From: Alentia gelatinosa
Taxonomy: Eukaryota; Annelida; Polychaeta; Phyllodocida; Polynoidae
Reading direction: 5' to 3'
Assembly (NCBI GenBank): GCA_950022655.1
Contig: OX465591.1
Coordinates: 48,131,048 to 48,195,047 of the forward strand
Length of the DNA stretch: 64,000 bases
Of this stretch, positions 1 through 64,000 are shown one piece after another. The notes beneath the pieces are model-generated. The model was not told the DNA's origin. It saw nothing but the letters and a program-made list of their open reading frames with translations, and did no database searches. How positions within the stretch are numbered: position 1 is the first letter of the stretch; every line of letters starts with the position of its first letter. The translations under genes were made by a program, and so were the position numbers.

Positions 1-746
1 ATTAGTTTGTAATAGAAACCCTACATCAAGAGGAATCATGCCCTGTGGCATTCTACCTTGATCTGAACTCAAATACAAATCATAACATCATTTCCATTAA
101 AAGCTTTAGATACTTTCCTACCTTGTTTGTTTCCTTTTAACGTCTCGTCTTACACTCTCTCATTTCATTTTCTTTTAGATATTTGTTTGTCCACTTCCTT
201 AGGAAACTGTTCACTTTGATGAATATATGTTGTGGAGTTGCAACAACAATGCTTAAAAGTATCATCCCACAGGATACAAGTCTTAGGAGTACCTGTTGTT
301 CCTGAGGCATTGTTTGTAAGGAAATCATGTATCATGAAAAATGACTATACGATATTAACTTTTATTATGCAGTGCCATACTTTAGTAAAATGTATTGATC
401 TTGTTGGGACATCCTCTCGTACAGCATACTTACCATCATAGCTTGAGGTATATCTTAACCTGGCTTGGAAATTCTGCCTTACACAGCTCTGAGTTACTGA
501 CTGATACAGGCTGAAGCTGATATAGCTGACATTTTAACTTCTGTTTTATGTAGCTCTTAGAGTCAGTTACATTGTGAAGAACAAGCCATCTTTTTAATAT
601 TTCATATCAAGATTCAATTTTACATATTCAATCAAAAAAGGAACCCGATGTCCAACCTAGTATGTTTAGAAGACTTCAGGAGAGGACTGTGTAGCATTTT
701 CGAGATGAAAGGGAAAACCAGAGAACCTCTGGCATTGAAGTGTTCG

Positions 747-833
747 AACCTCCTGACCTCCCAACCTCCCAACCTCTCAACCCCTCGACCTCCCGACCTC
801 CCTACCTCCTTACCTCCCTACCTCCTGACTACC
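747..833. repeat. Short (ACCTCCC)n tandem repeat
   Basis: About ten degenerate 7-8 bp units of ACCTCCC or ACCTCCY. Nothing else is seen in 1-1200 besides this tract. Confidence 0.8.
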
Positions 834-1249
834 TGACTTGGACACAAGAGCCTGAGATTGCAAATTCAGACGTATTATTTATAGACAGATCTTCACTGTA
901 AGTATTATTTCATATGATGAAGCCAAAAGTCTATATCAGAATTATGATTCTGTTAGTTGTATTTTTCAATTTCATTGTTTTAGCGTCTAAAGAGAATCAA
1001 ATGATTGTTTTGTATATGACATTGAAGGTTGTTCATATCAATGCAATATTTTCTATTCTCCTACCCCTGATATAAATCTCAATAGGCATAACATTAGTGG
1101 TCTGTATCACACTCTGAGTTCAATATAGCAAATTATATCCAATCCTAGTTAGATACGGATTCAGTTCTGAGGACAGCCAATGAACGTGCGGCAAAGTAGG
1201 TGAAAATAGTTCCGGCGTCATTGACAATTCTGGGCAACTCCTGAGTCGA

Positions 1250-1637
1250 CATGGAGGAACCTATCACACAGGCACCGCTATGGGCGATAATCAAACCCTG
1301 TATCAACTAGTTACTAACCGATATTGCGAAGGAGGTGATCGAGGAATGTGAGGCAGAACGAGAAGACGCTGGAGCTTGTTTTTCACTTATTAATGGCGAA
1401 TATATGTCAGTCCCCGACTGTTTTTTCCTGGATGATGACGAAGAGTGGAGCAAAGTGAACGAAATATCATCTGCTGCTGCTTGTTCAAGTACTGTGGAGG
1501 ACAAAAAAGTTTGGCAGAACGAGTTAAAAGAGAACGAAAATGAGCCTCTCAGCGAAAAACTACTTCTACAATTTGTTAGAGAGAAAAGAAATAAAAACAC
1601 TACGAAAAAACCCGACCAGGTAGATACATTTGAATGA
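1250..1637 (+). other. Possible exon or decayed coding remnant, unrecognised
   Basis: A 100-codon open frame at 1335-1637 is acidic (MIEECEAEREDAGACFSLIN ... FFLDDDEEWSKVNEISS) and ends KKPDQ next to a donor-like GTAGAT at 1620. ATGGAGGAACCTATCACACA at 1250 opens a second frame that hits a stop before joining it. The acidic, low-complexity reading could be real coding or chance; I recognise no domain. Confidence 0.2.
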
Positions 1638-2325
1638 ATAACACAATTTAAAACGTGTAAAAATATATATCGATAGCCTACAATATTGCAAAAAGGTAAG
1701 TTTCTGCCCCACTACACTGGAGAATTGTATGGTATAAGACGTAGCATGTAGCCGTATCGGGAATGCGACCACGGGCGTTCTCCTGTTTTGATTTTCCCTC
1801 CAAAGCTCACCTCCGCTTGAGGTGTATTCCTGTTCCTATTGGCTGATGCATCGGCTGTCTTACCTCTGATTGGTGCAGCAGATGTCTTACCACAAAAGCG
1901 TATCGGTCGCTATGTCTACCACACAACAACAGGCTTGTGCATGTTCTCTCCCCCCACTTGGTGGGAGGGTGTGCAGGTGGGTGGGTGTTTAGGGCAGCTC
2001 TGTGTCCTAGTCACAGCCAAGTGTGTTGTGGTTCTTCCACTGCATGGGGCCCGTCTCATAGGTGATTTATGAGAGGTGTGCTGAGCCTGTCAGCCTGCCT
2101 ACAAGATACAGGTGTATGTCATTGGAGACTCGTGGTTTCGAAACAATTACTAGTTTCTCGTCAGGCATGTGGCTACTCGGTCATTTAACTTACAACCTCG
2201 TTTTGTTTTATTGTTAGCAATTTTTTATCCAGCTGATAAAAAACTTTGTGCTTTGTTGTTTCGGGAAAATCAGAATTGAGTCGGAGAACATGGTTGGCCG
2301 GGATAGCGGGATATCGTTGTGAAAG
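1638..2325. other. Non-coding stretch without recognised features
   Basis: Contains moderately GC-rich sequence (1790-2090) but no supported gene, RNA gene or repeat. Confidence 0.5.
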
Positions 2326-2436
2326 TATGTTTATAAAAAACTTTTTTTTAGCAATAGGTGTCCTGATTTCATCCCAAAAAAATCTTTGGGATGAAATCGG
2401 GACACCAATTGCTGAAAAAAGTATTTTATAAACATA
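2326..2436. repeat. Perfect-looking long hairpin, arms about 50 bp
   Basis: TATGTTTATAAAAAACTTTT at 2326 is reversed at ...TTTTATAAACATA (ending 2436), and GGTGTCCTGATTTCATCCC is reversed at GGGATGAAATCGGGACACC, with a tight loop. A partial third arm (ATGAAATCGGGACACC) follows at 2471. Likely a small foldback element. Confidence 0.88.
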
Positions 2437-2731
2437 TTTTATTTATCTTTTTTTTAAATTTTTTTTTTTATGAAATCGGGACACCTTTTGCTGAAAAATA
2501 GCTCCCAGGTCGATTCAGGTCTTCCGTCTTTTATTTGGCTGGTTCGCAGTGTGATATAAGACCCGATTCCATTGGCCGACATAGGTGTAGTCCTGGGTCG
2601 CTTCACAAGTAGGGTCGTTTCCATTGACCGATGTTGGCCACAGAGCAAATGCCAGGGTACACATCAGATCATGAATATTCATGATGGTGATGGCGGTGGC
2701 TAAAACTCCCTGAAGGAAGCAATGCTGACCT

Positions 2732-3388
2732 GGGGCCCGTTTCAATAGAATGTGTCACTAAGCCACTTAGTGACATATTTAGTGACCCCAATAGTGACTT
2801 GAATAGCAGAAAATCTTCGGTCTCATTTCAGTAGGCATGTCACCGTAGGGCTTGTGTGTCAGTTCACGTTGTTGTGAACGTGTCAGTAGTTTGGGACAGC
2901 AAAAACATATGGGGTACCCCATCTCACTTACTCATGTGCTACCAGGAACAAGTGCTATCAAGGTAAATGTCGCGCATAAATTAGCGACTGCGCTTGAGTC
3001 ATCCTACACTGGCCACCAGAGCAGCGTTTGCAATACTGAAATTCAAATGCGAATATCGTTAGATCGTATGGGCCGTCCTCCTTCATATCTGGCATGTCTA
3101 TAGGTTACATGTGTCCCTAACTGGGGTTAAAGTTTTATAGCTTAATTCTTACGGGAAATAATGTTACACGTCTGTGACCACAGATAGAGAGAGGGTTTTC
3201 CCTCTCGCTGCAGTGACCCATACAGTGACCGGACAGTGCTCTTTTGAAATGGTACATGCCACTATTTGTGCCTGTCTATTACCCTGTGTGGCAGAATGGG
3301 TTGTCACTAAACTACTGAAACGTTACCTGCCGCTATTGTGTCGCAGGACCCAATAACGGACGTCCTACAGACTATTGAAACGGGTCCC
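2732..3388. mobile_element. Foldback/TIR element, family A, copy 1
   Basis: The left end reads GGGCCCGTTTCAATAG and the right end CTATTGAAACGGGTCCC, inverted repeats. The interior contains ACTGGCCACCAGAGCAGCG and a GGTTACATGTGT ... GCTTAATTCTTACGGG segment, shared with copies at 18.7 and 50.1 kb. No transposase. Target duplication is not clear. Confidence 0.75.
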
Positions 3389-6300
3389 TGCTGTTTGATT
3401 TTAGGACCAGTGAACCATGCATCATTGTACAATGGCGGAGGCTGTCAGGGAAGAGGATCAGAAAACTACAGCTTTAAATTATCTTTTCATCATGGCTAGA
3501 AGTAAATCATAAGAGGAAAATAAATCTGAGTAAAGACCTACAAAAAAGAATAACAGGTTTAGATCTTTCTGCAAACAAGAATCTCACTCTTGTAGCAGTA
3601 CAATCTCCAGGTTCTTTGATTCTTTATGTGGGGGAGCAACTGCAAGCATATCCTGTCGAAACAATGGCTGTTTTATAGATAGTGGGTAAAAATATGTGCT
3701 GTCTACGGAAAATTCTCATCACTACAGGTGATGCCACACAGTGGTAGTTTGGGTAACTAATTTCATTATTTATGATTATAAATGAATCTAACTTTATGCT
3801 TATAATGTACAGTGAGGAGGGGTGTCAAATTCACTCTGAGAATATCATATGATATAAATGTGTAAAGGACTGCTGATAGAAAACAGCCTCCTGATCGACA
3901 GCATTGCTAGACAGATTGGCAGCATCCAATTTGATCATACCAGAAAAGAAATTATGTATGGATGATGTAACAGCCACAATATTAATAAGGAAATGTTTAA
4001 AAAATACTCAAAGCTGAAATATAGGGGAAACAATGGCTTTGGCCAATATCAATTTGTATACAACTAGAATGAACAAATCAAGTCACTGCTACAGAGACTT
4101 TGGTTGTGGCCTCATATTGTCATTAAAGGCACCCCCATATATCTATGGCCGAATGTCTATCACCACTTCTGAGATCAATGTGAAGCCACAACAGAAACAA
4201 AAATGGCAGTGGTCCTCGAGTACAAACTTTTCAAAAATGCCCATAAAATCATGAGCGTATTCCACCAGGCAAGCTCATTGGTACTGTATGGGCACCACAC
4301 GGATATATAGATATAACACATTAATATTGTGTACTTTCAGAATGTTTGATGGGCTTAAGGGATGCCAAATTTTAGTTCCTACAGGCCAGCCACTGTGAGG
4401 CGCCACCGTCCAGTCCGATAACCGGAAGTCCAATAGAGTTGCGCCTCTTGATCGTTTGGTTCTTTGACTGCATGCACATGGCAGCTGCCGGATAGTTGAG
4501 AGGAAGATTGACTACCACTTCTCTCTCCAATCTGTTCCATCATGTATAGCAAGTGTATGCATTGGTGGCCAATAGAGGCCAACAGATAGATTAAGTTAGC
4601 CCTGGTTGGGTAAAATCTGCACCGACTTGACCCACTACCTGCAAGTGGTTACCTGAAGCTCTTTCATATGACCTAGACATGTTCCTATTCTTGAAGCCAT
4701 TTTCCCATGCCCTTGTAGGGGTCAGTTAGCCTAGAAGCCTAGAAGCCTGGCCTATGTGTTCACTAACATATAAGGCCAAGTAACGCCCGCCATTTTCTAG
4801 GTGCATCATGGGTATTACCTCCATTTTACACTGGTATACACACTAGAGGGCACAGCAAAATCCGTTAACATTCTAATAAGTTAGCTTTCATTTTTCGAAA
4901 ATTTGACAATACTTTATCTAGTATCATGGTACATTATAAACAAGTATTAATAAGTTGTTTGGGGAGCCTCGTGAGGGAGAGAGGTACTCTCCTAGCAGAG
5001 ATTCTACACTCCACTTCCTAAGGCTGCTTATAAACGGTAGTACCACGAATGATCTGCTGGGAAAGAAGCGGAGAAAGAAGCAGGGAAGCAGTGAAAGTTC
5101 AAAGTCGCTCACTAGCTGGGCGTTACCAGTCCCATATTTCATTGGCATAGTCTAGGGTCGGGGTAGCAAAGTGGTGAGCTTTGGCTCTCCCGTAAATATG
5201 TAGATATACATGTTTTAAAAAAACCAAGTTTTATTAAATTGCCTGTGTATGGTTTTCTGTAACTAATGGTTACCTAGCTTACCCACGGTTTGATCAATAG
5301 GGACAATCCTTTGCTCTATAACACAAAGGGACTATTTTCCTGTATACAATGGCTTTGAGGCTATATGCCACAAATTTGTGTCTGTATACCATAGTTTCTG
5401 ACAGATCTTAAACAGTGGGAGGTGGTTTACTGAGTCTCCATACATTCTCAATGGGGGTCTTTGTATACCATCGATAATATAGACCATGTACAAAGACCAT
5501 ACTTTAAAAGCTGTGTTTTTAATTATTCCAGGTATAAAATAATAGGAAAACTCCCTGACTGCTAATAAAACAAGGAGAATAAGTGATCAGGGTGAATAGA
5601 AAGGTAACACATATACAGGATGATACACATACCGGCCTTTTTGGCTGACATCTTTACAGTAGAAATAAAGAATATATAAAAGACCATGAACATATATCAT
5701 TTCATCAACAGCAAGATTATTTCTCCTATTTTTCATGTTGTCATTTGAAGACCTAAGATATTGGAAAGGGAGATGCCTAGGGTTATTCTTAAGATGTCTG
5801 AATCTTCTTTTGTCCTTACCTTTGAGACAATGTTCAGGGATCTACATGGAGGGAGGCCTCGCAACTCTAGATCTGTAGTCAATCTTCTGAAATGTAAGCT
5901 ATAGAAATGGATTATCCTGAAATATAAACTACAATTAGTTCATAAATCAGACCTGAATGTATGTCAATCAAAGCAAAATACAAAAGCCACAAATTCTCAC
6001 CCTATGTACATCTTTCAAACAATTATATCAGTTAATAAAAAGTAATTTCGAGTATTGTCACTAAATCTCTGAAAAGGAATCCTGAAAAAAGTAATGTATC
6101 GGTAGAATGATTTACACCACCCTTTGTAAACCTGTTGAAGCAGAGTGTCTACTACCTTGTACCATTTATTACCTGAACCTCACAACAAGAAGAACTGATT
6201 GTATCAAGTGTCATGATTCAGATAGCTGAAATGGAAATCTTATCACTACCCTTCTTGATATTAATTGTATGTCCCGCTACTCAGTAAATACGTTTTGGCA

Positions 6301-8509
6301 CCACTTTAAATAGGTACTTGAAACACAAGAATAAATTGTTCATATTGTTTTAGAGCACCGTGATTTTGGAAATGTGTATGGTAAACCTTCAAATATACAC
6401 AGCCAATATTTTAAATGAGAACTGGTTTACACCATTTGAGGCTAAAGAGGCTGTAAAGGCTGTAGAGTGCATGTGTAGGGTTCACAGATTCAGGCACGCT
6501 CAATATAACACCACATGCTTGGTTGTCACCATGAGGTTTCCACATGTAATAGTAAATGAAGCGATGCTCTGCACCTTAAAGACCTGCAATATGACACATG
6601 CTTTTTTTCTGTTATTTTTTTCCTTTTTTTGGAGGGGGGGGGAGGCATCTTTGTAATTACTGAGAAGACCACTTAAGTATACTTAATTATTCTTAAGACC
6701 ATTACACACTGTACGATTTTGGAACATGAATGTACCTTTATTGCCCACCTATTACGGAGTCTCCATAGGAAATGTATAGGGCACCTGGAATTAGCTACCC
6801 AGAGATTCTGGCATGTCAGAATCTCCTACAGGAGATTCCGGAAAAATTGTCATGTCCATAATGAGGTTGAATCATCATGTACTTCAAAATAAGTTTCTTG
6901 AATATTCTTTCAGGATTAATCATTCAGAATCAATCAAGATAATCTTATTTACCATCAGAAATCACTGTCATAACGCACTTTGCATGCTAAAGTCACAGGT
7001 TAATGGCGACTATATTGTTGGTGTAAGTCTACACCAAATTACTGCCACGCTTGACAGTGCTGTGGTATCTGAACTAAATTTCTTGCAGAAACTTTTTAAT
7101 TGCTATAGACTTGTTATTAATCTTGTAGGTTGGTAATAAATACAATAACGACTGGTTTTGTATATGAGTGACCGTAATCTCCTCATATTTGACTACCTAA
7201 TATCCTCGCTAATTGGTCGGTTATTACTACACATCAACTACTAAGAGATTAAGGCCACATGTACACAAAACCAGTCAATATTGTGTATATATCTAGGTCC
7301 TAAGTCTCAGCAATTCGCCTAGGAAATTTTCCCTGACAAATTGCAGTCCGATATTACGAAATCGGCTACAACAAAGTAATGGTAACAACATTGTCGGTAA
7401 CAACAGAGTTACCATTGTTAGGGCTGATTTCGGCCCCAAATTTGTTTCTTGGTGGAAAAAAAGGAGTTGATCGATAGAATCATAATCGTACAGTGTGTCT
7501 ACCACCTTAGATTAAAATCAAAATTAAAGCTTTACACATATATCTACATTCTAGCAAAGGTTGCTTACCTTTCTGGAACACCATAGTGAAGCTAATGTTA
7601 CCAACCTTCGATAGACTGTTGGAAAGATACAAGACAAAATCTGTAATGCACTGTAGATATCTAGCTCTAATATCAGTCCATTTGCTCCATTTTATCTATT
7701 GCTTTATCAGAATGCAAAAGATAGGATGCAAGATCATTGTATCATCCACCCATTTACTATGACATGAGTTTATGTTGTCAGTTCGACATAATACTACTGA
7801 GATTTCTACTACTAGGTGTATCAGACAATTTCGCTTGCAAATTAAAACCAATGTCATTCTCCTGTAAATTGAATATGAAGATAAGTGATGCAGAACATAT
7901 ATTTAACTTATAAAAGGGGGTCACTGTGCTGTGATTTAGATCAATAATGTGATAAATCATGATAGATCATATAGATATTCCATAAAGTTGCTTTTCAAAT
8001 AGTGAAACCCATGGCATTTTCTTCAAACTTGCATGGAATGTAATATAGATATAGAGTACTACACATTTAACTTTTAAAATTCAATGGTAACCATACTTGT
8101 TTTTAAAGAATTGAAGAAAACCATATTTTTTACTACGTTTCTTAAGCAAATAAAGCAAATGTAGATCGGCCCATTTAACCTTTTAAGATTGTATAAACTG
8201 GAGAAAAGTTGAATTTCCTCATTTTAAAATAGAATGAATCCCAAGGAACCAGTTTTGACTGATTATTGATTGACCATATTCTCTAGTAATAGTAACTGTA
8301 AAAATATTTACATAGTGTGCAGTAAAATCCCATACTGCACAGTGTGCAGTAAGGAACACACTGGATCATTCTCCAATCGGATGTTCTGTTCTTACACCCA
8401 TATACATATATTATTAAGTATATAGTCAATCTAACTAAAGGAATTTGACTTGCACCGCAACACGTCAATACACACAGGGTAAAAAAACATGTTTTACACA
8501 TGAATACAT
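3389..8509. other. Long non-coding stretch, AT-rich
   Basis: I see no exon with splice sites, no element terminus and no tRNA gene. CTAGCAGAGATTCTACACTCC at 4994 recurs at 47492, a short shared segment of unknown origin. A T-run and G-run occur at 6603-6645. Confidence 0.5.
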
Positions 8510-8800
8510 CTTGCGTATATATCTATCATTTGGCGTAAATAAGTAAGTCCTATTGCCATTGTATATACGCTTCACCATAGACCTATATAAGTGTCCATGT
8601 TGCAGTCATATAAACGCCCCTATATTTAATTTCCATGTATATATTTTTCTGCGGGCTTAAATCAGGTTGTCCTATTTTGTGTCATATATATTATGCCTGA
8701 TTCTGTTATATTTACACCACTATCCAGTGATACCGATCTCTGCACCTAGGGGACACCACCGTTGTTTTTAATTCGTTTGCTATTAGACATCAAAGTCTGT
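8510..8800. mobile_element. Diverged copy related to the 11.0-kb repeat
   Basis: ATTATGCCTGATTCTGTTAT, TTTACACCACTATCCAGTG and GGGGACACCACCG at 8690-8760 correspond in order to 11045-11110. Boundaries are not resolved. Confidence 0.45.
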
Positions 8801-9834
8801 GGTTAATAGAAAATGCAATGTTATATTATCAATTTTTACTATGAAATCTTTATAAAACCCTATCGAGTATCTTTTGATAAATTTGTTTTTAACCGAATTT
8901 TAATACTTTTTACTTTCAAAACCCCATGTTCCAGTATTGGTCTGGATAGGAGTCTATACAAAGCTCACTCTATCAGTGAGATGGTCCACTTCTCTAAGGA
9001 TAACGAGATTCTGTTATAGTATTGTAGGGACCCGTTCAAGTCTACTAAGGCTTAGCACGTCTACTACGCCTTTCTAAGTATAGCCGCGGCCGGCAGAGCC
9101 GAGCAAGCTGTCGGACAGGTCTGAGAGGCTTGTTCTCCTGCTGCTTGTGAGGTCAGCAGCCGCTTGCTATTCCTGACACCATGTTGGGAGCAGTCCAGAC
9201 TGGTTTCTCAGCTCTCAGGTTGGGAACCAGCAGCGAGGATTGGTTCAGTAGAGGTAGGCAGGGTACTAGCAGGAACCACTAGTTCGCTAGGTCCCAAGCT
9301 TACTTAGAATACCCTGTGGGGAACCAGTAAGGTTCTTGCACATGCTCAGTGAGGACATGGACTGTATATAAGCAGCCTGCTGTGGCTTACTGGGACACAC
9401 TGGGGTGTGGAGAGACTATGTGCAGTCTCTCTACAGGGCTCTGTCTCTGTGCTCCACCGACGGGAGCTAGCTCTCCGGACTAGCTGTTGACTGATTCGGC
9501 TTCCATAGTTCTCTAGGAGGAGAGGGTAGACAATTGGGTCCCTTCTCCGGATAGAGTTCTGGGGTCCCGAGAGGAGAGCAGGGTGGTGTTGTCCACTGGC
9601 CGGAGGGAGGTATGGTGTACTCCATCCAGGAGGTGGCTCTTACCAGCCCTGTGATCCTCAAAGGAAGAGCAAAGGTGCTGGGTGGCTGTGGTAAAACACA
9701 GCTGTGGGTTAGCGGGTGGGAGCAGCACCGAGATGACATCTTGGACCAAAACTGTAGTGGAACTTCTGCTGTACCCGACACCTATCCACTACAGTATAGT
9801 GAGGCGAGCTATTTGTGGTACGTGTGACCTCCTT
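8801..9834. other. Non-coding stretch
   Basis: GC-rich patch at 9060-9780 with several overlapping short frames on both strands; none shows a domain or codon pattern that I can support. Confidence 0.45.
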
Positions 9835-10120
9835 GTCCGCATGTCAAGGCACTACCCATCAGGTACCACAGGAGCTTCAACCAAGACATGTGTCCCCAGA
9901 ACCCTGGGGAATGAGGTGGTTGGAATACCCGGGTGTGCTGGTGGCCTCCCTAACCCAATCATAGGGCACTACCCATCCAGAACCATTGATACACCCATAT
10001 ACCATGGACTTCTTAATTCCTAAAAAAAACCTCAACCCCAACCTAAATAAGTGCAGGGACACTATGGGTGATGCATGTTTCCTCCCTGACCAGATGGCAG
10101 GGCACTACCCACTTTTCACC
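9835..10120. repeat. Degenerate tandem repeat, period about 120-135 bp
   Basis: GGCACTACCCA recurs at about 9849, 9966 and 10099, each time preceded by a CCTCC-x(15) block and followed by degenerate common sequence. Nothing coding is supported here. Confidence 0.6.
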
Positions 10121-10167
10121 TCCCTAGCTACCCATATGGCATGATACTAGGTATATGGATTGACATA

Positions 10168-11110
10168 CACTGCACGAAACTAACCACTTTATATATGTAT
10201 ACACCTTGCATATATAGGTATGCTTTTGCGTATACGAGGTCATCTATTCCCCGTGTGTACAGTAAAACCCCTCTTAAGGGGACACCCTCCGTTCCGGGCC
10301 AAGTGCCCCCTTAAGCGGGGGTGCCCCCTTAAGCGGGGTTTTCAGTCTGTCAATGGTTATACAATAGAGAATACCTACATAGATGAAGGAAACGATGGTT
10401 ATTAGATTAAAATGTTTATCAATAACACATAATTAAGTAAATAGATATAGATTATATATTATAAATGAATATAAATATACAAAAAAAAAAAAAAAGAGAA
10501 TAGAGGTTGAATGTGGATATGCCTTCCTTGTGAAATTCGCTCCTTTTTATACCCCCGGTCAATGCCCCCCCCCCCCCATCCCCCCCCCCCCCACCCCAGT
10601 AACTTCTGAGAGAAATCAGCAGTCCTAAAAGGACTCATCGTGAGCCGCCCAGAGCCGCGACGGCTCACTGAATTCCGCACCTTCAAAGCCCCCAGCCCTC
10701 CCTGTGTCGCCCACAGCTAACCTGTAAGCGGGCCTCTTACCTGGCACCTTCAGCAGGCGCGAAAATCACTGGTACTATTATCCACTCACTGTTGCCCGCC
10801 CAGACCCACTAGAGATGTGGTTACTACCATGAAAAAACACACTCTGGCCGCCCAGGCCCTCACGGGAATCCTCAGTCTACTGTTCTGTCTGTCCCGTACA
10901 AACGGGCACCATAAACTTGGATTTTCAGTGTTTTTGATATGATATCCTTCCAAACTGTCCCCTTGCTGGGTGTCCCGGAAGAGGGGTTTTACTGTATACG
11001 CCTTATCTGTAGGTGCCTGACTAATATATACGCCTGATTCATATATATGCCTGATTTTATTGTATATACACCACTATACAGAAGTTCCAATAGCTGCCAC
11101 TTGGGGACAC
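10168..11110 (-). mobile_element. Dispersed repeat family F-related copy carrying the long Tigger MITE
   Basis: CACTGCACGAAACTAACC at 10168 is the family terminus; the sequence around 11000-11110 (GCCTGATTTTATTGTATATA, GGGGACACTACTG) resembles 8690-8765. The MITE at 10260-10994 splits it. Confidence 0.5.
10260..10994. mobile_element. pogo/Tigger-like MITE, long copy
   Basis: It begins CAGTAAAACCCCTCTTAAG and ends AAGAGGGGTTTTACTG; the termini are inverted repeats of about 27 bp with a CCGG/TTAA difference. TA lies on both sides (10258-10259 and 10995-10996), the target duplication of Tc1/mariner/pogo elements. The interior holds a run of C at 10564-10600 and no transposase. It has been inserted into a copy of the dispersed family whose terminus is at 10168. 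Confidence 0.9.
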
Positions 11111-11328
11111 TACTGGTAGCATATACCATTTGCCATTAACCTCCCAAGTCGGTATTATATGACAATTGCAACTTATATTCCGAATTTATTTTAGAAAACA
11201 TTCATAAAACATGATTGCGTATAAATTGATTAATTGCACATAATAACCTTTGCATTATGTTGTTTTTTTACCGTTTTTCTAATTGATTTTACACACCAAT
11301 TCTATGTGTGGGCATTTTAGATCCAGTA

Positions 11329-11793
11329 CAGTAAAACCCCTCCTAAGGGGACACCCTCCGTTCCGGGCCAAGTGACCCCTTAAGCGGGGTGTCCCCTTAA
11401 GCGAGGTTTTCAGGATGCCAGTGGTTATACAATAGAGAATACCTACATAAATGAAGGAAATGATGGTTATTAGGTTAAAAGGTTTATTAATAGATAAGCA
11501 AATAAATATGAATTATACAATATAAATGAATAAAAATTTATATATATGTACAACAAATTTGAAATAAATAGACAAAAGAGGTTGAAGATGGTGCTCCTTT
11601 TTACACCCCCGTTCAATGTCCCCCACCCCCCTGTAACTTCTGAGAGAATTCAGCAGCCCTATAAGAGACTCACCGTGAGCCGCCCAGAGCCGCAACGGCT
11701 CACTGAATACCGTACCTTCAAAGCCCCCAGCCCTCCCTATGTCGCCCACCGCTAACCTGTAAGAGATAATGTCCCGGAAGAGGGGTTTTACTG
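11329..11793. mobile_element. pogo/Tigger-like MITE, short copy
   Basis: Same CAGTAAAACCCCTC terminus and AAGAGGGGTTTTACTG end, with TA on both sides. It lacks about 270 bp present in the neighbouring copy near its right end. The internal segments CGTTCCGGGCCAAGTG and CACCGTGAGCCGCCCAGAG are shared with the long copy. No transposase frame. Confidence 0.9.
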
Positions 11794-12099
11794 TATATAA
11801 TAACCCTGGTTCATCGGTTAGTTGACTCCTAAGATCATCTTACCCCTTCCTGAGGCCACCTGTACAAACAGGCGGGTGTCGGCGAGCGGTGGGGGCCGGG
11901 CGGCGTTGGGCATTGGGCGGGGGGCGGGGGGCGGCCGCTAGCGGTCCGGTCAGTGTATATATATATATATAACACAAGGTCTGTTCAACCTCCGTCTCCT
12001 ACCCGGCCATGGGTAAAGGGCTTCACTGAGTGAATAAGATACACCCGGGTCAAGGGGGGGGGGGGAAGGTTTCTGACTGAGACTACCTGTACAAACGGG

Positions 12100-12520
12100 C
12101 TATCGGTGGTGGGCGGCGGCAGGGGCGGTTGGGGGAGGGCTTCTCACTGAGGTGTGGGCTGGTAGCGGCAGGTGGCGGCGGGTGGCAGCGGGTGGCGGGG
12201 GGAGGTGGGGGGAGGCGGGTCAGTGTTGGTACAACCTCTACCAACACCCACGAGTATGGGGTGGGGTGGGTCTGGTTATTATTATTATTTTTTTATCATA
12301 TATACGCCCGGCATATATCCATGTCGCGCAGAGCATGTTTTATCTTGGATACGCCAGGTGTGAAACACAACCAAGTCGCGCACGTATACATAAGGAAACT
12401 GTCTCTTAGACGCCTCATACGCAGGTGCGGATTACAGGCGTATATAAATGAAAACAAGTCTATATTCAGCCAATATGTGCGCTTCCACGATTGCGCATGT
12501 ATGAACTAGGGGCTAATGAT
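12100..12520 (+). mobile_element. Dispersed repeat family F copy with G-rich head
   Basis: It contains GGTGGCGGCGGGTGGCAGCG, then CCAACACCCACGAGTATGG, ATACGCCCGGCATATATCC, GTGTGAAACACAACC and GAAAACAAGTCTATATTCAGCC, in the same order as 42.6-43.0 kb. The diagnostic terminus is lost near 12520. The 126-codon frame here is not supported as a gene. Confidence 0.65.
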
Positions 12521-12649
12521 ATTTCCATTTACAATGGATGAGCGCGGTACTTCTAAAGAACAATAAACTCTCACATGATAATTCCAATTTTTCTGGGGTA
12601 GAGATCACCTTGTGCTGTATATCTTTACCCTAAACATTTTATTTTACAA

Positions 12650-13635
12650 GACTGTTTTAACACTGTTGCCAGACTTGTAAGACTGTTTTAAAACTGCTGC
12701 GATATTGTTGTAAGACTCTTACAAGAGTGTTGTAAGAGTGTTGTAAAGCTGCCACATGACTATTGTAAGGCTGATTAAAGACTGTTGTAAGACTGTTGCA
12801 AGACTGTTGTAAGATTGTTATGAGTCTTTGCAAGACTGTCACAAACTGTTGTAAGATTGTTGCAAGACTGTTACAAACCGTTGTAGGACTGTTGCAAGAC
12901 TGTTGTAAGATTGTTTTAAGACTGTTGCGAGACTTGTAAGACTGTTTTAAGACTGCTGCAAGATTGTTATAAGACTGTCACAAGACTGTTGGAAGAGTGT
13001 TGTAAGACTGTCACAAGACTGTTGTAAAGCTGATACAAGACTATTGTTAGGCTGATACAAGACTGTTGTAAGATTGTTATAAGTTTGATACAAGACTGTT
13101 GTAAGCCTGTTCTAAGACTGTTGTAAGGCTTATATGAGAATTGTTGCAAACTGTTTTAAGATTGTTGCAAGACTCTTGTGAGACTCTTGTAAGATTGTTG
13201 TAAAGCTGATGCAAGACCATTGTAAGGCTGATACAAGACTGTTGTAAGACTGATACAAGACTGTTGTAAGATTGTTGTAAGTTTGATACAAGACTGTTGT
13301 CAGCCTTACAACAGTCTTACAACAGTCTTACAAAAATCTTGCAACAGTCTTGCTACAGACTTGCATCAGTCTTACAACAGTCTTATAACAGTCTTACACG
13401 TCTTATAGCAGCCTCACAAGTCTTTTAACAGTCTTACAACAGTTTTGCAACAGTCATACAACAGTCTTGCAACAGTCTTGCAACTGTCTTGTATTGGCCT
13501 TACAACAGTCTTACAATAGTCTTGCAACAATCTTGCAACAGTCTTGCAACAGACTTGCATCAGTCTCACAACAGTCCCACAACAGTCTTGCAAGTCTTGT
13601 ATCAGTCTTACAACAGTTTTGAATCAGCCTCTGGT
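12650..13635. repeat. Inverted 11-bp minisatellite (GACTGTTGTAA)n turning round at about 13297
   Basis: From 12650 to about 13296 the plus strand carries degenerate GACTGTTGTAA units. From about 13300 to 13635 it carries the reverse complement, CAGTCTTACAA. The two arms meet head-to-head at GTCAGCCTTACAACAG, so the array is a giant imperfect palindrome that could extrude a hairpin. Short frames within it are by-products. Confidence 0.93.
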
Positions 13636-13978
13636 CACTAAAAGCACAAGGGTTAATAACTGGTCAAACAGGTTTGCTGGCTCTGTGCCATGTAGGGAAT
13701 ATATCTGATTACACATGCTCAAGTGTGCCCAATCATATGGGACACTTTGAATACAATGTATTTAGGTGTGTCCCATCAGTTTTGAATTATTTTTAGGTAC
13801 CAAGTCAGTAGTGGGGCAGGGGTATGGTCAGACTGTGATACTGGACACCTGTCCATTTCACCAGGCCTTTATAGTTGGTGCATGGATAGTGAAGTGTTAG
13901 ATTCTTTGCAGTAAGCTGAAAGCCTGTGTGAGCATTCTAACTTCTAGATGACGTATATGAGCGCGATTTCCCACGCTC

Positions 13979-14004
13979 AATAAAGTGGTAAGTTTCGTGC
14001 AGTG
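13979..14004 (+). repeat. Isolated family F terminus
   Basis: AATAAAGTGGTAAGTTTCGTGCAGTG is one copy of the 26-bp terminus, differing by two bases from the copy at 43002. Upstream is the sequence ACGTATATGAGCGCGATT, which also matches this family. Confidence 0.7.
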
Positions 14005-14405
14005 ATAATAAACCATTTAAGGTAATACAACCTTAGCACAGCCACAGGAAATAACATCTTTTTTTTTCAGATTTTCTTTATTGCAGAAAATAAAGTACAT
14101 TGCACATTCAAAGTTGTGTTGTTTCCTTTGTTGACAATAAAGTGGGGTTGTCCGTCAGTAAATATATATTACTGGTTTCAATCAGGTCCCATAACGTTTA
14201 CAAATCTTTCCAGCACGGATAAAGGTGGGTGGGTATTGTACAGCGGCATATACAGTTGGCTACCTTTCGTATCACCGAGAATTTCCTTCATAACAAGTGT
14301 TGATCTTACATTTTACCATCCGATGGTGGATACAAGATTGCGTTTTGTTACTCCTAAGTGTGATGGGCTATCAAATTTAGTCTTATTATCACAATTCAGT
14401 GTTAT

Positions 14406-15575
14406 CTACAATAATAGTATTGGGATAGACTCGTTCATCACTTCTTTTGTTAGACTTTTAAACCCTGCATAGGTTGGTGTGTGTCTTACCAGACTAGGTA
14501 AACTGTTCCACAGTTGGCCGCATTTAAATTCGACACTTCGAGTGAAGGCTGTACCATTCGGTCTAGACATTTTCAACACTGGGGCCATACTCTGTCGCGT
14601 TAACCTTTGTCTGGTATCACAATAGTTTTCTTTTTTTGCCCTTTTGTAACTAAAATTTTTGACATGCGCCTCTCTTCTCTTTTCAAGAAGTGGGGTTTTT
14701 GTCATTGCATGTAACTGTATTGTGCTAGTTTCATAGGTCGCTTTAGTTACAATTCTCAGGCTTCTATTTTGTAGCACCTGTAGTTTTAGCAATAAATAAT
14801 TATGGGTTCCATGATACAGGACGTCCCCATAATCCATGTATGGGAGAATTGTGGCTTTGTATAACAAGGTACAGGTTTTTTCGTCTATATATGGCCTCAT
14901 TTTGCTCAGCTGGTACATCCTGTGCACCACTTTCCTTTGTATGTCTCTTATGTAGTTACTATAGTCCAGGCTATGGTCCAATGTGATACCCAAATACCTG
15001 TATGTGTCTACCTGTCTGATCATCTCACCATTCAAAAAGATTGGCATGTGCGGTTCTCTCTTTACTCTCTGGTGTGATCCGAAGTTCATATATTTGGTTT
15101 TTGTTAAATTTATACTTAATTTATTGGTCTCACACCAGAGTGAGAATTTGTTAAGCTGGTTCTGGAGGGTATCTTGAATAACACTGTTTTTAGTACATGG
15201 GAGGTAAATTACCGTATCGTCAGCATACAGTCTACATGTTACGGTATCTAGCACATTTATATAGTCGTTTACATATAATAGATACAGGGTTGGCCCTAAG
15301 TTGGACCCTTGCGGGACACCGCAGACCACTCGATCTCTGCCTGAAATCTGTCCATTTGCCTTGGTAGTTTGATATCTTTCATCTAAATAATTCGAGAAAA
15401 CCCTTAGGTTTTTCCCTCTTATCCCCAGATTTTCAAGTTTTTTTATGAGTATCGAGTGGCCCTTGGTGTCGAACGCTTTTCTCATATCTATAAACACAGC
15501 AGTAGTGAGCAGGCCCACATTCATGTTTCTATACACATCGTCCGTGAAGTCTCCCAATGTATCCATTGTTGACAA
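14406..15575 (-). pseudogene. RT core and C-terminal tail of the CR1-like element
   Basis: 389 codons are open. The landmarks are FIDMRKAFDT (motif A), VCGVPQGSNLGPTLYLLYVND (motif B), CRLYADDTVIYLP (motif C with the DD pair), RYLGITLDHSLDY (thumb YLG), LYKATILPYMDYGD, LQNRSLRIV and FTRSVEFKCGQLWNSLPS at the C-terminus. All catalytic aspartates are retained although the element as a whole is broken upstream. Confidence 0.9.
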
Positions 15576-15646
15576 AGCTTTTCTGAATCCCCCCTGGGAC
15601 TCAGTTAGGATATTGTGGTCAGCCAGATGTTCCAGTAACTTATTGT

Positions 15647-16381
15647 TTACAATTTCTCGAATATTTTACATTGTAAGGGTATTACTGAAATAGGACGATA
15701 ATTTTTACATAAACGAGAATCTCCTCCTTTGTATATCGGTGTTAGTATCGCTTCTTTCCAGACAGGTGGTATATCTGCATTGCCAAATATGTTGTTTAAC
15801 ATACTAAGCATCTGGGAACCCAAGACCATCATAGCCATCTTAAGTATCTGTGTAGAAATACCTGGCACTGCTGAGGCTTTATTAATATTTACGGTTTTCA
15901 CAATCTTCATTATTTCTTCCACATTTGTACTTAGGTCAGGCATGTCATCTAAGATTTCTGTCCCATAGAACTTCCATGGTACCTGTTTCTGGGCGGCTAA
16001 TGAGGGTCCTATGGTGGCAAAATAATTATTTATGTGATCGGGGACTTGTTTTTCTGGTATAGTTTCCTTAGAAAGTTCATCTACTAGGTGTATTTTCCCA
16101 AAGTTATTATCATTTTCAGTCCCAGGAATAATTGATTTCACTTTCCGCCAAAACTTTTTGTGGTCACCATTTGCATTTCTTATTTCATTGAGTATATACT
16201 GTTGCCTAGCTTTTTTAACTAATCTGTTTACATCGTTTCTAGATCTTTTAGCTGCTTGTATGTCTGCCTGTTTTTTTGTAGTCCTCGCTCTGCTCATTTG
16301 TCTATTTTTATCCAATATAAGCTCAGTTAGTTTGTCTGTTAGCCATGGCTCGTTTCTGAGTTTTATTCTATATTTACGCAT
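15647..16381 (-). pseudogene. RT N-terminal region of the CR1-like element
   Basis: The frame opens MRKYRIKLRNEPWLTDKLTELILDKN, a typical post-endonuclease linker, then FWRKVKSIIPG, NINKASAVPGISTQILK (RT block with K-A-S-G-x-D replaced by KASAVPG) and ILTPIYKGGDSRLCKNYRPISVIPL, the RT block 1-2 signature. It ends just after FEKL, where a one-base shift passes the reading to VNNKLLEHLADHNIL and QGGFRKALSTMDTL in the next frame. Confidence 0.85.
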
Positions 16382-16482
16382 TGGACAGTTTTTGTCCAGG
16401 TATGTGGTTATGGTATCTTTGATGGAGTTCCATTGTAATTCCGCCCTCTCTAAGGTATAATACTCTTCCCAGTTTGTTTCTC

Positions 16483-16929
16483 TTAAGAAGCTTTCAAAGT
16501 CCCCTTGGTCGAATTTGTGTAAGTTCTGCCCCAGAATTCTTCTTTAGTTGATTTAACGTGATGTTTCTTTCTATTAATAAAGACTGGTTGGTGATCGCTT
16601 ATGGCGTTGCTCAGAACTCCTGAGTGTGCTATTGAGTCAGAGTTGGAAAACACTAAGTCTATAGTTGAACTATTATCTGATAAACGTGTAACCTCCGTAA
16701 TGTATTGTTTTAGTCTATACGCCGTGTAGTTGGGGAGTGTACATGTACCCCGGGCATCTTGGTCAGTCAACCATGTTTCTGAAAGTGTTACGATATTGAT
16801 ATCGTGATTTAGAAATTCAGCTAGAAAGAGCTCATACCTGGACTTCAAACTGTAAATATTCAAATGCATCAAGCTAAGACCGTTTAGTTTTCCAACATCG
16901 CTGATGGTTGTGATTGTATTATCTGTCAT
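16483..16929 (-). pseudogene. AP-endonuclease fragment with internal deletion
   Basis: The frame reads LSLMHLNIYSLKSRYELF (usual start of this domain, N-x-x-S-L), NIVTLSETWLTDQD (catalytic glutamate) and then jumps from TAYRLKQYITEVTRL to STIDLVFSNSDSI and AISDHQPVFI. The middle of the domain, including the expected GDFN block, has been lost. The downstream endonuclease-RT linker resumes in another frame (LHKFDQGDFESFLR ... LERAELQWNSIKD), so a frameshift lies near 16540. Confidence 0.82.
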
Positions 16930-17385
16930 CTGGCGGTACTAGTCGCCCTGCCTTTACCGCTTTCCCATCCCATCCTTCCGTTTTCTTTAGTTTGAACAGT
17001 GTGCACATGTAGAATAACAATGTCATGTTAGTAACAATATAAAACAAGAAATAAATAAATAGATGGTATACTTTAAATCAGATCCCTTACGCCTCCTTTG
17101 GCAAGGGTAATGCTTGTCTATAGGAAAAGAAGAAAGCTTGTTGTGCACTGCATGTATACGCTCTTTACAATGTTGGCCTACTTAGTTTCTGGCGTACTGT
17201 TTTTTGATAAGTATATCATTATGAGAACAAGTTCCCTCACAGTTGTCTCCCATTTGGGATGGACAGGTGGGGTGTTTTTGTCAAGCTAACGCCTTTCTTG
17301 AGTGCTTATTAAACATTGGTTACATAGAGTGGTATATGAAGTTATTGTACATCAGTTCTTTATCTACGTTTATCAGACTCGGGTT

Positions 17386-18036
17386 TTAGGCATCTCCCAT
17401 TTGGGATGGATGCCCATAGCCGGTTCTGTTGTGTATTGAGTGACCAAAAGCGATTACAAAGCTTCTGGCCCATATATCTGTTGTTGACGGAGAGGGGTGT
17501 AAGCCATCGTGGAGATGCTTGTACATGTTGAAGATAGTATTTCCCTTTTTGAAGTGGATGTTTGTGTTTACTCTTGCGCCTGTAACTCCCAGTTCATTAT
17601 TGAGAATAATTATCACATGATTCAACAGTTTGACAGCGTGATTCACTGTAAGTTGCTCTTCTTGAATTTCGTCATATATGGGCGCTGAAGTGTGTTGGTT
17701 ATAAACTTGTAGGTCGATGCCCACAAAGTGCGTAATTGCTACATTGTTTGCGTAACATAGTAACACATCCCGGGCCGCAATGAACTCGTCAGTCAGATTA
17801 TCAACTATTGACCCAACGTCATCGTATGCCAATTTGATTGACCGCCTTTTACCATGTTTGGTTACATTGTTTATACCTGCCAGTAGTTGTAAATAGTCGA
17901 CTTTGGTTGCACCTGGTTCTAGTTGGCTGATATACCCGTTTACCGCCGCAGCGATAGTTGCCCCTCTCGCCACGTATACACTGATGTCATACTTGTTACA
18001 GAAATCCACGTGTTTAGATCTTAGCACAGTGTCCAA
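17386..18036 (-). pseudogene. ORF1 with SGNH/GDSL-hydrolase-like domain of the CR1-like element
   Basis: About 216 codons are open. The frame reads KYDISVYVARGATIAAAVNGY, then KVDYLQLLAGINNVT, VAITHFVGIDLQVYN and DGLHPSPSTTDIWARSF. The ordered blocks GAT, D-x-x-x-LLAG-x-NN and the terminal DGLHPS match SGNH hydrolases (the G, N and catalytic D/H blocks). The usual N-terminal GDS nucleophile block is not recognisable upstream, where a stop is met. CR1-clade elements are known to carry such an esterase-like domain in ORF1; the role is thought to be in RNP or membrane association but is not settled. Confidence 0.7.
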
Positions 18037-18518
18037 CTGCTTCCCACATGAAATCGTGTGAGATCGAGACTATACATCCCTCAATATATAATTGGAAATA
18101 ACAGAATCCCTTTATCTAAAATTCTGTTATTGTTGTTGTTATTTGTTGTTGTCATTGTTATTGTCCCTAACCTGTTGTTTTTATTTTACAAGTTTATATA
18201 GTGTCGGTTTGGACTTGTAATCAAGTCACAGAAAAAGAAACTATCCAAAATGGTCATGTCTTGTGCTGGCCTGAGTAGGGTTTCAAATTAAAAAGATTAG
18301 AAAAAAGTGAGATGTGGTCATGGACATGAGGTTGGGGTCGGGGTTAGGGTCGGGGTCGAGGTGGAAAACAGGAGGGAGGGATTCAGTGTTGGTGCAGGCA
18401 CACAGGTAGTGTATGGAGGCAGGGCCCAGGCGGCCAGGTGGCTGAGTGGACGGGTTGCCGGGTGGTGGCTCCGCACACCCGTTCACCCACGCCTATCCAC
18501 CCCATCCTCCTTCCCATA

Positions 18519-19040
18519 CACTGCACGAAACTAACCACTTTATTCATACATGCGGCATCGCGGCAGCACACGTATTAGCTGTATATTGCCTTGTTTTCAT
18601 TTGTATACACCTCTTATCCACACCAGCATATGAGGCATATACAAGTCTGTTTCCTTTTGTATACGGACGTGACTTGGCTGTATTTCACACCTGGGACCTG
18701 TTTCAGTAGTTTCATGACATGTCTAGATGGCGTCTGTGACGCCATACGGACAGATCACAAGACTGCAATCTATGACACACGGAATTTCACTCACTTCCCG
18801 AAAGAATTAAGCAATGAAACTTTAACACGAGTAGGAGATACATATAACCTATAATCGTTTCATATATGGAGAAGATTGGTCGATCCGACCCACTGATATT
18901 TGCTAGACTTTTTTCGCTGTTGCTTGCACTGTTGGTGCCGCTGTTGATGTCTGTCTAAGCCTAATGTCACGAAACTACTGAAACAGGTCCCTGGCGTATC
19001 TGAGATAAAACATCCTCAGCGTGACATGTATGCGCCGGGC
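18519..19040 (-). mobile_element. Dispersed repeat family F copy, split by an insertion
   Basis: It starts at the conserved terminus CACTGCACGAAACTAACC (18519), runs through GTATACACCTCTTATCC and GGCTGTATTTCACACC to 18690, and resumes after the inserted foldback element. Its G/C-rich inner end probably extends to about 19.35 kb. The same family occurs with termini at 10168, 13979-14004 and 42990-43027. Confidence 0.65.
18695..18989. mobile_element. Foldback/TIR element, family A, copy 2, nested in another repeat
   Basis: 295 bp from GACCTGTTTCAGTAGTTTC to GAAACTACTGAAACAGGTC, with 5-bp CCTGG duplications at 18690-18694 and 18990-18994. It splits a dispersed repeat copy at TTTCACACCTGG / TGGCGTATC, so the repeat sequence reads continuously if the insertion is removed. 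The interior GCAATGAAACTTTAACACGA is the reverse complement of the other copies' GTTAAAATTTCATTGC segment. Confidence 0.9.
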
Positions 19041-20188
19041 GCATACATGTCACAATAGAAAATAAAAAAGATTTCCCCCTGGTGCCCCCAACCCGTTGGT
19101 GTTTGTACAGGTAAAGGTGGCCTCAGTGAGAATCCCTCTCCCCCCCCCCGCCCCCACCACCCCTCTCCCTACACTATCAGTGAAGCCCTGTCCTCGCTCA
19201 CGACACCCACCGCCACCTCCCACCACCTTCCGCCCGCCCGCCATCCCCTGCAACCCGTGTGAGCCTCAGTGAGATGACCTCGGCCCGCCGCCTGCCGCCC
19301 ACCTACCCGCCCCCTGCCCCCCGCCCGCCCCCCGCCGCCCGCCTCTATGGTGTAGGTGAAAACTAGCTGGGACCATGACCTATGACCAACTGTGGAAGCA
19401 AGCTATAGAATGAAATTATAAAAATGGCTTGCAATAACAAATTATGTGCTATTTTATTTATGAAAATATTAAAATTAACAACAGATTTAAGTACGTTGAG
19501 AAGCTGTACAGACCGATTTAGGAGAAATAAGGAGAGAAGGCTGTGCGGTAGTTTAGTGATGAGATGGTATTATTTCTGTGCAATTCGAGCACCATATAAG
19601 GAAGCACTGAATGACGGGAAGACTAAGGCGCGGTCCGCGGCCCGCGGGCCCGCGGATAGCGTGTGCAGCGTTCCGCGACATTTTTCCCTAATCTGCTGCC
19701 ATACATCTCCGGCCCCCCGCCCCCCGCCTCCGGCCCCCGCCCGCCCGCCTCCCGCCCCCGGCCGCCCGCCTCCCGCCCCCGGCCGCCCGCCAGATAAATC
19801 TCATAGAGCATAGGAATTCTTTACTGAAAATGCCTTATAAAACATACTTATTCAGGAGGACACGCCCCTATATTGATATACCAGCTGCATTACAAATTCT
19901 AAAATCAGCTATTTTACATATTTAGACTATTGGGATTTTATCTATAACAGTAACACTGATCAAAACATCCACCAACGACAATGCCTTAAAAATAAGATTT
20001 TGCGAATCATTTAGAAAGCTAATTAATTTTTAAAAATCAAACCCTTGATTTAACACTGCTCAGTGGCATTCAATCGCAGGTGTGCATGAAGTGAAAGAAC
20101 ATGGAGAAATACACCATTTCCACTTCTCACTTAGTTTATCGCATACACCCAATTTTCAGGATAATCAAGATTTACCGACAAACAGAAC
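19041..20188. other. C-rich tracts and non-coding sequence
   Basis: C-rich blocks at 19128-19345 (CCCCCCCGCCCC-type) and 19635-19795 (CCCGCCCCCGGCCGCCCGCC-type) give Pro/Gly-rich spurious frames. The first is probably the inner end of the family F copy. No gene. Confidence 0.6.
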
Positions 20189-20375
20189 CAGGGCCCTGTT
20201 TTTTAGTCAAGACAGTCTTGGGCTGAGATCTGCGAAGATATCCCAGAGAATCTAAGACATTTCTTCAAGACAAAAGATGGCCGCTGTCCTAAAGACAAGG
20301 TCTTGGTACGCCACGGTAGATCGCCACTAAAATTGTCTTAGCTTGAGACAAATATAGAACTATTCTATAATTCGA
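20189..20375. mobile_element. Truncated element sharing the 50.1-kb foldback terminus
   Basis: CAGGGCCCTGTTTTTTAGTCA at 20189 is the same 19 or more bases as the left end of the 50.1 kb element, and GACAAATATAGAACT near 20345 echoes GACAAGTATAGAACT at 50256. The right terminus is missing. Confidence 0.55.
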
Positions 20376-22438
20376 AAATGAAAATAATGAATACAACAAA
20401 CTATGGTTTTGTGTATAGGTGGCTCTAGATCTGTAAACCACTCGAGGTTGAAGTCGTAATACAGCCGCTCATATATCATTATGCATCAACCCCTCATGGT
20501 TTACAGCCGCCTGTCCACACAACTATCTATTCTTGTCTATATACTATATACAGGATTTCTGATATACATTATCCAAGTTATTTCCAGGATTCAGTTTTGG
20601 GGAGGAGAGTTATGTATCTGAGACTACCAGACTAGGGAAGATCTAGCACCAAAGCTTCATCTGGGGTCCAGGTGCAAAGCCTGTGGAAGCACTTGGCTTT
20701 TATACATTATACAAGGTGTATCTCACATTCTTTTTTTAGGAAGTGGGATGCTTACACTTCTGAGACTACTTCGGAAAATTTGGGGTCCCAGGAAGAGCTT
20801 GGCTTTTAGATAGTCTTCTCTGGAACATAGTTGAATGTTGAATGGCATGGTAACAAGGACATATTGAGGCATCTGTCTGTTTAGATGATGGGGGTGTGCA
20901 CACCTGGGACTAACTTAATTGTATCCCCCAAGTATGTGCCCCCTATCCCCCCTAGATATGTTTCAATGTGGGTGCCAATATGTTTTCCTCATCTAGAAAC
21001 CATAATATTTTAACTCTAAAAGAAACAAAATTCAGAAAAGCATGTTTACAAAATTTTTGGTTTAAACAGATCACCCTTTGATATATCACAGGGTTACAGC
21101 AATATGCATAGTGATTTGGTAGAGGTCCCTACATTCAACTGTTATTGCCCATTTTTCTCAAGGGAAGGGGACTAAGTAAATTTTATGACACCATTCCTCA
21201 AAGAGTTCCTGTTTTTGCAGTCTAGATCACTAAGAGACTATCAGATAAGTATCACTCAAAGATTTGGTCAAGTACAGGTAGTCAAAGTGATTGAAGGAAT
21301 TCATGGAGCACTGTGGAAATAGGCAGTTTTGAGCCTACGGGACCTCCAGAATAAACATTAATCATAAAAAAAATGTCGTGGCTTGTATATAGCATGGTAT
21401 CAGGACAAGTTTATATCAGGAGGATCAATGCACTAGATATATGAGTCAATTTAAGACATTTTCTAGTATGAAAATAAAAATAACCTTGGACACAGTATTT
21501 GGCCATCCTATATATTGACATAAATATAGATGTATAATATAATGCAATCGGGTCATTAATGATGTATAGATATGTCAGTTCTGATAGAAACAAATCCAGC
21601 AAAGTTCTGTGTATCTTCAGTATATTAAGACACTGTTAAAGACAGATGAACAAGGACAATATCCCAACAGACTACCTTTCTAGAAATCAACCATGTGTAG
21701 CTGTCTAGTGTCTTAAATTTGTGTTGAAAACACTTAAAACAGAGCAGGCGGGTGAAGTAGACCCTAGTACATACAGATGTTGGCAGGGGTCTCAAACTGG
21801 GACTGATCAGGTCTTCAATTTTAGGTGGGAATTCTGACCTATAACTGGTTCTTGGCATTTTTCAGTAACTTGCCAGCAACCAGTCTCTCATGCATGCATG
21901 TGTAGATATATAACAAATCACATATCCTTCATCTGGAAGGCTCAGTCTGAAAGCCCTGCCACTGGGGAATCTCATCTAAAAATTGAAGAAAGCTATCCAT
22001 ATTGTGTTGGCATGTGAATATTAACAGAGGGTAGGAATAAAGATGAGTACCAAGTGACCGATAACAGTTTCTTGGTGTACTCGTGTCTAGTTCTCACTCT
22101 GAACACTGTAGGATTCCTGAGTATTTGAAACATCATCACTTAAAGATACCTATCTAATGTACATCACATTCACAAACCATTATCATGATCATTATATCTT
22201 GTACTTCATGGCCCTACAAGTATTACACTTCATACTCAATGTGAAATGTTGTCACACACTCAATCAGAGAATAGTTCTGGCTCCATTCATATTAGTAGGT
22301 TGACCAATAGTACCCTGAACCCCCTATCAAGTTTATTTAGTGACTCCCTAAATGACATTTTTAAAGAGATAACTCATGAAATTATAGAAGAGGATCAAAT
22401 ATAATTAGAGGATGTTATTACCTTCTGTCTTGTAGATG
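20376..22438. other. Non-coding stretch without recognised features
   Basis: AT-rich unique-looking sequence. No supported exon, RNA gene or element boundary. Confidence 0.5.
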
Positions 22439-22588
22439 GTGAATGGGTTTTTGGAGAGAAGTCAACGTCAGCAGATCGGGCTGTAGGGTGAATGGGTTTT
22501 TGGAGAGAAGTCAACGTCAGCAAATCGGGCTGTAGGGTGAATGGGTTTTTGGAGAGAAGTCACCGTCAGCAGATCGGGCTGTAGGGTG
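22439..22588. repeat. Three copies of a 49-bp tandem repeat
   Basis: GAATGGGTTTTTGGAGAGAA starts at 22441, 22490 and 22539, giving an exact 49-bp period; copies differ by one or two bases. No coding role is seen. Confidence 0.92.
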
Positions 22589-22986
22589 TGGCGGAGGAAC
22601 TGTCAGTCTTGTAGAACCTCATTCAGCCTCCAGTGCAGTCAAGTCTGGAAATTGGCAGAACAAGGTTAAACGAGAAGGAGACAATGTATCTACTGACAGA
22701 GAATTGCTGGAATTCGTAAAACCAAAAGGCAAAAAAGCACTATGCAGAAAACCAATCAGGTAAGATATCAGATATAAATGAAAGAAATGATATGATATTA
22801 CAATGATGCTGTGAGAGCCGTGGTTCAAACTTATGTGAATGATGAATACTATTGCAAGAACTGTCAGGATTCATTCAATATTATGATATTGTGGATATGA
22901 ATGTCTTAAGAATGAAACTATTATCTTGTTAACCATATACCAGATAACATCAATTTATTGTAATCCGTCCGAGCTGGATGCATGAT

Positions 22987-23026
22987 CAAACCGGCTAACC
23001 GCCGTCAAACCGGCTAACCGCCATAT
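22987..23026. repeat. Two copies of a 20-bp repeat, CAAACCGGCTAACCGCC
   Basis: CAAACCGGCTAACCGCC occurs at 22988 and again at 23006 with a short spacer. It is followed by AATAAA at 23039. Confidence 0.7.
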
Positions 23027-24824
23027 GTTCTTCCAGGATAAATAAAGAGTTTAAAAAAGAAAAATAGCTCGTAGGGTGGGATCCTGCCTGGGACTAGCGT
23101 TCCGGGAAGGGGTTTTCCATTCTGCTAGACAGGTGGCAACCACCACACTAATATAAGATTGGATTTTCCAGGGATTGATATATGGCAAACACAAAAAATG
23201 CAATTCTAAAAGTGGATGGGTTCTAATCTTGGTCACCTTATAGGGTTTGGTGTAGTATATGGCGGCCAAGATTGGAAAGAAACCAGTTTTGATTTTAGCC
23301 TACCCATCTTGAAAATTTTTAAATATTCAAAATTTATGAATACAACTACAGAAACAACATTTTGGCATGTCAATTTCCTATTTCGTCTATTTGCTGACCG
23401 ACCCCTTCACTCTGTTGAGCACCCAATCATCCTCATAATATTGCATTAAAGCAACTAAGAGTGGTATGCCTTGAACTAGACTCAAACAGTTCCAACTTTT
23501 ATTTCAACCCACCATGTCTCAACGACTTCAAAACAGTAGGAAATATATATACTGTCACAGAAATTCAGTTATTTATTCGTAAATATCCACAGCAGTTGTC
23601 AGCTGTAGGAGAAAATACAATTTGCAATGGTTTCACTGCAGCTTTTTGAATCTTAACATTTAAAAGGGTATAAATAGCGTAATATGTATGGTATCAACAT
23701 ATTAAAGACAACAATAATAATAAATTTCGCTGTTAAACCTCTAATCAGACGTCACTAGATGCATCAACCACCCATCCAAGATGGCGCCACCAGCAAGTCC
23801 ATCGATCAGCCAAGATGGGAAAATGGTTTCATTGATAACGTGTAATATTATGTATCACGCTAGGAAATATTTGAATCAAAGCTTTAGGAATACAACTGGA
23901 ACATTTTCTGTAGAAGCTCATATTCTGCTTACTGATTGGTCAATATATTTGCCACTTGTAGCATATGAAACTGTATGTGAGGCACCATGGCATACAGTTA
24001 CACAATTTTAAGTCTATGGGATTTTATATTAGAATTAAAATAAAGTGTTTTCCCTATGTGCAGAAATCGAAATAATCGTAAGTCGTATAAATAAAGTTAA
24101 ATAACTGTAAATATGCATTTATAGTCTATGTCTTCAAAAGCGAGTATGGATGGATGTCTAATATACTGGGTATATCTACGCCCACGGTATCTCACGTACA
24201 TGGAAAATTAAAATACCTAAAGCCATAAGTAGATAAAGCATTTACTTTCTAGAGTAAGGATGATTTAAGATTGTATCAGATAAATCATCTAGAGAGTGGA
24301 GAGTGAGATATGTAGCTGACTTCAGCCATGTTCACAAATGAATTATCGCTCAAAGTCCTCAGTCAAGTACAATCAATAACACAGATAGGAGAAACACCTG
24401 TCAGGGGTCCATCTATCATGGTGGCCACTGCAGTATATTTAAGAAGATAACTGTGAAATGCACTTTAGTTTATAGTATATATGATAAGGTCTATTAATCA
24501 AAGTAAGGTCTTATAATCAAAGAAGCATATAGTTACAATGGTATGTACAGTTATCTGAGAATGATACCGTATCATTTAAATGCCTGCAGAATATGTGCAT
24601 GTGCAGGTTTGTATTAGCTCACTAGACTAACACAACAGTCGATAGTGCAATCCTCCAAAATATAATATATATTCTTTAATGTTTAGCATTTAGTACCTAT
24701 TGTACTGGTCAGCATGCCAAGCAAGCACTCTCACAAGGCATGTGACAAAATGGTGGTCACATTCATCCTATTGGCCCCTTTCCCGGCTGTACATTTGTTG
24801 CTGCATAGCATTTGCTGGTATCAT
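23027..24824. other. Non-coding stretch
   Basis: Short frames only. GTCTATGGGATTTTATATTAG near 24011 resembles (inverted) the TCCTACCCC element body at 61.93 kb, suggesting a decayed copy. Confidence 0.45.
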
Positions 24825-24976
24825 GGGAAAACAGGGTTACTGAGGCCGTAAAGGGATAGTTGTTTGAAGTCTTTTTACTCAAAAATACGGCCCTCTGTTT
24901 TCTGCGTCGGGCCGTATTTTTTAGTCAAAAGACTTTGAACAGCATCCCTACAGGCTCAGTAACTATGTTTTCTTAT
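24825..24976. repeat. Foldback element, arms about 65 bp
   Basis: GGGTTACTGAGGCCGTAAAGGGAT with TTGAAGTC and AAAAATACGGCCC on the left is repeated as reverse complement on the right (GGGCCGTATTTTTTAG, GACTTTGAACAGCATCCCT, GGCTCAGTAAC). Confidence 0.85.
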
Positions 24977-26934
24977 TACTATACACCTCTTAATCGTTCA
25001 AATATATGCCGTTTTATTAATTTTCCTGGTCCGCGATTCACACCCTGTTCCTGCCCTTTCAGCAGACTGCCATCACTCCGGGAGTTCTGAGTTTATTCAA
25101 AAGCTTCCCGTAACAAACAAACATGCGTAATGGCCAATTATCAAGGTATCTAAAGTGGGGCGTACAAAGTTACAATATTTGAAATAAATTAATAACAACA
25201 CAATTGTTCAATGATCTCTGCCCCATGCTAAAGAGAAAGTCCATCGCACAGGATGTGCCCAATATGTTCTGGACTGGTTCCCTGCCCTAATGGGTCCCTA
25301 CGTCCTTCACCTGTAGTGGTTTGGCTGGGTTCCGCATATATCTCCGCCGAGCCCCCCAGTGGATACCCCGGGAATCAGCGTATCTGGTGGTCTGCCAATG
25401 GAGGCGTTACCAATAATGCACCATAAAACTGGAACCCGTTACCTGGCCTATAGTCTAACTAGGCCAGGCTGCCAGGCTACATATGTTCAGGAACATCACT
25501 CTCCGAATCGTAGTGTCAGCTATTCGGTAAGCGTGTGGTTAAAAGAGGATATGATTGGAGATCAGCCAGCCTCACACTGCATCGCTCGAGCAACCTACAG
25601 CATTCCTTTCTCTCGAGAATTGTTTCCCTGTTACTATATATACCTTTAAATGTTGATGAAAATAGCAATCAGTTGACCTCCTATCCATGGGGTAGCTATC
25701 CATACTCTCATTAACATCTTTATGCATCTCAGCTTAGACCTGATTGGTCTAGATTGTATCACATTGTCAAACTTGGCATGGAAAGTTTAGCCTCAGTATG
25801 AAAAATGTAGTGACCATAGCCCATGCAGCTGTATGTGAATACTGAGTGTTCCGCTATCGGTATATAGTAATGATATGCATATTTGAATCCATCAGGTATC
25901 CCACAGGGCCTAGAGTGTTGAGTATCTATTTGTGAATTTTCAACACCTACCTTGCAGTGTCCAGGTCTCCTCAGTTTAGATGAGTCTCTGATTAGGCTGT
26001 CTTTGGTAGAAGCAGGTCCTCAAATCTCAGAACTCAGTAGATGTCTTCAGAGGTAGTCGACCGATCTTGTATATAGGTAGGTCAAATTATCAAGGTGAAA
26101 CAGGTGTGCTCATACCTGTATGGCTACTGATAAGGCATGGTGAAGATATGGAGCTATGAGTCTCAAGAACTTTATATCTTAATCTTATCGCTCATGCATA
26201 CACTCCTCACTTGATTTAAACTGGTCTGGCTAGGAATCTTGGAAGAATATCCCCTAACTATATTTCTGTGCGAATAGATATAGCTAGTATAGCTATTAGG
26301 AATGGTGGATTATTTTCTGTCTCACTTTTCTGCAGTCATAAATGCTTTGGGACATTTTGATAACAAATCTATGTATTGACATTTGGTACGACTAACTGAC
26401 AAAACAAGGCAGCATAAAAAAAATGTATACCCAGGTGAATTGAGCATGGATACATTAGGTCTTTGGTGAAACAATCAAGCAGAAATGATCCACTACATAT
26501 CATTATCAGCTATATAGGAACCGAAGATCTCAAACGATTATTTTATCTAATAGAAAATTAGTGGATTGTCATATTATTCCCAGTGTCTTTTGCTCTAGGC
26601 TATTTCAGCAACTTTGCAGTGTCACTAGATAAGCTCTCCTCAACATTTTATCTTACTTGTGCGGATCTGAATCTACAGTTTCTCGGCCAAATCTCTCCGA
26701 TGTAGCTAGTTCTGTTACGGCTGGAATTTTCCACGGCACCACCATTACTGGCAATATCAATGTTTCTGTACATTATCACGTTAATTCGGCCACATACACG
26801 TCGAGCCAGATAAACATATCTCCAATACTTTTTTTTTTATTTGTTTATTCATCAAACTCTGAGCAGTGCTCAGTTCTTCCATTTGACTACTTGATAGACA
26901 CCTGTACATGTAGTGTGCGCTTTTTCTTATAGTC
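24977..26934. other. Non-coding stretch
   Basis: A 96-codon frame at 25359-25649 has no recognised domain; I see no supported gene or element boundary. Confidence 0.45.
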
Positions 26935-28345
26935 TCACTTCACTAGGACGAATAAACTAAGCATGCGGGAGTACGCTACATTGTAAACAATGATACACAA
27001 TGAAAAGGTGAAAAGAGGTAAACATAATAATAAAAAACAACAAAAAATTTGATAAACTTGCAGAAATACACTGTACATAGGTGGTTGGTGCATAGTATAT
27101 GTTAGATTGGTTATTGCCAGAGTAGGGTCGCTTACAAGAAATAATTCGTTCAGTAAACCCTCCTCTGACTTCCCCCTCCCCCATATTCTCTTAAAGGCAG
27201 CAATCGTGTCCACCTTTTGCAAGTTAGCTGGTATACTCTTCCAGATCTGAATACCCCTGTACATTGGTGACTTGGTGTACCTAGCCGTTTTGTGGCGCCT
27301 CTCCTTGAACAATATCTTGTCTGAGTTATGTGTTACTCATCTAGGTTGATCCAAAAGATCTTCATTCTTACTTAACTTGTACATGATCCTAGCATGTTGC
27401 AATCGTAACCTTTTATTAAGCATTTCAACATCCAGCATTTTGTGCTAATCTGTTATAGTTTGTCTACGTTTGGTATACCCTTGTACCACTCGTAGAGCCC
27501 TATTTTGGACACGTTGGAGTGACGCTTGTGCATCACTATTTGCACCCCCAATCACAAACCCGCTATATTCAATAACGGGCCGTATGCATCGACAGTAAAT
27601 CTGCCGTGTTACGTCTCTACTTATAGACCTTCATATTTTTGCCAGCTTAAATATTTGGTTACTGGCAGATTTTATTACTGCTTTCACGTGTGCTCCAAAG
27701 TCCAAGTTTCGATCCACAGTTACGCCTAGGTATTTATATGAACTCGTAGATTTCAACACCTGTCCACCACAGTTTAAGTTCAGGTATGGCAGATAATTTT
27801 TCCTTGCATGTGAGGCAAGCCAGCATGTCATGGTTTTTGATGCATTTAGTTTTAGGCCATTAATCTCACTCCACGTATATACGATGTTTACTGCTGTTTC
27901 TAGCCTTGATTTAGCCATAGCTGGATTCAGGTCACTTGAGTACAATATCAAGTCATCTGCATACTGCAAATGGCTCACACTGGGCGTTGCAGGTTCCAGG
28001 TCGTTCACAAAGATGATGAACAGTAGCGGGCCGAGCACTGACCCCTGTGGGACCCCTGACTCTACATTTATTTCTTCAGACAAGTTAGCGTTTACAAAAG
28101 TTCTCATTTTCTGGTTTGCCAAATAGTCAGTTAACCACTCCATATAATTCTTGGGTAAATGTACTATCTTTTCTAGCTTTGTAAGCAACAGGCTATGGGA
28201 AATACAGTCAAATGCTTTACGCACGTCAACGAAACAGGCTGCCATGACTTCAGCCCGGTCTCTACTAATGTATAGGTCTTCAAGTAAGCTAACCAGGCAA
28301 ACAGGTGTTTGTGCATGATCTTTTCAATAATCTTTGAGGCATTGG
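26935..28345 (-). pseudogene. CR1-like RT fragment, 5'-truncated and frameshifted
   Basis: From 28245 to 27631 the minus strand reads CFVDVRKAFDCISH (motif A), VESGVPQGSVLGPLLFIIFVND (motif B), LQYADDLILYSSD (motif C) and YKYLGVTVDRNLDF. A further piece, 27312-26935, carries the terminal landmark RYTKSPMYRGIQIWKSIPANL. The 27.31-27.63 kb stretch between them is broken by stops. Upstream, NASKIIEKIMHKHL can be read near 28.32 kb in another frame and joins abruptly to the fingers region, so a deletion is likely. The motif style resembles the 58.7-61.4 kb element. Confidence 0.85.
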
Positions 28346-28439
28346 TAGGAGCGAAATCGAGCAGCTGCTCGAGTAAACACTGTGTCAGCTATATGTTAGA
28401 TCTATAGATCTAGGCCAGGAACAATGCGCCAAATGACAA

Positions 28440-29101
28440 ACACGGAAATTAACAGATGATAGGGTTGAGTACATAGGTGAGCAATATATTAGGATTAGGG
28501 GTAAGACTGATTGTTATGAGCACTTTGAAAATTATCTGGTTAAAAAACTTGATGAAATTTGTCCTTTAAAGAAAAGTTATGTCTTAGGACAGTAGGGGAC
28601 TTACCCAGATACATTGAAGAAAAAATCAAAGAGAGAGCAACCCTGCTTGCAAAGTTGAATAAACTTGATCATAACTCAGATCAATATCATAACTCGTTAG
28701 TGAGAATTAGGTTATTAAGAAGACAAATATCTGCAGATTTACGAAATTTAACATAAAAAGAGATTCAAAAGAATCTGAAAAATAATGCCAAAAACCCAAA
28801 AAACATTTGGAGGCATCATAGCCAATGCTGGACTGGTGAATCCAAAAGCACGACATTGTATCCTGAGAATGAAATCGATGGAAAGAATGATGGAGATGCG
28901 ATAAACAAATACTCCAACAAAGCAGGTATAAGTGAAGACAGTATTAACAACCATAATCGTATAGTAATACTGAATGAGGACAATGTTGCTGAAATATCTA
29001 TCTATGATGATTTGAAATTAGAAAAGAAATGTGCATTAAGCCACATTAGAAGTCTTGATAATGATAAGAGTTCAGGTATTCCGGGAATATCCACCAAAAT
29101 A
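28440..29101 (+). pseudogene. Non-LTR retrotransposon fragment (endonuclease-RT linker), plus strand
   Basis: The plus strand reads FENYLVKKLDEICPLK, RTVGDLPRYIEEKIKERATLLAKL across 28525-28745 and, in a second frame from 28.75 kb, KEIQKNLKNN and LSHIRSLDNDKSSGIPGIST at 29037-29097. The last is the first RT block (D-x-D-K-S-S-G-x-P-G-I). The fragment is cut at 29101 by the Penelope-like element, and the same 13 bases resume at 32362. It lies head-to-head with the minus-strand fragment at 26.9-28.3 kb but is a different, diverged element. Confidence 0.7.
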
Positions 29102-29437
29102 AAAAAAATTTATCGGATTGAAAAATGAACAATTACCCAGTTTATCAAGTTCTACTTAAAATACAATTATTCAATTCACCAGTTCAAGTTCTAAAAAACT
29201 GTTAAACTATTGCCCGAGACAAATATAGCTCACATACAGCTTCTGTGCACCATGTACTGTATTAATATAAAAAAAAAAAGACTTTCGCCCAAGAATGACT
29301 CACTGTGTACTTAGTAAAATACCATACTGAGATTGTTAACCTTGATAAAGGACAACTAAGTCCGAAACGTTGGTTCAAATAAAATGCCTACAAAACTACT
29401 TAACTGCTTCAGGGTTATATTGTGTCTACCATATTAG
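29102..29437 (+). repeat. Left terminal direct repeat (pLTR) of the Penelope-like element
   Basis: It begins at the A-run before TTATCGGATTGAAAAATG and ends at TACCATATTAGTA. It matches 32025-32361 nearly base for base, the visible differences being a few substitutions and A-tract length. The repeat contains the hammerhead-like motif at 29338-29375. Confidence 0.85.
29338..29375 (+). ncRNA. Hammerhead-ribozyme-like motif in left pLTR
   Basis: The sequence folds as stem I AACC (29338-29341) with GGTT (29372-29375), core UUGAUAA (29342-29348), stem II GGAC with GTCC (29350-29353, 29360-29363), GAAA (29364-29367) and C-GUU directly before the 3' side of stem I. That is a type I hammerhead with a two-base-pair stem III and no loop, as described for Penelope-like elements. 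The conserved core CUGAUGA is changed at two positions, C3 to U and G8 to A, which pair with each other in the known structure, so the pairing would be kept. Activity is unproven. Confidence 0.5.
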
Positions 29438-29644
29438 TATTCTACACATCTCCTACAGTATTGCATCCTACCACAGGATCCCCTGATCCGGCCAACACAC
29501 TATCAACCAAGGGTTCAGTTGGGATTTTCAACCATACCAACACTGTCTCTACAGAACACCACTCCAGCATCCTTATTGGGATCCTGAACCCGCCATCTCC
29601 CTCTGGAGAATCCTCAAAAACAAACGACTCAATCATCACCTTAG

Positions 29645-30127
29645 ATGGCGACATCCAACATGACAAACAGTGCCATAACCGACACTACGCCCACAACACT
29701 GGCACCCACCCCTCAAACCACAACAACAACCAACAGACGCCTACCAACGGACGCAGTACCATACTTCAAAATTCTACGAAAAATTGCCCTTTCACTGAAC
29801 CGGGCCAAACATCACAAACTATACTTACAGGAATGCATCTCTCGGAACATAGTCCCAAAAGGACTACAACTGAAAGTTGCAGCACAAATCCCTGAACAAG
29901 ATCTAAGTTTCACCCTAAAATGGGAACAGGCCCATCTTAATTTCAGCAAAGAACTCACCAAAATTTTGCGAAGATACTACCAAGACCGTATCACCAATTT
30001 AGACCGACAACAGAAAGAAGCTAAGAAATGTCTGGTCGAAATTTGCGACCGGGCAACTAGACAACATCACACAAATAATAACCAGACTGGAGACCGCCCA
30101 AAATCAAGCCCTCCAAGACCGACGTAA
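29645..30127 (+). pseudogene. Penelope-like element ORF, N-terminal part, frame 1
   Basis: 160 codons: a Thr-rich start, then PYFKILRKIALSLNRAKHHKLYL, NIVPKGLQLKVA and a long basic helix (LTKILRRYYQDRITNLDRQQKEAKK). Helix-rich, basic segments of this sort precede the conserved N-terminal block of PLE proteins. The partly overlapping frame at 29422-29895 is Thr/Ser/Pro-rich and is likely out of frame. The stop at 30125-30127 is followed by the conserved block in another frame. Confidence 0.6.
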
Positions 30128-30154
30128 AAGAAAAACCGACGATACAAAAAATAC

Positions 30155-30538
30155 AACCACGGCAGCAACGAACAAAAACCCGCAGTCTACAACTACTCCG
30201 ACTACCACCCAACCGAACTAGAACTACGTGTCCTCAATCGAGGACTCTCCTTTGTACCAACCCCACGCAAACCACTGCATGCCCACACAATACGCGACAC
30301 CCTACTTTTTAACAGACGCATCAGACTAAAATTCCACTTCCAAAACTACACCACCGACTACTCATCACCCATATATAAAATCCCAACTAGTGGATGGACA
30401 CCAACCAACTTCCAACATGAGGACATAGAATCTATGACTCATTCAGTACTTAACAACATGTCAACAGAACCTCCACTCATACCGACACACCACAATCTCC
30501 CACAGGGAGAACGAGCAGCCTTACACCACTGGGAATGA
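30155..30538 (+). pseudogene. Penelope-like element ORF, conserved N-terminal block
   Basis: Open from about 30155 to TGA at 30536-30538. It reads LRVLNRGLSFVPTPRKPLH, then LLFNRRIRLKFHFQNYTTD, PTSGWTPTNF and HHNLPQGERAALHHWE. In Penelope-like proteins this succession (GL-x-FVPTP, F-x-R-x-LRLK-x-F, W-x-P, NL-x-x-E-x-x-AL-x-x-L) leads into the RT fingers (IKPADKG). Here a stop follows immediately and no RT is seen, so the catalytic part has been lost. Confidence 0.66.
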
Positions 30539-30723
30539 ACCGGAAGCTATAAGCGCGACCTTCACCTTGACCGATCTACATATTCATACGTGACGTCATC
30601 GGGCGTCAGCCAACGACTCGCAAGGCACCTCAGGCGAATTCTGAGTGGCCTTCATTCATCGACGATACATTATCATAATACTACAATATAAACAACAGAA
30701 CCTGACTGAATAACTACAGGAGA

Positions 30724-30894
30724 ATGGAGAACTGGGCAAAATGCCCTGTCTGCAGCCTCTGGCTACCGAATACTACACGCTCCATCCAACTGCACCTTAA
30801 CAAAAAGCACAGCAACGATGACGCTGACACCCGCACTCTGAGTAAGTACCTGTGTATTACTGCTACCAGATGTTCAAACGAAAATACAACCTAA
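30724..30894 (+). CDS. Small C2H2 zinc-finger ORF inside the Penelope-like element
   Basis: 56 codons starting MENWAKCPVCSLWLPN. The spacing C-x2-C-x(12)-H-x(4)-H (CPVCSLWL ... LHLNKKH) is a C2H2 zinc finger. A second finger-like stretch (YYCYQMFKRKYNLKRHQIKLH, from about 30853) follows in another frame but lacks its first cysteine. Possibly a nucleic-acid-binding ORF carried by the element; whether it is translated is unknown. Confidence 0.5.
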   Translation: MENWAKCPVCSLWLPNTTRSIQLHLNKKHSNDDADTRTLSKYLCITATRCSNENTT

Positions 30895-31596
30895 AACGTC
30901 ACCAAATCAAACTACATAACAAGATCGATGTAGATCCTAAACCAACTCTTATCACTGAAACCAAACGCAAACAGCACGCCTCTAGATCTGATACAATATA
31001 CAACCCTCATATCGATCCCACAAACGTAAAATTCCGAATAGTATACAAAGGCACCCAGTTTGTTTCTTCTTGGTGCGCTACCCACCGGCAAACCCGATGC
31101 AACCCGAGTAAAACCACCAGCCCAAACGTCAAACCCCATGAACCCAACCGTCAACAAACACATTCAGCTAGTCAAGAGACGACTCAAAGCCTTACGGAAA
31201 CAACCAACAACTGCAATCATCGAACCTACGGACGACCCAACCGTACGCAAGAAACCCAGGAGGGCACACCCCCTCAGGACGATCATAAAAAAGATAAAAA
31301 CAGCACCGAACACAGTCAAACCATCGGCCAATGCACCCAAAACACCAAACAAAAACACGCCACCACCATCGCCACCACACCTAAAGACACCAAAACGTGC
31401 AAGTCCAACATTGACATGCTGCTCGAACTCCACAAGCAGCTCGAACATATCCTCTACCATCAGCACTCCTAGATCCAAACCAACAAACCTAACACCGACA
31501 AAAATAAATCAGAAAATCATCAGTCACGACCTTACCCTATCCGACAGCGAAGACGAACTGAACTTACACCCTGAACATAGATCTCCCCAACACTAA
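30852..31596 (+). pseudogene. Pro/Thr/Lys-rich frames downstream of the zinc finger
   Basis: Two overlapping open frames (30852-31472 and 31060-31596) encode basic, Pro/Thr/Asn-rich protein with no recognised domain beyond the degenerate second finger. The C-rich, G-poor strand composition favours long chance frames here, so I treat them as decayed or spurious. A third short frame at 31797-31977 ends with LIDLGYLHPTRKPQP just before the right repeat. Confidence 0.35.
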
Positions 31597-32024
31597 ACCA
31601 AAGCCGACAAAGCCAACCACCATCGAGATCCAACCTAACACCACACCAATACAAATTCCTCTAGACACCGACACCATTTCTAACACCATAAGTGATACCG
31701 AACCCGACCAAATCCTCCACGTTGATGACAAATTAAACAAACGCACCTTATAAAACCAAACCAGAAATACCAACACCAGCAACATTTACATCCTAACACC
31801 AAAAGCCGATCTTCAACCACCAACCCGACCAAGGAAAAGTCTCCCTGCCGCTGAAGTCCTCTTCGATCTATACTCCATGATCCATAAAGTTGACGACCAC
31901 CTCGGCATTTGCATGAAGCAAGGCCTGATCGATCTGGGATACCTTCACCCGACTAGAAAACCCCAGCCACGCAGCTGAAATAGACTCTCTAAATTTGGAC
32001 TCTCACTTCATACATGTACGAGTT

Positions 32025-32361
32025 AAAAAAAATTTTTATCGGATTGAAAAATGAACAATTACCCAGTTTATCAAGTTCTACTTATAATACAATTGTTCAA
32101 TTCACCAGTTCAAGTTCTAAAAAACTGTTAAACTATTGGCCGAGACAAATATAGCTCACATACAGCTTCTGTGCACCATGTACTATATTAATATACAAAA
32201 AATGACTTTCGCCCAAGAATGACTCACTATGTACTTAATAAAATACCATACTGAGATTGTTAACCTTGATAAAGGACAACTAAGTCCGAAACGTTGGTTC
32301 AAATAAAATGCCTACAAAACTACTTGACTGCTTCAGGGTTATACTGTCTACCTTATTAGTA
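32025..32361 (+). repeat. Right terminal direct repeat (pLTR) of the Penelope-like element
   Basis: This is the second copy of the 336-bp repeat, ending TACCTTATTAGTA directly before the second target duplication (32362-32374). The high similarity between the repeats suggests a comparatively recent insertion, or homogenisation. Confidence 0.85.
32268..32305 (+). ncRNA. Hammerhead-ribozyme-like motif in right pLTR
   Basis: This is the second copy of the motif, with the same stems I and II, the same UUGAUAA core and GAAACGUU segment. Conservation of every element including the paired U3 and A8 in both repeats shows the variant predates this insertion. Confidence 0.48.
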
Positions 32362-32670
32362 ATCCACCAAAATAGTTTATATTTATATTTGAAGGTACAA
32401 ATAAAAGGAAAATGTATTACCTTACTGGTACATACTCATGTACCGTGTTTCTTGCGATGTTATTGAAAGAAACAGTAGCAGTAAGATAGATACATCTTAT
32501 TTCAGTACTTTATTAGGAAATAGGATTTGTTCAACAAAAAGTAAAATTATACAAAAGTGTGGATGGCCCCAAAAGGCTCCAAACCTTCAGACTGAGAGAC
32601 CACTGCCTAATCTATTGCTCCACAATGCTTGATTCTAGGGATGTTCAGTTGCCTTTAGTCATAATTAGTA

Positions 32671-32817
32671 GAAACCGAACGAGAGTTAGACTTGACAATG
32701 TTTATGCCACAACGGGAAGGTCGCATATTACTACACGAGGTGTAGCCGAGTGTAGTGAGGAGCAGACCTGACCAGAGTGGCATAAACATTGACCAAGTCT
32801 AACTCAAGTTCGGTTTC
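32671..32817. repeat. Foldback element, arms about 40 bp, CGGCTACACC loop
   Basis: GAAACCGAACGAGAGTTAGA (32671) and AATGTTTATGCCAC are reversed at GTGGCATAAACATT and TCTAACTCAAGTTCGGTTTC. It lies 300 bp right of the Penelope-like element. Confidence 0.88.
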
Positions 32818-33982
32818 GTATTTATCCTACCTCGTCTATGCTTTTGTATTACTAAAAGATAAATATTGAGTCAATGACCAACAGAACTTTTTTTCATAGT
32901 AGCTGACATCCTGCTCTCTGATTGGTCAATATTGTTATTACTCTAGTGGCATAAAAAACACTTTATGTCACTTTATGTTAAGTCTATAGCGTTTTTTTAT
33001 TAGGGATAGGATAATATCTGACAATCCTTCTTTGATTTTATGTGTCAACCTCTAGATTTTAAAACAATAAAATAAATATGGCAAGGGCAGTTGAAAATTA
33101 CTGTAGTTATTCTCAATAGTTTACCCCTAATAGAAAACATTTGAATATAATCATCTCCAATCTGCCTTGCTAATGTTAACTGTCCACTACCCCAATAGAT
33201 TGTAGACAGAACAATGCATTCAATGGAATCGTTTATTTTCCTTAGTAACATAATAAGTTCAATTATGGCAGTTAAATTCATTCACCTTTTTTGGGTGGGG
33301 GTCCCTTGCAGCAGCGGGACGAGGGCTGTGACTGAGTGTGAAAGAATTTTTACCAAACCATTTCTCTGTATATGGTGAGATTACACGATGCATATGATTC
33401 AATTGAGACTTAAGTTTTGATATCGGACAGTCCTTCTTTGATTTTATTTGACAGCTTGTAGATTGAATAAAGGATGCAGAAAAAAACCAAAAATATTCTA
33501 CTCAGCTATCGTGGTAACAACGTTGTTGGTTCTGCAAGCCAAAACTCTTCTGAATCCCTTCATCCCTGTGAAGTGTGCAGAGGATGTCGCACGGGCAGGA
33601 TGTGAGTGTACTCCACTGGTGTCATTTGGTTTTCCTACATCTATCTCCTGTCCTGCTTTGAGAAAGTGGGACAAAAGGACACGCATATTGACTGTGATAA
33701 GGCACGTCATATTTGATATTGGTTCAGACAATTATCCTCTCTGCATGTATCTTAAACACAGATGCGGGTAATTTGATGATGATTTGGATAGATATGATAG
33801 ACTTTTATCATAAGACAAGACGAGTTTTACACATTACTGTAAAACTAGTGAGTTTTAGTTAGAATATGGACTGCTGTATGCCACAAATGGACTTTAGTGT
33901 AGTGATTTGACTAGGCAAGTGAAATTTATAGCCCAAACTCCATGAGTGGCATTCAGCACCTATATTAAAACGATATGTCACG
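32818..33982. other. Non-coding flank of the minisatellite
   Basis: Holds the left 33.08-33.31 kb dispersed repeat and a 107-codon frame (33448-33771) with no recognised domain. Confidence 0.5.
33080..33311. repeat. Dispersed repeat, left copy flanking the 34-37.6 kb minisatellite
   Basis: This matches 38144-38384 in the same orientation. The shared landmarks are AAGGGCAGTTGAAAAT, ACCCCTAATAGAAAAC, CAATGCATTCAATGGAATCG, TTCAATTATGGCAGTTA and GTCCCTTGC. By eye the copies differ at perhaps one base in eight, so they are an older pair. No coding potential is seen. Confidence 0.85.
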
Positions 33983-36900
33983 ACTTCACCTCCCCTGCGA
34001 CGCCTTCACCTCCCCCCAACACGCCTTCACCTCCCCCACAACGCCTTCACCCCCCGCCACGCCTTCACCCCCCACCATGCCTTCAGCCCCCACCATGCCT
34101 TCACCTCCCCCGCCACGCCTTCACCCCCCACCATGCCTTCACCTCCCCCCACCACGCCTTCACCTCCTCCGCCACGCCTTCACCTCCCCCCCCGCCACGC
34201 CTTCACCTCCCCTCACCACGCCTTCACCTCCCCCGCCACGCCTTCACCTCCCCCCACCACGCCTTCACCCCCCACCATGCCTTCAGCCCCCACCATGCCT
34301 TCACCTCCCCCACCACGCCTTCACCCCCCACCACGCCTTCAGCCCCCACCATGCCTTCACCTCCCCCCACCACGCCTTCACCTCCCCCCACCACGCCTTC
34401 ACCTCCCCCGCCACGCCTACACCTCCCCCACCACGCCTTCACCTCCCCCACCACGCCTTCACCTCCCCCGCCACGCCTTCACCTCCCCCCACCACGCCTT
34501 CACCTCCCCCGCCACGCCTTCACCCCCCACCACGCCTTCACCTCCCCCCACCACGCCTTCACCCCCCCCCCCCCGCCACGCCTTCACCTCCCCCGCCACG
34601 CCTTCACCTCCCCTCACCACGCCTTCACCTCCCCCCCCGCCACGCCTTCACCTCCCCCCACCACGCCTTCACCTCCCCCCGCCACGCCTTCACCCCCTCC
34701 CCCCACCACGCCTTCACCTCCCCCACCACGCCTTCACCTCCCCCACCACGCCTTCACCTCCCCCACCACGCCTACACCTCCCCCCACCACGCCTTCACCT
34801 CCCCCGCCACGCCTTCACCCCCCACCATGCCTTCACCTCCCCCCACCACGCCTTCACCTCCCCCACCACGCCTTCACCCCCCACCACCACGCCTTCACCT
34901 CCCCCACCACGCCTTCACCTCCCCCGCCACGCCTTCACCTCCCCCGCCACGCCTTCACCCCCCACCATGCCTTCAGCCCCCACCATGCCTTCACCTCCCC
35001 CCACCACGCCTTCACCTCCCCCCACCACGCCTTCACCCCCCCCACCACGCCTTCACCTCCCCCACCACGCCTTCACCCCCCACCACCACGCCTTCACCTC
35101 CCCCACCACGCCTTCACCTCCCCCGCCACGCCTTCACCTCCCCCCGCCACGCCTTCATATACCCCGCCACGCCTTCACCTCCCCCACCACGCCTTCACCT
35201 CCCCCGCCACGCCTTCACCTCCCCCGCCACGCCTTCACCCCCCACCATGCCTTCAGCCCCCACCATGCCTTCACCTCCCCCCACCACGCCTTCACCTCCC
35301 CCCACCACGCCTTCACCTCCCCCGCCACGCCTACACCTCCCCCCGCCACGCCTTCACCTCCCCCACCACGCCTTCACCTCCCCCGCCACGCCTTCACCTC
35401 CCCCCACCACGCCTTCACCCCCCACCACGCCTTCACCTCCCCCCGCCACGCCTTTACCTCCCACCACGCCTTCACCTCCCCCCCACCACGCCTTCACCCC
35501 CCGCCACGCCTTCACCTCCCCCCACCACGCCTTCACCTCCCCCCACCACGCCTTCACCCCCCCCACCATGCCTTCACCCCCCACCACGCCTTCACCTCCC
35601 CCCGCCACGCCTTTACCTCCCACCACGCCTTCACCCCCCCCCCACCACGCCTTCACCCCCCACCACCACGCCTTCACCTCCCCCACCACGCCTTCACCTC
35701 CCCCGCCACGCCTTCACCTCCCCCGCCACGCCTTCACCCCCCACCATGCCTTCAGCCCCCACCATGCCTTCACCTCCCCCCACCACGCCTTCACCTCCCC
35801 CCAACACGCCTTCACCTCCCCCACCATGCCTTCACCTCCCCCACCACGCCTTCACCTCCCCCACCACGCCTTCACCTCCCCCACCATGCCTTCACCTCCC
35901 CCACCACGCCTTCACCTCCCCCGCCACGCCTTCACCTCCCCCCACCACGCCTTCACCTCCCCCGCCACGCCTTCACCCCCCCCCACCACGCCTTCACCTC
36001 CCCCCACCACGCCTTCCCCTCCCCCACCACGCCTTCACCCCCCACCACGCCTTCACCTCCCCCGCCACGCCTTCACCCCCCCCGCCACGCCTTCACCCCC
36101 CCCACCACGCCTTCACCTCCCCCACCACGCCTTCACCCCCCACCACCACGCCTTCACCTCCCCCACCACGCCTTCACCTCCCCCGCCACGCCTTCACCCC
36201 CCCCCGCCACGCCTTCACCTCCCCCACCACGCCTTCACCTCCCCCCCACCACGCCTTCACCTCCCCCACCACGCCTTCACCTCCCCCGCCACGCCTTCAC
36301 CTCCCCCCGCCACGCCTTCACCCCCTCCCCCCACCACGCCTTCACCTCCCCCGCCACGCCTTCACCTCCCCCCGCCACGCCTTCACCCCCTCCCCCCACC
36401 ACGCCTTCACCTCCCCCACCACGCCTTCACCTCCCCCGCCACGCCTTCACCTCCCCCCGCCACGCCTTCACCCCCTCCCCCCACCACGCCTTCACCTCCC
36501 CAACCACGCCTTCACCTCCCCCCACCACGGCTTCACCTCCCCCCGCCATGCCTTCACCTCCCCCCACCACGCCTTCATCTCCCCCCACCACGCCTTCACC
36601 TCCCCCCACCACGCCTTCACCCCCCCCCCCCCCACCACGCCTTCACCTCCCCCCACCACGCCTTCACCTCCCCCCACCACGCCTTCACCTCCCCCGCCAC
36701 GCCTTCACCCCCCACCACGCCTTCACCCCCCACCACGCCTTCACCTCCCCCCACCACGCCTTCACCCCCCCACCACGCCTTCACCTCCCCCCACCACGCC
36801 TTCACCTCCCCCCACCACGCCTTCACCTCCCCCCCCGCCACGCCTTCACCTCCCCCCACCACGCCTTCATCTCCCCCCACCATGCCTTCACCCCCCCCAC

Positions 36901-37622
36901 CACGCCTTCACCTCCCCCACCACGCCTTCACCTCCCCCCCACCACGCCTTCACCTCCCCCCACCATGCCTTCACCCCCCCCCCCCACCACGCCTTCACCT
37001 CCCCCACCACGCCTTCACCTCCCCCCCACCACGCCTTCACCTCCCCCCACCACGCCTTCACCTCCCCCCACCACGCCTTCACCTCCCCCCACCACGCCTT
37101 CACCTCCCCCCCCGCCACGCCTTCACCTCCCCCCACCACGCCTTCATCTCCCCCACCACGCCTTCACCTTCCCCTCCACGCCTTCACCCCCCACCACCAC
37201 GCCTTCACCTCCCCCCACCACGCCTTCACCTCCCCTGCCACGCCTTCACCTCCCCCCACCACGCCTTCACCTCCCCCCACCACGCCTTCACCTTCCCCTC
37301 CACGCCTTCACCCCCCACCACCACGCCTTCACCTCCCCCCACCACGCCTTCACCTCCCCCGCCACGCCTTCACCTCCCCCCACCACGCCTTCACCTCCCC
37401 CCACCACGCCTTCACCTCCCCCCCCGCCACGCCTTCACCTCCCCCGCCACGCCTTCACCTCCCCCGCCACGCCTTCACCTCCCCCGCCACGCCTTCACCT
37501 CCCCCCACCACGCCTTCACCTCCCCCGCCACGACTTCACCTCCCCCCCGCCACGCCTTCACCTCCCCCCACCACGCCTTCACCTCCCCCCACCATGCCTT
37601 CACCTCCCCCCACCACGCTTTC
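33983..37622. repeat. 18-20 bp minisatellite, about 3.64 kb (CACGCCTTCACCTCCCCC)n
   Basis: An almost pure array whose unit is CACGCCTTCACCTCCCCC plus 0-2 further C or AC bases. By length over period it has roughly 190 copies; that count is an estimate. Variants (CATGCCTTCAGCCCCC, CACGCCTACACC, CACGCCTTTACC, a C-run before a CACGCC) recur in fixed order, giving a higher-order structure. Units contain no T-A-A/T-A-G/T-G-A in any plus-strand frame, so three frames of 1201-1249 codons are open; these are artefacts, not genes. The G-rich minus strand has runs of five to nine G suitable for G-quadruplexes. Confidence 0.98.
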
Positions 37623-38143
37623 AATATCCCTCCTCAGTAGCTGGTGGCTCTTTCTTGCGACTCTCGCCCCATTTGACGGCTCAGGAGAGCATTAGAGACG
37701 TTGTGTCACCCGTCATACTCGCTGACATGCCTCTATAGTATTTACCTCCCCCCCAGCCTACAATAAATATAAATAAAAAAGAATTTCAGGGTGGTGTGTA
37801 TTTTATCTCACCTAATGTTCACAACTGTTTACAGTTGTTCACCATCTCCAGAATGAGTGAATTTTCAGCCACTCCCGCATTGTGTAAGTCATTGCCTTTG
37901 CAGATGGTACTGTAAAGGCAAGTCAGGAATGCCAATTTGTAATGTACATGTAGGAAAATTACTTGTGATGGTGATACCCCTTATGATGTCCCTAATCACA
38001 TACATATATCATCATTTGATAGCATGACTTTACCCAATACTTGTTATAAAATGCTGTTACGGATAATAAAACAAAGGATGACACATGTGAAAACAGGGCA
38101 GGACATACAGGGGACAGCAAGATAACATAAAACAAGAGACAAA

Positions 38144-38384
38144 TATGATAAGGGCAGTTGAAAATGATTGTAATTAATCTCAGTAATTTCCCCCTAATAG
38201 AAAACCCTTTGGATAAAATTATCTCCAATTTGTCTTGCCAAAGTCATCTGTCCACTATCCCAGTAGAATATAGACAAAGCAATGCATTCAATGGAATCGT
38301 TTATTTTCATTGATCACATAATACATTTTCAATTATGGCAGTTACATTCATTTACTGTTTTTTTGGGGTGGGAGTCCCTTGCTC
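38144..38384. repeat. Dispersed repeat, right copy flanking the minisatellite
   Basis: Direct repeat of 33080-33311, spaced 5.07 kb from it. It could be two insertions of one element or one segment duplicated together with the growing minisatellite. Confidence 0.85.
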
Positions 38385-38730
38385 TATGAACTTGTACTGC
38401 AGAGATCAAACATCCTTCTGTTATACAGATCGTAACAATAGGGAGGCAGAGTATTATGACATTGTATTTGGTATGTAACACAAAGTTCAAAATTCACAGT
38501 ATCATGCCTTTCTACCTCTGACCATACAAGCACACAATATAAATACCCTCACCCACTCCGGAGCCACATCTGATGCCTATCTCGAGATAAGTACTTCTGG
38601 CAAGCCACCATTAATCGACAAAGTAAACCATCAGTTATTTAGACACTATATGGAAAAGAAAAGTGAAAGAGACCAATGAGTAAACAGACATGAGCTGGCA
38701 GGATGTAGAGAAAGGGAAAGTAAAAGCCTG

Positions 38731-39147
38731 CCCCCACCTACCCCGATTCTTGTCCCGATTGGCCTTACGACAGCCTTCCCGACACCATTCCGATTGTATC
38801 GTGAGGTCTGGCAAAATTGTGGTAGGTGGAACAGGTTTCCGCGATTCCGTCTATGACAGCTCACGATAGGCTGCGATGAAAACGCCAATCGTAGAGGTCC
38901 CGATAATTTCCAACATGTTGGAAATTTTGTAGCCTGTCGTAGGGTATCGTAGAAATGTGTGCAGCTGCTGGTTTCGTTGTGTAGCTATCGTGACCATAGT
39001 TTATGTTATTGGTCCTCCCAAGGTGCTGCCACGCTCTACGATTTCAAACTATTGGACCTATCGGGGACCTCCCGATAGGTCACGATTTCCCCATTTCAAA
39101 TCGTAGCGATCGGGAAGCATGTCGTGGCCTATCGTGGTAGGTGGGGG
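38731..39147. mobile_element. 417-bp TIR element with CCCCCACCTACC ends
   Basis: CCCCCACCTACCCCGAT at the left and ATCGTGGTAGGTGGGGG at the right are inverted repeats. The interior repeats ATCGTA/TACGAT motifs throughout. No transposase and no clear target duplication. Confidence 0.75.
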
Positions 39148-40651
39148 TCCCCTCTTAGGAATGAAACAACCAATGAAGCTCGATAATGTCACACCATCAA
39201 GTGAGTGTGAATCAACAAGGCTCGGAATGATACATTTTGATTGCCTTTGGAATAAGCTGAGGTTTAACTGATATTTGTCAATATCTAATTCCTATCCTTC
39301 TTTCTCCACCAAAGGTCTCTTTCTCCTGCTCTCCACCTGCCTTCAGCTAGGGTTCCTTTAAATGTCTCACCCTCGGCTGCTTATCATCAAGTTGCAGATT
39401 ACTTTATTTCAGAATTAGTTAAAAGTTTTTTTAGATGATCCTGAGTCCATCATTTGATATAGATAAGAATAACCCAGTGTAGCCAGTTTTAACTAAAACA
39501 TTTGCTTATCATTTTAGTGGATCAGAAACCATGCATTATCTCTAATGTCTAGCACGGTGCTTAGACCCTAAGCTTCCTTCTAATACTTTTGAATACTGCC
39601 TGACGTCTTACTCCTGACAGAATTCATATCTTCTTGCAGTTTAGATTTGGGATATTTTTCTATGATGTTAATGTTTAAAATTCTTTTGGAGAATTATCGA
39701 AATATTTTCATGTGGAACTCAAGAACCACAGTCAGTTACTTGCTCGTTAATCGTGATAGCCAACTAGTCACATACTCAGCTTGTAGTTCATATTCTGATT
39801 TCTACATTGATACTCTTGGTCTATAATACTGTGATATAAAAATACAACCATTCAACAAAAGCAGTTTCCCTAATATTTCGAATAACATTCAAATTTAAAT
39901 TTCTAATTCTAATAATAGCTTAGAAACATAACAAAGGCATAACAATTTTTAAAAAAATCTTAGCAGAAAAGCTCTGTTGAATACAATGACACCCTCTTGT
40001 GGCACTGTGTAGCTGATGTATATGAATGGTTTGATTAAGTCTGGTTGCCATGCCTGCAAAAAGTCATATACATTTGATATACAAGGAACATATGATGCAG
40101 ATGTTACCCTTTGTTTTTTTAAAGACATCTATTTACCCTGGAGAGCACTCAGTCAAGCTTGACTGGTCTCAACGTGCCTCCAGCCCCAGATATGAGATCT
40201 TACAGTTTGTTTTGTTGTTGAAACTAGCATGAATAAAGGATGCACATACATTTAAACAAAATTACAAAAGGTAGTAATAACATATGATACAATGTACCTG
40301 GTTGAAATTGAACTGTTGAAGATCATAACATTTCATAATGTGTGTGGCTGTAGTATGTGTGCACTGCACTGGAGCTACCAGGCTACCGGCTGCTATAAAT
40401 TCCAGACTCTGGGTGTATGACTATCATAAAGTTAAGCATCTCATGCATACTAATGCACTGACCCATAGCTATGCACAAACTTAAGGTTATACATGAATAT
40501 GTTATTGACATAAGGCGTGAAAACAATCCTGAGAGACACACAAGAGTCATTATCTTTTAGAAGTGTGTGGCAGTGATGATGAGAGTATATATGAGCAGTT
40601 GTCTTTCATCACATGGATGCCTCCAGGGGGGGCCTGTGTCCTGATGCTATA
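39148..40651. other. Non-coding stretch
   Basis: AT-rich, no splice-bounded exon; I looked here for the 3' end of the NLR gene without success. Confidence 0.45.
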
Positions 40652-41005
40652 TAGGGAGCCAAAGTGATCCTGCCGAAACCACAGATACCCATTTACGAAA
40701 CACCATTTCCGGTGGCCTGCAAGAACGCGGCTTAGTGCTAAACCTATGGGGGTTTGAGGCTAGACTTTCGTTTTTGGTCTCTTTTGTTACTTTTGAAGTG
40801 TAGTTTACTACTATCATCTCTGAATAACTCTGTTTCAAAACTACAATGACAGTTGTTAAGTTTATTAAAAATTTGGATCTAAAAGATTGGAGAATGACAC
40901 ATATAATCTCGAACCTACATAGTCTAAGTACTGAGCGCCTATACCCGGAAATGGCATTTTGTGACCGGTTATCTGTGGTTGCAGCGGGTTCACTTTGGCT
41001 CCCTA
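40652..41005. mobile_element. 354-bp element with inverted repeats of about 60 bp
   Basis: TAGGGAGCCAAAGTGA and AACCACAGATA, CCATTTCCGG at the left are reversed at CCGGAAATGG, TATCTGTGGTT and TCACTTTGGCTCCCTA at the right. The internal frames on both strands (147 and 107 codons) are incidental. Confidence 0.85.
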
Positions 41006-41611
41006 TTACAGCTACGTCTGGTGCCACTGTCATTTTTGATGGCGTAGTAATGTGCGACACCTCCAGCATAGGCGCCACTGCTCGTGTCACTAATCTTGTA
41101 ACAGTCTGGGAGGGAGATGGTCATCAGGTACTCCCCTGTAAAAGAAAAGAAAATACAATCAAGCAATAATTCTAAAACAAGGTTAATTTTTTTATTGTTT
41201 GGGAAAAAAGCAGGTGGAAACTATTTTCCAGTTAGAAGAGGGCCCGTTTTTGTGTTTGATGCTAACTATTACATTGTGGCTGGTCGCCTGTTGTTGATTT
41301 TGATCTTCAACTTTCTTTATCGTCTCTCATTGTACATGACAGAGTATGGTTTTCTATTTTAACAAGTAAAATTTCAACAATAAAGTGAGCAATACTGTCA
41401 GTGCCTTGTGGTGCTGATTTCAATTGGTTCCCATAATTATATCAAAATATAGTAGTCAATAGGATGTGGTGTTCTTTGACTTTGTGACAGACATGAGGGT
41501 TATTTCTTGAATAAAAGCTGATTTTTAATTCAGGAGTTCGCCATTAAACATAAATTCTAGTAAAGTGATAACTCCATTATCTGAACACTTGATACAAAAG
41601 AGTAGCACCAA
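41006..41611. other. Non-coding stretch downstream of recognised NLR exons
   Basis: No LRR, transmembrane or terminal exon recognised. AATAAA on the plus strand at 41380 and 41509 only. Confidence 0.4.
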
Positions 41612-42269
41612 CTTGTGTTACAGAAAATCATGGTATTACTTATACTATAATTTACAATTGTGAATCAACTTTATTTGGCCATACCGAAATTTGGGTAATG
41701 ATATTACTAATGGAGATTATCATCTATAAGACATAAATATTTCAGGTAAACAACAACACCTATGTCTTGATTCCAGAAATAGATAACATAAGTGGTTGTG
41801 GTTCAAATTCTAAGAGTTCTTTTGTAACATGGTTTTACTGATCTTTTTTCATGGAATCCTCTTTCTACACAGTTACCCCTTCAAGGACGACTGCCTATGC
41901 TCAGGTAATTTCCTTATTATAGATGAGACTATTTGCTATAATGTGCTGCTAGGAGAAAATTTTATTTTTGTTTATTCCCACCAGTTCTGAAAAACAGTGG
42001 GGTTTGTACTGAGTATTACAGATATCATTGTATAATGTCAAAATTCGATCAAAATCTGATGACCATTTCTTTAAATAGTTTGGCCTCAGAGCTGTGATGT
42101 CTGAAGGCATCATGAATCAATAATGCAGTAAGCCTGGAAGCATTATGCATCTTCAAAGGGTTAAAGTAGGTCAAATACATTGAAGGTAACCAAAGAGAAA
42201 TGTCAGTTATTTTGCATTTGTACTTTAATATTCTGTATATTGATGGAAGGTAGAAGTAATAATACTTAC

Positions 42270-42353
42270 CTCAGAGTCTGAATGGATGTGTTCACCAACA
42301 GGGCCTTTCCAAGTTTAGTCCAACCAATGTCAGATATATTAGTGTAACCCAGG
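42270..42353 (-). CDS. NLR exon 14: LRR repeat 7 (84 nt; unit 1), last recognised exon
   Basis: The acceptor CTTTAG precedes 42353 and a consensus donor (GTAAGT) follows 42270. It encodes LGYTNISDIGWTKLGKALL followed by VNTSIQTL. The good donor means the gene continues downstream, but I found no further LRR exon or terminal exon between 39 and 42.2 kb. Confidence 0.88.
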
Positions 42354-45300
42354 CTAAAGGAAAAGGACACATAGACAACCAATATCAACTTCAGATTTCA
42401 ACAACTGTGAACATCTTTTCCTCACCACCTTCTTAAATATAATATTTCATAAACTGGCGGGGGCTGGCCAGGGTTGGCCAGGGGCGGCGGGGGTTGGCCG
42501 GGGTTGACCAGGAGCAGCGGGGGTTGGCGGGGGTTGGCGGGGGTTGGTGGGGGTTGGCGGGGGTTGGCGGGGGTTGGCGGGGGTTGGCGGGGGTTGGTGG
42601 GGGTTGGCCGGTGGCAGCCAGGGGCGGCCTCAGGGGCCAGGCGGTGGCCACGGGCGGCTGCTGGGCGGGTGTGACTAGTACCTCTCCAACTATAAGCATT
42701 ATGACACATCAGAGGGGGTGGCAAGGGGTGGCAGGGGGGGTGGCGGGTACTGCAACCTCAACCAACACCCACGAATGCGGGGGCGGCGGGGGGGTCCCAA
42801 TCCTTTTTTTTTTATCATGCATACGCCCGCGTATCCATGTATCACAGAGGATATTTCCTCTTGCATATGCCTGGTGTGAAATACAGCCAAAAGGATAGAG
42901 TTTTTGATCGCCTCATATGCTGGCATGAGATATGGGTGTATACATATGAAAACAAGTCTATATTCAGCCAATACATGCACTTACGCGATGGCGTATATAG
43001 GAATAAAGTGGTTAGTTTCATGCAGTGTAATTGATCATGCTTGCTGATTCATAATTTTTCTTTTCCTGTTACTTCTAATGGAAGTTAAACACACTGAAAA
43101 TGGCATTTATGGAATCAAACAGTCATTTCATTTGAATGTGTAGTATTATATCCGTTTTCCAGCTGAATTGTAAAATCTGACTTAAGGAGAGCACTTACTT
43201 CAAAGTTTGAATGGATGAGTTCCGAAGAAGGGCATTTGCAAGTTCACCACAGCCAGCATCAGATATCACACTTCCACTCAGGCTGAATAAAATTAACAGA
43301 TGGAAAATTATTCCAATTATTGAAATTCCACATCTATTTTTTCTGGAAAGGTGGCAATATTCTTATAAAAGGCCAAGCAGCCATATGTGGGATTTAGAAA
43401 GTACCTATTTTTGTACTTTGACTTGGTGTACAAGGATTCTCATAATTTATGCTCTAAAGAAGATACAGATTTGCAAAAGGTGCAATATGAAACCTCAGAT
43501 TATGGGCTTTACTGCTAAACTCAGTTTCTATGTATACGTTAATCCCCACGCCCCCTGTGGTGAACTCTAATTACCACCGCACAACACATGTTCAACAGAC
43601 ACTAAATGACCAACATATTTCTGAGGGGTTAGAAAATGACGCTGTTCCATCTACGTCAGATATTCATTTGCTACTTGTTTATTAGGTGTAGGATAAAGTC
43701 ACTTACTAAACTGATTCAGATGCATTTGTTCATACTTAATTGCCAGTAATCAGTTTAAAATATACATCATAAAAAACATAATAGAGGCAAACCACAAGAA
43801 GTGTATCTTCTCTCAACTAGGATATGATGTTTTGATGGTCATCTGTAACATCGTTCCACTAATATTTGTTAAGAGTCTGCATTCTTATATTCAATGTTAA
43901 TTTTAAAGTAGATGAGATACCTTAACGATAAAAGGAAAATAACATCAAGGATATAGAGTAGGTAGTGTCAGTTCTTTTGTCTTTGTATTTTGATCGCCTG
44001 TGTACATCTTGAGGGTTGATTATACTGTCGTAATAGTACTTACTCCAGATCTTGAATGGAAGAATTCACCTGCAGGGCCTTTCCAAGTTCACCCAAACCA
44101 ACGTCAGTTATCTCTGTCCAAGACAGGCTGAACAGAAAAGGACAAGAGAACAAGTATCTTTAGAATGAATTTTCAACAATTATGGACATCCCATCAAATG
44201 TGAATATTCTCCCAAATATTCTTTCATGAACTCAGGTCTTCTGAAAAACCTTTCGATCAATTCCTGCTCATTTCTCACACTACAACCATTAACATCAACT
44301 GCCATCACTAAACCACACCATCACAAGGGCAATCTGTACTGATGATAATTGATATGATACTCAGAGCAGTTGTTTGGAGATGTTCTCTATGAGATATGCC
44401 ACCCCATGATTCAGGGTGCTGGAACTGGTATCATGTAGTTCTGAAAGAAATTGTTTGTCATTGAAGATACCAGAAGAGGACCCAGTTGATGTCTATGGTA
44501 GGCCCATGCCCTACACAGCATGTCCTGGAAGAATCCTGGGTCATATTGATTTCTGTTCTTATGAACACCCTGGATGTTCATAAAGAGAGCAGGCCCAGCA
44601 ATTCTCCCTGCACTTACTTCTGCCGGCTTTCACATCTTTTCTGTGCCTGTCCATCCTGCTTGATGTAAGTGGCCTAGATGGGGGCACCCACACTTTACTC
44701 TGCCTGAACATTGCCTTGAATGATGAAGGCATAGTCATCACAGTCCACTCAACCAAGTCCTGCAGTAGCCCCGAAGCAGTCATCTGGTTGTACTGTAGGC
44801 TGTTACTCGGATTCACCATGTGCTCCCTGAACCCTTCATCATGTGGAGATCGGGTGGTGGTTTGTTTGTTTCTTTCTCGGTAGAGGATGTGTCGTGTCTG
44901 CCCCTGGCTGTGAGTAACAGGGCCGAATCCATTCACGCAGGTGCTACAGGGTCGCCTATTGTTACGTAACCTGACTGTACACATAGTCAGGGTTGTAGCT
45001 AGGCCAGGAGATCACTCTTTGTGCTTCTTTTGAGAGGAGCATACCTGGGTTCTCACTGACTCTTTTTCGATAGTGGTCTCAGGGTTATTCAACTTAGGTT
45101 TCACGATCATAGTAACTGACCTAACCCAGAGACCGCTGCAATCTTTAACCAGTGTCCACTTGTGTTACAGAAAATCATGGTATTACTTATACTATAATTT
45201 ACAATTGTGAATCAACTTTATTTGTAATGATATTACTAATGGAGATTATCATCTATAAGACATATAAATATTTCAGGTAAACAACAACACCTATGTCTTA

Positions 45301-48300
45301 ATTCCAGAAATAGATAACATAAGTGGTTGTGGTTCAAATTCTAAGAGTTCTTTTGTAACATGGTTTTACTGATCTTTTTTCATGGAATCCTCTTTCTACA
45401 CAGTTACCCCTTCAAGGACGACTGCCTATGCTCAGGTAATTTCCTTATTATAGATGAGACTATTTGCTATAATGTGCTGCTAGGAGAAAATTTTATTTTT
45501 GTTTATTCCCACCAGTTCTGCAAAACAGTGGGGTTTGTACTGAGTATTACAGATATCATTGTATAATGTCAAAATTCGATCAAAATCTGATGACCATTTC
45601 TTTAAATAGTTTGGCCTCAGAGCTGTGATGTCTGAAGGCATCATGAATCAATAATGCAGTAAGCCTGGAAGCATTATGCATCTTCAAAGGGTTAAAGTAG
45701 GTCAAATACATTGAAGGTAACCAAAGAAAAATGTCAGTTATTTTGCATTTGTACTTTAATATTCTGTATATTGATGGAAGGTAGAAGTAATAATACTTAC
45801 CTGAGAGTCTGAATGGATGTGTTCACCAACAGGGCCTTTCCAAGTTTAGTCCAACCAATGTCAGATATATCAGTGTAACCCAGGCTAAAGGAAAAGGACA
45901 CATAGACAACCAATATCAACTTCAGATTTCAACAACTGTGAACATCTTTTCCTCACCACCATCTTAAATATAATATTTCATGAATTCTCGTCGTCTTCTG
46001 ATGAAATAGTAAACCATCTTATTCCCTCCCTTACTTATTATGCTACAATAAACATCAACTATTCTTCTAGAAATATGGTGTGGAGACGTGGCGTTGGCAA
46101 GCGACTACTGAGCAAGTGACCGGGTTTTCGAATCGGTGCCGCGTCGGCGGCCGCGGACCCGCGAAAATACCTTATAAAACCGTTCTGATTGGTTCATCAG
46201 TAAACAAAATCAGTGTCCTTCCTCCTTATTGGTCTTGGACATGTCTCATTATGTATGAGAGCGTCCTGTGCCAATTAAAACTTACCTTGCAGGTGAGCTT
46301 GGAGGTAAATCCATGTTGGCAGTGTCCCAGTTGGGGAGTGTGCTGCCATCTGGTGTGGGATTTTGGGACTGGTCTCCTGCCACTCTGGGGCAGGGGCCTG
46401 TTTCATAAATAAGGCTTTTTGTAGGAAAGCTATTGGGGAGTGCTTTTAGTTTGTTTTCCGGGCTTCCCTTCCCTCAGTAGTTTTGATTATGAAAATCTCA
46501 TCAGGCTCAGGGCCAAGGCCCCCCCGTGGAGTTTTTATTTAGTGGGTATTTCCGTTTATTTGTGCGGTCACTGCTGGTAATCTGGTTAGGGTGCTGAGAG
46601 TAATTTTAATTATATAAAAAATGTTTTATCCACCCGTTTTTACGTAGTGAACAAAAATTTCTTCTAGAACTGTCTTTTTTGACACAGTGGTATGCCCATC
46701 TATCCCTCGAGGGGTTTGTATGGGAGTTGGTTCAGATAAACATCAACTGTCATCATTGGAGAATAATTGTCAAATTGATCTGTAATTATCCGCGACGCCC
46801 TCTACCGGACTCTTAAGATATCAATCCGGCTGACATCACTATCCAGCCTCACTCGGGCGGCGCATGTATTTGAAACAAGAACAGTAATTTACCACCACCC
46901 GCCCCACATCTAGGGCTAGACTTTCTCTAATTGTATCTCACATTACCTCAACTATTGACTTTGATATTATGTATCAATTTACTCTCAAACTCTCTTTGGA
47001 GTTTTAGCTCAGAGCTAATAAATTCTTGTCTCCAATTTCAGCTTCGCGTGAGTTAATTAGAGCACAGCCTCACATAACTCAGAGTACCAAAGTACTGGTT
47101 ATATCTTCATTTTCTCTGTGTCCTTTCATTTTTGTTATACATGTAGCAGTCACTGGTTTTCATACCTAGACCAATATGATTGTAATGATAATATTCAACT
47201 GCTGAGTGCTACCCTGAGGATGTTCTTACCAGACCCATAGGTCGGTTTGTAACAAATGTAAATCAGCTAGGCCACTAACCCTATTCACACAAGACAAAGA
47301 CAGGAGAATTCAATAAAACAGAGTTGCAACACTATGCAGGTTCGACTGAACTGCCCAACAATAGGACATGTCTTCTAGGGAAAAAGAAACAAACCCCACT
47401 CAACACCCTCACCCTCTACCCTAGTACCCCTCCTAGTTCTTACTAAGGGGGTAACAATGCAGCCATTCAGCTGCTGGGAGACACCACTCTCCTAGCAGAT
47501 ATTCTACACTCTACTTCCTGCGGCCGCTTGTATCTCTGCACCGACCTGCCTGTTTGGGACAGAATCTGTCCCATCAGCCAGTTTATCAAATATCCTAAAT
47601 TTGTCATGGTTTGGGCAGTATTTGTATTCTACTTGTATATAGAGATACACATATTTTTATGGTTAATGATTTACATTCATTTTTGTTATTTGTTATTTCA
47701 AACCAGACACAGTCTCTGGGATTAATTTGTTCAGTGGAAAGCACCAATCAACCTTGGATTCATATTTTAAAGTGGTTTAAAGCTGAAAAAGAATCAGCTT
47801 TAATGTCTGTATAGCTCATTTAACAATTCCCATATTTTACAACTCATAATATATGAGTTCTTTGAGTTTCAAAACTTTTGACAGTTGCCTTGTTTTGAAT
47901 CTGAAATTTTAGCTGGTTCCCCTGTCCTTATTTAGATACCAGGGAACCAGCATCGGGTTGAGGCAGAGATTAACAAGCGCTAGTGCCGCGAAAGATCTGG
48001 GAGGAGAGTGGGGTGACACCAGAAGATTGAACCTGTTGAGTGGACCTCGGTCTTATTTCTTGCCTCTAGATGTTTACATGAACACTGATACAATATTTGC
48101 CATTAATCATCCAAGTCATGTTATATCAAAAACCCAATCTCATATTACCATTTTTTATACAAAAAGTGCAATAGGTTGTTGTTTAAAAAAATAAATGTAA
48201 TAAACCTATCATTCTTTTCTTTTAAGATTTAGTTTAGTCAATAGTTCTTACTATTAAATCACCATTGTTCTGTGTGGTTCCAGGAGCGGCGGGGGTTGGC

Positions 48301-51300
48301 GGGGGTTGGCGGGGGTTGGCCGGGGTTGGCCGGGGTTGGCCGGGGTTGGCCGGGGTTGGCCGGGGTTGGCCGGGGTTGGCCGGGATTGGCCGGGATTGGC
48401 CGGGATTGGCCGGGGTTGGCCGGGATTGGCCGGGATTGGCCGGGATTGGGCGGGGTTATTATTGAAATTCCACATCTATTTTTTCTGGAAAGGTGGCAAT
48501 ATTCTTATAAAAGGCCAAGCAGCCATATGTGGGATTTAGAAAGTACCTATTTTTGTATTTTGACTTGGTGTACAAGGATTCTCATAATTTATGCTCTAAA
48601 GAAGATACAGATTTGCAAAAGGTACAATATGAAACCTCAGATTATGGGGTCTACTGCTAAACTCAGTTTCTATGTATAAGTTAATCCCCACACCCCCTGT
48701 GGTGAACTCTAATTACCACCGCACAACACATGTTCAACAGACACTAAATGACCAACATATTTCTGAGGGGTTAGAAAACAACGCTGTTCTATCTACGTCA
48801 GATATTCATTTGCTTCTTGTTTATTAGGTGTAGGATAAAGTCACTTACTAAACTGATTCAGATGTATTTGTTCATACTTAATTGCCAGTAATCAGTTTAA
48901 AATATATATCATAAAAAACATAATAGAGGCAAACCACAAGAAGTGTATCTTCTCTCAACTAGGATATGATGTTTTGATGGTCATCTGTAACATCGTTCCA
49001 CTAATATTTGTTAAGAGTCTGCATTCTTGTATTCAATGTTAATTTTAAAGTAGATGAGATACCTTAACTGAAATAGAGTAGGTAGTGCCAGTTCTTTTGT
49101 ATTTATATTTTGATCGCCTGTGTACATCTTGAGAGTAGATTATACTGTCGTAATAGTACTTACTCCAGATCTTGAATGGAAGAATTCACCTGCAGGGCCT
49201 TTCCAAGTTCACCCAAACCAACGTCAGTTATCTTTGTCCCAGACAGGCTGAACAGAAAAGGACAAGAGAACAAGTATCTTTAGAATGAATTTTCAACAAT
49301 TATGGACATCCCATCAAATGTGTATATTCTCCCAAATATTCTTTCATGAACTCATGTCTTCTGAAAAACCCTTCAATCAATTCCTGCTCATTTTTCACAC
49401 TACAACCATTAACATCAACTGCCATCACTAAACCACACCATCACAAGGGCAATCTGTACTGATGATAATTGATATGATACTCAGAGCAGTTGTTTGGAGA
49501 TGTTCTCTATGAGATATGCCACCCCATAGTTCAGGGTTCTGGAACTGGTATCATGTAGTTCTGAAAGGAATTGTTTGTCATTGAAGATACCAGAAAAGGA
49601 CCCAGTTGATGTCTATTGTAAGCCCATGCCCTACACAGCATGTCCTGGAAGAATCCTGGGTCATATTGATTTCTGTTCTTATGAACACCCTGGATGTTCA
49701 TAAAGAGAGCAGGCCCAGCAATTCTCCCTGCACTTTCCTCTGCCGGCTTTCACATCTTTTCTGTGCCTGTCCATCCTGCTTGATGTAAGTGGCCTAGATG
49801 GGGGCACCCACACTTTACTCTGCCTGAACATTGCCTTGAATGATGAAGGCATAGTCATCACAGTCCACTCAACCAAGTCCTGCAGTAGCCCCGAAGCAGT
49901 CATCTGGTTGTACTGTAGGCTGATACTCGGATTCACCATGTGCTCCCTGAACCCTTCATCATGTGGAGATCGAGAGGTGGTTTGTTTGTTTGTTTCTCGG
50001 TAGAGGATATGTCGTATCTGCCCCTGGCTGTGAGTAACAGGGCCGAACCCATTCACGCAGGTGCTACAGGGTCGTCTATCGTTACGTAACCTGACTGTAC
50101 ACATAGTCAGGGCCCTGTTTTTTAGTCACGATATCGCAAGTATGCGATCCCCTAAGATCGGATCAAGATTCTACGGCATTTTCTACTACACAAGATGGCG
50201 GGTGTGCTATAGACTGTGTCGTAGGTTGAATCAAACGATCTTAGCAGAGTTAAGACAAGTATAGAACTGTCTTAGGTTCTATAAAACGTCACTGTTAATT
50301 TCCTGCGCTTCCCATAAGAATTAAGCAATGAAATTTTAACATGAATAAGGTATACATATATCCTATAATCGTACAAAATATCAAGAAAATTTGACTCACC
50401 GTTATGAAGATATTGGTGTTTAAATTTGAAACATCGGGCTATCGATCGGATATCGTACAAGCACTCTCCTAGCAGATCTTTCGCGGTAAAGCGCGCGGAA
50501 TCTCTGCTGGGAGATTGAAGTAAGCGCAGAGTGAGGGAAGAGCTACACTGGCCACCAGAGCAGCGTTTGCTATGACGAAATTCAAACGCCGAAATCTTCA
50601 TAACGGTGCCGCCGATTTTCTTCATATTTAGTACGATTATAGGTTATATGTATACCTTACTCGTGTTCAAATTTCATCGCTTAATTCTGACGGGAACTGA
50701 AGTTCCGTGTTTGGTACGACATGTCCAGAGTGGTCTTAGAGATACAACACTTATGGCCACTATTTCCCGCTCCATTGGCCACCGAGTGTCGTGACTATAA
50801 CACACCTTTTAGCTCCCTAAGTGTTGTATCTTCACTAAGTGTCGCACCCACTCTATGATCGTATCTCTCTAGCACACTGATGGCAGATACGTGTCGTAAG
50901 TTACAAATGTTGTGACTGAAAAACAGGGCCTGTCAGGGTTGTAGCTAGGCCAGGAGATCACTCGTTGTGCTTCTTTTGAGAGGAGCATACCTGGGTTCTC
51001 ACTGAGTGCAGATTTTTCCTAACTCTTTTGGTAGTGGGGTCAGGGTTATTTAACTTAGGTTTGACGATCATAGTAACTGACCTAACCCAGAGACCGCTGC
51101 AATCTTTAACCAGTGGCCACTGTGCCTAGACCACCTAGCCTTGCACAACAAGGCACTCTCAGGACCAAGCGTCATCCCAGACTTATATAGAACTGCATCG
51201 GGAATCGAATTAATAGACAATACTCCATATGTTTGGATGGGCCGCAATAGCCATCGAGGTGAAGCATTGTGATGATTATGGAACAACCAAACGAGTAGAG

Positions 51301-54300
51301 TATTGTTAATTTTACGTTAAATATCATCACAACTTCAGAATAATCAGAATATACTTAGCAGATCCATATGATGTCATCTCAAATTCTCTACTCTATAGAT
51401 AGCCGTGGCGTAGTATTGTCACTTTACGGGGGTGATCGTTAGGTATTTTTTATAATGTTATTCCTATGGGTAAACTTGTACCAGGGGTGAGATAATGACC
51501 TTTACACTTCAGAGTGTCAGGGTGATGGATGCTCAGCAGGCGGCTAGCACTGGGTTCACCGAACCGGACGAAACAGCTCATGGCTCATGGCTAACCCTCA
51601 GGGACTATCCAGCATTTCTCGTAATTATTTATCATGTCCTCATTCTGTACACTCATTGCTACTCTTGAAGTAAAGCCCTTTTTCCACTGTGCGACTGAGG
51701 GGGCTTGCGATCTGGTACCTCCAGTCTGAGACTGTAGGTAACGGCTTGGCGTGTCGCTTGTACCTTGGATCGGAAGGTAACATCGATTCTGTGTGGAGAC
51801 AACCCCCCTTGTGACTGGAGCGCTTGCGAGCCTAGCTATAGAGGTACCCCCAGTCTCAGACTGGGCATGCCAAATATTAAACATCGTACCGGTACGTCTC
51901 AGACTGGAGGGGAACTTGCTGTCTCCACTGTGCGTTTTGCCGTGTTCCGATCCTGAAGGTACGCCCAGTCTGAGACTGGGCATACCTATGTACCTTGGAT
52001 CAAATGTGGAGACGGGGCTTTAGTTATGAACATTGAAGGTGATAAGAAAATGTCAATGGAATAAAAAAGATAGCATCTGATACTTTGCATTAGTACTTTT
52101 AATTACTGTTTATGGCTGGAGAGTAAAATGAAATGTAATTATAATACTCACTTCAAAGCGTAAATGGATGAGTTAACTAGAAGGGCCCTGCCAAGCTCAG
52201 TCCAACCAGCCTCAGGAATGTTAGTCCAATTCAGGCTGAATGAAAAAGGATGCACACACAGCTATTACTATAGTAAGATTTCAACACATCCACTTCTGAG
52301 TGAAAGAGCATTGTATTAAGTTCAAAGCTAATGACAGTAGTTAAGTATCACAGGTTGATGAAACATTTAAAGTCTATAATTAATTTACCTGGAAGTTATG
52401 AGAAATTCTGTTAGGTACATACCTCAATCTTTTAATGGTGTCGTTGGAGATAAGAAAGTTTGCCAACAGTCCTGCAGACATTGCATCAAGGCTTACAATG
52501 CGCAAACTGTAAATATAAGAAAGTAGCTTTCAAATGAAATGAAAACTTGAATGTGCACAATCTATTTTAGAAAAATTTTCAAATTAAAGATATTTTCTTG
52601 TATATTACTCTGGTTTTCCATTCATCGCCTGTGATTCCCCCCTCCCATTTGTTCTCACCATACACAAAGCAGTACATCATATACTTATGCACAAACCTAG
52701 AATAAACGCACAGTGACCCTAAGGGTATAGTCATAGTAGTAATACTGCTTTATCTCACCCCTGGTACAAGTTTACCCATAGGAATAACATTAGAAAGAAA
52801 TACTCAACGATCACCCCCGTAAAGTGACAATACTACGCCATGGCCATGGCGTAGTGAATTTGAGATGACATCATATAGATTTGCTAAGTCTATTCTAATC
52901 ATTGTGAAATTTTGATGATATTTAATGTCATAAAAAGGGGTGAGATAAATACAGAACTGCACTCAAATTGTAAAATAAACAATACTCCACTCGTTTGAAT
53001 GGGCCGTAATCATCACTCGGCTTCGCGTCGATGACGATTGCGGCTCATCCAAACTCATGGAGTATTGTCTATTTATATGATTCTCGATGCAGTTCTATAT
53101 AAATACTACACTGTGTAGCTTTATATAGGTTCCATATTGAAAATAAGTGTGTGAAATTAAAACCGGCAATATTAAGTGACAGGAGAATGTCATTTTAAAT
53201 CCATGTAATGTTAGATATTTTTAATATCAGTATCCTTTGAGATGGGGGGTGTCCATTTTTGTCGACAGAGTTACTTTTTGAATGTAGCCAAAACTTTCTT
53301 TGTAATTCTCACATTTTGTTGGCTGATTGGTCATTTCCTTTTGCCTCTTTACTGGCATAAAAATCACTTAATTCCATTGACAGTGGCATGAAAAAATGCC
53401 ATGTTAAATCTGTGAAGAAATTCATTGGGAATAAGATAAAGCAAGATCAGATCGAGCTCAGTTGATAAAATATGACGTCACCCACCATGAATAGGTTGAA
53501 TAAAATGGTATTGAAACTTACCACAATTCATAAAGGTTTTTGGCATTCTTCATGACAAACACCAATCCATTCACATCAATGGCAGTCAGAGGTGTACCAT
53601 TTATTTTCAATTTGTCAGACTTCACCAGCTTTTCTGCCATGTGCTGTGCAATCTCCTCACTTTGAGACTCGTAAATCATCTGGATGTTCTGTAGTTGTGT
53701 TTCTCCTAATGTCTCATCTGAGTCCTGTTTCATTGAGAATTGTAATCAGAATGTTACAATGGTGATTAAGATTAAATCAGAACTTCCTGCATAACAGTGT
53801 TTCCATATATGTCAATGTAATTATACCAAGCTCAGTGGCCAAGTGGTAGGGGTGTTCGCCTCGAGCATGGGAGGTCGTGGTCGGGTCGGGTCATACCAAA
53901 AACTTACACAAAAATGGTACCCACTGCCCACCCGCCGTAAGAATGAGGAGTGGGGGTCTAGGGCCCGAGTGGATGAACGGCTATATATGATTTTATATAA
54001 TTGTATAATAATTATGAATCTAAATGAAATATAGAATACCATATATACTTAAAGACTCACCTGTATTTTGTCTTTTACAAACTGTTTCACATCATCTCTA
54101 GCATGCAGGTCTTCTGACTGGGAACAAATAGCAGAAATCAGTCATTGCATCATGGTCTGACACTTGTCAGTTGATTGTCATATATTTCTTTATTGCTTTC
54201 TTGTAACTTTCATGAAAATTTATTTTCTGTACAAACATAAAATAACCACATCATTTCATGCATGATTTGTTGAATATAATTTCATTCGTAGGCCAAATTT

Positions 54301-57300
54301 CAAAGGTAATGGGAAGTGTTTGGGGATAAATGGTATGCGGAAGAACTTCCTAATACAATTGTAGTAGGACAATAGCCTAACAAGTCAGACAATTTATGAT
54401 CTGTATTGTATTCTGTCACTCCTGGACATGTTTGGTTGTATATTCAACAATGTTCTGTCCTGTAAAATTTGAGGGAAGTTGCCTCCACAATGTAAAGATA
54501 TTTACCCAAATCTCTCATGAGTTTGGTTTAGGTTCTGTATTACGAAAGGGCCTTCTCTTTTTACCAATGTTAAAACTGTCCCGTATGTGTATGTATGTCT
54601 TATTCTTTTCCTCCAAAAAAACCAAGCAGCTATGAAATTTGTCATTATGTTGTACACAGATAATTTTCAATTGTATTGAATGTTAATTCCATGTATGTTT
54701 GAAAAATGCCAATAAACTGCTTTTTAAACAAACGAAAAAACTATGTGTCACATTCTACCTATATACAGATCAGTAATCTTGACAATATGGCTCAAATAGT
54801 AACCCTTGGTTCCTCATTTTTGAATATCAACTAAAAAAGAAGTTACATTAACCAATTTCTCGATAATTCAGAAAAAGGAACACTGTGAGTAATGATAATT
54901 TTGATGATTACTTTCTTCTCACTAGTAATTCAATTGATAAAATCAGGGTCGACGAGGCTACATTCGCGACTAACAAATTTTTCCGACGGACTGAGACCGT
55001 ACCAACACGCTAACATCTAGCTGAGACTCGGAGACGCATCTGACGGCAGAATTTGATACAATTGATAAAATGAGCCTGTGAAGGTCCATCCCCTAGTGTC
55101 CACTTTACTGACACGAGTACCGGGCCCTATTACTCGAAGAATCTGCACGTTGAATAATCTAGATTTGGGCATGAAGACCCTTTTCTGTACCTCATACAAA
55201 TGTTATCATTTAATAATTCATTCACTCAGACAGTCTGAGCCGTCCATAAGGTCTTCCATAAGTGTTGAATAAAATTGACCCACATCGTCCCTGGGTCTCT
55301 ATGGCATACGGAAAAGGGTCTACATGTCGCATCTTCGATTATTCAACAGGCCCCAGCTGGCTATTATCCAAGCATTAAATGTTCTCTATCGATCCTCTTT
55401 TCAATTGCTTTAATAGTACATGAAAACTACTACTTTTGTCTACTGTGTGAGCCTTGTATTAGTCTGCAGCAGCCACTGGGTGCAATATAATTTCACAAAT
55501 ACCAACTCACCTCACTGTAGCCTGTTGCATGTAGAAAGCTGGAGACCCACTCGTTTTCCCTGTCTAGGGCCAGGCCGATCAGGAACATACTAGCCATGTT
55601 GAATCTCCCACTTTTACTGAGTATCAGGTCCTTGCCACCACTTTTTATGGCATGAGCCATAGCTAAGATTTCTTGTATAGAAAGATGTACAAATTCGCAG
55701 AAGGACTTTTTTCCTATTGAATGTGTGAATAGCTCAGTGTGAAGGAGTCCTGCCTTTTCCATGTCTGCCCCTGCAAAAGTAGAACAATATACACAATGAA
55801 AAGGAAGTCCTTAGTAAAGGGGGGATTCCACCAGACTAGAAGCTTTATCGGAAAGTTTCTGAAGTCCTTGGAATGTATCAAAGAATATCTTATATGGTGA
55901 ATTTTCTCGCACGATAAATCATATTAGCGCCCGAAATTACCAGAAAAAAATGTGCGCTTCCACCACCAGCTATGCTTATACGAAATTTCCCGATTTTCAT
56001 TTCGGCAAGTTTCAGGTACTCGGTGGAATTACGCCTTAAACTGTAAGCATCATTAAAAAGCATGTTTACACCAAGAGCCAGAGGAGGTACTATCTTCTTC
56101 ACTCCCTTCTCACTGGTTTCAATCCCCACAGGCCATAGAGATTTACACAACCACGCATCATGGTAACTATTTGATAATTACATTTTGATAAACAAGGGTA
56201 CACTTTAATTACCTGTCAAAATGATCAATCACTTTTTTGTTAGGATTAGTACTTTTTCTTAATATGTCTTAGAAATGCAATTTATGATACCAATATCCAC
56301 CTGAAAATTACAAATCAAAAGGAAATCACATAAATATAATATAATGTCAGTTGTTTTGTAAGCTAGTTCATGATTACAATTCTAATATGATTTACTTGTG
56401 CTGGTCTTCTGAGAGAGTATGGTCGTCACAAATAACTTACAGTTTTTCAGTGTGACCTTCGCCATGGCCAAATCACGATCATCAAACACAAGCTTAGAGT
56501 TTCCATCGTTGAGTTTTTGGAGACCTGACATGGCCAGCTTCGTGAAAGGGGGTAAGAATTCAAGTAGTCTCATTGCCATAATCCAGGGGCTATCTGACTC
56601 TAACTCCAGTCCTCTTGTTGCTGATTTCTGCCAAGAGAAAATGCCATTACAAGTTACAAGTTCTTGGTTATCTGAATCAGGAACACCTTTCTACTCTGAT
56701 AACAGTAAAAATGGAGTGGTGCTGTGTAAGGGGCTACTAAGACAACAACCATTTCTCAAGGAGCAATAAGCATATGTTTAACATATCCAAGGCAGGAGCA
56801 TCCCCAGCTAGAATTAATTATACCGTCAATACCAATAAAATCACTTTCTCGCTTTGGTATATCCCCTGTATGTTTGTATTAGTGTGACATTGTAGTTTAA
56901 TGTATTGTATTACTGATCATCTGATCTACTCGCATACTAAATTTACTTTGATGATGCATGTTTATTGATAAGGAATGTTGCATACCAATTGCATGTATGC
57001 GCAAACTATGGTTTAACCATGATCTCTGTACAAACATCTCAATACTAGCATTATGTTGTTTTGACACTACTTACTACTGCTATGTATATTATACGGTATG
57101 CTTGTATCCTGATAACTGTATATAACCCCTCTCATTTGAGGATTAGCTAGCCAACGTTGTGCTCACAGCCCATTACATATATGTTGATCGAAGCTTGTAT
57201 ACTGCTGGCTGTAAATGAAAACAGGCACTTGCTGCCTTCTCTGCTGTCAGGATAAATAAAACTGATCTAAAAAAGAAATCTGTTATGCCTGGGATGATCA

Positions 57301-60300
57301 AACTATGGTATAAAGGAGGAACAGAATATGTGGTATGATGTAGATTCTAAGGCATTTATTCAAGGATTGTAGAGTTCATGGTTGAGTAGCACAGGCTGGA
57401 ATGTCTGCCGCGTCATGAGGGATACAGTTCCTTATATATGGAGTCCTGATTAGGTGATGGCTGACCTATTCAGTACTGCTTTGGTAGAGGCTCCTGCATT
57501 GCTGTTGAGTACAGGGGCCTTGCAAAATGCACTTACAACATTTTGACATTAGGGCTAGGTTTATGATTAACATGGCGAACTATACATATATATATCATGT
57601 GGCCTAATGTGTCTCGGAAAATTTTCAAGGTTCAATTTCTTTGGGAGGCTTGTATTTTGGTTTTGTGTACTGCTTCCAATGGAGAGTTAAGCAACTGACT
57701 GGGACATATGCTGTTGTGATACGAAAATATCAATAGACTATAATAAAACAGGCTATTCTTTGGATGTACAATAAGAAAGTCAATTGATTAAATGTCTACT
57801 CACCAGGATAATGTAGGCTGTGAGTTGAGTGAACGTCTTAATATCCAGCTTCACACCTAAGTTTTCCATTTGCAGCACCTTGCACAAGGCAGATGCGTAG
57901 TAGGCGATGGCACATGCAGACCGAATGGTTGGATTGTTTGTCAGGATGTGTTTGACATGTCTCACTTTTCTTTTTGGGACATGTTTCTCAACAAACTCAT
58001 CCACTTTTTCTTCTGTTAGGCCTAAGAGCTTGATAACCCTGTGGGTGTCTAGCTGTGCAAGGCCTGTGAATGGTCTAATAGATAGAAAAAACATGGTTTT
58101 AATTATGAATCTAATATACTTCTGATTAAGAATGATGTAAATACAGATTGTGATATGCTTTGGCTTTGGCTGTATGCCTCTACTGGCATAAATCAAATTC
58201 CATGTCTTGGTATACCACCTAAATCAGTAAATTCTATGGGATTTCTTTTATCAGGGGTAGGATAGAGAAGGTAACATACCTTGAGAACACCATCTTGGTA
58301 GAGTTTGGAAGTACATTTCCACTGAGGATGTTAACGGACCACTCCAAACACGTGGCCTCTTCATCCAAACTGTGGATTTTTCTTGTTTTTATCAGCAGTG
58401 TCTTTAAATCTGGGAGCTCATCTATTCCATCTGTAAAATATATATATATATTTTTATTCATTACTTTATTGCATCTCTCGTAACAACGAGTTTTTCTGAT
58501 ACAATCTTCATACACAAGTACATTTGTGGCGTCCGACGTATTAAAGGCGTTACATAACATTGAAGAAAAGTAAAAGGTAATAAAAGTTTTTAAACAGTCT
58601 GGCATTATAGAAACTGATAATGGTAATGAGATGAAAATTTTGACCAGGGTAACAGAATATCAAGAATTTATACAGTCAGTAATTGCGCATTTAGGCGTAG
58701 TTAGGCGAGGGGGTGGGCAGGTATATCAAGATTCTTTTTGAATTCATCCTGGTTTCCGCTCATTTGACAATCGATGGATAGGGAATTCCACACCTTTGCG
58801 CCTCTAATGTAGGGGCTTTTCATAATATGGTTACTTTTCGTTGGGGGAATTTTATAATTGATTTTCGAGGCCTGTCTAGTTTGTCGAGTCTTTATCTCTA
58901 GCCAATCAGTGTTATACCGATTCTTGTACATAATTATGGCTATTTGCTTATGTCTTGGTTTCCACAGAGGAGCGATTCCCATTTTTTCGTATAAGCTTGC
59001 TATGGTTGTCCCACGAAGTGGTAAATGAAGGGCCATTCTCATCCCCCGGTTATGCAATTTCTCTATCACATCGAGATCGCATTTCCTAAAGCTCTCATAC
59101 AGGTAGCCACAGTATTCAATTATGGGGAGTATGCTCGAATTGTAAACTAATACAGCTGCCTGTGTGGTCAAATTTTTTCGTAACTTAGCAAACTTAAATA
59201 ATTTTGAACCTAGATTATGTATAACATTTTTTGAATGGGCAATCCAGTTTAAGCTAGAGTCCACTTCTACCCCTAGGTATCGGTAGTGTTCACAGGAGGA
59301 CAACGGTTGGTTATTCATAGTTAGACGAAGGGGTGGGCAGGTTTTTATTTTCGGTGGGCTACCAAACCACATGGCTTTAGTTTTCTTTACATTTATGGTT
59401 AAGCAATTAAGATTACACTAGTTAGACAACCGATCATGGTCTTCCTGCATTTTTCTTGTGGCAACTATCGGGTCCTTATGGGCAATGTAGATGACAAGGT
59501 CGTCCGCATATTGTAAATATTTAGAATGAGAAAAGTTGCTCCCGAGGTCATTTATGAAAAGAATAAACAGTAGAGGGCCTAGGACAGACCCTTGCGGGAC
59601 CCCAAATTTAATATGGGCTATTTCGGAGAATAAGTCGTTGATAAATACTTTTTGAGTTCTTCTTGAGAGGTAGCTTTCTGTCCAGTTGACCAGATTCGTA
59701 GGGAGTTTTATTTGGTGTTTTAGTTTTGAGATTAAAAGTTTATGGTGGATGCTGTCAAAGGCTTTCCGGTAATCAACAAAAACAGAGAGGACTATTAAGT
59801 TTTGGTTTCGGTATTCATATAGGTCATTTAGAAAAGTAAAAATTGATGGGGGGATGGGGATTACGGTTGCAGACTGCCACGAGTTAGGGAAGGTTTCTGT
59901 ATTTAGCGATCTTTGCAATATATCGGTAAATTTGAGGGCTAAGGTTTTCAGGGATTCAACTAGGATAGCGCTTTGTAGGTGGTCTAATCCACTCGATTTA
60001 TTCTTATCCATCTCATTTAGGAGGTCTGTCACTAAGTCGGTGTCGATATATAAGTTTAGAGTTTCCACCAATGCGGAGTCCAGCCCAGGAGGCTCCATAT
60101 CTATCTCGATAAGCCAGTTGGCAAGGCTTGGGGAGTCCTGTTCTAGTTTACAGAACAGTTTCTCCCCAACACCGGCAAAGAAATCATTTATATAGTTGGG
60201 TATATCTGGGGTGGAGATGCTTGATCCCTTGTCCATTAGTATGCACAATTTCCCGCTATCCTCGGGTGAGATGAGATCTTTTATCACCCCCCAGAATTTT

Positions 60301-63138
60301 TTTTGGTTGCCCTTAGCTTCATTTAGTTTATATTTCCAATAAGCGCTTTTCTCGTTCTTAATCTTGTGCTTTATCTCTCTACTTGTTCGGCATATTTCTG
60401 TCATCACAATGCGGTTGTTACTAGCTTTTAGTTGTCTAACTAGATCGCGACGGTGTCCAATCAGGTTTATTAGGTTGCGACTCATCCAGTTGGGTTTTGA
60501 GTCCTTAAAGGTCATTTTTTTAATTGGGCAGTATTGGTTTAGGTAGTCCGTTATTCTTTTTAGAAGGAGATTCCATTGATCATCCGCAGTCATATCTGCC
60601 CATTCAGGTGGCCACACGGTGGCTTTTAAGTACCCCTCTAACTGCTCATGATTGTAGTCCCTGTAGCTCCTACTGGTGAATGATTGCATTACCTTTTTTC
60701 TCGGTAGTTTTTTTCTTTTGGCTGACACGGGATGGTGGTCACTTATCATATCGTCTAGTACACTAGCTTTGCTTACCACATCCGAATTTGTATAAATGTT
60801 GTCGATCAGGGTTCCACCATTCGCGTTTGGGCGAGTGACATTATTAACCAGATGTCGCTGTCCATTTACTCGTAAAAAGGTTTGAAGAGTTTTGTATACG
60901 TATGAGCTTGTTTTGAGTGCGTCTACGTTAGTATCTCCTATTATCCAGACTTCCCTGTTGTTTAGTTCATCAGACTCTAATACCTTTTCAAGGGCTTCAT
61001 AAAACACTTTAGGTGATTTCGGTGGGGGCTTGTAGCAGGATATCACGCAGAGCCTTTGCAGTTTAGGCTTGTCTACCTTAATTACCAGCAATTCATAATT
61101 TTCATTCGTGACACTGAGACTACTTTTGACACAGTAGGGTGCGAGAGTGTTAGATATATAGCATGCCACCCCTCCCCATTTTGCTGTCTCTCTGTCTAGT
61201 CTGAATAAGGAGTATCCTGGCCACAGCAACATGGAGTTTGTATATCCCTCATGCAGGAGAGTTTCCGACAAACACAGGAAGCTCACATCATCATGGAAGC
61301 AAGAGATTAACTCATCGAGGTTTGCAAACAGGCTCCTGACATTTTGCCCAATTAGTCTAATACAATTTTTCTTTTTGCAATTCATTATAGTATTTTATCA
61401 ATAGGATGATAAGACAGGGCATGAGGATGATTGAACGTGATGAGAAGATGAATGAGAGCGGTCCAGCCACATTCATTATGTGGCCAGACCCGAACTGCCC
61501 AGCCACTATATAAAATATACTTATCAGAACGTATAATCAAAAGTACCGACTAGAATAAAAAAGAATCATGTTTTACAAAACCATCATCTTTCCTGAACTC
61601 GATATATGATTCCTTTTGTATGCAATACAATCAATGCATCTACTAGTTGTGAGATAAATTGTTTTACATCCAGGCACTACCTGCATTGGAAATATATTAA
61701 AAGATTCTGAAGAAGGCAGATATGTACAAGTGACAGTTTTTGCCACCTCCTTGAGAATAAAATGGATAATAAAGATCTGTCTAACTCTCCACTTGACCTA
61801 ATATATGTGGTATATGTGATATATTTGTTCATATGACATTTATCTAAAGAGAACAACCAAATGTCTCACACTCATCGGGATTAGTATAGGACAAAACAAA
61901 AAGATCTTTAACAAATACAGCCTTTTATCCTACCCCTAATATAAAATCCCATAGGCTTAACATTGGGTTTCCGTATGCCACGCTGACTGGCATACGGAGT
62001 TTCATATGCCACTAGTGGCATACAGCATTGTTATCATGTAATATTCCAAAATCGAGGAGATAGGGTAGGATTAAATCAAAACCTGATTCGTTTTAACCTT
62101 GGCCACCGCGTTCAACTCCTGAAGTTTTGGCTCCGGACTTCATTCGGCTTCGCCTCATGAAGTCACTTTGCCAAACTCCAGTCGTGGAATACGGTGGACA
62201 AGATTAAACCTCATCTAATTTACGATAGTATTTTTTGCAATACACTTGCTTTTTATGTGTAGAGGAAAATACCTGCTGTATGTCATCAAATCTTTAGAAC
62301 CTTTAATATATCTTTACAGGTTTGCAGTGTTTTGGAGGCATTTATTCCATGATGTAGAATGGCGTTAAAGCTGAGTGAATGAATTCTTCCTTCCTACTAT
62401 CTTACTGCATAATGGCAGGCTTAACTGGAACAGATCATGTAATTATTACAGACAACAAGTGACCAATTGTAGTATCAGTCTTTTGCTGTATTATGGAAAT
62501 AGATATCTCTTATGCATATATATTTTCGTGTGATACCTTCACCATTTGAAACTCAGGTGCGAGTAAATACTATCAAACCACAGTCTCACCTAGAAAGAAC
62601 ATGATTTTCTCTTGCTGGTTCTGGAGCCACAATCCCAGCTGAGGATGTTCCCCACCGGGACCGTAAAGGCTGTTCTGCAGGAGTAGATCAGAGAGCTTGA
62701 TTCGGTAATCAGTGGACAGAAGATGTCTTAGGTTCAGCATGAATGGACATGTGTATCTTTGTTCCCATTCTCTGTTTGCCCATTTACGGATTAACCATTG
62801 GGAGAGGGTTGTTTTTCCAACCCCTGATCTCCCACGTAGTAGGACAATCTTTTCCTTTTCAGATAGAATATTTTGGTAGCTGATGTTACTTTTTCCAAGT
62901 TTTCTCTGGTAGACGTTAAGTAGTGCATCATCTTGGTTACCGTGGGAATGAGCACCATCATCTTGGCTACCGTGGGAACGAGCACCATCATCTTGGTTAC
63001 CAGGGTCATGTTCCACCAGAAGAAGCTGAATAAATTCTTCTTCCAAATCAATTCTGACATCTCCCTTCATATCCAGAGTATGACCCTTGACTTTAATTGC
63101 ATCACGCAGTTTCTGTGAAAGCCCATCAACAGAGAGGT
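42270..63138 (-). CDS. NLR receptor gene (NACHT domain + LRRs), 14 exons assembled, both ends open
   Basis: Fourteen exons on the minus strand join in frame with GT/AG sites at every junction (62590-63138, 58280-58430, 57804-58074, 56441-56627, 55511-55770, 54061-54117, 53522-53724, 52423-52506, 52152-52235, 49164-49247, 45801-45884, 44044-44127, 43199-43282, 42270-42353), giving 2266 nt or about 755 residues with no stop. The order is P-loop, Walker B, sensor region, winged-helix and helical domains, then LRRs, which is the NLR architecture. Members are cytosolic innate immune sensors that oligomerise after ligand release of the NACHT ATPase. The first exon starts in phase 1 after an acceptor, so an upstream exon (perhaps a DEATH, CARD or DED domain) lies outside the recognised part; the last LRR exon ends on a donor, so more LRRs or a terminal exon follow. 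The introns are full of transposable elements, but the exons look intact. Family assignment is firm; subfamily and ligand are unknown. Confidence 0.9.
42455..42612. repeat. G-rich minisatellite (GGGGTTGGCGG)n in unit 1
   Basis: About fifteen units of GGGGTTGGCG/GGGGTTGGTG, with G runs of four to five. It is immediately followed by a larger dispersed-element copy (to 43027). Both strands of it are frame-open, which produces Gly/Pro-rich spurious ORFs. Confidence 0.93.
42613..43027 (+). mobile_element. Dispersed repeat family F copy in unit 1
   Basis: It follows the G-rich minisatellite and ends AATAAAGTGGTTAGTTTCATGCAGTG at 43002-43027. Blocks CCAACACCCACGA, ATACGCCCG, TGGTGTGAAATACAGCC and GAAAACAAGTCTATATTCAGCC are shared, in order, with 12.24-12.48 kb. 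Absent from unit 2. Confidence 0.7.
43199..43282 (-). CDS. NLR exon 13: LRR repeat 6 (84 nt; unit 1 only)
   Basis: The acceptor ATTCAG precedes 43282 and the donor GTAAGT follows 43199. It encodes LSGSVISDAGCGELANALL followed by RNSSIQTL. It has no counterpart in unit 2, where the flanking intron (from about 48462) is joined directly to a G-rich minisatellite; I searched the 46.0-48.3 kb interval by eye and saw no similar 84-nt exon. The C in GCG and the RNSS variant distinguish it from the other repeats. Confidence 0.86.
44044..44127 (-). CDS. NLR exon 12: LRR repeat 5 (84 nt; unit 1)
   Basis: The acceptor TGTTCAG precedes 44127 and the donor GTAAGT follows 44044. It encodes LSWTEITDVGLGELGKALQ followed by VNSSIQDL. 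It is paralogous with exon 10 by the tandem segmental duplication. Entry and exit phases (one base in, two bases out) are the same as in every other LRR exon, so joining it to exon 11 upstream and exon 13 downstream keeps the frame. Confidence 0.9.
44559..44984 (-). other. 141-codon ORF in the duplicated intron (unit 1), probably not coding
   Basis: It starts MCTVRLRNNRRPCSTC and ends ACSLYEHPGCS. The same frame is open in unit 2 (49679-50104) with about ten changes. The units are so similar that a shared open frame is not evidence of selection. No domain recognised, and it lies in an NLR intron between LRR exons. Confidence 0.25.
45801..45884 (-). CDS. NLR exon 11: LRR repeat 4 (84 nt; unit 2)
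   Basis: The acceptor CTTTAG precedes 45884 and the donor GTAAGT follows 45801. It encodes LGYTDISDIGWTKLGKALL followed by VNTSIQTL. It is the unit-2 copy of exon 14 (42270-42353); the difference I can see in the protein is D for N in the first line (GYTD against GYTN). The flanking introns match unit 1 for several hundred bases on each side. Confidence 0.9.
45991..48282. other. Unit-2-specific 2.25-kb intron sequence
   Basis: Has no counterpart in unit 1. Contains GC-rich sequence at 46080-46170 and CTCCTAGCAGATATTCTACACT at 47491, the segment shared with 4990. No element termini or coding domain recognised, so insertion in unit 2 and deletion in unit 1 are equally possible. Confidence 0.6.
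48283..48456. repeat. G-rich minisatellite (GGGGTTGGCC)n in unit 2
   Basis: About seventeen 10-bp units of GGGGTTGGCC or GGGATTGGCC. It directly abuts the unit-2 intron sequence that in unit 1 lies beyond exon 13, so the missing exon's breakpoint is at this repeat. The unit differs slightly from unit 1 (CC versus CG), showing independent homogenisation. Confidence 0.93.
49164..49247 (-). CDS. NLR exon 10: LRR repeat 3 (84 nt; unit 2)
   Basis: The acceptor TGTTCAG precedes 49247 and the donor GTAAGT follows 49164. It encodes LSGTKITDVGLGELGKALQ followed by VNSSIQDL. It is the unit-2 copy of exon 12 (44044-44127), from which it differs at only a few bases: the first line of the repeat reads LSGTK here and LSWTE there. 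The changes fall at variable, solvent-facing LRR positions while the scaffold is unchanged. Confidence 0.9.
49679..50104 (-). other. 141-codon ORF in the duplicated intron (unit 2), probably not coding
   Basis: Copy of the unit-1 frame at 44559-44984; see there. It ends near the foldback insertion at 50113. Confidence 0.25.
50113..50931. mobile_element. Foldback/TIR element, family A, copy 3, with preserved empty site
   Basis: Ends CCCTGTTTTTTAGTCAC and GTGACTGAAAAACAGGG are inverted repeats; GTCAGGG flanks both sides (50106-50112, 50932-50938). The corresponding site in unit 1 (about 44986-45000) reads straight through ATAGTCAGGGTTGTAG with one copy of the target. Inside, 50310-50400 and 50620-50690 are inverted relative to one another (TAAGGTATACATATATCCTAT against AGGTTATATGTATACCTTA), so it is a foldback element. 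No transposase. Confidence 0.95.
51180..51500 (+). mobile_element. Foldback element family B, copy 1
   Basis: AGAACTGCATCG, CAATACTCCATATGTTTGGATGGGCCG, the pair AGAGTATTG, GATGTCATCTCAAATT and GTAGTATTGTCACTTTACGGGG are shared with 52742-53110, but in the reverse order and orientation. Partly a palindrome at 51190-51320. Confidence 0.75.
51719..51982. repeat. Cluster of CCAGTCTGAGACTGG palindromes
   Basis: CCAGTCTGAGACTG, CCCAGTCTCAGACTGGG, GTCTCAGACTGG and CCCAGTCTGAGACTGGG occur at about 51720, 51847, 51894 and 51963, each next to a GGTAC or TACC sequence (GAGGTACC, GTACCTTGGATC). Probably pieces of a nested short inverted-repeat element. Confidence 0.7.
52152..52235 (-). CDS. NLR exon 9: LRR repeat 2 (84 nt)
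   Basis: The acceptor ATTCAG precedes 52235 and the donor GTGAGT follows 52152. It is 84 nt, in the same phase as its neighbours, and encodes LNWTNIPEAGWTELGRALL followed by VNSSIYAL. The LG-x-AL and NSSI-x-x-L landmarks match the other units, so it belongs to the same tandem array. It lies between two opposite-facing copies of a foldback element (51.18-51.50 and 52.74-53.11 kb) and is outside the duplicated units. Confidence 0.88.
52423..52506 (-). CDS. NLR exon 8: LRR repeat 1 (84 nt)
   Basis: The acceptor ATTTACAG precedes 52506 and the donor GTATGT follows 52423. The exon is 84 nt, entering with one base and leaving with two, and encodes one 28-residue LRR: L-R-I-V-S-L-D-A-x-S-A-GLLANFLISNDTIKRL. 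The L-x-x-L pattern with N-D-T-I-x-x-L at the end is the ribonuclease-inhibitor LRR type seen in NLR proteins. This is the most divergent repeat in the array, lacking the G-W-T-x-LG-x-AL core of the others. Confidence 0.82.
52742..53110 (-). mobile_element. Foldback element family B, copy 2 (opposite orientation)
   Basis: Reverse-complement relation to 51180-51500: CCCCGTAAAGTGACAATACTAC, AATTTGAGATGACATC, CAATACTCCACTCGTTTG and CGATGCAGTTCTATATA. LRR exons 8 and 9 sit between the two copies. Confidence 0.75.
53522..53724 (-). CDS. NLR exon 7: helical segment leading into the LRRs
   Basis: The acceptor AATGAAACAG precedes 53724 and the donor GTAAGT follows 53522; 203 nt, phase 0 to phase 2. 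It reads an acidic helix (DSDETLGETQLQNIQMIYES) and then TAIDVNGLVFVMKNAKNLYEL, where the D-x-x-GL-x-F-x(5)-NL-x-L spacing is that of the first ribonuclease-inhibitor-type LRR. It ends in phase 2, which fixes the phase of all the following 84-nt LRR exons. The upstream intron also contains a tRNA-derived SINE. Confidence 0.82.
53828..53995 (+). mobile_element. tRNA-derived SINE in NLR intron 6
   Basis: The head GCTCAGTGGCCAAGTGGTAG (polymerase III A box, TGGCCAAGTGG) and GGTCGTGGTCGGGTC (B-box-like, GGTCGGGTC for GGTTCGANNCC) have the spacing of a tRNA-like promoter, here resembling tRNA-derived SINE heads with TGTTCGCCTCGAGC between. A body of about 100 bp follows, ending in a TATATA-rich 3' end. 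Family unknown. Confidence 0.7.
54061..54117 (-). CDS. NLR exon 6: short 57-nt helical linker exon
   Basis: The acceptor TTCCCAG precedes 54117 and the donor GTGAGT follows 54061. The exon is exactly 57 nt, phase 0 to phase 0, and encodes 19 residues (SEDLHARDDVKQFVKDKIQ), an amphipathic helix. Both neighbours also present phase 0 at this junction, so including or skipping it keeps the frame. It is too short to show in a simple open-reading-frame scan. It could be an alternatively spliced cassette; that is inference. Confidence 0.72.
55511..55770 (-). CDS. NLR exon 5: winged-helix end and helical domain 2
   Basis: The acceptor TTTTGCAG precedes 55770 and the donor GTGAGT follows 55511; 260 nt, phase 1 to phase 0. 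It reads ADMEKAGLLHTELF, then KKSFCEFVHLSIQEILAMAHA. The F-x-HLSIQE-x-LA core is the most recognisable post-NACHT motif of NLRs (the F-x-H-x-(T/S)-x-QEF-(L/F)-AA stretch at the end of the winged helix). It continues with FNMASMFLIGLALDRE, an NLR helical-domain-2 helix that normally ends with W-V-x-x-F. No frameshift or stop is present. Confidence 0.9.
55771..56440. other. NLR intron 4
   Basis: The 86-codon minus-strand frame at 55890-56150 is not bounded by matching splice phases and shows no NLR motif, so I leave it out of the gene model. Confidence 0.5.
56441..56627 (-). CDS. NLR exon 4: winged-helix domain
   Basis: The acceptor CTCTTGGCAG precedes 56627 and the donor GTAAGT follows 56441; 187 nt, phase 0 to phase 1. 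The reading frame opens KSATRGLELESDSP and passes through LLEFLPPFTKLAMSGLQKL to LVFDDRDLAMAKVTLKN. The pattern L-x(2)-L-x(2)-LA-x(2)-GL followed 10-15 residues later by F-x(2)-DL is the standard winged-helix stretch of NLR proteins. The next exon supplies the second half of this domain. Confidence 0.85.
56628..57803. other. NLR intron 3
   Basis: 1.18 kb without recognised elements. Exon 3 leaves in phase 0 and exon 4 enters in phase 0, so no missing exon is required by phase. Confidence 0.55.
57804..58074 (-). CDS. NLR exon 3: end of NACHT, helical domain 1 and winged-helix start
   Basis: The acceptor TATTAG precedes 58074 and the donor GTGAGT follows 57804; 271 nt, entering with one base to complete AGA and leaving in phase 0. 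The join gives FSR-PFTGLAQL, the S-R-P motif at the end of sensor 1. It then reads DTHRVIKLLGLTEEKVDEFVEKHV, the usual NLR helix (...v.gFs.e...eYv...f), and continues with a cluster of helices (NNPTIRSACAIAYYASALCKVL) matching the family pattern in which the domain lists short peptide segments of low-complexity helices before the winged-helix domain. Conserved family context, no stop, and consensus splice sites support it strongly. Confidence 0.88.
58280..58430 (-). CDS. NLR exon 2: NACHT Walker B and sensor strand
   Basis: The acceptor TATTTTACAG precedes 58430 and the donor GTATGT follows 58280; 151 nt. With the G carried over from exon 1 it opens as D-GIDELPDLKTLL, so the join recreates FFLDGIDELP, the extended Walker B of NACHT ATPases (hydrophobic strand, D-G-x-DE). 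It ends with STKMVFSR, the sensor-1 strand that in this family reads up to the T/S-R-P triplet; the proline comes from the next exon. The precise rebuilding of two family motifs across both introns is the strongest evidence for this gene model. The intron between exons 1 and 2 is 4.16 kb and carries a retrotransposon. Confidence 0.92.
58701..59372 (-). pseudogene. Reverse transcriptase thumb and C-terminal tail, CR1-like
   Basis: This continues the frame of the endonuclease/RT ORF, 15 codons after its stop. It carries YRYLGVEVDSSLNW (RT block 7, the thumb-side YLG motif), SKLFKFAKLRKNL, VYNSSILPIIEYCGY, LHNRGMRMAL, and the terminal SPYIRGAKVWNSLSIDCQM. These are the standard landmarks of the C-terminal region in CR1/Rex-type elements. 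Without the premature stop this would be one protein. Confidence 0.85.
59418..61385 (-). pseudogene. Endonuclease + reverse transcriptase ORF (truncated by stop), CR1-like
   Basis: Residues 1-230 form an AP-endonuclease: GQNVRSL at the start, the catalytic glutamate in CLSETLL (about residue 41), GDTNVDALKTS (about 150; canonical elements read GDFN) and SDHHPVSA (about 218). After a linker with CPIKKMTFKD and WMSRNLINLI comes the RT: DKNKSSGLDHLQSAIL, VDYRKAFDSIHH (motif A aspartate), GVPQGSVLGPLLFILFIND (motif B) and LQYADDLVIYI (motif C, catalytic DD). RT blocks 1-2 (K-G-x-NYRPISLL ... Q-x-GFR) are missing by an in-frame deletion between SATVIPI and SIFTFLND, so a functional enzyme is unlikely. 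The terminating TAG falls just before the thumb, at CLTINVKKTKAMWFG. Confidence 0.88.
61925..62072. mobile_element. Short TIR element bounded by TCCTACCCC and GGGTAGGA
   Basis: ATCCTACCCCTAATATAAAA with CATAGGCTTAACAT on the left, and AGATAGGGTAGGATTAAA on the right. Similar left ends occur near 1055 (CTCCTACCCCTGATATAAAT) and, inverted, at 58240. Inside are repeated TGGCATAC palindromes. Confidence 0.5.
62075..62222. repeat. Foldback element in NLR intron 1, CGGCTTCGCC loop
   Basis: TTTTAACCTTGGCCACCG and GAAGTTTTGGC on the left are reversed at GCCAAACTCCAG and CGGTGGACAAGATTAAA on the right; the loop is CATTCGGCTTCGCCTCATG. It belongs to the class of palindromic elements seen at 32.7 and 53.0 kb. 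Confidence 0.8.
62590..63138 (-). CDS. NLR exon 1: linker and NACHT Walker A (P-loop)
   Basis: The acceptor TTTTCTAG lies just before 63138 and the donor GTGAGA follows 62590; the exon is 549 nt, phase 1 to phase 1. It reads an acidic helix-rich linker, then a degenerate 10-residue tandem repeat (G-x-QDDG-A-x-SHG, three copies at 62927-63003), then KEKIVLLRGRSGVGKTTLSQ, whose GRSGVGKT is the nucleotide-binding P-loop. It continues through WLIRKWA and FMLNLRHL, typical of NACHT strand 2 and the following helix, and ends in KIMFFL. That is the hydrophobic strand of Walker B, cut by the intron immediately before its first aspartate. The open frame continues 3 codons beyond the donor, which explains a slightly longer raw ORF. 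No Met is needed here because the exon opens in phase 1. Confidence 0.9.
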
Positions 63139-64000
63139 CTAGAAAAGATAAAAGATAAATCCAAAATTTCGAACATCATTCTTAAAGGGTCGGGGGCACT
63201 GAATAGAAGATAACAATTATCATCCATGGCCCCTATGATCATTGTTCAACCATTGTAAATGATTGTAAAAGTGTTATCGATCATACATGGGAATGACACG
63301 CTTGCAGCGTAACTTATTTTATGGTAAAAAATATCTCTTAGTCCTTTTTAAGATCTCGTTCCAGTTACAGGGGGATACAAGATCTCAGAGTTTACCTGCC
63401 ACACCCATTTTATTTTTTGCCCGACGAGACTTTACATACCCAAGTAGAGGTCATGCGAGGGTTTAGGTTTGATAATTCAAAGTATCGTTGGGAAGGACAT
63501 TTGTAGCCGACGAATTACGACCTCTCGTCCATTTGCGTTTTATTTTTTATCATTGGGCGGGGAGACCTCGTGAAAACTGTCCTGGGGCCTCTCCAAAGTG
63601 TTTTAGCGCATGCTACCTCTAGGGGTATTATGGGTAATTCAAAATAGCAAGTAAAAACTATTTAATTCATTTGAACTATCGGAAATATATTTATTATGAT
63701 TTTTATAAAAGCTGGAGGTCTCAGATGGAAAATTAATGTGTTATTTACTTAGATTTGCATACATACATACATGATGAAATTAGCTCCCCAAAATACCACT
63801 ATGTGTCACCCCAGGGCTGACTAAAGAAAAGATTCATTAGCAACCAATTAGAGACCAGTAAACACAAGAATCTGGCCAATAGGAAGAGAGTGACTACGCG
63901 ACCTCGTTCAAGTCTCCTTCAAAGTGTCTTACAAGCCTGTTTTGTCCTGGGATTCTCTCGAAGGACAAGGATTTCTCTCTCTACGGACGACGGGGTAAAT
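63139..64000. other. Sequence upstream of the first recognised NLR exon
   Basis: No DEATH, DED, CARD or other N-terminal domain exon is recognised in this 0.86 kb, so the gene's 5' part should lie beyond the window. Confidence 0.5.

Follow-up and report, generated by a model that had tools for sequence, protein, structure and literature searches.

Do fourteen short open frames, scattered over the minus strand of a 64-kb window (the whole stretch of DNA that was analysed), belong to one NLR gene, and if so, is that gene intact? The exons, which were located from the sequence between positions 63138 and 42270, have the same outer limits as in the initial annotation of this DNA, which had described a complete-looking NLR core of fourteen exons, with motifs rebuilt at the splice junctions, hidden among transposons. 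We consider it most likely, with a probability of about 0.85, that they make up most of an intact NLR (NACHT-LRR) gene of an animal, with the standard NLR mode of action.

Each of the fourteen exons (E1 to E14) is preceded by AG (14/14) and followed by GT (14/14), and when joined they yield 754 codons with no stop in one frame, compared to 51 and 58 stops in the other two. At the observed stop rate, so long a frame would stay open by chance with a probability of ~3e-25. Twelve of the fourteen donors have at least seven of the nine consensus letters, and those of E10 and E12 have six; the weak acceptors are those of E7 and E2, which score no better than 37% and 22%, respectively, of all AGs in the region. 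Introns interrupt the product at residues 183 (phase 1), 233 (phase 2), 323, 386, 472, 491 and 559, and the first two fall within Walker B (FFLDGIDELP, residue 180) and the sensor SRP motif (VFSRPF, residue 230); these two motifs and Walker A (GRSGVGKTT, residue 102) are intact. At the phase-1 junction FFL is rejoined to DGIDELP, and at the phase-2 junction FS is rejoined to RPF, so the part of the initial annotation that concerned motifs rebuilt at junctions has held up.

All exons lie on the minus strand. E1 (62590-63138, 549 nt) encodes a linker that precedes the NACHT domain, Walker A, and the chain up to FFL of Walker B, and E2 (58280-58430, 151 nt) carries the remainder of Walker B, DGIDELP, and runs as far as VFS, where the sensor motif begins. 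E3 (57804-58074, 271 nt) takes up that motif at RPF and completes NACHT along with the next helices, E4 (56441-56627, 187 nt) holds the first part of the helical and winged-helix region, and E5 (55511-55770, 260 nt) encodes the end of the winged helix and the start of an HD2-like region. The latter continues in E6 (54061-54117), which is 57 nt long with phase 0-0, and ends in E7 (53522-53724, 203 nt). Within E1, an in-frame 30-nt tandem repeat (62926-63001, minus strand) forms a 10-residue repeat in the pre-NACHT linker.

E1 begins within a codon and E14 ends on the donor GTAAGT, which means that both ends of the gene are missing from the model, and the donor leads one to expect further exons. 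Thus, the description as complete-looking applies to the NACHT-LRR core and does not extend to the gene. A start codon, an N-terminal effector domain and a confirmed 3' end were all absent from the 64-kb window; the upstream border of E1 lies 862 nt from the window end, and the upstream part may lie beyond it.

The domain content of the joined product is that of an NLR. The Pfam NACHT family (PF05729) matches residues 97-266 with an E-value of 4.1e-22 and 79.2 bits (cut-off 26.7), which bears out the annotation's expectation of a NACHT profile hit from 55.5 to 63.1 kb. LRR_6 (PF13516) matches with 3.5e-13 and 48.9 bits, above its cut-off of 23.4, which three single stretches also exceed by themselves, and by sequence the C-terminal array consists of seven repeats. 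NLRC4_HD2 matches at 7.3e-6, which is under its Pfam cut-off. In an alignment of seven sequences, the invariant columns include G102, G105, G107, K108, D186, S232 and P234, as well as F412, H414, Q418 and E419 of the sequence FVHLSIQE, which starts at residue 412 in E5 and conforms to the winged-helix histidine motif FxHxxxQE. FISNA and B30.2 were absent among the 19 Pfam families listed at E<=1 for the joined product, which starts at E1 and lacks the gene ends.

Related proteins point in the same direction. In the PDB, 70 distinct sequences match at E<=0.001; of the 60 listed, the first are NLRPs, rabbit NOD2 and ribonuclease inhibitor, with other types of LRR protein after them. A protein search with residues 70-560 returned 45 matches, headed by P0029 (E 1.3e-69, 35% identical) and P0030 (E 1.3e-57, 32%), with the third at 3.4e-13; this search scored only the 7996 candidates that shared the most words, and closer relatives may exist. 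The NLR proteins P0029 and P0030 (source ENA) resemble the window gene in having NACHT, an HD2-like region and LRR, and fall into the same clade in a tree, where the join with the window gene rests on long branches. The two differ from it in other parts: P0030 has 18 LRR_6 stretches compared to the seven repeats here, and P0029 has a weak CARD-like start (0.026, below the cut-off, in a region of low confidence in the structure model) for which the window gene has no equivalent in the window, residues 1-129 of P0029 giving no tblastn match there at E<=10. The one match named as a sponge, P0023, is 22% identical.

P0029 played no part in building the exon model and therefore serves as independent support for the joins. 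Its tblastn comparison with the window gave 11 rows at E<=10, and the five at E<1e-3 follow one another in gene order along the minus strand at E1, E2, E3, E5 and E7; their spans (63142-62600, 58458-58279, 58076-57804, 55696-55496 and 53691-53533) end at or near the exon borders. The remaining six rows, with E-values of at least 0.68, comprise two LRR exons (at 0.68) and four chance-level places outside the exons. P0030 similarly matched E1, E3 and E5 (6.5e-11 or better), E2 (0.010) and E12 (0.05 and 0.25), in addition to two chance-level rows. E4 and E6 had no tblastn match from either protein, and their basis is frame, splice sites and alignment; in the case of E6, TTQYIKEKIKDG aligns with VKQFVKDKIQDS of the fish NLR P0031. 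At the Walker B junction, P0029 has ILTDGIDELP opposite FFLDGIDELP, and at the SRP junction ISRPF opposite FSRPF, both without a gap, and P0030 keeps the same gap-free register at both junctions, where it reads DGVDGIL and SKPF. The NLR architecture proposed in the initial annotation is hence recovered by profiles, by PDB and protein relatives, and by the gap-free alignment of the motifs.

The LRR half of the gene is highly regular. E8 (52423-52506), which is the first and divergent repeat, E9 (52152-52235), E10 (49164-49247), E11 (45801-45884), E12 (44044-44127), E13 (43199-43282) and E14 (42270-42353) are all 84 nt long, all in phase 2-2, and each encodes one repeat (7/7), so that the consistent phases claimed for these exons were found throughout. 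An HMM made from the window's own seven repeats, to which P0030 contributed none, recovers the seven exons at E 1.2e-14 or better, a match by construction, and among 2278 stop-to-stop frames of at least 18 residues over the whole window it found nothing else under E 2. A hand-made scan for 84-nt exons gave nine candidates, namely the seven LRR exons and two others, with criteria that were set after the exons had been seen. The donors of E10 to E14 read GTAAGT and that of E9 GTGAGT, each after two codon bases, and consequently each of the six introns that follow E9-E14 would, if retained, give an immediate TAA or TGA stop. The protein could end in this way after E14, through intron retention.

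Published gene structures offer a comparison for both halves. In a study of human genes, most NOD/NLRC genes are described with one 28-residue LRR per exon, a border fixed within the beta strand, and frame-preserving LRR exons (PMC6642158). E8-E14 of the window gene match this arrangement, and its LRR half is therefore built on a known plan. Its NACHT half is not. In zebrafish NLR-B30.2 genes and in NLRC3, a single large exon encodes NACHT together with the winged-helix and superhelical parts, and in the NLR-B30.2 genes Fisna as well (PMC4852459), whereas the NACHT-to-helical core of the window gene is spread over E1-E7; the separation of NACHT and LRR onto different exons is shared with the zebrafish NLR-B30.2 genes (PMC4852459). 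In the sponge Dysidea avara, bona fide NLRs (NLRX, NLRC and NLRD) are defined by NACHT plus LRR with a varying number of LRRs, a definition that the window gene shares (PMC12909245); the main text of that paper contains neither the word exon nor the word intron and provides no gene structure to compare. Intron positions in invertebrate NACHT domains were not noticed in a literature search confined to titles, abstract openings and some passages, with subscription papers mostly outside it, which says little about what is in print.

Self-comparison of the window adds a feature that the initial annotation had not described. Unit 1 (41611-45160) contains E14, E13 and E12, and unit 2 (45158-51121) contains E11 and E10 together with an insertion at ~50113-50931 that is lacking in unit 1. 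At 45158 the two side-by-side units abut, the low end of one against the high end of its neighbour, and share a few letters, as in a tandem duplication, from which the exon pairs E10/E12 (segment A) and E11/E14 (segment B) derive. Outside the exons, the A copies (E12 and E10) differ at 43/1571 positions, and at 10/175 in the outer part past the insertion, and the B copies (E14 and E11) at 5/741; A compared with B, the outer part of A left aside, gives Fisher p 0.0008. Since one duplication event would give equal divergence, it is likely that gene conversion acted over B or that two duplication events took place.

E13 is without a counterpart in unit 2. Identity ends at the start of a 10-nt minisatellite, ~33 nt ahead of the E13 acceptor, and the 10-nt minisatellites at 42455-42608 and 48288-48457 have nearly the same unit and each border a duplicated segment, which in unit 1 is the B segment. 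We read this as loss of the counterpart from unit 2 by a deletion that ended in the minisatellite; alternatively, E13 may have been gained in unit 1. The insertion at ~50113-50931, in the E9-E10 intron, has inverted ends (TIR) and CCCTGAC on either side, and as it is unique to unit 2, it is most likely later than the duplication. A partly 5S-derived origin of this insertion was considered and dropped, since the interval 50100-50950 matched nothing in Rfam at E-values up to 1. Each copy of a duplicated intron retains an open frame in the orientation of the gene (44559-45011, 150 codons, and 49679-50125, 148 codons, minus strand); these frames were rejected as an extra exon, with no Pfam match and with 3 synonymous and 8 non-synonymous differences, which give no sign of constraint.

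Between the duplicate exons, E10 and E12 differ at codon 3 (G/W) and codon 5 (K/E), and the other pair, E11 and E14, has a single replacement, at codon 5 (D/N), plus a silent change, which places all three amino-acid differences at two repeat positions. Among E9-E14, with the divergent E8 excluded, position 5 is the most variable, with five different residues across the six repeats, and position 3 shows three. Both come after the LxL of the strand, and in RI-like repeats they are exposed. Across the two exon pairs there are three non-synonymous changes and a single synonymous one, numbers too small for testing positive selection, and what stands out is only where the changes fall; in the B pair, exon and intron diverge at 2/84 and 5/741 (Fisher p 0.15). 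Taken together, the self-comparison indicates that the array grew through tandem duplication of whole 84-nt exons plus their introns, and the frame survives such growth because every LRR exon is phase 2-2. A stronger version, in which the array is a cassette system in active turnover, with blocks of same-phase 84-nt exons undergoing duplication, deletion and homogenisation, changes in new copies confined to exposed positions, and frame-neutral exon skipping yielding several receptors per germline gene, appears to us improbable.

The surroundings of the exons agree with the description of a gene hidden among transposons. The E1-E2 intron holds a LINE (58701-61394, endonuclease-RT with RVT_1) on the same strand as the gene, with a stop between its two ORFs, and the E9-E10 intron holds the TIR-bearing insertion. 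Elsewhere in the window, LINE remnants with RVT_1 are found at 14406-16938 and 27631-28323 (both minus strand), and the former has 224 relatives at E<=1e-60. Overlapping open frames at 29404-31596 (plus strand) reach no Pfam cut-off, with a C2H2 finger at 0.0036 below its cut-off, and possibly belong to a mobile element. A minisatellite of ~178 copies of a 20-21-nt unit with extreme strand asymmetry occupies 33979-37623 (plus strand), where none of the three plus-strand frames meets a stop for over 1200 codons, and at 12648-13617 two arrays of an 11-nt unit are mutually inverted and form an imperfect palindrome of nearly 1 kb. Neither Rfam at gathering scores nor ARAGORN gave a match anywhere in the window.

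Could such a series of exons be the product of a motif-seeking reader who joined fourteen chance frames where there is no gene? Short open frames are indeed common here: of the 438 AG-84-GT intervals in the window, 113 lack a stop in the phase-2 frame. Yet the strength of the NACHT match, the protein relatives and the five collinear pieces found with P0029 refute this explanation, and the negligible odds of the joint open frame also speak against it; we give it practically no weight. A recently silenced or truncated NLR copy, in which the core is still open, the first exon or the 3' end has been lost and no working receptor is expressed, deserves more attention, although we regard it as unlikely. 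It would account for a window with no start, N-terminal domain or 3' end, for a repeat profile that sees no additional LRR exon, and for the insertions and rearrangements in the introns; given this profile result, the gene may be truncated or may end in something divergent. Against silencing stand an uninterrupted frame, the lack of any broken splice site over fourteen exons and the intact NTPase motifs, and with E1 so close to the window end, the upstream part may simply lie past it. We therefore favour the intact NLR gene, which is real and probably functional, and whose frame, splice sites and NTPase motifs fit an active gene.

The action of the product can be sketched from the family to which its exons, frame and motifs assign it, and sensing, ring assembly and signalling are all transferred from there. 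The LRR solenoid would keep the protein closed or read a ligand, the NACHT-winged-helix core would swap ADP for ATP and then assemble into a ring, and signalling would fall to an N-terminal death-fold domain whose coding sequence would lie upstream of the window. That this missing domain is CARD-like would be a guess from one relative, P0029.

To conclude, the gene is a new member of a large and well-known family and of an ordinary kind. In a survey, NLRs are reported from sponges to amphioxus, including molluscs, annelids, brachiopods and cnidarians (PMC11508797), so that possession of an NLR does not point to deuterostomes, and the deuterostome host inferred in the initial annotation is unsupported. 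An NLR can escape notice once its NACHT core is split among small exons, as no single frame resembles a receptor, and NLR counts made from unspliced frames in animals with long introns could be too low. In addition, this one gene is an example of an LRR array in which repeats are gained, and perhaps lost, while the frame is kept.
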